This document shows, one piece after another, positions 1 to 46,295 of a stretch of DNA of 46,295 nucleotides. The stretch's first letter is position 1, and each line of letters begins with the position of its first letter. A model generated the notes under the pieces. The model was not told the origin of the DNA. It saw only the letters and a list, made by a program, of their open reading frames with translations, and made no database searches. The DNA comes from an uncultured Stenotrophomonas sp. (GTDB lineage: Bacteria > Pseudomonadota > Gammaproteobacteria > Xanthomonadales > Xanthomonadaceae), in NCBI GenBank assembly GCA_913775725.1, contig CAJYNG010000016.1, forward strand, positions 1-46,295, in the 5' to 3' direction. Position numbers and translations under genes: made by a program.

Positions 1-161
1 TGTAGGCTTGGCAGCCGCTTGCTCGTGTGCGCGGTCCTGCGCACACGGCAAGACCGGGGTTGGGCGTCCTGCCCAACCCGCCCGAGGCATGCCTCGGGCC
101 CATGCGGCTGACACCCCGCACTCCGACACCGCCCCACCTTCGACAGGTTCACGCGGCTGTT

Positions 162-191
162 GGTAGGTGTCGACCAAGGTCGACACCTACC
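162..191. repeat. GTAG-type (SMAG-like) short hairpin repeat
   Basis: ggtaggtgtcgacc (162-175) is followed by a 2-nt loop and its exact complement ggtcgacacctacc (178-191). The GTAG start and the size fit the REP-like SMAG elements known from Stenotrophomonas maltophilia. It is intergenic and probably acts as an RNA hairpin; assignment to the SMAG family is by pattern only. Confidence 0.7.
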
Positions 192-233
192 AGAGCAGTA
201 CGCCGTTCCGACAGATCGCGGAAAACTGTCGAA

Positions 234-335
234 GGCGGGGCGGGTCCGGTTGCGGGAGTGTCCGCGGCATGGATGCCGCGGCCAAGCCCCCAAGGATGGG
301 TTTACGGCTTCTCCCGCAACCGGACCCACCCCGCC
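234..335. repeat. 102-bp inverted repeat, 25-bp arms with a nested hairpin
   Basis: The arms at 234-258 and 311-335 are complementary with one mismatch (core gggtccggttgcgggag). A second hairpin, ccgcggcat/atgccgcgg, is nested at 262-281. Sequences of this style are scattered between genes in Xanthomonadaceae. It may act as a terminator for the LysR gene that ends at 430 on the minus strand, but there is no T-run. Confidence 0.6.
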
Positions 336-357
336 ATCCCTCAGGAAACCAGCTTTT

Positions 358-381
358 GCTTCGGCTTCGGCTTCGGCTTCG
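358..381. repeat. GCTTCG simple sequence repeat
   Basis: Four tandem copies of the hexamer gcttcg, followed by a degenerate tail to about 400. Because the unit is 6 bp, expansion would not shift a frame. It lies outside any credible gene. Confidence 0.7.
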
Positions 382-429
382 GCTGTGGCTGTTGCTTCGG
401 CGGGTGCAGGGCGCAGCCCTGCCAAACCT

Positions 430-1350
430 CTACCCCCTGGCCATTGCCTGCCACCACTGCGACAGCAGCTCCGGCCTCCGCAGGCGCTCTCGCCACCAGC
501 GCAGTGCGGCACCATCTTCACCGGTGCGCCAGGCCAGCCAGAAGGTCTCTTCCGGCTTGTGTTCCTCCACCTCACGGATCACCAGCTGGCCGCGCCCCAC
601 CGCAGCGCGCGCGCACGGTTCGGGCAGGAAGCCGAAGCCCACGCCTTCGCACTGCAGCTTCAATTTGCTGGCCATGTCCGGCACCGTCAGCATCTCCTGC
701 CCCATCAACAAGCCGACCGTGCGCGGCAGCAATCTGCGCGCGGAATCAGAGACCGCGATCGCGCAGTGCTCGACCAGCTGCTCGCGACCGAGCACACCCG
801 GTACTGCGGCCAATGGATGATCGGGTGCGACCGCGAACACGAACTCCACCGTGCCCAGCGGTTCGACCACATAACCACCGCCACTGGGGCCCTCACCCGG
901 CGCGCCGACCAGCAGATCGGCACGCCGGTCCAGCAACGCTTCCCAGGTGCCGGACAAGGCCTCTCCGATCAGCCGCAGCCGGGTCGGCGCCTCGGCCTCA
1001 CGAAACGCGGCGATGTCCGGGCCGAGCAACCAGGTCGGGAACACCGAGTCCACCGCCAGGGTCAGTTCGGTCTCCCAGCCCGACGCCACCCGGCGCACCC
1101 GCAGCTCCAGCTCGCGGGCGGCGCGCAGCAGGTGCCGCCCCTCGTCCAGCAGCGCGCGGCCGGCCTCGGTCGGCTCAGCGCGCGGGCCAACCCGGTCGAA
1201 CAGCTGAACGCCCAGGTCCTCCTCCAGCTTGGCCACGGTGTAGGAGATGGTCGAGGGCACCTTGTGCAGGGCCTTGCCCGCGCCCGCAAACGAGCCGCGG
1301 CGGTCGATGGCGTCCAGGATCTGCAGGGCATCGAGGCTGAGCTTGAGCAT
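430..1350 (-). CDS. LysR family transcriptional regulator
   Basis: This 306-residue protein has the full LysR layout. The N-terminal winged helix-turn-helix covers about residues 1-60 and includes the hallmark stretch SFAGAGKALHKVPSTIS followed by KLEEDLGVQLFDR. A substrate-binding domain follows at about 90-295. The gene is divergent from the pirin gene, whose start lies 142 bp away, which is the classic arrangement of a LysR regulator facing its target. The ATG at 1350 fits the family's N-terminus. The ligand cannot be told from sequence. Regulation of the pirin gene is inferred from the divergent layout only. Confidence 0.9.
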   Translation of the reverse strand: MLKLSLDALQILDAIDRRGSFAGAGKALHKVPSTISYTVAKLEEDLGVQLFDRVGPRAEPTEAGRALLDEGRHLLRAARELELRVRRVASGWETELTLAVDSVFPTWLLGPDIAAFREAEAPTRLRLIGEALSGTWEALLDRRADLLVGAPGEGPSGGGYVVEPLGTVEFVFAVAPDHPLAAVPGVLGREQLVEHCAIAVSDSARRLLPRTVGLLMGQEMLTVPDMASKLKLQCEGVGFGFLPEPCARAAVGRGQLVIREVEEHKPEETFWLAWRTGEDGAALRWWRERLRRPELLSQWWQAMARG

Positions 1351-1491
1351 TCGAATTTTTCGATGATGGCTGTCAAAACTATCCGTTTTTCAAACCCCGG
1401 GCGCAAGCGGATACTTCTTTCCAAACGGGGAAACACAGCGGCTACCGGCCCACCCCGCCCTATCGAAACCATCGAACAAGGAGATTCCATC

Positions 1492-2193
1492 ATGCTGCAG
1501 ATCCGCAAGAGCGCTACCCGTGGCCTGGCCGAGCATGGCTGGCTGTCCTCGCGCCATACCTTCTCCTTCGCCAACTACTACGACCCTCGCTACGTCAGCT
1601 TCGGCCCGCTGCGGGTGATCAACGAAGACAAGGTGATCGGCGGCCAGGGCTTCGGCACCCACAGCCACAGCAACATGGAAATCATTTCCTACGTGCTGGG
1701 TGGCGCGCTGGAGCACAAGGACTCGATGGGCACCGGTTCGGTGCTGCGCTACGGCGACGTGCAGCGCATGAGCGCCGGCAGCGGCGTCAGCCACAGCGAG
1801 TTCAACCACTCGGCCGACGAGACCGTGCACTTCCTGCAGATCTGGATCTTCCCGGACAGCGAGAACATCACGCCGTCGTACGAGGAGACCCACTTCGCAC
1901 CGGAGACCAAGCGCGGCCAGCTGCGCCTGATCGCTTCGCCGGACGGTGCCGACGGTTCGCTGCGCATCCACCAGGATGCCCGCATCTTCGCCACCATCCT
2001 CGACGGCGGCCAGAAGCTGCACCATGCGCTCGGCAACGGTCGTGGCGCCTATGTGCAGGTGGCCCGTGGGCAGCTGCAGGTCAATGGCATCACCCTGGAA
2101 GCCGGTGATGCGCTGCAGGTCAGCGACGAAGCCCAGTTGACGCTGGAAAACGGCAACGATGCCGAAGTGCTGGTGTTCGACCTGCCGCTGTAA
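1492..2193 (+). CDS. Pirin family protein (bicupin)
   Basis: This 233-residue protein has the pirin N-terminal cupin with its metal-binding pattern: HSHSNMEIISYVLGG (His, His, then Glu) and a later SGVSHSE. Pirins are cytoplasmic iron-binding bicupins; some act as quercetin dioxygenases and others as redox-responsive partners of regulators or enzymes. The ATG at 1492 is preceded by AAGGAG at a good distance. The open frame extends much further upstream, but that extension crosses the antisense strand of the LysR gene and is not coding. The C-terminal cupin is present and ends normally. The exact role is unknown. Confidence 0.93.
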   Translation: MLQIRKSATRGLAEHGWLSSRHTFSFANYYDPRYVSFGPLRVINEDKVIGGQGFGTHSHSNMEIISYVLGGALEHKDSMGTGSVLRYGDVQRMSAGSGVSHSEFNHSADETVHFLQIWIFPDSENITPSYEETHFAPETKRGQLRLIASPDGADGSLRIHQDARIFATILDGGQKLHHALGNGRGAYVQVARGQLQVNGITLEAGDALQVSDEAQLTLENGNDAEVLVFDLPL

Positions 2194-2233
2194 CCACAAC
2201 GCCCGCGATGCCATCCAGCATCGCGAGCGTACT

Positions 2234-2298
2234 TGTAGAGCCGAGCCCACGCTCGGCTGGTTGTCAAACCGCAGCCGAGCGTGGGCTCGGCTCTACAA
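2234..2298. repeat. SMAG (GTAG) hairpin between convergent genes
   Basis: The left arm (2234-2258) begins ttgtagagccgagcccacg and the right arm (2273-2298) is its complement, ending ctctacaa. This GTAG-headed element with a GAGCCGAGC core is a typical SMAG repeat of Stenotrophomonas. It sits between the stops of the pirin gene and the convergent receptor gene, where it can end transcription from both sides. A close relative lies at 16528-16605. Confidence 0.85.
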
Positions 2299-2306
2299 AA
2301 CCTGTG

Positions 2307-4511
2307 TCAGAACCTGTAGTTCAAGGTCAGCCGCACATTGCGCGGCTCGCCCCAAGTGTAGGTGCTGTACCAGTTGAAAATCGTGTAGTACCGCTTGTCG
2401 AGCAGGTTGTTGACGTTGACCGTGGCCGACAGCCGATCGTTGAACTGGTAGCGCGCCATCGCATCGAGCAACCAGTAAGGCTGCGTGCGATGCACCACCT
2501 TGGCCTGCGTGGCCGGATTGGTGATCTCGCCGAAGGTCGAATCCTGCCAGCGTGCGCCACCACCCAGCGTGAGCCCCTGCCAGGCACCGCGCAGGCGATA
2601 GCTGGTGTGCAGGCTGAACTGGTTCTCCGGTTCCAGCGTGGTCACCTTGGTCCCCGCCTGGCGGGCGATCTTGTGGGAGAACCCACCCTGCACCTGCCAG
2701 CCCTCGGCCAGTTGACCCGACATTTCAAGCTCGTAACCCTTGGTGCGCACGCCCATCAAGGCGCGGTAGGCATCCTGGCCATCCGGTGTCTTGCCGCCCG
2801 TGGGCTGGGCGAAGTTGTCCTGATCAAGCTGGAACAGCGCCGCACTGGCATTGAGGCGCCCATCGAAGAACTCAGCCTTCAGGCCAACCTCGTAGCTGCG
2901 GCCCTCCAGTGGATCCAGCGCCTTGCCCTGCTCGTCGCGTTCGCTATGCGGTTTGAAGATGGTGCTGTAGCTGGCATACACCGAGTAATGCTCGCCGAGG
3001 TCGTAGACCACGCCGGCATACGGCACATAGACGCCGGTCTCGCGCGTGTCCGGCGAGCGGTAACTGGCCAGGCGGCTGCCGACGATCAGCTTCAACGGAT
3101 CGGCCACGTCGAAGCGGCCAACCACGTACAGCCCATTCTCGCGGGTCACTTCATTGTTGTCATAGGTGCGCTGCCACTGCGGCTCGGCAATGTCGCCATT
3201 CCAGGTTCTGTAGTCCGGCACGGTATCCGGGAACCCCGCCTGCGGGCCGTAGCCGGTATTGGTCCAGCGCTTGCGCGAGGCACTGCCACCGACCACCAGC
3301 TCATGTTCGCGGCCGAACAGGCCGAAATGCCCGCTCACATAGAAGTCGGCGGCATTGCTGACGGTCTTGCCAACGTACTTGCCAAGCCACAGGCTGACGC
3401 CCTCGCCGGTCAACGGATCGGGATTGCCAGCGGCGGCACCGGCCAGTGCGGCGTCATAGCCGTTGACCTGGTGGTTGAGCTGCAGCTTGGCAATCCAATC
3501 GTTGGCGAACGTGTGCTCCAACGTGGCGAAACCGGTACGCACGTACTGGCGCCAGCCGGCCCATTGCGCACCATTGTTGAACGAGCGCGGCATGCGGTTG
3601 AAGTTGCCGGCGCTGTCCAGCAGCGGAATGCCGCCCCACGTGGAGCCCTTCGGGTCGCTGTCCATCACGTCGCCACCGACAGACAGCAGCGTGCGTTCGC
3701 CCAGATCGGCTTCCAGCACGGCATAGCCGACCTTGCTGGTGCGCTGGTAGTTGTCCAGGTTGGAATGCTTGTCTTCCCAGGCGCCCACGGCTCGGCCACG
3801 CACGCGGCCATCGGCAGTCAGCGGCCCACCGACATCGAGCTCGGCGCGGTAGTCATCCCAGCGGCCGACACCCAGTGAAGCACTGCCGGCGAAGTCCTTG
3901 CCCGGCTTCTTGCGCACCAGGTTGATGGTCGCGCCCGGATCACCCATGCCGGTCAACAGGCCGGTCGCGCCCTTGAGCACTTCGATGCGGTCATAGATCG
4001 CGGTATCACTGAGCGTGTTGCCCGCCGAGTAGGCCGAGTCACGCGACATCGGGATACCGTCGTACTGGAAGTTCTGCACGGCGAAGCCACGCGCGTAGTA
4101 CTCGGTGCGTTCGCTGTCGTAGGTGACGATGCTGATACCCGGGGTCACCCGCATGACGTCGTCGATGCCATGCAGGCCGAAATCATCCATCTGTGCGCGG
4201 GTAATGACACTGATGGTCTGCGGTGTCTGCCGTGGCGTCAGCACCAGGCGGGTGGCGGTGGCGATGGTGCCCGGCGTGTAGGCGCCGCTGCCCTCGGTGA
4301 TGGTGCCGAGCAGGTTGGCGGTGACCTGCACGGTCTGCAGGGTCTGGGAGGCAGGCGCCTGGGAATCCTTGCCTGGATCCGTACTGGATTGCGCAGCAGC
4401 AATACTGCTGCTGCCCAGTGCGGCGATCAGCAGGCCCCGGGCCAGCGCCCGCGGCAACGCTCGGCGACGCGGCAAGGGGAACGGAGTATGGGCAACAGGC
4501 ACAAACAGCAC
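2307..4511 (-). CDS. TonB-dependent siderophore receptor (FhuE/FpvA-like)
   Basis: This 734-residue outer-membrane receptor has a signal peptide ending near AALGSSSIAAAQ. A plug domain at about 60-220 carries TPQTISVITRAQM, IYDRIEVLKGATGLLTGMG and GATINLVRKKP, which are typical of hydroxamate-type ferric siderophore receptors such as FhuE/FpvA. The beta-barrel ends with a terminal Phe (LTLNYRF). There is no N-terminal STN signalling domain, so it is a plain transporter. The start is a GTG at 4511 with GGAGG seven bases upstream. No Fur-like box was found in the 147 bp upstream. The exact siderophore is unknown. It resembles the receptor at 33012-35183 in the plug motifs. Confidence 0.92.
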   Translation of the reverse strand: MLFVPVAHTPFPLPRRRALPRALARGLLIAALGSSSIAAAQSSTDPGKDSQAPASQTLQTVQVTANLLGTITEGSGAYTPGTIATATRLVLTPRQTPQTISVITRAQMDDFGLHGIDDVMRVTPGISIVTYDSERTEYYARGFAVQNFQYDGIPMSRDSAYSAGNTLSDTAIYDRIEVLKGATGLLTGMGDPGATINLVRKKPGKDFAGSASLGVGRWDDYRAELDVGGPLTADGRVRGRAVGAWEDKHSNLDNYQRTSKVGYAVLEADLGERTLLSVGGDVMDSDPKGSTWGGIPLLDSAGNFNRMPRSFNNGAQWAGWRQYVRTGFATLEHTFANDWIAKLQLNHQVNGYDAALAGAAAGNPDPLTGEGVSLWLGKYVGKTVSNAADFYVSGHFGLFGREHELVVGGSASRKRWTNTGYGPQAGFPDTVPDYRTWNGDIAEPQWQRTYDNNEVTRENGLYVVGRFDVADPLKLIVGSRLASYRSPDTRETGVYVPYAGVVYDLGEHYSVYASYSTIFKPHSERDEQGKALDPLEGRSYEVGLKAEFFDGRLNASAALFQLDQDNFAQPTGGKTPDGQDAYRALMGVRTKGYELEMSGQLAEGWQVQGGFSHKIARQAGTKVTTLEPENQFSLHTSYRLRGAWQGLTLGGGARWQDSTFGEITNPATQAKVVHRTQPYWLLDAMARYQFNDRLSATVNVNNLLDKRYYTIFNWYSTYTWGEPRNVRLTLNYRF

Positions 4512-4570
4512 GGCGGGACCTCCACAATAGGGTGGGATCCTCTGGCGGCGGCTGGAGGGAAGAGAAGAAC

Positions 4571-4613
4571 GCGGCCGGATGGCCGCAGGCGCAGGAGTGT
4601 ACTCCCCTGCGCC
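4571..4613. other. Two small hairpins upstream of the siderophore receptor
   Basis: gcggcc-ggat-ggccgc lies at 4571-4586. A second stem at 4588-4613 pairs ggcgcag/ctgcgcc with an inner gagt/actc. They lie between the end of the hydrolase gene and the start of the receptor gene on the minus strand, so they may act as a terminator or leader structure. No T-run follows. Confidence 0.4.
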
Positions 4614-4617
4614 CCGG

Positions 4618-4647
4618 CTGTCGTGCGGCGTGCTGTCGTGCGGTGTG
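4618..4647. repeat. 15-bp direct tandem repeat, two copies
   Basis: ctgtcgtgcggcgtg at 4618-4632 is followed directly by ctgtcgtgcggtgtg at 4633-4647, with one mismatch. It lies just past the stop of the hydrolase gene. No function is evident. Confidence 0.6.
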
Positions 4648-4658
4648 CTGGCGCGGGA

Positions 4659-5354
4659 TCAGCCGCCGATGGCGGCGCAGGCCTCCAGGATCAGCGCGGT
4701 CACTTCCTTCGGCTGCGAGGCCAGTGAGGCATGGCTGGCATCCAGCTCCAGCAGGCGCTTGGGCTGCATCCTTGCGGCCATGGCCTTCTGGTTTTCCGGC
4801 GCGATCATGCGGTCGTGGCGGGACAGCTGGTACCAGCTCGGCCTGTGCTTCCACGCCGGGTCGCTGACCGCATCACCGAAGGTGCTGGCCAGCGGTGCCT
4901 TCTGGGTAACGGCCATCACCCGGCCTTCGTCTTCGCTCAAATCCTGGCAGAAGCTCTCATGGAACTTGTCCGCACGCAGCCACAGGTAACCGTCGCTGTC
5001 CGGCGCGAGGTTCGGCGCCGCCTCCGGCAGGTGCTGCTGGGTGATGCCACCTGGGCTCTCGCCGGCATCAGGCGCGAAAGCGGCGATGTAGACCAGGCCC
5101 TTCACGTTGGGCTCGTTGCCTGCCTGGCTGATTACCGCGCCTCCATAGGAGTGGCCGACCAGCAGCACCGGCCCGTCGATCTGCCGGATCATTTTCTGGG
5201 TGCGTCCTGCGTCGTCGGCCAGCGAGGTCAGCGGCAGTTCCACCGCCTGCACACGGTCGTGGCCGTTGCGATGCAGTTCCAGGATCACCTTGGCCCAGTG
5301 TGCGGCCCCGCCCCAGAATCCATGGACGAGGAGGATGGTCGGTGTCGTGCTCAT
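4659..5354 (-). CDS. Alpha/beta hydrolase
   Basis: This 231-residue cytoplasmic protein of the alpha/beta-hydrolase fold begins MSTTPTILLVHGFWGG, where HGFWGG forms the oxyanion-hole loop. GHSYGG carries the nucleophilic Ser, and a C-terminal DASHASL carries the catalytic His. The length fits the small esterase / salicylate-esterase-like group that acts on small esters or amides. The ATG at 5354 was chosen because a GGAG sits eight bases upstream; a longer frame exists but has no ribosome site. It is divergent from the MFS gene. The substrate is unknown. Confidence 0.88.
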   Translation of the reverse strand: MSTTPTILLVHGFWGGAAHWAKVILELHRNGHDRVQAVELPLTSLADDAGRTQKMIRQIDGPVLLVGHSYGGAVISQAGNEPNVKGLVYIAAFAPDAGESPGGITQQHLPEAAPNLAPDSDGYLWLRADKFHESFCQDLSEDEGRVMAVTQKAPLASTFGDAVSDPAWKHRPSWYQLSRHDRMIAPENQKAMAARMQPKRLLELDASHASLASQPKEVTALILEACAAIGG

Positions 5355-5495
5355 GTACGGATCTCCGGCAGCGGCCGGCGGGATGCCGACCGTGCAGCCA
5401 CTGTCCGTGGGCGACGTTAATCGCCAGTGACGCGATCGGGTCACTGCAATCGTATGCGTCGCCCGATGTCACGCATGGCACTTGCCGAGCCGACC

Positions 5496-5509
5496 TGAAA
5501 ACGTTTTCA
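5496..5509. promoter_or_regulatory. LacI/GalR-type operator palindrome
   Basis: TGAAAACGTTTTCA is a perfect 14-bp palindrome with a central CG, the form bound by LacI/GalR-family repressors. It lies 29 bp before the proposed ATG of the MFS gene and 141 bp from the divergent hydrolase start. No LacI-family gene is in the window, so the regulator must be elsewhere. Confidence 0.6.
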
Positions 5510-5538
5510 TAGATATCCCCTGGAGCTTCGCATCGCGC

Positions 5539-6678
5539 ATGACGCCTTCATCCCCACGTGCCCAGCAGCACGCCACCCGCGCCGCCTTCTTCATTCCCGG
5601 ATTCGCCACCGCCGCGTGGGCGCCGATGGTGCCCTACGCCAAGGCCAAAGCCGCGCTGTCCGACGCCAGCCTTGGCGCCGTGCTGCTGTGCCTCGGGCTC
5701 GGCTCGCTGCTGGCGATGCCGTTGGCGGGCGCGCTGACCGGGCGGCTGGGTTGCCGCCGGGTGATGGTGATCACCTGCGCGATGATGCTGTGCGCCCTGC
5801 CCTTGCTGGTGCTGGCGCCCTCGCCGGTGGCACTGGGCGCGGCCCTGTTCGTGTTCGGCGCCGGCGTCGGTGCGCTGGATTGTGCGATGAACATGCAGGC
5901 GGTGGCGGTCGAGCGCGACGCCGGGCGCGCGATGATGTCCGGCTTCCATGCCTTCTACAGCATCGGTGGCTTCGTCGGCGCCGGCTGCATGACCGGCCTG
6001 CTGATCCTCGGCACGCCGCTGTGGCTGGCCGCGCTGGTTTCGGTGGCGGCACTGCTGCTGGTCGCGGTACTGTCGGCGCCGCACTGGCGCCCGCAACGGA
6101 TCCTGCACGAAGGACCATTGCTGGCACTGCCGCACGGCGTGGTGCTGTTCATCGGCGTGCTGGCCTTCGTGGTGTTCCTCGCCGAGGGCTCGATGCTGGA
6201 CTGGAGTGCAGTGTTCCTGGCCGAAGTGCGGCAGGTGCCGCGCGACCAGGCCGGGGCCGGCTTCGCGTTGTTCACGCTGGCGATGACCGCGATGCGCCTG
6301 TTCGGCGACGGCATCGTCGAGCGCCTCGGCCGCACCCGCACCCTGGTCTTCGGCGGCATCACCGCCGCAGCAGGCTTCACCCTGGCCACGTTGGTGCCCT
6401 CGTTCCCGGTGGCGCTAGCGGGCTATGTGCTGGTCGGGCTGGGCTGCGCCAATATCGTGCCGGCACTGTTCTCGATGGCCGGCCAGCAGCGGGTGATGCC
6501 GGAGAGCATCGCCATCACCGCGGTGACCACACTGGGGTACGCCGGCATCCTCGCCGGCCCGGCAGCGATCGGTGCGCTGGCACACGGCACCAGCCTCGGC
6601 TTCGCCTTCCTGTGCGTGGCCGCATTGCTGCTGGGCGTAGCCGCATCCGCGCGATCACTGGCGCAACGAGTGGCCTGA
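5539..6678 (+). CDS. MFS transporter (FucP/YbjJ-like permease)
   Basis: This 379-residue integral inner-membrane protein has about 12 hydrophobic segments. The loop GRLGCRRVMV after the second segment is the MFS A-motif position. DCAMNMQAVAVER and the opening FFIPGFATAAWAPMVPYAK resemble the fucose-permease / YbjJ branch, whose members move sugars or related small molecules. The ATG at 5539 gives the expected short N-terminus; an upstream in-frame TTG at 5482 overlaps the operator palindrome and is less likely. The substrate is not certain, though the LacI-type operator in front favours a sugar. Confidence 0.88.
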   Translation: MTPSSPRAQQHATRAAFFIPGFATAAWAPMVPYAKAKAALSDASLGAVLLCLGLGSLLAMPLAGALTGRLGCRRVMVITCAMMLCALPLLVLAPSPVALGAALFVFGAGVGALDCAMNMQAVAVERDAGRAMMSGFHAFYSIGGFVGAGCMTGLLILGTPLWLAALVSVAALLLVAVLSAPHWRPQRILHEGPLLALPHGVVLFIGVLAFVVFLAEGSMLDWSAVFLAEVRQVPRDQAGAGFALFTLAMTAMRLFGDGIVERLGRTRTLVFGGITAAAGFTLATLVPSFPVALAGYVLVGLGCANIVPALFSMAGQQRVMPESIAITAVTTLGYAGILAGPAAIGALAHGTSLGFAFLCVAALLLGVAASARSLAQRVA

Positions 6679-6680
6679 CA

Positions 6681-6762
6681 GAGAAAAAGGGACGGAGGGG
6701 ATTAAGTCGTTTCCCGCACATCTGGGCTAGAAACGACTTAATCCCCTCCGTCCCCTTTTCTC
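6681..6762. terminator. Long bidirectional hairpin between convergent genes
   Basis: The arms at 6681-6712 and 6731-6762 are complementary over 32 bp with one mismatch, around an 18-nt loop. The core is gacggaggggattaagtcg. The A-run at the outer left and the T-run at the outer right make it an effective terminator for both the MFS gene and the convergent lipoprotein gene. It overlaps the last bases of the latter's stop codon. Confidence 0.8.
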
Positions 6763-7879
6763 AGCTGCGCGTCAGCCACTCGGCCTGGGCCGGCAGTTGC
6801 GGTGCCGGGCAGGCGCTTTGCGGATGGTGCTCGTCGCGTGCCATCCAGTCGTCGACCACTCCGGCCAGGAGGTCCAGCCGCAGCGGCAGGGTGATGTGGT
6901 CTTCACCCCGCATTTCGATGTAGTGCGCACGCGGGTTGGCCTGCGCGAGTTCACGGCCCTGGCTGACCGGAATGTGCTGGTCGCCCTGTCCGTGCAGCAA
7001 CAGCACGCAGGCGCGGGTATCGGCCAGCGCACGCGCGACGTCGACGCGGTCCAGATCGACGTCGATACGGCGGCTGGCGGCAGCGATCACCTGGTTGATG
7101 TCCTGGCCACCGTAGCGCCAGCGCGCGTACGAGGCCACCGCCTGTGCCTTCAGGCCTTCCGGCTGCAGCCCCATCAGGTGCGGGATCATCGTGCGGATCG
7201 CCACACCGGCATTGGCGAACGATTCCATCGCCACCACACCGGCGACCTGGTCGCCGAGCTTGTCGGCGGTGAACACAGCCGTCGCCGCACCATAGGACAC
7301 ACCAAACAGGTACAACGGCCCGGTCACTTCGCCGCGCGCGCGCAGCTCGCCGATCACATCGACCACGTCATCCGATTCATAGGTGCCATAGCCGGACGGA
7401 CCGGCACCAGACTGGCCATGGTTGCGCAGGTCGAGCGTGACCACGCGGTAGCCGGATTCGGCCAGCTGCAGCGACCACGGCAGCATCGAATCTCCGTTCA
7501 TCATCCAGCCGTGCAGCACCACCACGGTACCGCGCGGTGCCTGCGCACGGAACGGTTGCGGTACTGCCAGGCTCAGGCCGGTATCCAGCGGCAGGCCGTT
7601 CTCGTGGCGCTGCGGCAGGTAGTGGTAACGCGCGCCGTAATCACCGGGATCGAACACACGCCAGAAGATCGGCACGCCATCGCGGCCCGGCGCGAAGCCG
7701 TGGCGGTTGGGTAGTTCGGCGATGGCCGCAGCAATGCGCGGGCGATCGAGCAGGGTCGATACGCCACCCGGCGCGATCAGCCGGTCGGCGAGCGAGGTGG
7801 ACGAGGCGTTGATCGAGGATGAGCATGCAGCCAGCCACAGGCCGGCGCACGCCAGCAACAGCAGTAGCAGGCGCTTCAT
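6761..7879 (-). CDS. Alpha/beta hydrolase lipoprotein
   Basis: This 372-residue protein begins MKRLLLLLLACAGLWLAACS, a lipoprotein signal with lipobox LAAC, so it is anchored to a membrane on the periplasmic side. The hydrolase domain has VVLHGWMMNGDS, the nucleophile region LFGVSYGAA, VLLLHGQGD with the acidic residue, and a C-terminal EDHITLPL with the catalytic His. The length is typical of secreted serine hydrolases. The ATG at 7879 was chosen because the lipobox signal starts there; the longer frame is unlikely. The gene is divergent from the cytochrome operon and its stop overlaps the terminator hairpin. The substrate is unknown. Confidence 0.88.
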   Translation of the reverse strand: MKRLLLLLLACAGLWLAACSSSINASSTSLADRLIAPGGVSTLLDRPRIAAAIAELPNRHGFAPGRDGVPIFWRVFDPGDYGARYHYLPQRHENGLPLDTGLSLAVPQPFRAQAPRGTVVVLHGWMMNGDSMLPWSLQLAESGYRVVTLDLRNHGQSGAGPSGYGTYESDDVVDVIGELRARGEVTGPLYLFGVSYGAATAVFTADKLGDQVAGVVAMESFANAGVAIRTMIPHLMGLQPEGLKAQAVASYARWRYGGQDINQVIAAASRRIDVDLDRVDVARALADTRACVLLLHGQGDQHIPVSQGRELAQANPRAHYIEMRGEDHITLPLRLDLLAGVVDDWMARDEHHPQSACPAPQLPAQAEWLTRS

Positions 7880-8011
7880 GGGCAATCGGGGAAAAGGTGC
7901 GACAGCGTGGCAGGTTAGCGACGCGGGCGTGGGCCATCTATCGCGCGCGGATGACGGCTTGATGACAACGCAGGAACGATTCAGCTTGGTGTACAAGCTG
8001 TATGCGTTCAG

Positions 8012-8031
8012 TCATTGATCCGGATCAATGA
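8012..8031. promoter_or_regulatory. FNR/ANR-type anaerobox
   Basis: tcattgatccggatcaatga is a perfect 20-bp palindrome whose core TTGAT-CCGG-ATCAA matches the FNR/ANR/DNR consensus TTGATN4ATCAA exactly. Its centre is 41.5 bp before position 8063, the proposed start codon of the cytochrome gene. That is the class II activator spacing if transcription starts at the A of the ATG. It could also act on the divergent lipoprotein gene. Confidence 0.8.
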
Positions 8032-8062
8032 ACGCGCGCGCGGGATTGCCCACAGTGCCGCC

Positions 8063-9409
8063 ATGCGCACCTCGTTCAAGCTCGCCATTGCCCTGGCCGC
8101 CACGCTGGCCGCCGCCTACGGCATCGCCCGCACCACGCCCTACTGGTTCGCACCGCGACAGACGGCGCAGGTCGACATCCACGATCCGGCGCTGATCGCG
8201 CAGGGACAGTACCTGTCGCGCGCGGCCGACTGCGCGGCCTGCCACACCGCGCCGGGCGGCAAGCCGTTCGCCGGTGGCCTCGGCATGCAGACGCCGATGG
8301 GCACGATCTACTCGACCAACATCACGCCCGATCCGGATACCGGCATTGGCGCCTACGACTACGCCGACTTCGAGCGTGCGGTCCGTCGCGGCATCCGTCA
8401 CGATGGGCAGCCGTTGTATCCGGCAATGCCGTACGCCTCGTACGTGATCGCCAGCGATGCCGAAATCAAGGCGCTGTACGCCTACTTCATGGGCTCGGTG
8501 CAGCCGGTGAAGCAGGACAACGCCGACAGCACGATTCCCTGGCCAGCCAACATGCGCTGGCCCCTGGCCTGGTGGCAGCTGCTGTTTGCACGCCCGCGCA
8601 CGTTCAACCCGGATCCGTCGCTGGATGCCGGCCAGCAGCGCGGCGCCGAACTGGTGGAAGGCCTGGCCCACTGCGGCGCCTGCCACACGCCACGCGGGCT
8701 GGCGTTCCAGGAAAAGGCGATGGCCGATGATGGCAGCCGCCAGTTCCTGTCCGGCTCTGTGCTGGAAGGCTGGTACGCGAAGAACCTGCGCAATGAATCG
8801 ACCGGACTGGCCAGCTGGAGCGAGGGCGAGATCGTCGACTTCCTGCGCACCGGACGCACCGATCGATCGGCGGCCTTCGGTGGCATGGCCGATGTGGTCG
8901 AGCACAGCACGCAGTACCTGTCCGACGCCGACCTGCTGGCCATGGCCCGCTACCTGAAACAGCTGCCGGCGCGTGAGGGCCGCAGTGCGCAGTGGTCCCC
9001 CGGTACCGACACCACCACCGCCGCACTGCGCAGCGGCGACTACCGTGTTGCCGGTTCGCTGGCCTATGCCGAGCACTGCCAGGCCTGCCACCGCGCCGAC
9101 GGACGCGGCATGGCCCGGGTCTATCCGGCGCTGGCCGGCAACTCGATCGTGTTCGCCGATGACCCCAGCTCGCTGGTGCAGGTCACCCTGATCGGTGGCC
9201 GCACGCCGCATACCCCGCATGACCGGATGGCCTTCACCATGCCCGGCTTCGAACAGCTGCCGAATGCGCAGCTGGCACAGATCCTGACCTTCATCCGCAG
9301 CAGCTGGGGCAACCAGGCCAGCGCGGTGAGCGAGGTCGACGTGGCGCGCATGCGCCGGGTGGTGCGCGACAAGCCGGTGCACTACGTTCCGCAGGAGGCC
9401 GCACAATGA
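8063..9409 (+). CDS. Triheme c-type cytochrome (alcohol dehydrogenase subunit-like)
   Basis: This 448-residue exported cytochrome has an N-terminal signal or anchor (MRTSFKLAIALAATLAAAYG). Three CXXCH heme sites are visible: CAACH at 57-61, CGACH at 204-208 and CQACH at 339-343. The layout matches the membrane cytochrome subunit of PQQ alcohol dehydrogenases and FAD gluconate dehydrogenases, which passes electrons to ubiquinone or oxidases. No dehydrogenase large subunit is next to it. Its stop overlaps the next start (ATGA at 9406), so it is translated with the TsdA-like enzyme and may be that enzyme's electron acceptor. No ribosome site precedes the ATG, which fits a leaderless transcript from the FNR-type promoter. 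Confidence 0.9.
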   Translation: MRTSFKLAIALAATLAAAYGIARTTPYWFAPRQTAQVDIHDPALIAQGQYLSRAADCAACHTAPGGKPFAGGLGMQTPMGTIYSTNITPDPDTGIGAYDYADFERAVRRGIRHDGQPLYPAMPYASYVIASDAEIKALYAYFMGSVQPVKQDNADSTIPWPANMRWPLAWWQLLFARPRTFNPDPSLDAGQQRGAELVEGLAHCGACHTPRGLAFQEKAMADDGSRQFLSGSVLEGWYAKNLRNESTGLASWSEGEIVDFLRTGRTDRSAAFGGMADVVEHSTQYLSDADLLAMARYLKQLPAREGRSAQWSPGTDTTTAALRSGDYRVAGSLAYAEHCQACHRADGRGMARVYPALAGNSIVFADDPSSLVQVTLIGGRTPHTPHDRMAFTMPGFEQLPNAQLAQILTFIRSSWGNQASAVSEVDVARMRRVVRDKPVHYVPQEAAQ

Positions 9410-10332
9410 AGCATTCGCGCATGCGTTCCCGCCTGCTGATCGGCAGTGCGATCAGCCTCGTGATGCTGGCCGGCGCCGGTACCCTCGCCTATCACCACCT
9501 GTACCGGGACCTGGATGCCGCCGTGGCCAGCACGATCGATATCCTCGATGCGCAGGGCAAGGTGGTCGGCCACTACCACGCGCCCAGCGCCGAAGAGATC
9601 GCCGGGCTCGGCAATGCCGAATCGGTGATGCTCGGCCGCCGCATCCTCAACGAGACCGCACGGCTGCTGCCGGACAATGTCGGCAACGATCTGAACTGCA
9701 ACTCGTGCCACATGGCCGAAGGCAAGCGGCCGTTCGGCAATCACTACTTCAATACCGGCGGCGGCGCCTATCCGCGCTACATGCCGCGTCCGGGCAAGGT
9801 GATCGGGCTGACCGAGCGCATCAACGGCTGCCTGCAGCGTTCGATGAACGGCAAGCCGCTGCCGAAGGACTCGCCGCAGATGCGCGCGATGCTCGACTAC
9901 ATGGCGTGGTTGAGCAGTCCTGTGCCAGAGGGTGCAAAGGTGGCCGCCCCCAGTGAGGGGCCCATCGACAGCACGCTGACCCCGGACCCGATCCGCGGCC
10001 AGGCGCTGTACGCCGTACAGTGTGCCGCGTGCCATGGCGACAACGGCGAAGGACGGCGCGACACCAGCGGTGACATCGCCTTCCCGCCGCTATGGGGCGA
10101 CCACAGCTTCAACATCGGCGCCGGCATGGCACGCTTGTACAAGGCCGCCGGCTTCGTCAAGCACAACATGCCGCCGGCGGTGACCCGCGAGCCGCCACTG
10201 GGGCAGCAGGTGATGCCCGACCAGGATGCGGTGGACATCGCCAGCTACTTCATCAACCAGCCCCGACCTGACTTCGCCAACAAGGCCAAGGACTGGCCGC
10301 GCGACCCGAAACCCAAGGACGCGCGGTACTGA
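9406..10332 (+). CDS. TsdA-like diheme cytochrome c (thiosulfate dehydrogenase family)
   Basis: This 308-residue exported cytochrome starts with a signal or anchor (RLLIGSAISLVMLAGAG). It has CNSCH at 98-102 and CAACH at 206-210. After the first heme comes PRYMPRPG and then ERINGCLQRSMNGKPLP, the TsdA/SoxA-type signature. Cys142 sits where TsdA has its unusual Cys heme ligand. M255, 45 residues after the second heme His, fits the Met ligand, but the neighbouring Lys of TsdA is Asn254 here. TsdA oxidises thiosulfate to tetrathionate or runs the reverse reaction in the periplasm. The gene overlaps the preceding cytochrome gene by 4 bp and shares its FNR-type control. The substrate is unproven. 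Confidence 0.82.
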   Translation: MKHSRMRSRLLIGSAISLVMLAGAGTLAYHHLYRDLDAAVASTIDILDAQGKVVGHYHAPSAEEIAGLGNAESVMLGRRILNETARLLPDNVGNDLNCNSCHMAEGKRPFGNHYFNTGGGAYPRYMPRPGKVIGLTERINGCLQRSMNGKPLPKDSPQMRAMLDYMAWLSSPVPEGAKVAAPSEGPIDSTLTPDPIRGQALYAVQCAACHGDNGEGRRDTSGDIAFPPLWGDHSFNIGAGMARLYKAAGFVKHNMPPAVTREPPLGQQVMPDQDAVDIASYFINQPRPDFANKAKDWPRDPKPKDARY

Positions 10333-10344
10333 GGAGGGCGTGGT

Positions 10345-11874
10345 TCAGCGCTTGACCAGCTCGACCCGGCGATTGCGCGACTTGCCTTCCTCGCTGCCAT
10401 TGTCGACCACCGGCTTGTCGGCGCCGAAGCCGGCCGCCTGCAGGCGGTCGGCGTTGACCCCCTTGGCGGTCAACGCCGCCACCACCGACCGGGCCCGATC
10501 CTCGGACAAGCTGCGGTTGTGCGCGGCCGCACCGCTGTTGTCGGTGTGGCCTTCGATCGACAGTTTCAGCGACGGGTCGGCACGCAGCAGGTCCAGCACC
10601 TGCGCCAGCTGTGGTTCGGACGTCGGCAGGATCTGCGCCTTGTCGGTGGCGAAGTTGACCTGGATCGCCACGCGGCCATCGCTGTCCAGCTTCTTCTTCA
10701 ACGCATCGGCCGGCAGCAGCGCCGCGGTCTGGGTGAAGCCCTTGCGCTCGGCCACGACCCAGCCGGCGCTGAGGTATTCCAGGCGCGCGTGCACCCACAC
10801 CTGGCGACCATCAGCCAGATCGACGCGGTAGACCACGGTGTCGTAGTTGTCCCAGCTGTAGCTGGCCGCATTGCCGTAGGACGACTGCACCTGCTTCGGC
10901 ACGCCCTCCGCCGCTTCGTGCGGGATGCGCCCCTCGAACACCTTGGTGCCGTTGACCTGGGCCATCATCGCCTCAAGATTGCGACGGACTTCCTGCATCG
11001 AGTACTCGCGCTCGCCCTTGTCGAAATCGGCAGCGAAGGTGCGGCCCTCAACCTGTTCGAACTGATCGCCGGTCCAGAACGGGAAGGCATCGAAATCACG
11101 CTGCTCGGGCTTGTTCCGGTCACGATAACCGGCCGGCAGGGACAGGTGCGGGAAGCTGTCCGACCACTGCGCGGTGGCTTTGAACGGCACTTCATCCACG
11201 ACCACCACTCCAGCGCCATTGCTGTCCACTGCCAGCTGCACCCACACGGTGCGGTTGGCCTGGCGCAGCACGTAGACCTTGGTGGGCGCGTCCTGTTCAC
11301 CGTTCACCGCATCGATGAAGCCACCACCGATCTCGCCTTCCAGTTGCGGGCCGTAGTAGATGTCGCGCAGCAACGTGCCTTCAAAGACCTTGCGGCCACC
11401 GGCGGCGGTGATCACACCGTCGAAGTTGCGCTGCACTTCCAGCGCGGAGAACGCCTTGTCGGGTGCCGCTTCGCTGTCGGTCACGATGCGTGCCGACCAG
11501 CTCGGGCCCTCCACCCAATGCACACCGTCACCCATGCGGAACGGGAAGCGCGCCCAGGCGCGCGGATGCGGAGCGTTCTGCGGCGCATAGCCCTGCGGCA
11601 GGCTGAAGAACGGCAATTCGCCCAGCGGGGCGTCGCTCAGCGGCACGCTGGCTGGGTCGAAGGGCACCAGCGGCACAGCCTTGCCCTCACGGTCGGCGAG
11701 TGCGGCGCCATCGGCGGCGGCTGTTGAACCGGCTGGGGCGGCGGCCGCTGCTGCGGCCTCGTCTGCCGTGGCTGGCGCAGGCGGTGCCACTCCTCCATCC
11801 GAGGGCGTCCGGTTGCATCCTGCCAGCAGCACCAGGGCTGCGCCACCCAACCAGATCTTCGATCGCTTCTGCAT
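10345..11874 (-). CDS. OmpA-domain lipoprotein with duplicated N-terminal domain
   Basis: This 509-residue lipoprotein has a lipobox LLAGC with Cys20. An Ala/Pro-rich linker covers about 24-65. Two related units follow: about 91-230 (from LPQGYAPQN, with FPFRMGDGVHWVEG and KVFEG) and about 245-381 (from LPAGYRDRN, with FPFWTGDQFEQVEG and KVFEG). The C-terminal OmpA domain (about 397-509) has the peptidoglycan-binding pattern IEGHTDNSG and NRSLSEDRARSVV and ends NRRVELVKR. It probably tethers the envelope to peptidoglycan; the role of the repeated unit is unknown. ATG at 11874 is the lipoprotein start. The open frame extends far upstream only as antisense of the receptor gene. Confidence 0.88.
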   Translation of the reverse strand: MQKRSKIWLGGAALVLLAGCNRTPSDGGVAPPAPATADEAAAAAAAPAGSTAAADGAALADREGKAVPLVPFDPASVPLSDAPLGELPFFSLPQGYAPQNAPHPRAWARFPFRMGDGVHWVEGPSWSARIVTDSEAAPDKAFSALEVQRNFDGVITAAGGRKVFEGTLLRDIYYGPQLEGEIGGGFIDAVNGEQDAPTKVYVLRQANRTVWVQLAVDSNGAGVVVVDEVPFKATAQWSDSFPHLSLPAGYRDRNKPEQRDFDAFPFWTGDQFEQVEGRTFAADFDKGEREYSMQEVRRNLEAMMAQVNGTKVFEGRIPHEAAEGVPKQVQSSYGNAASYSWDNYDTVVYRVDLADGRQVWVHARLEYLSAGWVVAERKGFTQTAALLPADALKKKLDSDGRVAIQVNFATDKAQILPTSEPQLAQVLDLLRADPSLKLSIEGHTDNSGAAAHNRSLSEDRARSVVAALTAKGVNADRLQAAGFGADKPVVDNGSEEGKSRNRRVELVKR

Positions 11875-11957
11875 CGCCACCACCTCAGGTCCATTGAAGC
11901 GCCGAGCATACCCGAAGGCCGTGACCGCCCCCACAGTGCCATCGTTCCTGCGCCGGC

Positions 11958-11975
11958 ACGTCATGCCGATGTCAT
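11958..11975 (+). promoter_or_regulatory. Candidate PhoB box
   Basis: acgtcat-gccg-atgtcat is a pair of 7-bp half sites with 11-bp spacing, the geometry of the Pho box (CTGTCAT, 4 bp, CTGTCAT). It matches 11 of 14 half-site bases. It lies 49 bp before the receptor/phospholipase pair, which fits control by phosphate starvation. The spacer is not A/T-rich, so it is a candidate only. Confidence 0.45.
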
Positions 11976-12024
11976 TGCCGCTGCCGACACTCCGGGGTTT
12001 CCTCCCTCTGAAGGTCCGGTTTCG

Positions 12025-14403
12025 ATGCGAACGATTGCGCGTTTTCCCCGTGTCTCGCTGCTGGCTCTGCTGATCGCCCCCGCCCTGGACGCCCTCGCAG
12101 AAGCACCGCAGGGCGAGACGGGCCAAGCGCGCAGCAGCGATGCACGTACCCTCGACCAGGTACAGGTGATTGGCCAGGCCACCAGCTACGCGAAGACTTC
12201 GGTGCGCGCGGAAACGCTGAATCGGCAGACGGTGATGAGCAGCGTCAACGACGCGCTCAACGAAGTGCCGGGCGTGGTGGTCAGCGAGGCCGATGCCACC
12301 GGCTCCTCGGTGTGGGGCACGCAGATCAGCATGCGCGGGTTCGTCACCAACCGTGATACCCAGCAGATCGGCACCACCATCGACGGTCTGCCCAATGGCG
12401 GCTCGGGTTACGGCGGCGGTTCGCTGGCCAACCGCTACATCGATACCCTGGACCTGGAAACCGTGGAAGTCAGCCAGGGCACCGCTGATATCTCCTCCCG
12501 CTCGAACGAGGCCCTGGGCGGCACCCTGAACTTCCTCACCAGCGACCCGCTGCAGGACAGCCGTCTGCGCTTCGTGGTGGGCGCCGGTGACAACGAGGCA
12601 CGCAAGTACTACGTGCGCTACGACACCGGCCTGCTCGGCGGCCACACCCGCGCCTGGGTCAGTGCCTCCTCGTCGAAGGTGCACGACTGGATCGATGGCA
12701 CCGGCCACGCCAGCAACGACCACATCGCCGGCAAGTTCATCACCGAACTGGATCGCTGGACGCTGACCGGCTACCTGTCCTACAACGATGCCGACGAGCC
12801 CGAATACACCAGTGTTTCGCCGAAGAGCTTCGCCACCAACCCGGAGCGCGACAACCTGGTCGGCACCCTCACCGGCATTCCCTACCTGGACCAGAACTAC
12901 CGCTCCGGCTCGCGTGCGCTGCGTGAGAACACCTTCGGCTACCTGCGTGCGGCCTTTGACGGCGGCAATGGCTTCAAAGCCTCGGTGGCCGCCTATGGCC
13001 ACCGCATGCAGGGCCGCGGCGACTGGCTGCCGCCGTACCTGGCGCAGGTCAGCGATGAGGGTGCGGGCCGCCCCGAGTCGGAGTACATCGGTGGAAAAAC
13101 CGTGTACGGCGGCAACAACCGTGGCCAGATTTTCTTCGTCAATCTCGATGGCAGCGCTGCGCAGCGCCTGGCCAGCTGCACCCCGCGCCTGGGCTTCACC
13201 GCCGAGTACGATCCGAACTGCTACGCGGGCAACGTGCTGGGCGCGCAGTCCTACCGCCACACCCACTACGACAACGACCGCATGGGCGTGACCGCCGACG
13301 TCGAATGGCGCCAGACCTTCGGCGCAGTCGACAACACCATCCGCGGCGGCCTGTGGGTGGAGAAGCTGGACCGTTCGGCGCGCCGCGACTGGCACCGCCT
13401 GCTCAACGTCGGCCAGGACATCGCCTTCGATCATCAGCCGTACTGGGTGCAGTTCGAGGACAAGTACAAGGTCGACGAGCAGATGTACTACGTCGAGGAC
13501 GTGGCCCGCTTCGGACCGTTCAGCGCCCGCCTCGGCGTGAAGCAGTTCTTCGTGGACCAGTCGCGCCGCCGCGTGATCGGCGCCAGCGAACACGTGACGT
13601 CCGATTCCAAGTCCGATCCGCTGCTGTCCACCGGCTTCACCTGGGCACCGGGCGTGGAAGGCATGGAGTTGTTTGCTGGCTTCTCGCAGAATTTCGCCGC
13701 CATCCCCTCCGGCGTGCTCGGCGAGACCGACCCGCAGCGCTTCCGCAACGTCGAACCGGAAACCGCCGACAACATCGAAGTGGGCATGCGCATCAGCCGC
13801 TGGCCGCTGACCGCCTCGGTCACGCTGTACAACATCAAGTTCGACAACCGCATCGTCTACCTGCCGGCAGGTTTCGTCAGTGGCATCGACTACCTGGGCG
13901 AGACCGACGGTGTCTACGAGAACTTCGGCGGCGTGGAAAGCAACGGCCTGGAAGCCGCGTTCGGCTATGGTTGGGACAACGGCTGGCGGCTCAACGCCGC
14001 ATACACCTACAACCGCTCCAAGTACCTGGGCAGTGGCGATGCAGCACGCGATACCCAGCTGGGCATCGTCGATGGCGCCAAGGTGATCGGCCAGCCGGAA
14101 AACACCCTGGTGCTGTCGGCCGACTGGCAGGGCGCGAACTGGAACTTCGGCCTGTCCGGCCGTTACCTGGGCACGCGCTACCTCGACGCCGCCAACGTCA
14201 ACAAGCTGCCCTCGGCCACCGTGTTCAACGCCAACATCGGCTTCGACCTGCAGGGGCTGTCGCCGCGCCTGAAGGGCATGGGCGCCAACCTGGTGGTGAG
14301 CAACCTCACCGACAAGCGGTATCTTGCAGGGGTGGACGGCCGCGACAACGCCTTCATCGGCGCCCCGCGCACCGTCGGCATCTCCTTCCGCGTGGACCTG
14401 TGA
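12025..14403 (+). CDS. TonB-dependent receptor paired with phospholipase C
   Basis: This 792-residue outer-membrane receptor has a signal peptide ending near APALDALAEA. Its TonB-box region (TLDQVQVIGQA) is followed by a plug at about 60-175 (NDALNEVPGVVVSE, RGFVTNRDTQQIGTTIDG, VEVSQGTADISSRSNEALG) and a beta-barrel ending FRVDL. There is no STN domain. The phospholipase C gene starts directly at its stop codon, so the two are translated together. The receptor therefore probably binds or imports a product of phospholipid breakdown, or another organophosphate. A PhoB-like box lies upstream. The ligand is inferred from context, not from the receptor sequence. Confidence 0.92.
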   Translation: MRTIARFPRVSLLALLIAPALDALAEAPQGETGQARSSDARTLDQVQVIGQATSYAKTSVRAETLNRQTVMSSVNDALNEVPGVVVSEADATGSSVWGTQISMRGFVTNRDTQQIGTTIDGLPNGGSGYGGGSLANRYIDTLDLETVEVSQGTADISSRSNEALGGTLNFLTSDPLQDSRLRFVVGAGDNEARKYYVRYDTGLLGGHTRAWVSASSSKVHDWIDGTGHASNDHIAGKFITELDRWTLTGYLSYNDADEPEYTSVSPKSFATNPERDNLVGTLTGIPYLDQNYRSGSRALRENTFGYLRAAFDGGNGFKASVAAYGHRMQGRGDWLPPYLAQVSDEGAGRPESEYIGGKTVYGGNNRGQIFFVNLDGSAAQRLASCTPRLGFTAEYDPNCYAGNVLGAQSYRHTHYDNDRMGVTADVEWRQTFGAVDNTIRGGLWVEKLDRSARRDWHRLLNVGQDIAFDHQPYWVQFEDKYKVDEQMYYVEDVARFGPFSARLGVKQFFVDQSRRRVIGASEHVTSDSKSDPLLSTGFTWAPGVEGMELFAGFSQNFAAIPSGVLGETDPQRFRNVEPETADNIEVGMRISRWPLTASVTLYNIKFDNRIVYLPAGFVSGIDYLGETDGVYENFGGVESNGLEAAFGYGWDNGWRLNAAYTYNRSKYLGSGDAARDTQLGIVDGAKVIGQPENTLVLSADWQGANWNFGLSGRYLGTRYLDAANVNKLPSATVFNANIGFDLQGLSPRLKGMGANLVVSNLTDKRYLAGVDGRDNAFIGAPRTVGISFRVDL

Positions 14404-14411
14404 GTGAGCCC

Positions 14412-16520
14412 GTGACTGATATCGGCCGACGCCGGTTGTTGCAGGCCGGCGTTGCCGCCGGCCTTTCCCCGCTGCTGCCCAGCATTGCCCGGGCCGCAGC
14501 GATCGCCCCCGCCGCGCAGACGCGCAGCCTGGAAGACCTGCAGCACATCGTGGTGTTCATGCAGGAGAACCGCTCGTTCGACCACTACTTCGGCACGCTG
14601 CCGGGGGTACGTGGTTTCGGCGACCGCTTCGTGGCCCCTGCGCCGGCATTGCAGGCCGGCGGCCGCACCCGCAGCCTGTGGCTGCAACCCGATGCCAGCG
14701 GCCAGCGCGCGATCGCACCGTTCCCGCTGGATACCGCCGCGCACTTCGGCTACATGCGGGTGGATGGCACACCGCACACCTGGCCGGACGCACAGCGGGC
14801 CTGGGACCACGGGCGCATGGGGCAATGGCCGAAGGCCAAGCAGAACCACTCGATGGGCTACTTCCAGCGCAGCGACCTGCCGTTCCAGTTCGCCCTGGCC
14901 GATGCCTTCACGATCTGCGACGCCTACCACTGCGCGATGCAGGCCGGCACCAACCCGAACCGGGTGTTCCTGTGGACCGGCCACAATGATGCACACGCGC
15001 GTGCTGGTGGCCCGGTGATCGCCAACTCGCACGACAATTTCCCCGAACAGGGCGGGCACCCGGCGTCTTACCGCTGGACCAGCTATGTCGAGCGCCTGCA
15101 GAACGCCGGCGTGTCCTGGCAGATCTACCAGGACATGGCCGACAACTTCACCGACAACCCGCTGGCCGGTTTCGAGGTATTCCGCCAGGCCCATCGCGCC
15201 GCGCCGGGGCATGACCCGCAGTTGCGCGCACGCGGTGTCAGCACCCGTGGCCTGGCGCAGCTGCGCCAGGACGTGATCGGTGGGCGCCTGCCGCAGGTCT
15301 GCTTCATCATCGCCGACGCGGCCGGCAGCGAGCATCCCGGCCCCTCCAGCCCCGCCCAGGGCGCGGCCTATACCGCGCGCGTGCTGGACGCGCTGACCGC
15401 CGATCCAGAGGTGTGGAGCCGCACCGCGCTGTTGTTGATGTTCGACGAGAACGACGGCTTCTTCGACCACATGCCGCCACCGGCACCGCCTTCACCGCTG
15501 GGCACCGGCTGGGCAGGTGCGTCTTCGGTCAGTACCGAGGGCGAGTACCACCGCCATCCGGCACCGGGCGACGAGAAGTACGACCTCGCCGAACTGCGTG
15601 GCCGCCCATACGGGCTGGGTCCGCGCGTGCCGCTGTATGTGATCTCGCCGTGGAGCCGCGGTGGCTGGGTCGATTCGCAGGTGTACGACCACACCTCGGT
15701 CATACGGTTGATCGAACGTCGCTTCGGTGTGGCCGCACCGAACATCTCGCCGTGGCGCCGCGCGGTCTGCGGTGACCTGAGCAACGCTTTCGACTTCGCC
15801 CAGCGCGATACCCGCCCGTTCGTACGCGGCCTGCCGGACGTGAGCGCGGTGGCCGCGCGTGCCGCCGCCCTGCCGGGACGCACCGTGCCCGCGTTGCCCG
15901 AGGGACTGAAGCCGGCGAAACAGGAAAGCGGTGTACGCCCGGCGCGTGCCCTGCCCTACCGGCCGCAGGCATCGATTGCCGCTGTCGACGCCTCGGGTGT
16001 GGATCTGGCGCTGTCCTGCGAAGGCGCAGCAGCAGTGCTGCATGTCTACGACCGGCTGCGGCTGGATGCGGTGCCACGCCGCTACACGCTGCTGCCGGGC
16101 ATGCCGCTGCGCGAGCGCTGGCCGCTCGATGCCCAGGGCCGCTATGACCTGTGGCTGCTGGGCCCGAACGGCTTCCACCGCCACTTCCAGGGGGCGGCCA
16201 CGGGTCCTGCTGTGCAGGCTTCAATTGATCGCACGGATGGCCAACTGCGGCTGCGCCTGCGCAACCTGGGTGGCAGCGCGCAGCAGGTGCGTGTACAGGC
16301 GGGCGCCTATGCCGGACACATGCCGGAGCAGACGGTGGCACTGCCGGCGCATGCAGAGACTTCGTTGGCGTGGGATGCAACGCCTACCGCAGGCTGGTAC
16401 GACCTGCTCGTCGGTGCGGGCGACAGTGCCCTGCGCCTGGCCGGCCGCGCCGAGGATGGGCGTCCTGGCACCAGTGACCCGGCGATGGGCAGCGAACCAC
16501 TGCGCTTCGAGCACGATTGA
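14412..16520 (+). CDS. Phosphocholine-specific phospholipase C, Tat-exported
   Basis: This 702-residue protein has a twin-arginine signal (IGRRRLLQAGVAAG) for export as a folded enzyme. The phosphoesterase domain starts with VVFMQENRSFDHYFGTLPGV (residues 47-66), whose Glu/Asn bind the catalytic metal, and later has MFDENDGFFDHMPPP. Two C-terminal DUF756-like repeats follow from about residue 510. This is the PlcH/PlcN layout and length. It splits phosphatidylcholine or sphingomyelin to diacylglycerol and phosphocholine. The GTG at 14412 lies 8 bases after the receptor stop; an alternative GTG at 14400 would overlap it. Either way the pair is coupled. Confidence 0.9.
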   Translation: MTDIGRRRLLQAGVAAGLSPLLPSIARAAAIAPAAQTRSLEDLQHIVVFMQENRSFDHYFGTLPGVRGFGDRFVAPAPALQAGGRTRSLWLQPDASGQRAIAPFPLDTAAHFGYMRVDGTPHTWPDAQRAWDHGRMGQWPKAKQNHSMGYFQRSDLPFQFALADAFTICDAYHCAMQAGTNPNRVFLWTGHNDAHARAGGPVIANSHDNFPEQGGHPASYRWTSYVERLQNAGVSWQIYQDMADNFTDNPLAGFEVFRQAHRAAPGHDPQLRARGVSTRGLAQLRQDVIGGRLPQVCFIIADAAGSEHPGPSSPAQGAAYTARVLDALTADPEVWSRTALLLMFDENDGFFDHMPPPAPPSPLGTGWAGASSVSTEGEYHRHPAPGDEKYDLAELRGRPYGLGPRVPLYVISPWSRGGWVDSQVYDHTSVIRLIERRFGVAAPNISPWRRAVCGDLSNAFDFAQRDTRPFVRGLPDVSAVAARAAALPGRTVPALPEGLKPAKQESGVRPARALPYRPQASIAAVDASGVDLALSCEGAAAVLHVYDRLRLDAVPRRYTLLPGMPLRERWPLDAQGRYDLWLLGPNGFHRHFQGAATGPAVQASIDRTDGQLRLRLRNLGGSAQQVRVQAGAYAGHMPEQTVALPAHAETSLAWDATPTAGWYDLLVGAGDSALRLAGRAEDGRPGTSDPAMGSEPLRFEHD

Positions 16521-16527
16521 AGGATCT

Positions 16528-16605
16528 CTGTAGAGCCGAGCCCATGCTCGGCTGCTTTTCCGGTCAGTTATCAAAGAGCAGCCGAGCATGGGCTCGGCTC
16601 TACAG
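16528..16605. repeat. SMAG (GTAG) hairpin between convergent genes
   Basis: The left arm (16528-16555), ctgtagagccgagcccatg onward, pairs exactly with the right arm (16578-16605), ending ggctcggctctacag. It is the same family as 2234-2298, with a single-base variation in the stem (cccatg here, cccacg there). It lies between the phospholipase C and phoD stops and can terminate both. Confidence 0.87.
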
Positions 16606-16620
16606 GGTAGACCGGTAGTT

Positions 16621-18216
16621 TCAGGCCTCCTGCAGCCCTGGCCGGCCGTGCTCCACCGCATAGCGCTTCCAGCTCTGCAGCGCGCCATTCGGCTGCATCA
16701 CTGTATCCAGCGTCTTCATGTCGCCGATCCACGCATCGCGGGTGACATCGCACAGCACGTAGCCCCGCTTGTCGGTGGTCGCCTTCAGATAGGGGCTATG
16801 CGCAAGCTGGTTCCTGGCATACGCGTCCACACCCTGGCCATCGGCGCCGGAAGTGATCGACGTGGCGAGGAACTCGCTGGAGATCACGCCCGAGTCACGG
16901 TGGTCCTGCACCAGATCGCTGGCATAGTGGCGATGCGCGTCGCCGCAGGCGGTCACCACGTTGCCGAAGCCCACCTTCTGGATGTGGTCAAGCAGGCGCC
17001 GGCGGCTGTCCAGATAGCCTGACCACTGGTCGTCTGACGACTGCACCACCCCGTCTTTCTCGCGCATGTAGTTGCCCAGCGCCACCTGGTGGGCGATCGT
17101 GTGCCAGCGTGGCGCAGCATCGGCCAGGCCGTCGAACAGCCAGCGCTCCTGCTTCGCCCCCACAATGCTGCGCTCCGGCGATTCCACCTCCTCACGCAGC
17201 GCCATGTTCACCTGCTTGCTGCGGTACTGGCGGGTGTCCAGCAGGTGCAGGTCCATCAGCGTGCCGTAGCGTGCGCGTCGGTACATCTGCATGTGGCCAT
17301 CGCGCGGGAATGCCGAACGGCGCAGTGGCATGTTCTCGTAGTAGGCCTGGAACGCCTGTGCGCGACGCAGCAGGAACACTTCGCTGGGCGTATCGTCCTG
17401 GTCTTCGGCACCGGCCCAGTTGTTGTCCACCTCATGATCATCGAAGGTGACGAACCACGGTGCCGACGCATGCGCGGCCTGCAGGTCGGCATCGCTCTTG
17501 TACTGGGCGTAGCGGCGGCGGTAATCGTCCAGCGTGTAGGTCTGCGGCCCGACATGATTACGCAGGTTGGTGAACGGCTGGCCGTTCATCTTACGCAGGC
17601 CCGGCTGGCTTTCGCCTTCGTAGATGTAATCACCGTAGTGGAAGACGAAATCCAGCGGCTCCTCGGCAATGCGCCGCCACGCGGTGTAGTGGCCTTCTTC
17701 GAAGTGCTGGCAACCGGCCACCGCAAAGCGCACGCGATCCACCACGGCCGTAGCTGCGGGCAGCGTGCGGGTGCAACCGACCGCACTGGCGTGCCCGCCT
17801 ACGGTGAAGCGGTACCAGTAGGGCCGTCCGGGCGCCAATCCGTCCAGCTCCACGTGCACGGCGTGGCCGAGTTCGGGATGCGCCATTGCCGAACCCTGGC
17901 GCACCACCTTGCGCATGCCATCGTCTGCTGCCAGTTGCCACTCGACCACCATCGGCCGGGTTGGCATGCCGCCACCGAACACCAGTGGCTCAGTTGCCAG
18001 CCGTGTCCACAGCACCATGCCATCGGGCGAAGGATCACCCGAGGCCACGCCCAGGGTGAACGGCGTGCTGGCGAACCGCGGCGAGGCCAGCAGATTGCGC
18101 GGGTTCAGCGCGGTGGCATCGGTCTGCGCGGCCAGCGCGTCCGCCATGCCCATCCAGGCAGCGGCGGCAGAGAGGCCGGCCAGGGCCAGGAATCGCCTGC
18201 GATTGATTGTCTCCAC
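16621..18216 (-). CDS. phoD: PhoD-family alkaline phosphatase / phosphodiesterase
   Basis: This 531-residue protein has a Tat signal (INRRRFLALAGLSAAAAW). It has an N-terminal PhoD domain (TLGVASGDPSPDGMVLWTRL) and the metallophosphatase motifs AGCQHF at about 167-172, HYGDYIYEG at about 193-201, TFDDHEVDNNW at about 257-267 and ACGDAHRH further on. PhoD releases phosphate from mono- and diesters outside the cytoplasm using Fe and Ca. The start is a GTG at 18216 with GAGG eight bases upstream. It begins 10 bp after the STN-receptor gene, so it belongs to the sigma/FecR/receptor operon. Confidence 0.92.
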   Translation of the reverse strand: METINRRRFLALAGLSAAAAWMGMADALAAQTDATALNPRNLLASPRFASTPFTLGVASGDPSPDGMVLWTRLATEPLVFGGGMPTRPMVVEWQLAADDGMRKVVRQGSAMAHPELGHAVHVELDGLAPGRPYWYRFTVGGHASAVGCTRTLPAATAVVDRVRFAVAGCQHFEEGHYTAWRRIAEEPLDFVFHYGDYIYEGESQPGLRKMNGQPFTNLRNHVGPQTYTLDDYRRRYAQYKSDADLQAAHASAPWFVTFDDHEVDNNWAGAEDQDDTPSEVFLLRRAQAFQAYYENMPLRRSAFPRDGHMQMYRRARYGTLMDLHLLDTRQYRSKQVNMALREEVESPERSIVGAKQERWLFDGLADAAPRWHTIAHQVALGNYMREKDGVVQSSDDQWSGYLDSRRRLLDHIQKVGFGNVVTACGDAHRHYASDLVQDHRDSGVISSEFLATSITSGADGQGVDAYARNQLAHSPYLKATTDKRGYVLCDVTRDAWIGDMKTLDTVMQPNGALQSWKRYAVEHGRPGLQEA

Positions 18217-18226
18217 GGCTGCGCCC

Positions 18227-21160
18227 TCAGTTGTAGATGATGTGGAAGTAGAAGAAGCGGCCGTAGTCGTCGATCTCAGTACGGAAGCGCCCGTTCGGAC
18301 CGGTGCTGTAGGTCGGCTGGGTGTTGAACAGATTCTTGGCCTCGTACTTCAGCGTCACGTGCTTGCTGACCTTGTGGCTGAAGGCCATGTTGAAGGTCAT
18401 GCACGGATCGTAGTAGGAATCCAGCCACTGGGTGTCGCCGAAGTCGACCAGCATCCGGCTGCGGTAGGTGCCGGACAAACGCAGCTGCGCGCTCTTCCAC
18501 GGCATGCGCCAGATCACCGAGCCATTGAGCGACCAGTCCGGCTGGTACAGCAGGCGGTCCAGGCGGCGCTCGGTGCCATCACTGATGCGGTAGTTGGTCT
18601 GGCCTTCCAGCCGCGTGGCGTTGAAGTACATGTCGAAGCGCTGGCGGCCCCACTGCAGGTTGCGGTTGGCCACCGCGAACTCGACGCCGCGCAGCGTGGA
18701 CTCATCGGTGTTCATCGGCTGGGTCACCCGGTAGCGCGTGTCACCCACGTTCTCGAAGGTGGTCAGGGTGTAGATGTCGTCCTTGATCACCTTGTCGAAC
18801 AGCGCCACCGAGACCAGACCGTTGTTGCCGTTGAAGTACAGGTCCCACGCCAGGTCGATGTTGGTGGAACGTCGCGGCTGCAGATCGGCATTGCCCTGCT
18901 TGATGGTGCAGAAGCCCCTGCCCTCCTCGTCATCGCCACAACTGGTGCTGGTGGCCTGGGCGATGTTGCTCGGCGTCGGCCGGCCCAGCGTGCGGCTGGC
19001 GGAGAAGCGCAGGCGCTGGTCCTCGGTGAGCTTGAAGGTTGCGTTCAACGAGGGCAGCAGATTGTTGTAGCCACCGCTGGTCGTTCGGAAGGCAGAGGTA
19101 TAGGTGGTGCCACCATCGTCGCTGAATGGACTGTAGGCATCAAAGCGGGTGTGGTCGTAGCGCAGGCCGCCGATCAGCAGCAACCGGTCCCAGGCGCAGT
19201 GCGCGGATACATAGGCATTGGTGATGTCCTCCACGTACTTGTAGTCGCCGGTGAAGTTGGCATTCGGATAAGCCTTGTTGTTGCTGCCCAGCGTCGGCGC
19301 CAGCTCCTCGTTCCACTTGCGGTTGTCGATCAGCGGGAAGCCCGGCACGCTGCCCAGCAGCGTCGAACCCGGGTACAGGTAATCGTTCAGTGTCGCGCTG
19401 CTCTTGTAGTAATCGAAGTCGATGTCCTGCCAGATCTTCAGGTGGCGGTACTCGGCACCGGCGGCCAGGCCGAAGCCGCGCGCATCGGCATCGATGTTGT
19501 AGCTGAAGTCGGCGCGCAGGTTGTCGATGCTCTCCTTGGCGTCGCGCGGCGAGACATAGGCCTGTGCCGAGTTGAGCTTGAACGCCGAGCTGGTCAGCAG
19601 GCTGGAATCGGAAACGGCCACCGCGTTGGGGAAACCGTGGCTGTCATTCTCGTAATCGACGAACAGATTGCTTGGGTAGGCGCGCACCCCCCAGTAAACC
19701 TGGTTGTTGTGGAAGGTCTCTTCGGTGTGGCCACCGCGCAGGGTCAGCCGCGAGCGATCACCGATATCCCAGTTGAAGCTGGCGATGGCACCGCGGTTGT
19801 TGCGGTCCCAGCGGTCGTGCCGGTTCTTGATGTAGATGCTGTTGATCTGGGTGGTGCCGCTGTCCCCGGTCTGGTTACGGATCGGAAACTTGGCATTGCC
19901 GTACAGATCGGTCTTGTTCATCGTCGAGTTCTCGTAGAACCGGTACGAGTACAGCAGCAGCGATGCGTAGAACGGATCATCCGAGGGCTTCCACTCGAGC
20001 TTGGCAGAGCCGCCGAAGTTGGTGATGAAGTTGGTATAGGTGCCGGTGCTGAAGTTGCCAGGCGCACGCAGCCCGTTCCAGCCCTTGGCCTCGTCCGGAC
20101 CCGTGGTACCGTCGGTGAGGTATTTGCCAGCATCGTTGTAGTAGTAGTTCGACTCCACCCAGCGCTTGACGCTGTTGCGCGAGCGCTGTTCATAGCGCGC
20201 CACCGCAACGATGCCGAATTCCTGGTCGGCGCCGAACTGGTTGGAGAACACCATCTTGGCGCTCTTGCCGAAGTGACCCAGGGTCTCGTGGTTGCCGCCA
20301 GCGCTGCGCTCGACGCTGGTCTCGGCGGTGGAATAGATGCCTGCCACATCGGCAAACACGTACTTGCCGGACCGGTCGAAAGCACTGCGGCTGATGATGT
20401 CGATCACGCCACCGATCGCATCCGGTGCCTGCTCCGCACTGAAGCTCTTGTAGATGTCGGTACGGGTGCCGATGTCGCTGGGAATCAGCTGCAGGTTGTT
20501 CATGCGCTCGCCGGAGCCACTGCCTCCCACGCTGGCAATCGCGATGCCATCGATGGTGGTGTAGTTGAGGTTGGCCTGTACACCGCGCACGGTCACGTAA
20601 CGTGGCTCACCGGCATCCTCCACCGCGCTCAGGCCTGGAGCGGCCATCAGGCTCTCGGCCAGAGTCTCGTCGCCGTAGCTGTCCATCTCGTCGTAGACCA
20701 CCGAATCCTTGATCACCGGCGAGGTCTTCTTCTGGTCGATCACCTCGTGCGCGGCAATCACCTTCACCGTGCCCAGGGTCGGCGCGACCACTGCCTCGGC
20801 CTCGCGCGGCCTCGGCGCGGCCGACTTCGGCTCGTTGCGCGCTGGCGCTGGATCGATGGCGATGACGTTGCCATCCACCACGGTGTAGCCCAGGCCGGTC
20901 CCTGCCAGCAGCGCGTCCAGCGCCTGCTTGACGGTGGCACCGCGCGGCACCGCGCCGGCCATGTGCACTTCTCCACTGCCCGAATACAGGAACTGCACGC
21001 CGGAACTGCGCGACAACTGCTCCAGTGCACGTGCCAACGGCTGCGCTGCGATCGGTGCCGAAACGCGGGCCTCGAGGCCATCGGCAGTGGCCGCAGCCGC
21101 CAGCGGCACGCTGCAGGGAGACAGGGCGAGGATGATCGACAGGTAGAGCGTGTTGCGCAT
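18227..21160 (-). CDS. TonB-dependent receptor with N-terminal STN signalling domain
   Basis: This 977-residue receptor has a signal peptide ending PLAAAATA. An STN (secretin/TonB short N-terminal) domain follows at about 33-103 (RALEQLSRSSGVQFLYSG, LLAGTGLGYTVVDGNVIAI). Then come a linker, a plug at about 130-260 (ETLAESLMAAPGLSAVED, VTVRGVQANLNYTTIDG, AEQAPDAIGGVIDI) and a beta-barrel. The STN domain is the part that contacts FecR-type anti-sigma factors in the periplasm, and sigma and FecR genes lie just upstream. PhoD lies 10 bp downstream, pointing to an organophosphate ligand. ATG at 21160 has AAGGA six bases upstream and is preferred over GTG at 21163. Confidence 0.93.
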   Translation of the reverse strand: MRNTLYLSIILALSPCSVPLAAAATADGLEARVSAPIAAQPLARALEQLSRSSGVQFLYSGSGEVHMAGAVPRGATVKQALDALLAGTGLGYTVVDGNVIAIDPAPARNEPKSAAPRPREAEAVVAPTLGTVKVIAAHEVIDQKKTSPVIKDSVVYDEMDSYGDETLAESLMAAPGLSAVEDAGEPRYVTVRGVQANLNYTTIDGIAIASVGGSGSGERMNNLQLIPSDIGTRTDIYKSFSAEQAPDAIGGVIDIISRSAFDRSGKYVFADVAGIYSTAETSVERSAGGNHETLGHFGKSAKMVFSNQFGADQEFGIVAVARYEQRSRNSVKRWVESNYYYNDAGKYLTDGTTGPDEAKGWNGLRAPGNFSTGTYTNFITNFGGSAKLEWKPSDDPFYASLLLYSYRFYENSTMNKTDLYGNAKFPIRNQTGDSGTTQINSIYIKNRHDRWDRNNRGAIASFNWDIGDRSRLTLRGGHTEETFHNNQVYWGVRAYPSNLFVDYENDSHGFPNAVAVSDSSLLTSSAFKLNSAQAYVSPRDAKESIDNLRADFSYNIDADARGFGLAAGAEYRHLKIWQDIDFDYYKSSATLNDYLYPGSTLLGSVPGFPLIDNRKWNEELAPTLGSNNKAYPNANFTGDYKYVEDITNAYVSAHCAWDRLLLIGGLRYDHTRFDAYSPFSDDGGTTYTSAFRTTSGGYNNLLPSLNATFKLTEDQRLRFSASRTLGRPTPSNIAQATSTSCGDDEEGRGFCTIKQGNADLQPRRSTNIDLAWDLYFNGNNGLVSVALFDKVIKDDIYTLTTFENVGDTRYRVTQPMNTDESTLRGVEFAVANRNLQWGRQRFDMYFNATRLEGQTNYRISDGTERRLDRLLYQPDWSLNGSVIWRMPWKSAQLRLSGTYRSRMLVDFGDTQWLDSYYDPCMTFNMAFSHKVSKHVTLKYEAKNLFNTQPTYSTGPNGRFRTEIDDYGRFFYFHIIYN

Positions 21161-21265
21161 CACGGGTCCTTGGAAGAGAGAAGGCAGCAGGCGCCGCTGC
21201 GTGGCTCGGCAGCGGCTTCTCCCAAGTAAGAGCCCGCATCCACCGAAGTGGAGAACGCGGATTCG

Positions 21266-21283
21266 ATGAATTTTTTCTGACAG
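21266..21283 (-). promoter_or_regulatory. Candidate PhoB box upstream of the STN receptor
   Basis: Read on the minus strand, CTGTCAG-AAAA-AATTCAT has the Pho-box geometry: two 7-bp half sites 11 bp apart with an A-rich spacer. It matches 6/7 in the first half and 4/7 in the second. It lies about 105 bp before the receptor start and after the FecR gene. It is weak evidence on its own, but it is the second such candidate in this phosphorus block. Confidence 0.35.
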
Positions 21284-21301
21284 TCCACGGCCACGTCGGC
21301 C

Positions 21302-22324
21302 TCAGCGACTGCCAACCCGCACGGTGTCGCCTTCGCGCTTCACCACGAAACGCGGGTCGCGTTCGAGGAAGGCCTGCAGCGCACCGATGCGATGCGCATC
21401 GAGACTGCCCGACAACCGTGCCGATGCCGCGCCTTCGTCCAGCACGCGGACCTGCACCTGGTTGTGCCGGTTGAAGGCAGCGGCTACCTCATCCAGCCGC
21501 TCATCCAGGAAGGACACCTTGCGTTGCTGCCAGTCCAGCAGCATCGACAACGGTACATCCAGCGACTCCACCGCATGACTGCGCGCGTCGACCTGCACCA
21601 CCCGGCCTTCGCCCAGTTGCGCAAGACGCCGGGTGTCCGCCCCCTGGCTCCATACCTCCACCTCGCCGGAAACCACGCCGATACGCGTGCCCTGCAACCG
21701 TCGGGACACATCGAACACCGTGCCGATATCGCGGATCTGCAACCCGTTCACCTGTACCTCGAAGGGCCGCCGGTCAGGAGCGATGTCGAACGTGGCCTCG
21801 CCCTGCAGCAGCTCCACTCGGCGGCTGAACCAGCCCATGCGCGCCCGCAGGCGGCTGTCCGCGTTGAGCCGCACCTGGGTCTGGTCGGGCAGCACCAGCT
21901 CACGCAGTTCACCATGGTCGGCACTGTACAGCTGCTCGGTGGGCATCAGCTGCGGAACCAGGCCCACACCGAGCAGGGCGATACAGGCTGCGGCGGCCAT
22001 CACCCACCAGCGCACACGACCGCGATGCGGCGCAACGCGCGGCGGCACGTGCGCGCTACCGAACAGCGGCACCACCTTGGCGGCTGCCTGCCGTGGCGGC
22101 ACCGGCGCCTCTTCAGGCAACGGCGATTGCAGCGCCTCACCGACCTGCCGGTGCACCGCAAGGGCATGCATATAGGCGCGCACGTGCTCCGGCGAGCGCT
22201 TCATCCAGTCCAGGAACGCAACCCGCTCGGCCTCGCCCAGTGTTCCGTCGCGATTGCGCAGGAACCAGTCCATGGCCTCGCAGGCGATCGTGTCGTCGAC
22301 CACGGTAGATGCGTTCCGGTTCAT
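21302..22324 (-). CDS. FecR-family anti-sigma factor
   Basis: This 340-residue protein has an N-terminal DUF4880 anti-sigma domain (EAMDWFLRNRDGTL, DWMKRSPEHVRAYM). One membrane segment lies at about 106-126 (WWVMAAAACIALLGVGLV). A periplasmic FecR domain follows (YSADHGELRELVLPDQTQVR, LLQGEATFDIA, GTVFDVSRR, GVVSGEVEVW), then a C-terminal STN-like part that docks the receptor. It holds the sigma factor inactive until the receptor signals. The ATG at 22324 overlaps the sigma stop by 4 bp, so production is coupled to the sigma factor. Confidence 0.93.
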   Translation of the reverse strand: MNRNASTVVDDTIACEAMDWFLRNRDGTLGEAERVAFLDWMKRSPEHVRAYMHALAVHRQVGEALQSPLPEEAPVPPRQAAAKVVPLFGSAHVPPRVAPHRGRVRWWVMAAAACIALLGVGLVPQLMPTEQLYSADHGELRELVLPDQTQVRLNADSRLRARMGWFSRRVELLQGEATFDIAPDRRPFEVQVNGLQIRDIGTVFDVSRRLQGTRIGVVSGEVEVWSQGADTRRLAQLGEGRVVQVDARSHAVESLDVPLSMLLDWQQRKVSFLDERLDEVAAAFNRHNQVQVRVLDEGAASARLSGSLDAHRIGALQAFLERDPRFVVKREGDTVRVGSR

Positions 22325-22836
22325 GTGTGCTCCCTGGCGCCCAGCGCCTTCCTGCAGGCCTCCAGCCCCTTGCCGATGTGCTTGCGCACCATGTGCACCG
22401 ACACCTGCAACTGCTGGCTGATTGCCGGGCAATCCAGCCCATCGCGGTAATGCAGCTCCATCACCCGCCGCGTGGTGGCCGGCAGCCGAGCGATGGTGGT
22501 GCGGATATCGTTCCAGCGCTGCGCACGCTCGAATTCGCCTTCGATGTCTTCTTCGCTTTTCAGCACTTCGGCCAGCAGATCGACATCTTCCAGCGGCGGC
22601 AGCGACGACCGCGCGCGCGCATGCTCGCGCGCCAGGTTGGCCGCCACGGTGAACAGGTAGGCTTCCGGGTTCTCGACCGCATCGGCATCCTCGCCGGTGC
22701 TGCGCAGCAGCCGCAGGTAAACCTCCTGCGCCAGGTCTTCGGCATCCTCGCTGGCCGAACCGCGGCGCAGGAAGAAGCCACGCAGCAGCCGACGCCGCAA
22801 CGCGTAGCTCTTCTCCCAGATCCTCACGCTGTTCAC
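22321..22836 (-). CDS. ECF sigma factor, FecI type
   Basis: This protein of about 171 residues has sigma region 2 (DAEDLAQEVYLRLLR, PEAYLFTVAANLAREHARA) and region 4 (IARLPATTRRVMELHYRDG, ISQQLQVSVHMVRKHIGKG). This is the pattern of ECF sigma factors of the FecI group, which are paired with FecR and a signalling TonB receptor. It should direct RNA polymerase to the receptor/phoD operon once released. The start is uncertain. I chose GTG at 22836; a TTG at 22905 with an over-close GGAGG is possible but gives a non-homologous extension. Confidence 0.88.
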   Translation of the reverse strand: MNSVRIWEKSYALRRRLLRGFFLRRGSASEDAEDLAQEVYLRLLRSTGEDADAVENPEAYLFTVAANLAREHARARSSLPPLEDVDLLAEVLKSEEDIEGEFERAQRWNDIRTTIARLPATTRRVMELHYRDGLDCPAISQQLQVSVHMVRKHIGKGLEACRKALGAREHT

Positions 22837-22973
22837 GGCCGGCCAACCACCCCAAGGCTGGAAAGCCCCGCAGGGTGACCGCCATCGATGACAGTGGCGT
22901 TTCAACCTCCGGCAGGCAGCCGCTAGAATGCCGCCCCTTCAATGTCCCGGCAGCCCGCACAAGGAGTGCTCCC

Positions 22974-23273
22974 ATCAACGCACGCACCGCCATCAACACC
23001 CTCAGCAGCCTGCTGTTCCTGCTGCTGGTCGCCCACACCACCGCCTACCAGCAGCAGATGTGGCCGCCCAGCCGGGTCATCCATGTGCATCCGGTAATCG
23101 TCGTCCTCGCCTATGCGCTAGGTGTGCTCACGCTGCTGCTGTGGATCGGTGGCCGTCGTACACCGGAACCCGCCCAACGTCTGGCGCGCTGGCTGCCCAT
23201 CGTCGCCTGGTGCCTGCTGGGCGTCGGCGTGGCGATCATCCCGATGTTCCTGCCTGGGCTGTTCCCGGCCTGA
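22974..23273 (+). CDS. Small three-helix membrane protein, possible ATC start
   Basis: A frame of about 99 residues encodes three hydrophobic segments: NTLSSLLFLLLVAHTTAY, then VIVVLAYALGVLTLLLWIGG, then LPIVAWCLLGVGVAIIPMF. A good ribosome site AAGGAG (22961-22966) lies seven bases before the codon ATC at 22974, where an ATG would be expected. No ATG, GTG or TTG is at that spot in frame. The upstream in-frame GTG at 22875 is antisense to the sigma-factor region and adds non-membrane sequence. The function is unknown. It is divergent from the sigma gene and upstream of aceE. Confidence 0.6.
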   Translation: MNARTAINTLSSLLFLLLVAHTTAYQQQMWPPSRVIHVHPVIVVLAYALGVLTLLLWIGGRRTPEPAQRLARWLPIVAWCLLGVGVAIIPMFLPGLFPA

Positions 23274-23518
23274 TCAGCGGCCGTGCCCAACGCGTCCGAC
23301 CATGATACGGCGCACGGCACCAACCCTTGCTTGCCAGAGACCCAAGCCCCGCCCGCCTACCGAAGCCCGGGGGGCAGGCCTACGCTTGTCTTCTCGGTGG
23401 CCGCCACGGTCGCCCTTCGCGTCACGGCCCCCGCCGTTGCGACCCCGCTCCAGTGCTGTGCGCCCTGCCGGTGTTGTCGCCCAGGCAGAAGTCCGACCGG
23501 CGCCCTCTGGAGACAGCC

Positions 23519-26191
23519 ATGAACCAAGCCCTCATTCCGTTCGATACCGACCCACTGGAAACCCAGGAGTGGCGTGAATCGCTGGAGGCGGTGATGCAGG
23601 CCGGCGGCCGGCCGCGCGCGCACTACCTGATCGACCAGCTGAGCGATCTGGACGCGCAGCAGCACGGCGACCTGCATACCCGTGCCTGGACCGCCTACGT
23701 CAACACCATCCCGCCCGAACGCCAGCCGGCCTACCCGGGTGACCTGGCCATCGAGCGCCGCCTGAATGCGATGATCCGCTGGAACGCGATGGTGATGGTG
23801 CTGCGTGCCGGCAAGCATTCCAACGTCGGCGGCCACATTGCCACCTACCAGTCGGCAGCGGTGATGTACGACGTCGGCTTCGATCACTTCTTCCGTGGCC
23901 GCACCGACACCTTCGACGGCGACATGATCTACATCCAGGGCCATTCGGCGCCGGGCATCTACGGCCGTGCATACGTGGAAGGCCGCATCGATCCGGCACG
24001 GATGGACAACTTCCGCCGCGAAGCCGGCCGCGAAGGCCTGTCCTCGTACCCACACCCGCGACTGATGCCGGAGTTCTGGCAGTTCCCCACCGTGTCGATG
24101 GGGCTGGGCCCGCTGACCGCCGCGTACCAGGCGCGCTACATGCGTTACCTGGAATACCGCGGTCTGAAAGAACACCAGGGCCGCAAGGTCTGGGCCTTCC
24201 TCGGCGATGGCGAAATGGACCAGCCCGAATCGCTGGCGGCAATTTCCCTGGCCGGCCGCGAGCGGCTGGACAACATCGTGTTCGTGGTCAACTGCAACCT
24301 GCAGCGCCTGGACGGTCCGGTACGCGGCAACGCCAAGGTCATCCAGGAACTGGAAGGCACCTTCCGTGCGGCCGGCTGGAACGTGATCAAGCTGATCTGG
24401 GGCAGCGGCTGGGACGACCTGCTGGCCCGCGACCACAGCGGCCTGCTGCGCCAGCGCATGATGGAATGCGTGGACGGCGACTACCAGACCTTCAAATCGC
24501 AGAGCGGCGCCTACGTGCGCGAGCATTTCTTCGGCCGCTACCCCGAGCTGCTGGAGCGGGTCGCGCACATGAGCGACGACGACATCTGGGCGCTGGCACG
24601 TGGTGGCCACGATCCGCAGAAGGTGTACGCCGCCTACCAGCAGGCGGTGAACACCAGCGGCCGGCCGACAGTGATCCTGGCCAAGACGGTCAAGGGTTTC
24701 GGCATGGGCGAAGCCGGCGAAGGCCAGAACATCAACCACCAGCTGAAGAAGATGAGCGCCGATGCGGTGCGCGCCTTCCGCGACCGTTTCAACCTGCCGG
24801 TCAGCGACGACCAGCTGGAGGAAATGCCGTATCTGCGCCCGGAACCCGGCAGCGCGGAGGCCGCCTACTTCGCCGAACGCCGCCGCATCCAGGGTGGGCA
24901 GCTGCCGGCGCGCCTGGCCAAGATCGATCCGCTGCCGCTGCCGCCGCTGTCCATCTTCAACACCCAGCTGCAGGGCAGTGGCGATCGCGGCCAATCCACC
25001 ACCATGGGCTTCGTGCGCATCCTCACCAGCCTGCTGAAAGACCCGGAACTGGGCAAGCTGGTGATTCCGATCGTGCCCGATGAATCGCGCACCTTCGGCA
25101 TGGAAGGCCTGTTCCGCCAGATCGGCATCCACTCCTACCTGGGCCAGCTGTACACCCCGCAGGATGCCGGCCAGCTGAGCTATTACAAGGAAGCCAAGGA
25201 CGGTCAGATCCTGCAGGAAGGCATCAACGAATCCGGTGCGATCTGTTCATGGATCGCCGCCGGCACCGCCTACAGCAACCACGGCCTGGCCACGATTCCG
25301 TTCTACATCTTCTATTCGATGTTCGGCCTGCAGCGTGTCGGTGACCTGGCCTGGGCCGCTGCCGATGCGCGTACCCGCGGCTTCCTGCTCGGTGCCACGT
25401 CGGGTCGCACCACGCTGATGGGCGAAGGCCTGCAGCACAATGACGGCCACAGCCACGTGCTGTCGTCGGTGATTCCGAGCTGCGTGTCCTACGACCCGAC
25501 CTACAACTACGAGCTGGCGGTGATCATCCATGACGGCCTGCGCCGCATGTATGTCGACCAGGAAGACATCTACTACTACATCACCGTGCTCAACGAAAAC
25601 TATCCGCAGCCGGCACTGCCGGAGGGCGTGGAAGCGGGCATCCTGAAGGGCCTGTACCTGCTGCATCCGGCAGCCGCCGATGCCGCCTCGCAGCCACGCG
25701 TGCAGCTGATGGGCAGCGGCTCGATCCTGCGCGAAGTGGAGGCCGCGGCAGAACTGCTGCAGCAGGACTTCGGCATCGCCAGCGATGTGTGGAGCGCGAC
25801 CAGCCTGACCGAACTGCGCCGCGACGGCCTGGCCGCCGAACGCTGGAACCTGCTGCATCCAGCCGAGGAACCGCGCGTACCCTACGTGCAGCAGTGCCTG
25901 CAGGGCCATGAAGGACCGGTGGTGGTGGCCACCGACTACATGAAGATCGTCGGCGACCAGATCCGTCCCTTCATCAACGACCGTCGCTTCACCGCACTCG
26001 GCACCGATGGCTTCGGCCGTTCCGACACGCGTGAGTCGCTGCGCACGTTCTTCGAAGTGGATCGCCACTTCATCGTGCTGGCAGCGCTGAAGTCGCTGGC
26101 CGACGAAGGCCGCATCGAGCGCTCGCGGATGCAGGAGGCCATCGACAAGTACGGCATCGACACCGGCAAGCGCGACCCGGCCGCGGTGTAA
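23519..26191 (+). CDS. aceE: Pyruvate dehydrogenase E1 component, homodimeric type
   Basis: This 890-residue protein is colinear in length and motifs with the homodimeric E1p of Gram-negative bacteria (about 887 residues). The thiamine diphosphate motif starts GDGEMDQPES and ends about 30 residues later in NCNLQRLDG. HSNVGGHIATYQSAAV near residue 100 carries the active-site His region, and the pyrimidine domain includes GMEGLFRQIGIHSYLGQLY. It decarboxylates pyruvate and transfers the acetyl group to the lipoyl E2 enzyme in the cytoplasm. ATG at 23519 has GGAG seven bases upstream. The E2 and E3 genes are not in the window, so E1 stands alone here. Confidence 0.97.
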   Translation: MNQALIPFDTDPLETQEWRESLEAVMQAGGRPRAHYLIDQLSDLDAQQHGDLHTRAWTAYVNTIPPERQPAYPGDLAIERRLNAMIRWNAMVMVLRAGKHSNVGGHIATYQSAAVMYDVGFDHFFRGRTDTFDGDMIYIQGHSAPGIYGRAYVEGRIDPARMDNFRREAGREGLSSYPHPRLMPEFWQFPTVSMGLGPLTAAYQARYMRYLEYRGLKEHQGRKVWAFLGDGEMDQPESLAAISLAGRERLDNIVFVVNCNLQRLDGPVRGNAKVIQELEGTFRAAGWNVIKLIWGSGWDDLLARDHSGLLRQRMMECVDGDYQTFKSQSGAYVREHFFGRYPELLERVAHMSDDDIWALARGGHDPQKVYAAYQQAVNTSGRPTVILAKTVKGFGMGEAGEGQNINHQLKKMSADAVRAFRDRFNLPVSDDQLEEMPYLRPEPGSAEAAYFAERRRIQGGQLPARLAKIDPLPLPPLSIFNTQLQGSGDRGQSTTMGFVRILTSLLKDPELGKLVIPIVPDESRTFGMEGLFRQIGIHSYLGQLYTPQDAGQLSYYKEAKDGQILQEGINESGAICSWIAAGTAYSNHGLATIPFYIFYSMFGLQRVGDLAWAAADARTRGFLLGATSGRTTLMGEGLQHNDGHSHVLSSVIPSCVSYDPTYNYELAVIIHDGLRRMYVDQEDIYYYITVLNENYPQPALPEGVEAGILKGLYLLHPAAADAASQPRVQLMGSGSILREVEAAAELLQQDFGIASDVWSATSLTELRRDGLAAERWNLLHPAEEPRVPYVQQCLQGHEGPVVVATDYMKIVGDQIRPFINDRRFTALGTDGFGRSDTRESLRTFFEVDRHFIVLAALKSLADEGRIERSRMQEAIDKYGIDTGKRDPAAV

Positions 26192-26201
26192 GGCTGCCGG
26201 T

Positions 26202-26236
26202 GCCATGCCCGCGGACTCCCTTCCCGTGGGCATGGC
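26202..26236. terminator. Hairpin terminator downstream of aceE
   Basis: gccatgcccgcg (26202-26213) pairs with cgtgggcatggc (26225-26236), a 12-bp stem with one G-U pair and an 11-nt loop. It lies between the aceE stop and the convergent small secreted-protein gene. No long T-run follows, so strength is uncertain. Confidence 0.6.
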
Positions 26237-26249
26237 GCAGGCGGCGCCG

Positions 26250-26732
26250 CTACGGTATCCGCTTGAACAGGTTGGTCTGCAGGATCGGCGTACCGTCGTG
26301 ACCGTAGAACGCCTTGGTCTCGGTCATCGTCGTGCGATCGGCCGCCACGGTATAAATACGGGTTGAGGCCGGCGTACCGTGGTCCACCAGCTGCATCACC
26401 AGGGTGTTCGGCGCTGGCAGTTTCAGGTTGGCCTTGTCCGCGCCGTAAGTACCGGACAAGGGCCCCGGCGTGCCGTCCAGCGCCAGCGTGCCGTCGGACT
26501 TCATGGTCTTGCCGTCGTGCAGGACGATGTCCACGTGTGAACTCCAACGCCCCGCACCGGCGTCCTTGAACTCGAGCACCACGTGCTTCGGGCGCTGCGC
26601 TTCGGGAAGCGCAGACGTGGCGATATCCAGCGACCAGCGCCCCAGCAGCGGTGAGGGCGAAGCTTCCACTGCCAGCGCCGGAACGGCGGAGAGCGAAAGC
26701 GCAGACAACAACACAGCGGACAACAGTTTCAT
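26250..26732 (-). CDS. Secreted hypothetical protein
   Basis: This 160-residue protein has a signal peptide (MKLLSAVLLSALSLSAVPALA, cleavage after AVPALA). The mature part opens with LLGRWSLDIATSALPEAQRPK and then alternates short beta-type strands (VVLEFKDAGAG, TMKSDGTLALDGTPGPLSGTY, TRIYTVAADRTTMTETKAFY). This looks like a small lipocalin-like beta-barrel, comparable to secreted proteins that begin with a GxW motif. No catalytic motif is visible. ATG at 26732 has GGAG upstream. It is divergent from the MFS gene and convergent with aceE. The function is not recognised. Confidence 0.75.
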   Translation of the reverse strand: MKLLSAVLLSALSLSAVPALAVEASPSPLLGRWSLDIATSALPEAQRPKHVVLEFKDAGAGRWSSHVDIVLHDGKTMKSDGTLALDGTPGPLSGTYGADKANLKLPAPNTLVMQLVDHGTPASTRIYTVAADRTTMTETKAFYGHDGTPILQTNLFKRIP

Positions 26733-26862
26733 ACGTTGCTCCGTTCCAGTGAAGAAAGCGCTGCGTAACGCGTGGTGGGGGGCAGCAGGGCGAATGCTGC
26801 ACGCCTGCGGCAGGGGGTGCAAGCCACTCGCTGAATGCCTGACCACCCGTCATGTCAGGACG

Positions 26863-28152
26863 ATGTCACACAGGGGTAGTAGAACGATCCAGCATCTCCG
26901 GCTCTTCCCCCAGTACACGGCGTTGAACGCGCAGCCCTCGCCACGGCACCTCTATGCCGCCGGCCACTTTGCCCGCACCCTGGTCTGGTCGTTCGTGGAT
27001 CTGGTGCTGGGCTACTACCTGCACGCCCGGCTGGGGCTGTCGGCGGCCCACACCGGCCAGCTGCTGGCCATTTCACTGGCCTACAGCAGCCTGCTCGATC
27101 TGCTGCTGGCCGCCGTATTCAGCCGCCTGCGCAACCAGCAGCGCCTCGCCCTGCGCCTGCAGCTCATCGGCGGGCTCGGCACGGCGGCCAGCGCCTGCCT
27201 GTTGTTCAGCCCGGGCAACGCGGCCGAACCTGCCTTCCTGCCATTGCTGGTCGCATCGTTGCTGTTCCGTAGCTGCTATGCGGTCTACGACGTGGCGCAG
27301 AACGCGTTGACTTCGTTGCTGCCCCGTGACGAGGACGAGGCCATGCGCTATGTCTCCACGCGCGCCGTGGTGGTACCCATTTCCAAGCTGTGCATTGCCG
27401 CGGCGCTGTTCGGCGTGGTCGGTGCGCCTGCGTCCCAGGGTAGTGGCGACGCGTTGCTGATCTGCATGATCATGGGCGTGCTGATCGCGGCCGCCGCGCT
27501 TCCCCTGGCCTGCGTCGCAACACCGCCACGGCCTTCCGCAACCAGGACGTCCGCTGCTGTTGCCCTGCCCCTGCCGGTGCTGCTGCCGGTTCTGCTGGCC
27601 GCAGCGGCAGAGACGGCGCTGGTAGGCCTGGCCGGGCGTCTGTTCCCCTTCGCCGAACACGGGGCAGCACTGACCTTCGCGATGGTGGCGGGCATGGTAC
27701 TTGCCCCCTGGCTCTGCCTGCGCCTGCGTACAACGCTGCACAGCGAGACCGGGATGCTTGCGCTCATGTCGGTGCTGGCCGTCGCCGCGGTTGGCGTGTA
27801 CCTGGCCATCCCCTCCACCCCCATAGCGATTGCATGTGCCGCCATCCACGGGACGGCGGTGGCCAGCGTCGGCCTGGTGCTGTGGCGACGCACCGCGCTG
27901 ATCGCCCGTCGCCATGCCATCCATTGCGGACGCGACGATGACCTCAGCTGTTTTGCACTGCTCACCGGAACCATGAAGCTATCCATCGCGGCCTCTTCGT
28001 TGCTGCTGGGCGAAGTGCTGCCCGGTATACAGGCGGGCGATCCGGGCACCGCGGCCGCCCTGGTCTCGCTGGTCGCCGCCGGCAGCCTGCTTTCGCTGGC
28101 CGCATTGGCCTGGCCCATCCCGCCAGCACGCACCGAGGGCCTGCAACCGTGA
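26863..28152 (+). CDS. MFS-type sugar transporter of a ROK/TBDR cluster
   Basis: This protein of about 429 residues has roughly 12 hydrophobic segments. Its first half has FARTLVWSFVDLVLGYYLH and LLAAVFSRLRNQQRLAL, the polar loop position of MFS or GPH-type transporters. The gene overlaps the ROK regulator by 4 bp (GTGA at 28149), so they are translated together. Regulator, outer-membrane receptor and inner-membrane permease then form one uptake route, most likely for a sugar or sugar derivative. The start is uncertain: ATG at 26863 has a close AGGA, and TTG at 26923 would also work. The substrate is unknown. Confidence 0.8.
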   Translation: MSHRGSRTIQHLRLFPQYTALNAQPSPRHLYAAGHFARTLVWSFVDLVLGYYLHARLGLSAAHTGQLLAISLAYSSLLDLLLAAVFSRLRNQQRLALRLQLIGGLGTAASACLLFSPGNAAEPAFLPLLVASLLFRSCYAVYDVAQNALTSLLPRDEDEAMRYVSTRAVVVPISKLCIAAALFGVVGAPASQGSGDALLICMIMGVLIAAAALPLACVATPPRPSATRTSAAVALPLPVLLPVLLAAAAETALVGLAGRLFPFAEHGAALTFAMVAGMVLAPWLCLRLRTTLHSETGMLALMSVLAVAAVGVYLAIPSTPIAIACAAIHGTAVASVGLVLWRRTALIARRHAIHCGRDDDLSCFALLTGTMKLSIAASSLLLGEVLPGIQAGDPGTAAALVSLVAAGSLLSLAALAWPIPPARTEGLQP

Positions 28153-29306
28153 GCCTGGCCCCGACATCGCGGCTGCGCCGCAAGCCTCTGATCGCGCTGG
28201 ATGCGGACCACAAGCGCATCATCTGGCTGTTGCGCACGATGGGCGCCGTTCCCCGCATCACCATCGCCCACCAGCTGGGCATGCACAACGGCGCGTTGAC
28301 CCGCCTCGCGCGTGAACTGCTGATGCTGGAAGTGGTCGAGGAACAGGGACAACTGTCCGATGGCCAGCGCGGCCGTCCCTCGGTGCCACTGGCGCTGTCC
28401 GGTCGGGGCGGCTATGCCGCCGGTGCCACGGTGCATCCCGGTTGGCTGGAGATCGCACTGGTGGATTTCGCCGGCCAGGTCATCGCCCGCGATGCCACCG
28501 CATTCGACAGCGCAGATCCCCTCGATTTCGTCCATTGCGTGGACCAGCGCCTGCGCAGCCTCACCAGCAGCACCGGACTGATGCGCGCGCGCTTCCTGGG
28601 CCTCGGCGTGGCCGTTCCGGGGCCCGTGGTCGAAACCGGTCCGGCACGCCGGCACGCGGTGGACTGGCTGCATGGCTGGCGCGATATCGACAACGACCAG
28701 TTCTTCGAAGACTACTTCGGCTTCCCGGTGTGGGTGGACAACGATGCAACCCTGGCGGCGTTGGCGGAGTACTACGATAGCGGGCTGATCCGCGACTGCG
28801 CTTCGGCGCTGCTGCTGTATGTCGGCCACGGCGTGGGTGGCGGCGTGATCCACCGGCGTGATGTGATGCGCGGTGAGTTCGGCAATGCAGGCGACATCGG
28901 CCGCCTGTTCCGCATGGACGCACCGCGCCCCTCGGGCATCGACCTGCTGGCCACGTTGCGCGACGCCGGCGCCGGGATTCCTTCCTTGTTCGAGCTGGAG
29001 GCCTGCCTGGAAAGTCATGCCGGCATCATCAGGGCCTGGGCCGAACGCGCCGGAAACCAGCTGGGCACAGCGGCCAATACCGGCGTGGCGTGGCTCGATC
29101 CGGGCGCCGTGATCCTGTCCGGTTCGCTGCCCCGTCAGGTACTGGAAGCGTTGGGGCAACACCTGCAGCAGCCGGCACGCTGGAGCAGCGCGCTGGACAG
29201 CCTGCGCCTGCCGCAGGTGCATGTGTCACGGCTGGGAGGATCCGCGGTATCGGTGGGCGCAGCGCTGCTGCCGATCCACCAGCTGGGCGCCGATGCCATC
29301 GTTTAA
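28149..29306 (+). CDS. ROK-family transcriptional regulator
   Basis: This 385-residue protein has an N-terminal winged helix (about 18-75: IIWLLRTMGAVPRITIAHQL, LTRLARELLMLEVVEEQGQ) and a ROK domain. VWVDNDATLAALAEYY carries the Asp of the sugar-kinase fold, and GHGVGGGVIHRRDVMRGEFG matches the ROK signature. The usual Cys-rich zinc motif (CGCGRxGC) is missing, and the phosphate-binding DxGxT loop is degenerate (GATVHPGWLEIALVDF). It is therefore a sensor without kinase activity. GTG at 28149 overlaps the permease stop. The palindrome overlapping its stop codon is its likely operator. Confidence 0.9.
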   Translation: MSLAPTSRLRRKPLIALDADHKRIIWLLRTMGAVPRITIAHQLGMHNGALTRLARELLMLEVVEEQGQLSDGQRGRPSVPLALSGRGGYAAGATVHPGWLEIALVDFAGQVIARDATAFDSADPLDFVHCVDQRLRSLTSSTGLMRARFLGLGVAVPGPVVETGPARRHAVDWLHGWRDIDNDQFFEDYFGFPVWVDNDATLAALAEYYDSGLIRDCASALLLYVGHGVGGGVIHRRDVMRGEFGNAGDIGRLFRMDAPRPSGIDLLATLRDAGAGIPSLFELEACLESHAGIIRAWAERAGNQLGTAANTGVAWLDPGAVILSGSLPRQVLEALGQHLQQPARWSSALDSLRLPQVHVSRLGGSAVSVGAALLPIHQLGADAIV

Positions 29307-29334
29307 TTGTTTATTTCCGCCGAAGTAAACAATT
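29305..29334. promoter_or_regulatory. 30-bp palindrome, probable ROK operator
   Basis: aattgtttatttc (29305-29317), a 4-bp spacer cgcc, and gaagtaaacaatt (29322-29334) form an inverted repeat with one mismatch per 13-bp arm. It overlaps the ROK stop codon by two bases and ends 58 bp before the receptor ATG at 29393. ROK repressors such as NagC and Mlc bind AT-rich palindromes of this size. It probably governs an internal promoter for the receptor. Confidence 0.7.
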
Positions 29335-29392
29335 CCGTCATCGCCCGAACCTAGCGTGCAGCGGTCCCCCTTCCCTGCATGGCCGCCCTCCG

Positions 29393-31888
29393 ATGAACAT
29401 CAACCCCCTGGTCCTGGGAATCTCCCTGGCCTTGATATCCCTGCACGGCACCGCTTCTGCGCAGGACGCCTCCGCCCAGAACCAGGGCAGCACCGACGCC
29501 GCGACGTTGGATGCGGTGGTGGTCACCGGTGCAGCACGTACCCAGCGTCGTTTCGATGCGTCCTTCGCGGTCAATTCACTGAGCCGCGAAGACGTGCAGA
29601 AACTCGCACCAAAAAGCTACGCCGACCTGCTCGGGTCCGTGCCCGGCATCCATGTTGAGGCCACCGGAGGCGAGGTGCAGAACATCACCCGGCTGCGCGG
29701 CATTCCCACCGATCGTGGCTTCATCGCCTTCCAGCAGGACGGCCTGCCCCTCTACCAGGAGCTGGATGGCCACTTCTTCAACTCCGGCGACGGCATGAAC
29801 CGGTTCGACGTGATGAACCAGCGGGTGGAGATCGTACGTGGTGGCCCGGCGCCGATCTATGCAAGCAGTGGCGGCGCCATCGTCAACAACATTCTGGCCG
29901 AGGGCTCCGAAGAGACCCACGGCAAGGCCCAGCTGACCGTCGGTGACACCGGGCTGTACCGCGGCGAGATGTACCAGTCCGGCGCCCTCGGCAAGGACAC
30001 CTTCTACGCGGTCGGTGGATTCCTGCGCCAGCACGATGGCTACCGCGACAACGGCTTCCCGAACGACAAGGGCGGGCAGATACGCGGCAACATCAAGCAC
30101 TACTTTGACGACACCAGCTGGTTCAAGGTCAGCGGTACCTTCGTCGATGACCACAATACGTTCTACCTGCCGATCCCGGTCGCCGATCCGCGCAATCCCA
30201 GCGTTCCGCTGGACCCGTACATCGACTACTTCGACGGTACGCTGAACTCGCCGTCGCTGCGCAGTGTCAACCTGAAGTACCTCGATGGCGGCGGCGTCCT
30301 GCAGGGCATGAACCGCGACCTGGCTGATGGCCGGAACATGCGCTTCGGCAACATCGGCTTCCAGTACGAGAATACCGCCAGCGATTGGACGATCTCGCTG
30401 AAAACCGGCTACACCAAGGGCCGCAACACCTTCGATGCACTGTACTCGACCACCAACCCGGTCGACGCACGCACCTTCGCCAACGGCTATCTGGGTGCAG
30501 CCCGTACCGCCTTCGGTGGCGGCGTCGCACGGATGGGCTACGCCCTGGCCGGCAGCAACGGGGCGAGCGCCTACGATCCCTATGCCGACTCCGGCCTGGT
30601 GATCTCGGCGCAGTACCGGGCCGCAGATTCGGATTTCTACTCCGGCCAGGCCGACTTCAGTGCGACGCGGTTGTTTGAAACGGCCTGGGGCAGCCACGAT
30701 CTGAACATCGGCGCATACACGGCCTTCTTCGGCACCACGGCCTTCAGCCTGTACCAGGACATGCTGATGGAGATGCGCGGCAAGCCACGCCTGCTGGATC
30801 TGGTGGCCTACGGCAACGATGGCACCGCGCTGGGTTATGTGACCGACAAGGGCACGCTGCGTTACACCACCACCTTGAATCGTGGCAAGGTCGATGCCCG
30901 CATGTTCGCGGTGTATGCCAATGACACATGGGCACTGACGGACCGCTTCAAGCTCGACGCTGGCATCCGCCATGAACGCTATCGCTATGAAGGCTACGCA
31001 GAGCAGACCGCCCAGGTCGACCTCGGCGACCGCAGCACACTGGCCGACAACACCACGCGCCGGTTCACCGGCGTCGTCCAGAACCATCGCCTGGATCCGT
31101 CCGCGACCAACTGGACCGTGGGTGCGAATTTCGATTTCACCCCTTGGGTGGGCGCCTACGCCCGCGTCTCGCACATGGAGATCGTTCCCAACTCGTCAGT
31201 GGCACGCTCGATCGATCCCACCATCGTGCAGACCCAGCTGGACCAGTACGAGCTGGGCCTGAAGGCCGGATTCGGCCGGTCCTACCTGTACCTGACCGCG
31301 TTCTACACGAAGTTCGACCCGCTCAACGCCTCGTTCGTGGCGTTCAACCCGACCACCGGCCGCAATGACCAGTCGGTGCCGTTCATCGGTACCGCCGTCT
31401 CCAAGGGCATCGAACTGGATGGGCTGTTCCGGCCGCTGGACTGGTTCAGCATTGCCGGCTCGATCACGATCAGCGATCCGCAGTACGACAGCCTGCAGAA
31501 CGATTCCGGTGCCGATCCGGCTGCCGTCAACGGCAAGCAGATTGTTCGCGAACCCAAGCTCTACGGCAACCTCCGCCCGACCTTCAGCTTCCAGCACGGC
31601 CAGGACCAGTTCGAGACCTGGCTGCGTTATGACGTGGTCGGCAAATCCTATGTTGATCTGTTCAACCAGACAGCGCTGCCCGCCTACCAGACCCTCGGCC
31701 TGGGCGTTTCATGGAAGCGCGGCAACTGGGGCGCACAGCTGGTGGGCGACAACCTGACCAATGAAAAGGGACTCACCGAGGGCAACACCCGCACCGACGC
31801 CCTGGCCGGACAGGGTTCGGCCGAGGCAATCTATGGACGGCCGCTGTTCGGCCGCAACGTCCGCCTGATGGTCAGCAGGAGCTGGTGA
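29393..31888 (+). CDS. TonB-dependent receptor of the ROK cluster
   Basis: This 831-residue outer-membrane receptor has a signal peptide (MNINPLVLGISLALISLHGTASA) and a TonB-box region LDAVVVTGA. The plug at about 48-165 includes YADLLGSVPGIHVEATGG, RLRGIPTDRGFIAFQQDGLP and VEIVRGGPAPIYASSGGAI. The beta-barrel ends in Trp (RLMVSRSW). It has no STN domain. Its position between a ROK regulator, a permease and a DUF218 protein suggests a carbohydrate-type ligand, but the sequence itself does not tell. The stop overlaps the ATG of the next gene (TGATG), so the two are coupled. Confidence 0.92.
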   Translation: MNINPLVLGISLALISLHGTASAQDASAQNQGSTDAATLDAVVVTGAARTQRRFDASFAVNSLSREDVQKLAPKSYADLLGSVPGIHVEATGGEVQNITRLRGIPTDRGFIAFQQDGLPLYQELDGHFFNSGDGMNRFDVMNQRVEIVRGGPAPIYASSGGAIVNNILAEGSEETHGKAQLTVGDTGLYRGEMYQSGALGKDTFYAVGGFLRQHDGYRDNGFPNDKGGQIRGNIKHYFDDTSWFKVSGTFVDDHNTFYLPIPVADPRNPSVPLDPYIDYFDGTLNSPSLRSVNLKYLDGGGVLQGMNRDLADGRNMRFGNIGFQYENTASDWTISLKTGYTKGRNTFDALYSTTNPVDARTFANGYLGAARTAFGGGVARMGYALAGSNGASAYDPYADSGLVISAQYRAADSDFYSGQADFSATRLFETAWGSHDLNIGAYTAFFGTTAFSLYQDMLMEMRGKPRLLDLVAYGNDGTALGYVTDKGTLRYTTTLNRGKVDARMFAVYANDTWALTDRFKLDAGIRHERYRYEGYAEQTAQVDLGDRSTLADNTTRRFTGVVQNHRLDPSATNWTVGANFDFTPWVGAYARVSHMEIVPNSSVARSIDPTIVQTQLDQYELGLKAGFGRSYLYLTAFYTKFDPLNASFVAFNPTTGRNDQSVPFIGTAVSKGIELDGLFRPLDWFSIAGSITISDPQYDSLQNDSGADPAAVNGKQIVREPKLYGNLRPTFSFQHGQDQFETWLRYDVVGKSYVDLFNQTALPAYQTLGLGVSWKRGNWGAQLVGDNLTNEKGLTEGNTRTDALAGQGSAEAIYGRPLFGRNVRLMVSRSW

Positions 31889-32994
31889 TGCATCGACGAC
31901 TTGCCTTGTCCCTTGCCCTGCTCGCCACGGCAGTGCTGCCGCTTGCGGCGGCGGCCGACGACCGCGACAGCGCCGCGCTGGCCGCACGCCTGTTCCCGAC
32001 CCTCATGCAGTTGAAGCCCGATACGCTGCCCGGCGATGCGCGTGCCCTCCTGGCCGACCGCATGCAGCAGCTGGCCGGCTGCCGGACCGCCACCTGCACG
32101 CTCGCGTCCGCACGCTGGACGCCCACGCAGGCCGGCCTGTTGACCGCCGCGGCTCCCGCGCACGCCCAAGCCATCGAACGGGAACTGGCAGGCCTCAACA
32201 ACATTCTCTCCGTCTATGGCCAGGGCCTGCCGCCCCGCTACGACGCCATCGACGGCCCGGTCGGCGCGGCGGGCAGCACGCGACTGGCCGGCGACGTCGC
32301 CATTGCCATGCAGATGAGCGAGGTGGACGCCAGCGCGGCCTACACCGCCTTCGATCGCAGCATCGCGGTGGCGGTGGGCCTGCTCGATGCCAATGACCGC
32401 CTCGATGCGATCCGTTTCGAGCCCATCAGCGCGGGGATGAACGCCGCGCCGTTTGCGCGTGCGCGGCAGCTCGATTGGAATGCGCATCCGTACACCGCGA
32501 TCATCGTGCTGGGCCAGGGACCGGATGAACTGACCACCCCGCTCAGCGCCGGCAGCAAGCTGCGCCTGAAGGCGGCCGCGCAGCGCTACGCGGCAGGTGA
32601 TGCGCCCTTCCTCATCGTCTCGGGTGGTGCGGTACATCCGCGCGGCACCCGCAGCGTCGAAGCGGTGCAGATGCGCGAAGCGCTGATGGCACGCTTCGGC
32701 ATTCCCGCAGATGCGATCATCATCGAGCCGTATGCCCGCCACACCACCACAAACCTGCGCAATGCAGCCCGGTTGCTGGCGGCCCTGCAGGCACCGCCGC
32801 GGCAACCGGCACTGGTGGTCAGCAGTCCGTCGCATATCGATTCGGTCGCCAGCAGCGCCTTCAGCGAGCGCAACCGCCATGAACTGGGTTACGTTCCGGG
32901 CAAGGTCGGTTCACGCGTTTCGCCCTACGCAATCCCGTTTGTGCCGGCTCCCGAATCGCTGCGCATCGATCCGATGGATCCGCTGGATCCCTGA
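31888..32994 (+). CDS. Exported DUF218 (YdcF/ElyC-like) protein
   Basis: This 368-residue protein has a signal peptide (ALSLALLATAVLPLAAAA). An N-terminal part of unknown type (about 25-190, with two Cys in GCRTATC) precedes a DUF218 domain. That domain has YTAIIVLGQGPDELTTPLS, FLIVSGGAVHP, EAVQMREALMARFGIPADAI and IEPYARHTTTNLRNAARLL, the YdcF/SanA/ElyC pattern. Relatives act on envelope or cell-wall precursors, with poorly known chemistry. The ATG at 31888 overlaps the receptor stop; GTG at 31885 is an alternative. It ends 17 bp from the convergent siderophore receptor. Here it may handle the imported ligand in the periplasm (inference). Confidence 0.85.
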   Translation: MHRRLALSLALLATAVLPLAAAADDRDSAALAARLFPTLMQLKPDTLPGDARALLADRMQQLAGCRTATCTLASARWTPTQAGLLTAAAPAHAQAIERELAGLNNILSVYGQGLPPRYDAIDGPVGAAGSTRLAGDVAIAMQMSEVDASAAYTAFDRSIAVAVGLLDANDRLDAIRFEPISAGMNAAPFARARQLDWNAHPYTAIIVLGQGPDELTTPLSAGSKLRLKAAAQRYAAGDAPFLIVSGGAVHPRGTRSVEAVQMREALMARFGIPADAIIIEPYARHTTTNLRNAARLLAALQAPPRQPALVVSSPSHIDSVASSAFSERNRHELGYVPGKVGSRVSPYAIPFVPAPESLRIDPMDPLDP

Positions 32995-33011
32995 CTCGCG
33001 CGACGGCATCG

Positions 33012-35183
33012 TCAGTAGCCGACCTTCACCGTGAACATCACGTTTCGCGGTGCCCCGTACCAGCCCTGGTTGTAGAAGCCGATCTGCGAGTAGTAATGGC
33101 GATCAAACAGGTTGTTGATGTTGACCGCCGCCGACACATTGGAACTGAACTGGTAGCGCGCCATCAGGTTCACCAGTGCGTAGCTGGGCTGCTCCACCGG
33201 CACCCGGCGATTTCCGGGCGCGGTGGCGGTCTGGTACATGCGGTTCTGCCAGTCCACGCCACCGCCGATCGTCAGCCGGTCCCAGGTACCCGGCAGCCGC
33301 CAGGTGGTGAACAGCTTGAACAAGCTGCGCGGCTTGGCGGTGTTGATCGCCCTGCCCTGCGCGTCCTGCGCGATGAAGGTGGTGAAGCTGGTGCCCAGGC
33401 TCCAGCCCGGCAGTGGTTCGCCGGCCAGTTCCAGTTCCAGGCCGTCCACCGTTGCGCCCTTCACCGCACGATACGCCGCCTGCGTACTGCCCTCGACCAG
33501 ACCACCCGTGGCCTCGGCGAGATTGTCCTGCTGGGTGCGGAACAGCGCCGCCGACGCATTCAAGCGCTCCTGCAGCCAGCTGCCCTTGAGGCCCAGCTCA
33601 TAGCTGCGGCCGCTGACCGGGTCGAGGATCTGCCCGGATTCATTGCGGTTGTTCTGCGGCTTGAAGATACCGGTGTAGCTGGCGTAGACGCTGCTGTAGC
33701 CGTTGAGGTCCCAGACCACACCGGCATACGGCACGAACTCGTTGCGGTAGCGGTACTTGCGCTTGCTGCCGAAGTAGACCTGGTCGGTCTCCCAGTTGCT
33801 CAGGCGGCCACCGACGATCACATGCAGCGGATCAGCCAGCGACAGCCGCACCACCGCATAGGCACCGCTCTGATGATTGTCCAGATCATCGGCCTGGGTC
33901 TTGCTGCTGGCCCACACCGGTTCCGGCGTACCGGGCCCGTGCCAGTCCAGGTAGCTGGCCAACGGCGGCAGCGGCGCCAGTGCGCGGTACTGCCCCAGTG
34001 CGATCTCGTCGCGTGAGCGCGACCAGCCGACGGACGCAGTGTGCTGGCGGCCGAACAGCTGGAAGGGACCGGTCAGACTGACACTGACCGCCTCGCGGCG
34101 CACCGGACCGTCGTAGCGGGTGAAGCTGTTGCCTGCAGGCATGGCGCCGGTAACCGGATCGGGATAGCCGCCCCGGTAGAGATGCTTCATCTCCATGTCG
34201 GTATGCGAGCGGCTGTAGGACACGCGCGCCTGCCAGTCGTTGCCGAAGCGGTGGTTGAAATCGAAGAAGCCGTTGCGGGTGTCGGTGGTCATCCGTGCCC
34301 ACGGCGCGGTGGCCGATACCGAGCGGTCGAAGCCGGTACGCGTGCCGTCGGCGTTGAACAGCGCGAAGCCGCTGCCGAAGCCACGATTGTCGTTGGCCTG
34401 GTAAGAGATACCGGCGATCAATCCGGTGTCCTCGCCCAGGTCCACGCTGACCACGCCGTAGAACGTCTTCGCGGTGCTGTCCAGGCCAGCGGTGTAGCTG
34501 TCGCCCTCTGCCTGCGCAGCGACCACACGACCACGCACACGCCCTTCCCGGCTCAGCGGGCTGGACACATCCACCCAGGCGCGGCGTGCGTCCCAGCTGC
34601 CGAGGCTGATGCCGCCACTGGCAGCAAAGTCACGCAGCGGGCGCTTGCGAACGTAGTTCACCGCAGCCGACGGATTGCCGGCACCGGTCATCAGGCCATT
34701 GGCACCGCGCACGATCTCGATGCGGTCGTACACCACCATGTCCAGGTTGTTCTCGCCGAAGTTCCATGGCGACAGCACCGGCATCACCACGCCATCGAAC
34801 TGGTAGTTGTCGATGTCGAAGCCGCGTGCCGAGAACGAGTAGCGGTTGGCATCACTGCGCGTGACCGAGATGCCCGGAGCAGTGGCCAGCGCATCGGCGG
34901 TGCTGAGCAGGCCCCGGTCCTCGATCTGCTGGCGGGTGATGACGCTGACCGACTGCGGCGTCTGCCGCGAGGTCAGCGACAGCCCCGTCGCCGTGCCCAT
35001 GGAGTCAGTGGTGTAGGAACGCGAGGATTCGGTGCTGCCATCGAGGTCGGCCGTGACCTGCACGGTGGGCAACTGCGAGGTGTTCGCGGCGGGGGCGCGC
35101 TCGGCGCCGTGGGCAGTATTGAACAGCGCCAGGGTCGTGCCGATGGCGGTTGCCAGGGCGCGCGGGCGGATACAGGCGGGCAT
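33012..35183 (-). CDS. TonB-dependent siderophore receptor (FhuE/FpvA-like)
   Basis: This protein of about 723 residues has a signal peptide (ATAIGTTLALFNTAHGAE). The plug has QTPQSVSVITRQQIEDRG, VYDRIEIVRGANGLMTGAG and AAVNYVRKRP, the ferric hydroxamate receptor pattern. The barrel ends FTVKVGY. There is no STN domain. The ATG at 35183 is preferred: the longer start at 35228 would place coding sequence across the Fur-like box at 35213-35227. An AraC regulator with a PchR-like layout lies directly upstream on the same strand and probably activates this gene when the siderophore is present. It resembles the receptor at 2307-4511. Confidence 0.92.
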   Translation of the reverse strand: MPACIRPRALATAIGTTLALFNTAHGAERAPAANTSQLPTVQVTADLDGSTESSRSYTTDSMGTATGLSLTSRQTPQSVSVITRQQIEDRGLLSTADALATAPGISVTRSDANRYSFSARGFDIDNYQFDGVVMPVLSPWNFGENNLDMVVYDRIEIVRGANGLMTGAGNPSAAVNYVRKRPLRDFAASGGISLGSWDARRAWVDVSSPLSREGRVRGRVVAAQAEGDSYTAGLDSTAKTFYGVVSVDLGEDTGLIAGISYQANDNRGFGSGFALFNADGTRTGFDRSVSATAPWARMTTDTRNGFFDFNHRFGNDWQARVSYSRSHTDMEMKHLYRGGYPDPVTGAMPAGNSFTRYDGPVRREAVSVSLTGPFQLFGRQHTASVGWSRSRDEIALGQYRALAPLPPLASYLDWHGPGTPEPVWASSKTQADDLDNHQSGAYAVVRLSLADPLHVIVGGRLSNWETDQVYFGSKRKYRYRNEFVPYAGVVWDLNGYSSVYASYTGIFKPQNNRNESGQILDPVSGRSYELGLKGSWLQERLNASAALFRTQQDNLAEATGGLVEGSTQAAYRAVKGATVDGLELELAGEPLPGWSLGTSFTTFIAQDAQGRAINTAKPRSLFKLFTTWRLPGTWDRLTIGGGVDWQNRMYQTATAPGNRRVPVEQPSYALVNLMARYQFSSNVSAAVNINNLFDRHYYSQIGFYNQGWYGAPRNVMFTVKVGY

Positions 35184-35212
35184 GGGAGATCCAGCAGGAG
35201 GGAAAGGCTGGA

Positions 35213-35227
35213 TGAGAATTATTGTCA
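35213..35227. promoter_or_regulatory. Fur-like box upstream of the siderophore receptor
   Basis: TGAGAAT-T-ATTGTCA matches the 7-1-7 Fur motif TGATAAT-N-ATTATCA at 12 of 14 positions. It lies 30 bp before the chosen start of the receptor on the minus strand. Fur with Fe(II) would repress the gene when iron is plentiful. Confidence 0.7.
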
Positions 35228-35294
35228 TTTGAGCGTGAGCACACGTATGCGCGGACGCAGCAGATGTATGCGCGCTGCCGACGCTGATCGGGAG

Positions 35295-36230
35295 TCAGCG
35301 CAGCTGGCTGGGCGCGATGCCGTAGCGCGCACGGAACGCGGTGGCGAAATTCGTGGCGTGCCGGTAGCCGACGAAATGCGCGGCCTGCTGCACACTGCAG
35401 CCCTGCCGCAGCTGCTCACAGGCCAGTTGCAGGCGATGCTCGCGCAGCCAGCCGAACACCGAGCACTGATACACCTGCTGGAACTTCAGGCGCAGGCTGC
35501 TTGGGCTCATGCAGGCCAGGCGCGCCAGATCCTCCAGGCAATGGTCGGCGGCTGGAGCCGCCTGCAGGCAATCCATCACCCGCTGCAGCATGCGGCGGTC
35601 ACGTGCTGAAACACGCAGGTCCGGCGATGCCTCCCGCGCAGGCGACCCCAGCGCCAGGGCCAGCATCTGCAGGCCGATACCCTCGCACAGCAGTGCATGC
35701 ATCGCGCCGTGCCAACTGCCCGACAGCAGCTGGTCGGCGGCGTGCTCGAGGTGCCCAGGCACCTGCCAACCACGCAACCGCGGGTGACCGGTGCGGTGCG
35801 CGGTGGACAGCAGCTCGCTGATCATCGGGTCGTCAATCCCGTCGGGTGCCTCCAACGAGACATTCAGGCTGCGCATCCGCTGCCCTGCGGGATGAATCGC
35901 GGTCATCGGCGCCGCCTCGGCCAGCACCATCGCGCCGGCACCCGGGCTCATGCCGATCACCGCCTGCCCCGCCAACCGGGCCCCTGCGCGTCCCTCCAGC
36001 ATCACGATCGCCGAGAAGGCCGGCGGCGATTCCGAGGTTGCCTCGAACGGCTGATGGGCGATCACGTCCGACAGCGCCAAGGTCATGCCCGGGCGCAGGC
36101 GACGCTGCTCCACCCTACCCTGCACGACGCACTGTTCACCCGACAGATCGGCGGCCAGCGCAGGCAGGCGATAGCGGAAGCCGCTGCTGCGGCCCAGGCG
36201 ATCGAGGTCGGCAAGGGTGAGGTTGAGCAT
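35295..36230 (-). CDS. AraC-family regulator, PchR-like
   Basis: This 311-residue protein ends in an AraC double helix-turn-helix domain at about 215-311 (LEDLARLACMSPSSLRLKFQ, VFGWLREHRLQLACEQLRQG, AAHFVGYRHATNFATAFRAR). The N-terminal part (1-200) is a ligand-sensing region of the PchR type. Regulators of this layout sit next to siderophore receptors and activate them when the ferric siderophore is bound. Its stop is 111 bp before the receptor start. ATG at 36230 begins MLNLTLADLDRLG. A Fur-like sequence at 36266-36280 lies just upstream. Confidence 0.9.
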   Translation of the reverse strand: MLNLTLADLDRLGRSSGFRYRLPALAADLSGEQCVVQGRVEQRRLRPGMTLALSDVIAHQPFEATSESPPAFSAIVMLEGRAGARLAGQAVIGMSPGAGAMVLAEAAPMTAIHPAGQRMRSLNVSLEAPDGIDDPMISELLSTAHRTGHPRLRGWQVPGHLEHAADQLLSGSWHGAMHALLCEGIGLQMLALALGSPAREASPDLRVSARDRRMLQRVMDCLQAAPAADHCLEDLARLACMSPSSLRLKFQQVYQCSVFGWLREHRLQLACEQLRQGCSVQQAAHFVGYRHATNFATAFRARYGIAPSQLR

Positions 36231-36265
36231 GATGGGACCAGGCTGGATCGTCCTGCATTTTCATA

Positions 36266-36280
36266 TGCGAACCATTCTCA
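36266..36280. promoter_or_regulatory. Weak Fur-like box between AraC gene and ZnuD-like receptor
   Basis: tgcgaac-c-attctca matches the 7-1-7 Fur motif at 10 of 14 positions; the right half is the better one. It is 36 bp from the AraC start, so it would act on that gene. PchR-type regulators are often Fur-controlled, which fits. Confidence 0.4.
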
Positions 36281-36323
36281 TATCCAGCCTCTGCCGCAAG
36301 GCCCATTCCACCCTTGTCGATAC

Positions 36324-36346
36324 AAATAGTTACGTTATAACATTTC
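36324..36346. promoter_or_regulatory. Zur-like box upstream of the ZnuD-like receptor
   Basis: Aligned to the Zur consensus GAAATGTTATA-N-TATAACATTTC, the sequence from 36324 has a perfect right half (tataacatttc, 36336-36346) and 6 of 11 matches in the left half. It lies 23 bp before the receptor ATG at 36370. This is where a zinc-responsive repressor would block transcription. Confidence 0.7.
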
Positions 36347-36369
36347 ACATTGTTTTCACGGATCGTGCC

Positions 36370-38700
36370 ATGCGTCGCCACCTGCTTGCTGCTGCCATTC
36401 TGTTCGCCGTCCACACCGCACAGGCTGCGGACGAACCCACCCTCCCCACCCTCCAGGTCCAGGCCTCCCAGCCCTCGCGCATCGACAGCCGGGTCACTGT
36501 CGACAACCCACAGGCGCAGAACCGCACCCTCGGCGGCTTGCTCGAACACGTCTCCGGCGTGCAGAGCAGCGCCTTCGGGCCAAACGCGGGCGCTCCGGTC
36601 ATCCGCAGCCTCAGCGGCAACCGCGTGCAGATCCTGCAGGACGGCCAGTCCATCCTCGGCATGAACGCGATCAGCGGCGACATCAACATTCCGTTCGATC
36701 CGCTGTTCGTACGCAGTGTGACCGTCAACAAGTCCTCCGACACCGTGCGCTACGGCGGCAATGCGATCGGCGGCAGCGTGGAGATCGATCCGGGCCTGAT
36801 CTCGCGCAGCATGGAAGACAAGGACCAGTCGATGGAACTGGTCCTGCGCAAGGGCTTCAATGCCGCCGACGCGCAGGGCTTCCGCATGAACTTCAACAAC
36901 CAGCGCAACCTCTCGACCAACCTGCAGGTCTCGCGCCAGCGTATCTCGCACTACGACATCCCCGGCAACAGCAAGGCCAGTGTCTGCAACACCGGGCTGT
37001 TCCCGCCCACCGGCGGCGTCAACTCGGCGCTGGCCGACAGCTGCCAGAAGGAGGCGCGCGTCCAGCATATCTACAACAAGGCCTCGCAGCCCTACATCGA
37101 CCAGTTCATGACCGAAAACCCGGACTGGGCCGATGGTGATTTCTCGTTCTACACCAACAACCCGACCTCGGTCTGGCAGCGCCGTACCTATATCAATCCG
37201 GTCAATCCGGCCTATGTCGCCGGCACGCCGTCATACGTACAGAAGCAGATCAACAATGATGTGACCCCCGACTATCACCACCGGTTGGGCAACAGCTACG
37301 CGCGCAATTCGCAGGTAGCGTTCGGGTCGACCCTGTTCTTCGACCGTGGTTACGTGGGTGTCAGCATCGATGCCAAGGACAGCGAATACGGTGTGCCGGG
37401 GTTCTCGATGCAGAATCTGTCGTTCGGTTCCAACTACGCCAACGCCTTGCCGGTGGGCGTGGTGATCAAGCAGGAACGCTACGCACTGGAAGCCCTGTTG
37501 CGCGATCCGCTGCCGTGGTTCGAGCGCGCCGAACTGCGGGTTTCGAAGCTGGACAACACCTCGGGCGAACGGCTGGGTGCCACCCGGGCCAACGACTATG
37601 ATTTCGAGAGCACCCAGGCCGAGCTGCTGCTCAGCCATCAGCGCGTCGGTCCGCTCAGCGGCCTGCTCGGTTTCAGCCACCAGTCGCGTGATGTCACCGG
37701 CAGCGGCTCGCTACGCTACCTGCCTGACGTCGACACCCGCAGCAACGCGGTGTTCCTGAAAGAGACGCTGGACGTCGGCTGGGCCAGTTTCGACGCTGGC
37801 GTGCGCCACGAGCGCGTTGACCATGACCTGCAACCAAGCCGCTTCAAGACCGCGCGCAATGCCGCCAACACGAAACTGCTGGACCGCGACTACCGGCTCA
37901 ACAGCTACAGCCTGGGATCGTATGTCGAGCTCGGTCCGTTGTTCGCCGCCAAGGTGCGCTACGCGTCCTCGCAGCGCGCACCGGACATCAACGAGCTGTA
38001 TGCGAGCAATGCTCACTATTCGGTGATGACCCAGGAAGAAGGCAACCAGAACCTCAAGCCGGAACGCGCGAAGAACCTGGAACTCACCGGCCTGTTCCAC
38101 CTCGGTGGTTTCGAACTGTCGGCCACCGCGTACCGGATGAAGTACGAGAACTATCTGTACCTGGGTTACTCGGGCGTGCAGACCGCCAACCGCCTGCCGC
38201 TGAAGTACTGGAAGCAGACCGACACCACGGTGAAGGGCTTCGAGATCGATGCCTCGCAGGCACTGGAGCTGGGCCGCTATGGCACATTGAACATCTCCGC
38301 TTTCGCCGACCTGGTGAAGAACAAGGCCGACCACCCCGATTCGCTGCGTGCCCACAATGACGGCGAGTACCTGCCGAACATGCCCACCAACCGCTACGGT
38401 GCCAACCTGCAATGGCAGCGCGAAGGCTGGAAGGCGCAGCTTTCAAGCACCTACTACGACACGCAGAAATACCTCGGCCGCAATGTCAGCGAGGAAGTGC
38501 CACTGGATGCGTTCAACCTGGTCGACCTGCAGGTCAGCCGTGAGCTGCCGGTACGCAACAGCTACATCGCCGGCATGGAGGTGTTCGTCAACGGCAGCAA
38601 TCTGCTCAATGAAGAAGCACGGCCACACAACTCGCCGCTGAAATACATCGCGCCGTTGCCGGGGCGTGGTTTCCAGGTAGGTGTGACGGTAAGGCTCTGA
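36370..38700 (+). CDS. TonB-dependent receptor, ZnuD-like (probable zinc receptor)
   Basis: This 776-residue receptor has a signal peptide (MRRHLLAAAILFAVHTAQAA). The plug at about 45-155 (LGGLLEHVSGVQSSAFGPN, PVIRSLSGNRVQILQDGQ, VRYGGNAIGGSVEIDPG) is the ZnuD form. The barrel has YENYLYLGYSG and LPLKYWKQTDTTVKGFEID, also ZnuD-like. An insertion at about 200-300 contains two Cys (VCNTGLFPPTGG, LADSCQKEARV), probably one disulphide-closed surface loop. ZnuD binds free zinc or haem for import. The Zur-like box in front supports zinc. ATG at 36370 begins at the signal peptide. Confidence 0.88.
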   Translation: MRRHLLAAAILFAVHTAQAADEPTLPTLQVQASQPSRIDSRVTVDNPQAQNRTLGGLLEHVSGVQSSAFGPNAGAPVIRSLSGNRVQILQDGQSILGMNAISGDINIPFDPLFVRSVTVNKSSDTVRYGGNAIGGSVEIDPGLISRSMEDKDQSMELVLRKGFNAADAQGFRMNFNNQRNLSTNLQVSRQRISHYDIPGNSKASVCNTGLFPPTGGVNSALADSCQKEARVQHIYNKASQPYIDQFMTENPDWADGDFSFYTNNPTSVWQRRTYINPVNPAYVAGTPSYVQKQINNDVTPDYHHRLGNSYARNSQVAFGSTLFFDRGYVGVSIDAKDSEYGVPGFSMQNLSFGSNYANALPVGVVIKQERYALEALLRDPLPWFERAELRVSKLDNTSGERLGATRANDYDFESTQAELLLSHQRVGPLSGLLGFSHQSRDVTGSGSLRYLPDVDTRSNAVFLKETLDVGWASFDAGVRHERVDHDLQPSRFKTARNAANTKLLDRDYRLNSYSLGSYVELGPLFAAKVRYASSQRAPDINELYASNAHYSVMTQEEGNQNLKPERAKNLELTGLFHLGGFELSATAYRMKYENYLYLGYSGVQTANRLPLKYWKQTDTTVKGFEIDASQALELGRYGTLNISAFADLVKNKADHPDSLRAHNDGEYLPNMPTNRYGANLQWQREGWKAQLSSTYYDTQKYLGRNVSEEVPLDAFNLVDLQVSRELPVRNSYIAGMEVFVNGSNLLNEEARPHNSPLKYIAPLPGRGFQVGVTVRL

Positions 38701-38814
38701 CGGCCAACCGATGGCGCCACCCGCGGTTCGATGAACTGCGGGCTGGGCGTAGTGGCGGCGACGTTGCGCTTCAAAGGCGTTCTGATCCACCATCAGCAGA
38801 AAATGGAGATGGCA

Positions 38815-39270
38815 ATGAACTGGATGCACCCCCTGTCACTTGGCCTGTTGCTGTGCCTGTCGTCCAGCGCCAATTCGGCCTCCGCGATCGTCTACGACGA
38901 GGATGGCCGCTATGGATACTCCTTGAACCAGGGCACGCTGTCTGCAGCGATGCAACGCGCACTGCAGCACTGCGCCATTCGGTCCCGCAACTGCGCGCAG
39001 ACTGCCACGACCACCGCGGTGGGATATTCGGCAATCGCTACCGGCACCGTCGCCATGGGCTTTGCACTTGGGGAAAAGACGGCGGACGCCGCACAACGCA
39101 AAGCGGAAAGAATCTGCAGGCAACGTGCCAATGACTGCACACTGGCAATTCTCTGGCGCGAAACGCCAAGCGGCATTGCGCCGCCCGCTCATCCGGGTCA
39201 TGCGGTGCCGGAGCCCAGGCTCTATTCCTCGCCCGAAGTCGGGCAGGACGCGGCTGGCACCACCCACTAG
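38815..39270 (+). CDS. Small secreted DUF4189-like protein
   Basis: This 151-residue protein has a signal peptide (MHPLSLGLLLCLSSSANSAS). The mature part (AIVYDEDGRYGYSLNQGTLSAAMQRAL, then HCAIRSRNC, then AERICRQRANDCTLAI) has the spaced Cys pairs and GYS/RAL pattern of DUF4189-type domains. Four Cys in the mature domain suggest two disulphides. ATG at 38815 follows GGAGA by 6 bases; in-frame ATGs at 38803 and 38809 are alternatives. It lies 114 bp after the ZnuD-like receptor on the same strand. The function is unknown. Confidence 0.72.
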   Translation: MNWMHPLSLGLLLCLSSSANSASAIVYDEDGRYGYSLNQGTLSAAMQRALQHCAIRSRNCAQTATTTAVGYSAIATGTVAMGFALGEKTADAAQRKAERICRQRANDCTLAILWRETPSGIAPPAHPGHAVPEPRLYSSPEVGQDAAGTTH

Positions 39271-39321
39271 ACCTGCGCAACGCCCGCGCGGCGCGGCCGT
39301 GCGTTACCGCGTTGAACAAAG

Positions 39322-39356
39322 AAAAACGCCTGCAGATCGAAGATCTGCAGGCGTTT
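39322..39356 (-). terminator. Rho-independent terminator
   Basis: Arms aaacgcctgcagatc (39324-39338) and gatctgcaggcgttt (39342-39356) are exactly complementary with a 3-nt loop (gaa). On the minus strand the stem is followed by TTTTTCTTTG, an ideal U-tract. It lies 10 bp beyond the tRNA-Ser-like end on that strand, as a tRNA terminator would. Confidence 0.8.
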
Positions 39357-39365
39357 CCTTGCATC

Positions 39366-39382
39366 TGGCGGAGTGAGAGGGA
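39366..39382 (-). other. tRNA-Ser 3'-end remnant (possible attachment site)
   Basis: Read on the minus strand, TCCCTCTCACTCCGCCA resembles the usual tRNA-Ser end TCCCTCTCTCTCCGCCA with one difference and includes CCA. No tRNA body lies upstream of it. Integrases often use the tRNA 3' end as attachment site and leave such a copy at the far end of the element. Confidence 0.45.
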
Positions 39383-39447
39383 CACTATGCGACCCAACCC
39401 AAATCACTGAAGTTGTTAGGTTTTTTCGACCTTGACACCCGCAGAGT

Positions 39448-39467
39448 GTGTCCAAGGGAGTGTCCAA
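39448..39467. repeat. gtgtccaa direct repeat, 12-bp period
   Basis: gtgtccaa occurs at 39448-39455 and 39460-39467. Short repeats near an attachment core can be arm-type integrase sites. The evidence is position and spacing only. Confidence 0.35.
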
Positions 39468-39827
39468 TTTAACTGGTGTCTCCTTGTGTTTCTAGTGGCA
39501 TGTGCCGCCTTCAGCCGATGACCGGCAGCTCCTGTTCCCAAACTCTGCACATGCCTTCCATCTGCATCACGCTCCCGATGCTCATTAGACTACCCTTGGC
39601 CCCCACGTCGACTTCAGCGTCAGGTGCCCCACCTTATGAAGCAAAACGGCTGAAAATTGATCATATGCACCGAGATCATTGTGCAGCAAGGGTGTTTTTC
39701 GCCAGGAAAAGATCTCCCGTCTCGTCGCAACATCATCGCAACACTTTCAACTTAGTCGATTCAGTCCTCCGGACTACTTCTTAGGCTTCCAGTTCGACAC
39801 CGAAAACGTCTTGCGACACCTTGTACC

Positions 39828-41006
39828 TCAGCTCACGGTCCTGACCTTTGACATTGCAGCCAGCACTGAGCGCAACGCTTGCTGCGCACGAAGATTCTCA
39901 GCCGGCATGCCAATGCTAATCCGCACCCACCTCCCGTACGGCGCGAACACACGCGCCACGCGCACGCCTTGCTGCTGCAGCGCGGCGGCCACCTCGGTAT
40001 GCGCATGGCCGCTGTCGAAGAACACGAAATTCGCCGCTGCCCGCGTCGAGCGCAGGTGCAGCGACGCCAGCACCGCCTGCCACCGCTCACGTTCGACGGC
40101 TACCTGCGCACGCACGCGGGCCACATGGGCGGTGTCGACCAATGCGGCACTGGCCGCCGCCAGCGACAGCTGGTTCTGCGCATGCGCACCGCCCACGCCG
40201 CGCGCGCGCAGTGCATCCGCCAGCCCGCGCGGCGCCAGTGCATAGCCCACCTGCAGCCCGGCCAGTGCGTGGATCTTGCCCAGCGTGCGGAACACCACCA
40301 CGTTCTGGCCCTGGCGCAGCAGGCGCACCGCCGTAAGCCCGGCGGCATCATCGCGGTAATCCAGATAGGCCTCGTCCACGATCACCAGCGTCTTCGCCTG
40401 CGCGGCGGTGACGAACGCATCGAACGCGGCGCCGGAGCTGAGCGTGCCGGAAGGATTGTGCGGATTGACCACGAACAGCGCGCGCGTGTCTGTACCGACG
40501 GCGGCCAGCAATGCCGGCAGATCGTTCTCCAGGGCGGCGTTCAGCGGCACTTCCACGGCCCGCCCGCCGAAAGGTGCCGCCGCCTCCACCAGCGCACCAT
40601 AGCCGGGCACCGAATAGATGAAGCCGCCGACACCCTGGCTCAGCGCAAGGTGCTGGCCCAGCGCTTCAAGCACCTCCCCCACGATCACCTGCTCGGGCGC
40701 CACGCCTTCCAACACGGCAATCTGCCGTTGCAGCGCCAGCAGTTGGTCATTGCCCACGTAGCGCGGCGCCTCGGCCAGCGCTCGCTGCACGGCCGGGGCC
40801 ACGCGTGGCGAGGGGCCATAGCTGCTTTCATTCAGATCCAACCGCAGCAGGCCGGTCGGCGAAGGGGCGGCAGCTGGCGTGGCGGCGGACGTGCGCCCGG
40901 CCACGGCGGCCAGCGCCACGGCGGCCGCGCCAGCCACACCGGTGCGCAGCCAGCGGCGGCGGCTGGGGTCCAGCGGTGCGATATCACTGCGGTGTGCGGT
41001 GCTCAT
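39828..41006 (-). CDS. Tat-exported PLP aminotransferase (HisC-like fold)
   Basis: This 392-residue protein has a twin-arginine signal (PSRRRWLRTGVAGAAAVALA). The class I/II aminotransferase fold starts at LLRLDLNESSYGPSPRV. NPHNPSGTLSSG gives the Asn-Pro loop, VIVDEAYLDYRD the PLP-binding Asp/Tyr, and FRTLGKIHALAGLQVGYALA the Schiff-base Lys. VRISIGMPAENLRA holds the carboxylate-binding Arg. Such enzymes are normally cytoplasmic; here the Tat signal points to the periplasm with cofactor already bound. ATG at 41006 is preceded by GGAG nine bases away; ATG at 41021 overlaps the receptor stop and also works. It is coupled to the receptor upstream. The substrate is unknown. Confidence 0.88.
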   Translation of the reverse strand: MSTAHRSDIAPLDPSRRRWLRTGVAGAAAVALAAVAGRTSAATPAAAPSPTGLLRLDLNESSYGPSPRVAPAVQRALAEAPRYVGNDQLLALQRQIAVLEGVAPEQVIVGEVLEALGQHLALSQGVGGFIYSVPGYGALVEAAAPFGGRAVEVPLNAALENDLPALLAAVGTDTRALFVVNPHNPSGTLSSGAAFDAFVTAAQAKTLVIVDEAYLDYRDDAAGLTAVRLLRQGQNVVVFRTLGKIHALAGLQVGYALAPRGLADALRARGVGGAHAQNQLSLAAASAALVDTAHVARVRAQVAVERERWQAVLASLHLRSTRAAANFVFFDSGHAHTEVAAALQQQGVRVARVFAPYGRWVRISIGMPAENLRAQQALRSVLAAMSKVRTVS

Positions 41007-41020
41007 CGGCAGGGTCTCCA

Positions 41021-43696
41021 TCAGAAGCGGGTCTCCACCCGTGCGTAGTAGTAGGTACCGCTCCAGCCATAGGGCGACAGTTCGCTGTACGGGAACACCC
41101 CGAAAGTATCCGCACCGGACACTTGTGGCGTGGTGGCGATGTTGCGGGCGGGATAGGTGTTGAACAGGTTGTTGGCACCAATCACCACGGTGATCGCCTC
41201 GCTGGCGCGGAACGCGATGTCCAGGTCGGTCACCCAGCTGGCGTCCAGTTTCTGGATCACATCCAGATTGCCCGCCGTGCCCGCCTCGGTCGGCAGCGTG
41301 CGGAAGCGCGTGCTGCCCTGCGCGAACAGCGCGACGTTGGCCGGGCTCTGGTTGGTGGCAGCCACCCCTTCGATCTCGCCATACCGGTGCGTGCCCAGAT
41401 GCACGCCCCAACGGCCAACATCCCAGGCCAGCGCCAGGGTCAGGTTGTCGCGGGGCTGGCCTTTCTCCACGCGCGTGCGCTCGGTGACATCGAACAACGG
41501 CGTGCGCACGCCCAGCGCGGTCAGCTGCGACGGCGTGGCGGCTACGCGGGTCAGCTCGGTCTTGTTGCGGTTGTAGCCCAGCGTGGCGGTCAGGCGGCCG
41601 TGCTCGGCCAGCTCCCAGCGGTAGCGGGCCGACACGTCGATGCCGGTGGTGCGGGTGTCGGCCGCGTTGCTGAAATAGCGCACGCTGGTGACCCCCGGCG
41701 AGCCCAGCGACGCCAGGTAGTTGCGGATGGCATGCGAGCCGGCCGCATCGACGAAGTTGCTGGACAGGAAGATACGGTCATCGATATCGATGCGGTACAC
41801 ATCCAGCGAGGCGCTCAACCCGCCCACGCCCCAGGTCAGGCCGGCGGTGAGGTTGGTGGCCTTCTCAGGGTCCAGCGGACGCGCGCCCAGCGCACGGGCC
41901 TCCACCGATCCTACCGGCGCGGTGCGCACCAGCACGTACTCCGGCACGCCGGTGATCGCATTGTTCAACGTGCGGCTGCTGGTGGAGCTGAAGTACTGCT
42001 GGGCCAGCGCCGGCGCATGGAAACCGGTACTGGCCGAGGCCCGCAGGGCCAGCCCGCCCTCAAGCTGGTAACGCAGCGCCAGCTTGCCGTTGGTGGTGCT
42101 GCCGAAATCGCTGTAGTCCTCCCAGCGCCCGGCCAGCGACACCAGCAGGCGGTCGGTCAACTCGGTTTCGGCCTCCGCGTACGCCGAAACGTTGTGCCGC
42201 TGGTAGTTGCCCGCGTCCACCGGCTGGATGCCGGCAAACCCCTGCGAGCCGATGGTCGGCACGCTGCCGGCAGACGGACCATCAAGCACCCGGTACGGAC
42301 CCCACACATACGAGGCCAGTTCACCCGCGCGGATGCCGTAGGTATCGCGGCGGAACTCGGCGCCCACTGCCAGCCGCAGCGGGGCATGCCAACCGATGTC
42401 GAAACTGTTGTTCGCATCCAGGTTGGTGGTCCACTGCGAGGCCAGCAGCGCGCCGTTGTAGAACGCGGTGGGGCTGTCCGCCCCCAGCGTGGCGTTGAGC
42501 GTGTTGCGGGTGCGGTAGACCAGCTTGTTGCGGCCATAGACGCTGCTCAGGTCCCAGTGCCAATTGCCGGCCAGGCCCTTGATGCCCGCGCCGAACGAAC
42601 CGTTGGTGCTGCGCGTGTCCACCCACGGCAGGAAGCCATCGGGGTAGATAGCACGCACGTTTTCCGGCTGCCCGGCACGGCGCAGCGAGGCGTTGGAACT
42701 GCCCTCACTGACCCCGTAGCCACCGAATGCGTAAGCCTCGAGTCCCTCGGCCCAGGGCAACGGCTTGCGCAGGTTGCCGAACACGGTCTTTTCCACGGTG
42801 TCGGCCGAGTCGGCGAAGCGCCACAGCGCATCCCGGTCGATGGTGGCCTCGCGCGGGTCGGCCACCGCACCACTGGCCGCCCCTCCGATCGGTGCCAACC
42901 CGGTACCGGAGCCGTAGGTGCCCGAGGGCGCAACCGGCGCACCGTTGCGGCCGATGCCCAAGTACTGCTGGCGCGTGTCCGGCAACGCGCGGTCGGCGGC
43001 CTTGCGGTCGCGATAATCCCACGTCAGGTGCAGACCACCGCCCCCGGCAAACACCACGCCGGTATCCAGCGTCACACTGGTGGTATCGCCACCACCATCA
43101 CGGGTGCGGCCATGGCTGAAGCGCCCCTCGAAGCCATCGTCCTCGCGGAGAACGATGTTGATCACACCGGCAATGGCATCGGACCCGTACTGCGCCGACG
43201 CACCATCACGCAGCACCTCCACGCGCTGGATCGCGCTGACCGGAATGGCGTTGAGATCGGTGGAGACCGCGCCCTTACCAACGGTTCCGCCGGTGTTGAC
43301 CCAGGTACTGGCATGGCGACGCTTGCCGTTGACAAGCACCAGCGTCTGGTCCGGCGACAGCCCGCGCAGCGTGGCCGAGCGGATGTGCGTGTTGCCGTCC
43401 GGTGTGGTGGGGTGCGGGAAATTGAACGAGGGCAGTAGCGCCTGCAGGATCTGGCTGATATCGGCATAGCCGCTGCTGCGGATCTCCTCGGCGCCGAGCA
43501 CGTCGATGGGCACCGGTGACTCCAACACGGTACGAGCTTGGGTTCGATTGCCGAGCACACTGACCTGGTCGAGTTGAGTAATAGCGGAGGTCGACTGAGC
43601 GTTGACGGTGGTCGCCGGGAAAAGCCCGGCCAGCAGGCTGCTTGAAACGGCAATGGTTAGACGAGGTCGGCGCGACGCGAAAACGCGAGGCTGCAT
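41021..43696 (-). CDS. TonB-dependent receptor coupled to the aminotransferase
   Basis: This 891-residue receptor has a signal peptide (LTIAVSSSLLAGLFPATTVNA), a TonB-box region LDQVSVLGN and a plug at about 55-185 (YADISQILQALLPSFNFPHP, TLRGLSPDQTLVLVNGKRRH, VEVLRDGASAQYGSDAIAG). The barrel ends YYARVETRF. There is no STN domain. ATG at 43696 has GGAG a few bases upstream. Its stop overlaps the first possible ATG of the aminotransferase gene, so the two form a transcription and translation unit. The ligand is probably something the aminotransferase can act on, such as an amino compound; this is inference. Confidence 0.92.
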   Translation of the reverse strand: MQPRVFASRRPRLTIAVSSSLLAGLFPATTVNAQSTSAITQLDQVSVLGNRTQARTVLESPVPIDVLGAEEIRSSGYADISQILQALLPSFNFPHPTTPDGNTHIRSATLRGLSPDQTLVLVNGKRRHASTWVNTGGTVGKGAVSTDLNAIPVSAIQRVEVLRDGASAQYGSDAIAGVINIVLREDDGFEGRFSHGRTRDGGGDTTSVTLDTGVVFAGGGGLHLTWDYRDRKAADRALPDTRQQYLGIGRNGAPVAPSGTYGSGTGLAPIGGAASGAVADPREATIDRDALWRFADSADTVEKTVFGNLRKPLPWAEGLEAYAFGGYGVSEGSSNASLRRAGQPENVRAIYPDGFLPWVDTRSTNGSFGAGIKGLAGNWHWDLSSVYGRNKLVYRTRNTLNATLGADSPTAFYNGALLASQWTTNLDANNSFDIGWHAPLRLAVGAEFRRDTYGIRAGELASYVWGPYRVLDGPSAGSVPTIGSQGFAGIQPVDAGNYQRHNVSAYAEAETELTDRLLVSLAGRWEDYSDFGSTTNGKLALRYQLEGGLALRASASTGFHAPALAQQYFSSTSSRTLNNAITGVPEYVLVRTAPVGSVEARALGARPLDPEKATNLTAGLTWGVGGLSASLDVYRIDIDDRIFLSSNFVDAAGSHAIRNYLASLGSPGVTSVRYFSNAADTRTTGIDVSARYRWELAEHGRLTATLGYNRNKTELTRVAATPSQLTALGVRTPLFDVTERTRVEKGQPRDNLTLALAWDVGRWGVHLGTHRYGEIEGVAATNQSPANVALFAQGSTRFRTLPTEAGTAGNLDVIQKLDASWVTDLDIAFRASEAITVVIGANNLFNTYPARNIATTPQVSGADTFGVFPYSELSPYGWSGTYYYARVETRF

Positions 43697-44464
43697 GGGA
43701 ACTCCGGAGGTGGTCGGGCGTGCTGCCCGTTTGGGCAATCTAGGGTGACGTGGTTGCAAGGGGCAGCGCGGATCCCGCCATGGCGGAGCGTAGGCGACCA
43801 TCTGCGCGATTCACCTGATGACCTTGTGCGTCCTGCGACTTTGTTGGGGGGAATCAGACTGTAGGGCTATGACCAGCGTGTACTGCGCGCAGTCAAACAC
43901 ATTCGCACGCAACATGCTGACCCAATAAATTTTGCGCACGCACCAATACATGAACCAAAAAATATTTAAGAATAAGTAGATTTCCTTTTATTTCGAAGCA
44001 ACAACAGAGAAGTGCAACTCGATTGACCGAAGCGCGCAGAAAAAGAGCAACGTCGGCGCAGGTCACCGCCAATACAAGCCAATACAAAAGGGATCGGCCT
44101 CTGCCACACTGATGAAATCAGAGTGTCGCGTCAAATTCTCTGACTGAGAGCCATGCAACGACATGACCGCCAGCGCTTAAACCCACGCCATAGAGCTATC
44201 GAATCCTCTGCTAGCGATAGGAATCACACCACCCGCACCCTTGAGCCCCCCATTGGTTCACCGATCAATCCTGGCAGCCCCATAAGAATTCACGCGAATG
44301 ATCAATAACTACAATATTGTCCACTTTATTTGCGAACAGCATCACGATTCAAAAAATTACTGATTTATCCATGGGGGTGCCTCACCGCTTTCCTCGTTGT
44401 GTGCAATGCGATGGACAGCTTCTGGTCCATGCGCGTCCTCAAACACAACGAAAGGGACTCCTGC
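43697..44464. other. AT-rich intergenic spacer
   Basis: No credible gene is seen in this 768-bp gap between divergent genes. From about 43870 to 44340 it is much richer in A/T than the rest of the window. It contains a tandem 10-bp repeat gccaatacaa at 44068-44087. A 64-residue minus-strand frame (43893-44087) lacks any family pattern. It probably carries promoters for the receptor on the left and the protease on the right, or is a relic of transferred DNA. Confidence 0.55.
44068..44087. repeat. Tandem 10-bp repeat gccaatacaa, two copies
   Basis: gccaatacaa at 44068-44077 is repeated exactly at 44078-44087 within the AT-rich spacer. A direct repeat one helical turn apart could be a regulator site. 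Confidence 0.5.
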
Positions 44465-46222
44465 ATGAATGCAAACTCTCGCCCGCCGTTCGAGCAACCG
44501 AGGAGAGCGCTTCTCGCCACGCTCGTGACGATAGCCGCAATAAACGCTGCCCACGCGGAACAATCCGACCCCTTGGCAGGGATACAGTGGCATTTACTCA
44601 ACACAGGGCAGGACGTTCCTGCAGACACGCTGCCTGTGGCTGGCAACGATCTGAACGTGGATGGCCTTTACAGGCACGGCATCCGCGGCCAGGGCGTCAT
44701 CATCGGCATCGTCGATAGCGGCCTGCAGATCGCTCACCCAGACTTGGCCGCCAACGTGGCAACGGTGGCCGGCAAGAACTTCGCCAACGGTTCCAACGAT
44801 CCAACACCGTTCGATCTCAACGGGAACAATCACGGCACCATGGTGGGCGGCATCGCGGGCGCGGTGGGCGCGAACAATCTGGGCGTGCGCGGCGTGGCGC
44901 CGGCCGCCACATTGAAAGGATTCAACCCGATTTCGAATGAGGCCCAAGGCGATACACTTAGCAACATCGAATACTCTTGGTGGGACGGCGCCGAATCGGA
45001 AGACATACAGGTCTCCAACAACAGCTGGGGGGTCAGGCCCGGCATTCCGAGCCTGCCGCTTGCTTACAGCCAGGACACAATCGCTGCCTATGGCAAAGCA
45101 ATGTCCGGCACTCGCTCTGGCCTGGGCGCGATCTATGTGAAGGCAGCGGGCAACAACTTCAACAACGTGTCGACGCAACTTGCGGATCTCTGCACTACCG
45201 ACACCAAGAAACGTGGAACCGGCTGCATACCGGCCGGCTATGACCCCCGCAACAATCTGTTCAACGTGATCACCGTGGCTGCGGTGCGTGCCGACGGTGT
45301 GCGTTCGTCGTACTCGTCAACGGGTTCCGCGCTGTGGGTCTCGGCCTTCGGCGGCGAATACGGCTGGCAGCGGCAGTACAAGCCAGATTGGCCGGCAATC
45401 TATTACGATCCCGCCATTGCCACCACCGACGTCACCAGCTGCTACGTTGGGAGCAACAAGAATACCAAGCGCGAGAATTCGCTCGACAGCAACAAATCGG
45501 CCATCGACAGCACCTGTAACTACACTGCAAAGATGAATGGCACATCAGCTGCGACGCCCATGGTGTCCGGCGTGGCGGCTCTGGTGCTGGAGACCAACCC
45601 GAAACTGTCATTCCGCGATGTGAAGTACATCCTGGCCACCACCGCCACCCGCAACGACCCGAACCGGGCGGCGGTGAAGCTAGCTGACGGCCGCACTCTC
45701 GTTCCCGGCTGGACAGTGAATGCCGCCGGCCGTGCATACAGCAACTGGTACGGTTTCGGCGTGGTCAACGCCGCGCGGGCAGTACAGGTCGCCGAGAAAT
45801 TCCAGTCACTCGGCGCACTGGTGGATACCGGTTGGCGCAGCACTACGCGAACGGTCGCCATTGGCAATACCTCCTCGGCCGCTGCACGCCTGACCTTCCA
45901 GGTTGCCAACGGTGCACGCAACATCGAGAGCGTGCAGCTGGGCTTCCGGGTCAACCACAGCAACACCCGCCAGCTGCAGTTCGTGCTGGTCTCGCCCAGT
46001 GGCACGCGCAGCGTGGTGCAGCCGGCATTCACCGCGATCGGCTCTGGCCCAAATGGTGTCCAGCGCAATTTCACCAACTGGGACCTGTTGTCCAGCAATG
46101 CCTTCCTGGATGAGAACGCCACAGGCACCTGGACGCTGGAAGTAACCGACGTGGGGCAAGCCGCGAATGCTGCATCGCGTGGCAACCTCGAATTCTTCAA
46201 GATCCGCGTTCTGGGGCACTGA
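44465..46222 (+). CDS. Kexin-like S8 serine protease with P domain
   Basis: This 585-residue secreted protease has a signal peptide ending near INAAHA (residue 31). The catalytic domain shows Asp84 (GIVDSGLQ), His123 (NNHGTMVGG), the oxyanion Asn near 230 (KAAGNN) and Ser361 (NGTSAATPMVSG). A proprotein-convertase P domain covers about 450-585. Only about 40 residues separate the signal from the catalytic domain, so the usual subtilisin propeptide (about 80 residues) is missing. This resembles the Aeromonas kexin-like protease ASP, which needs a downstream-encoded chaperone, ORF2. ATG at 44465 has AAGGGA upstream. The stop overlaps the next start. Confidence 0.93.
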   Translation: MNANSRPPFEQPRRALLATLVTIAAINAAHAEQSDPLAGIQWHLLNTGQDVPADTLPVAGNDLNVDGLYRHGIRGQGVIIGIVDSGLQIAHPDLAANVATVAGKNFANGSNDPTPFDLNGNNHGTMVGGIAGAVGANNLGVRGVAPAATLKGFNPISNEAQGDTLSNIEYSWWDGAESEDIQVSNNSWGVRPGIPSLPLAYSQDTIAAYGKAMSGTRSGLGAIYVKAAGNNFNNVSTQLADLCTTDTKKRGTGCIPAGYDPRNNLFNVITVAAVRADGVRSSYSSTGSALWVSAFGGEYGWQRQYKPDWPAIYYDPAIATTDVTSCYVGSNKNTKRENSLDSNKSAIDSTCNYTAKMNGTSAATPMVSGVAALVLETNPKLSFRDVKYILATTATRNDPNRAAVKLADGRTLVPGWTVNAAGRAYSNWYGFGVVNAARAVQVAEKFQSLGALVDTGWRSTTRTVAIGNTSSAAARLTFQVANGARNIESVQLGFRVNHSNTRQLQFVLVSPSGTRSVVQPAFTAIGSGPNGVQRNFTNWDLLSSNAFLDENATGTWTLEVTDVGQAANAASRGNLEFFKIRVLGH

Positions 46223-46295
46223 TGATGAAGACGACCATTCTGTTGAGCACCCTCGCCCTCGCGGCGATGACCACCACCGCCTGGGCACAGAGTTC
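46222..46295 (+). CDS. Exported protein, 5' end only (possible protease chaperone)
   Basis: The gene runs off the window. The visible codons encode a signal peptide (MMKTTILLSTLALAAMTTTA, then WAQS). The ATG at 46222 overlaps the protease stop (tga at 46220-46222), with a second ATG at 46225, so it is translated with the protease. By analogy with the Aeromonas ASP/ORF2 pair it may be a folding chaperone or inhibitor of the protease. The mature sequence is not visible, so this is inference from position only. Confidence 0.6.
   Translation, partial: MMKTTILLSTLALAAMTTTAWAQS

Follow-up and report, generated by a model that had tools for sequence, protein, structure and literature searches.

The DNA analysed in this study, hereafter the window, is a stretch of 46,295 nt, contig CAJYNG010000016.1 (assembly GCA_913775725.1), from an uncultured Stenotrophomonas sp., a soil and opportunist bacterium. 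On its minus strand, a cell-surface signalling (CSS) gene set consisting of an ECF sigma factor, FecR and a TonB-dependent receptor with an STN domain is complete in one cluster, each member over its Pfam cut-off, and ends in a gene for a PhoD-like enzyme. The features are as follows:

22888..22905 (-): predicted Pho-type box before sigma, TTGAAAC GCCA CTGTCAT, 52-69 bp upstream, found with a pstS matrix
22836-22321 (-): ECF sigma factor, FecI-like FecR partner, 171 aa, GTG start; Pfam Sigma70_r2 and Sigma70_r4_2 over cut-off
22324-21302 (-): FecR, regulator of sigma, 340 aa; DUF4880 and FecR domains by Pfam, both over cut-off
21250..21282 (-): bipartite element resembling a promoter, upstream of the receptor; two near-invariant blocks with a less conserved spacer between
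21163-18227 (-): STN-type TonB-dependent receptor, 978 aa; over the Pfam cut-offs for STN, Plug and barrel
18216-16621 (-): PhoD-like phosphatase/phosphodiesterase, 531 aa, GTG start; PF09423 and PF16655 (PhoD_N) over cut-off

The first-pass annotation had described this four-gene strand, and the Pfam and TIGR calls confirm it, correctly placed and with all genes on the minus strand; the coordinates likewise give the 4 bp overlap of sigma and fecR and the 10 bp gap between receptor and phoD that it had read. The STN domain it assigned to the receptor (30.7 bits against a Pfam cut-off of 28.4) and the membrane segment it assigned to FecR (a single hydrophobic segment at about residues 106-127, by eye) were both borne out. 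The receptor belongs to the TonB-Xanth-Caul subfamily (TIGR01782, 390 bits, cut-off 310), and the same NCBIfam-type model scan gave no match to the siderophore-receptor model or to SusC/RagA. When its profile was compared with the PDB, no close receptor with a known ligand was found; two matches covered the plug only, from the colicin I receptor.

The PhoD domain scored 339 bits (Pfam), and the leader of the protein is presumably of the twin-arginine type. PhoD of B. subtilis is a Gram-positive enzyme that operates without a TonB receptor. The protein aligned to this enzyme (2yeq) with an E value of 1.7e-131, and the two are alike in sequence family and in the five metal ligands checked, as C169, D259, N265, N266 and D426 correspond to the ligands mutated in PMC4223295. 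All five residues agree with the Cys subfamily of PhoD, in which Cys and Asp/Asn residues of the PhoD domain serve as metal ligands. PhoD is described there as having an Fe3+ site and requiring iron (PMC4223295).

Predicted control elements of the operon

For the search of phosphate control, a Pho matrix of 19 sites was built from the pstS promoters of other genomes; of 30 pstS loci, 29 were considered after exclusion of that of the same genome (L120), and 19 of these passed into the matrix. The sigma-side box scored 15.9 (p 3.2e-5 per position), and the pstS box of the same genome scored 16.9. With the better of both orientations kept, the matrix placed a Pho-type site at -66 to -72 upstream of sigma in all 30 loci scanned, most of which are close relatives. 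Nine other FecR loci of the same genome, scanned in fixed stretches and not from exact gene starts, reached sigma-side scores of 10.3 at most, and one other FecR locus (L211) scored 15.8 near its receptor start. By the textbook Pho consensus, the sigma-side box and the receptor-side site each carry 4 mismatches in 14, so our preference for the former as the likely Pho box rests on the matrix. A consensus scan allowing three mismatches returned 149 places, and the sigma-side box is not among them because of its four mismatches.

The bipartite element before the receptor is the sole match in the genome at up to three mismatches and is common to paralogous CSS operons, with the right-hand block differing. 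In each of 14 loci, the CTGTCAGAAAAAATTCAT-type sites within it scored 7.5-11.7 on the Pho matrix, with the second half-site off consensus; it lacks a G that is found in 19 of 19 matrix sites, and the same deviation occurs in all 14 loci. Being off consensus at an invariant G, single in the genome and bipartite, the element was rejected as a plain Pho box in the main reading, and was kept as one in a rival reading because its mismatch count equals that of the sigma-side box. A sigma-dependent promoter is the simplest reading, since the element is bipartite, single in the genome and common to paralogous CSS operons, and it is probably what the element represents. Of the weak Pho-like box that the earlier annotation placed before the receptor, the letters are present (CTGTCAGAAAAAATTCAT), but they are better read as part of such a promoter, and a higher-scoring Pho-type box stands before sigma. 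Its wider suggestion of two layers of control agrees with the two predicted promoters, the Pho-type box before sigma and the bipartite receptor-side element.

The CSS systems known from Proteobacteria mostly deal with iron. In E. coli, the order FecI, FecR, FecA is sigma, regulator and STN receptor, with the receptor acting as both transporter and sensor, and the system is under Fur control with ferric citrate as the signal. The operon has the same gene order, but a Pho-type box and PhoD are found here instead, and no Fur-like site. Within 250 bp before sigma, the best match to the Fur consensus was 9 of 19, which is background (834 of 1000 random stretches reach 9), and the consensus scan found no Fur-like site before the receptor either. 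Among the nine other FecR loci of the same genome, Fur-like sites of 15, 13 and 12 of 19 occur in three (420 bp searched); this contrast is partial, because the remaining six scored 9 to 11 and the window itself has two receptors of the iron or metal type that scored just 9.

Distribution, relatives and the neighbouring gene pair

It was observed that the receptor orthologue occurs in 31 of 91 genus genomes and the sigma orthologue, with at least 77% identity, in the identical 31; the operon is missing in the other 60. All four genes were present in each of the 13 orthologous loci that were followed over more sequence; four of these loci (L047-L050) showed none of the flanking genes of the window. 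FecR was aligned with 11 others. Gene adjacency was kept in 31 of 32 loci, a set that leaves out L010-L012 (without FecR) and G220, and PhoD adjoins the receptor in 36 of 42 named loci. The identical genome sets, together with this adjacency, rule out a chance gene order, and the operon is an accessory but conserved unit. In a phylum-wide sample, with at most two candidates scored per genome, the receptor profile was positive in 5 of 398 genomes, each belonging to the genus; three Sphingomonadales loci show a similar layout.

Four relatives (L051-L054) harbor the receptor and phoD and jointly lack STN, sigma and FecR, with no sigma orthologue elsewhere in any of the four genomes either, which points to a sigma-FecR-STN front end that was probably added later to an older importer-enzyme pair. 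Two other receptor relatives in the genus (L055 and L056, 31-36%) showed no PhoD match beside the receptor. Strong Pho boxes before the STN-less relatives were sought and rejected, since L181-L183 gave only weak matches, placed at -52 to -64, and the more distant ones showed no consistent site. A second receptor-phoD pair in the same genome has a weak Pho-like site (matrix score 8.4 on its own strand, 11.7 on the opposite strand). The first tree contained 27 of the 42 named loci, and L205a, L201, L149, L152 and L154 were dropped from the second as too distant. As Pfam detected no STN in L195 or L198, the STN count on the tree was redone without these two and L199, whose STN calls had been made by eye (L199 stood outside the Pfam scan).

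The paralogous operons comprise nine loci (L149-L157), and the enzyme scans covered six of them, all but L150, L151 and L153. The downstream enzyme of L154 is PI-PLC-C1, the one Pfam match among L149, L152, L154, L155 and L156. CehA/McbA-like enzymes lie downstream in L149, L152, L155 and L157 by NCBIfam, with scores below the model cut-off; the same scan, covering these four and L154, gave no downstream-enzyme match in L154.

Convergent with the operon, the window contains a second receptor-phosphoesterase pair:

11958..11975 (+): predicted Pho-type box upstream of the receptor-PLC pair, ACGTCATGCCGATGTCAT, matrix 17.3, p 2.1e-5
12025..14403 (+): TonB-dependent receptor, no STN match; Pfam Plug and barrel
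14400..16520 (+): phosphocholine-specific phospholipase C, TIGR03396, 837.6 bits, cut-off 580

In all 10 loci scanned, this pair is preceded by a Pho-type site at -67 or -68, with scores of 13.4-17.3.

A signalling system possibly redirected to phosphorus

With reference to these sequence comparisons, we consider it moderately probable that the operon is a CSS system redirected to phosphorus scavenging, gated by PhoB, in which sigma would be set free when the receptor meets an organophosphate. Under phosphate starvation, PhoB would bind the conserved sigma-side box, and sigma and FecR would be made, with FecR keeping sigma idle as is usual in its family. The receptor would bind a ligand containing phosphorus, which is probably a phosphodiester or an oligomer needing TonB-driven import; its STN domain would then touch the periplasmic part of FecR and release sigma. 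Sigma would transcribe receptor and phoD from the bipartite element, conserved as described, so that importer and PhoD would rise only when low phosphate coincides with the presence of the substrate, and PhoD would free phosphate from the imported ester for uptake by Pst. In evolution, the front end would have been added to a receptor-phoD pair that existed without it. The role in phosphate and not iron that the first-pass annotation suggested is supported in sequence by the putative Pho box in 30 of 30 loci, the lack of a Fur-like site and the receptor-phoD pair kept without signalling genes. We counted for the model the neighbouring receptor-PLC pair with its Pho-type box and the paralogues with phosphoesterase-type enzymes; against it we counted the score of L211, the lack of PhoD beside L055 and L056, the weak sites before STN-less relatives, the iron requirement of PhoD, the CehA/McbA matches below cut-off, the close relationship of most of the 30 loci, the partial Fur contrast and the equal consensus mismatches.

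A PUMA3-like double use, in which PhoB would work at the sigma promoter and also at that of the receptor, bringing sigma there, would make the earlier receptor-side box real and may leave the receptor ligand of little importance. The CTGTCAGAAAAAATTCAT-type scores with an A-rich middle in 14 of 14 loci and the equal count of four mismatches speak for it; yet the second half-site lacks the G of all matrix sites identically in 14 of 14, conservation extends past the box into the second block, and the receptor has a full barrel unlike VreA, and we hold this reading to be rather doubtful. An iron or metal system, with a ferric compound as the signal and PhoD co-transcribed for its Fe3+ need, is quite improbable. 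Most FecI/FecR/STN systems serve iron, in P. aeruginosa too (PMC4971064), and the ligands of the Fe3+ site (PMC4223295) are conserved here; but Fur-like sites are found before three of nine other FecR loci and before neither sigma nor receptor, the receptor falls under the TonB-Xanth-Caul model rather than the siderophore one, and the paralogues carry phosphoesterase-type enzymes. Equally improbable is carbon import, where the receptor would take a nucleotide, glycan or lipid phosphate, PhoD would make the carbon moiety usable and a carbon compound would be the signal. TIGR01782 receptors abound in Xanthomonas and Caulobacter, where many of them serve carbohydrates; the Pho-type box before sigma and the adjoining second Pho-boxed receptor-phosphoesterase pair argue against this reading.

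Among known systems, PUMA3 (VreA-VreI-VreR) of P. aeruginosa is alike in its ECF sigma, anti-sigma and receptor-like CSS protein, and its operon, which drives virulence functions, is described as being under PhoB in low phosphate and not under Fur (PMC4971064); the putative Pho box before sigma is the corresponding feature here. VreA has no barrel and its gene lies inside the sigma operon (PMC4971064), whereas plug and barrel are present here (Pfam) in a full transporter that has its own promoter-like element and is followed by a phosphatase. PUMA3/Vre is not the sole related idea, although the first-pass annotation named no other: in the PUS loci of Flavobacterium johnsoniae, an ECF sigma and/or FecR adjoin TonB-dependent transporters and phosphatases or phosphodiesterases, and these loci are induced by phosphate depletion, PUSI including a Ca-dependent phosphoinositide PLC (PMC8115612). 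They differ in belonging to Bacteroidetes, with SusCD pairs and other enzymes, and the accessible part of that account mentions neither a PhoD in a PUS locus nor a Pho box before sigma (PMC8115612). By titles and abstract openings, no sigma-FecR-receptor-phoD operon was the subject of the open-licence papers retrieved.

More tentatively, and with rather low confidence, one duplicated sigma-FecR-STN front end under PhoB could have been attached in Xanthomonadales to different importer-enzyme pairs (PhoD, PI-PLC, CehA/McbA-like), with the left promoter block shared and the right changed so that the circuits would be insulated, each reporting one external phosphoester; here the ester could be a polymer such as teichoic-acid fragments, given that B. 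subtilis PhoD is the closest enzyme with a solved structure. The natural pairs with and without the STN, sigma and FecR module allow the contribution of the front end to be tested directly. If true, a PhoB-gated CSS system with a transporter followed by a phosphodiesterase would mean substrate-specific control within the Pho response, and the cell would sense not just that phosphate is scarce but that a given phosphoester is present outside.

A cohesive four-gene unit

The first-pass annotation had placed four genes on one strand, with a 4 bp overlap between sigma and fecR and a 10 bp gap between receptor and phoD, and this placement was borne out by the coordinates and by the Pfam and NCBIfam identities, listed here with the neighbouring receptor and phospholipase C (PLC) pair.

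22836-22321, minus, ECF sigma gene (Pfam sigma regions 2 and 4)
22324-21302, minus, fecR (Pfam FecR and DUF4880)
21163-18227, minus, receptor gene (Pfam STN, plug and barrel; NCBIfam TIGR01782 above cut-off)
18216-16621, minus, phoD (Pfam PhoD and its N-terminal domain)
12025-16520, convergent genes for a TonB receptor and a phosphocholine-specific PLC (Pfam, NCBIfam)

The STN domain of the receptor recorded 30.7 bits against the Pfam cut-off of 28.4, while PhoD, with a leader that we take to be of the twin-arginine type, reached 518 bits with the NCBIfam PhoD equivalog, under its cut-off of 1000. Bacillus subtilis PhoD (2yeq) aligned to it with an E value of 1.7e-131. Its C169, D259, N265, N266 and D426 are the counterparts of C180, D265, N271, N272 and D436, residues at which substitution reduced or eliminated the activity of the B. 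subtilis enzyme (PMC4223295); between that numbering and the 2yeq alignment we infer an offset of 56, consistent with 5/5 residues.

Receptor orthologues (at least 85% identity) and sigma orthologues (at least 77%) were each observed in 31 of the 91 genus genomes, an identical set when matched up by hand, and the operon is an accessory yet cohesive unit. Five more genomes harbor a receptor relative at 32-37% only, and the two loci read from them (L055, L056) gave no sigma, FecR or PhoD match. FecR, receptor and PhoD were contiguous on the same strand in 31 of 32 loci examined, the window counted as one, with 9 to 12 bp from receptor stop to phoD; the lone exception, L009 of genome G001, is without FecR. 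For 13 orthologous loci a longer stretch was read, and all four genes occurred in 13/13. Nine of these loci retained the aceE and receptor-PLC neighbours; in the other four (L047-L050) these neighbours gave no match and the four genes were still together. In S. maltophilia Sm46PAILV, phoD is split over two overlapping frames (L176, 9948-11539, same genome as L031), either by a frameshift or by an assembly error, and the remaining three genes matched at full length.

Sites before the sigma and receptor genes

For the promoter analysis, a Pho-box matrix was derived from the pstS promoters of other family members; the window's own genome was excluded, and a site was obtained in 19 of the 29 regions. 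The best site before sigma, TTGAAACGCCACTGTCAT, lies 69 bp upstream of the start and scored 15.9 bits, the genome's own pstS site recording 16.9. Its p value was 3.2e-5 per position (about 285,000 background positions from the same genome, genuine Pho sites included), roughly 0.006 across the 183 positions scanned. The same position scored 11.2 to 21.0 in 14/14 loci and 11.0 to 21.0 in 30/30, many of the 30 being closely related and hence non-independent, and the diverged L047, L048 and L050 retain the site. The 18-bp site had a mean identity of 0.75 across the seven most diverged loci, where the sliding median was 0.43, and ranked sixth among 139 windows. With four mismatches to the textbook consensus (L038 has two), the window's site is absent from the 149 places of a 3-mismatch genome scan, about twice the 63 of the control. 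The sigma-side maximum in nine other FecR loci of the genome, one of which (L214) does not look like a cell-surface signalling locus, was 10.3. One of these nine loci, L211, carries a Pho-like site of 15.8 near its receptor start (2292-2309).

The Fur-consensus count before sigma was 9/19, a value reached or exceeded in 834 of 1000 random stretches. Three of the other FecR loci, all nine of which were scanned over longer stretches, gave 15, 13 and 12, and the remaining six gave 9 to 11. This test is not fully sensitive, because the FauA-like siderophore receptor (above model cut-off) and ZnuD-like receptor (below it) at 33012-38700 in the window score just 9 each. The sequence evidence lends support to a probable control of the operon by phosphate rather than iron.

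Before the receptor lies a further element.

21282-21250, bipartite element TGTCAGAAAAAATTCATCGAATCCGCGTTCTCC, two near-invariant blocks with a more variable spacer

The weak Pho-like box first noticed here, CTGTCAGAAAAAATTCAT, is part of this element; its letters are present with four mismatches, equal to the sigma-side box, but its second half-site is without the G present in 19/19 matrix sites, and the element scored as a Pho box gives 7.5 to 11.7. Over the seven most diverged loci, the element is conserved at a mean identity of 0.93, where the sliding median is 0.72, and ranks third among 164 windows. TGTCAGAAAAAATTCATCGAATCCGCGTTCTCC has a single genome-wide match at up to three mismatches, as does the left block alone, and TGTNA plus an A-run was detected in 0/9 other FecR loci of the genome. 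In nine paralogous operons (sigma 44-53% identical), the left block before the receptor is near-unchanged in eight and looser in L154, and the right block is divergent, close to GGTGCCCGATC in 8/9; this is the pattern expected of a -35-type block common to paralogous sigmas and a -10-type block that has diverged. Their sigma sides carry Pho-like sites of 9.4 to 15.6, at least 12 in 5/9. Double use of the receptor element, as sigma promoter and Pho box at once, is conceivable because pho boxes lie inside the sigma-dependent promoters of Pseudomonas aeruginosa PUMA3 and PhoB is required there (PMC4971064), though we consider it the less likely reading.

Relatives and other phosphoester pairs

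Among 42 named loci, 19 show sigma, FecR, STN receptor and PhoD, from Stenotrophomonas (mostly S. maltophilia), [Pseudomonas] hibiscicola and Xanthomonas sp. AmX2, the closest receptor being that of S. maltophilia D5.1 (98%). Fourteen have receptor and PhoD, with neither STN nor a sigma/FecR match adjacent on the upstream side. In three Sphingomonadales loci (L197, L200, L205), PhoD accompanies sigma, FecR and an STN receptor; six loci are other. STN scores were 28.0 bits in L197 and 27.2 in L200, just below cut-off, and 43.8 in L205, there on a different receptor. Pho-like sites lie 106 bp before the STN receptors of L200 (6886-6903, p 4e-5) and L197 (5421-5438, p 5e-5), by coordinates calculated from the offset; they fall at the fecR end, hence ahead of the receptor.

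L051 and L052 harbor a receptor 77-79% identical across plug and barrel and a phoD at 76-77%, but STN is lacking, and neither sigma nor FecR was matched nearby; read upstream, the frame has a leader continuous with the TonB-box region. L053 and L054 share this arrangement at about 40% and 60-63%. A sigma orthologue is missing genome-wide from these four genomes (best 35-49%; FecR was looked for near the loci), and G111, with STN, has one at 88%. In a barrel tree of 28 rows excluding the STN region, eight STN rows (Stenotrophomonas and AmX2) are nested among the STN-less L182, L181 and L183. STN presence takes three changes, or two if three acetic acid bacteria rows, whose STN is our own reading without Pfam confirmation, are STN-less or dropped, a count that alone does not discriminate gain from loss. 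Because of this nesting, and because the sigmas of L197 and L200 are too distant for a BLAST match to the window's, separate additions of the signalling front end appear favoured. In acetic acid bacteria, PhoD is replaced as neighbour by a phospholipase C-type protein in L202, with sigma and a DUF4880 protein, and by a phosphoesterase-domain protein in L198.

Ahead of the receptor-PLC pair, 10/10 loci carry a Pho-type site, placed at -67 or -68. Further features were as follows.

16528-16605, window, inverted repeat with 32-nt arms, 97% complementary, 14 nt between, separating the convergent PLC and phoD genes
L057 6682-10538, same genome, second receptor-PhoD pair, one base common to both genes
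L154 8375-14235, paralogous sigma-FecR-STN receptor operon, then Ca-dependent PI-PLC-C1 (Pfam)

The inverted repeat, which presumably resembles the GTAG-type repeat of Stenotrophomonas, may serve both genes as terminator. The L057 receptor gave no STN match. Paralogous operons L149, L152, L155 and L157 harbor a putative CehA/McbA-like metallohydrolase (62-70 bits, under the NCBIfam cut-off of 80), for which phosphoester action is a candidate only. In L151 (1852-3227), two transposase-like open frames, judged by eye, lie 3' of the paralogous receptor, in the position of the metallohydrolase elsewhere. A Ca-dependent PI-PLC-type enzyme is listed in Flavobacterium PUSI too (PMC8115612).

Proposed working and known systems

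From the conserved parts and boxes observed, we infer each regulatory step and the ligand. Low phosphate would activate PhoB, which would start sigma-fecR transcription; FecR would hold sigma idle until a ligand-loaded, TonB-coupled receptor presents its STN domain, and the released sigma would then transcribe receptor and phoD, PhoD cleaving the imported ester in the periplasm. PUMA3/Vre had been put forward as the only related idea, but the Flavobacterium PUS loci are also related, since like the window operon they join sigma/FecR to transporters and phosphatases, and they are induced by phosphate depletion (PMC8115612). PUMA3 has the phosphate gate and lacks the transporter. The window operon would merge a PUMA3-type phosphate gate and the PUS-type transporter-phosphatase layout in Proteobacteria, with PhoD as cargo.
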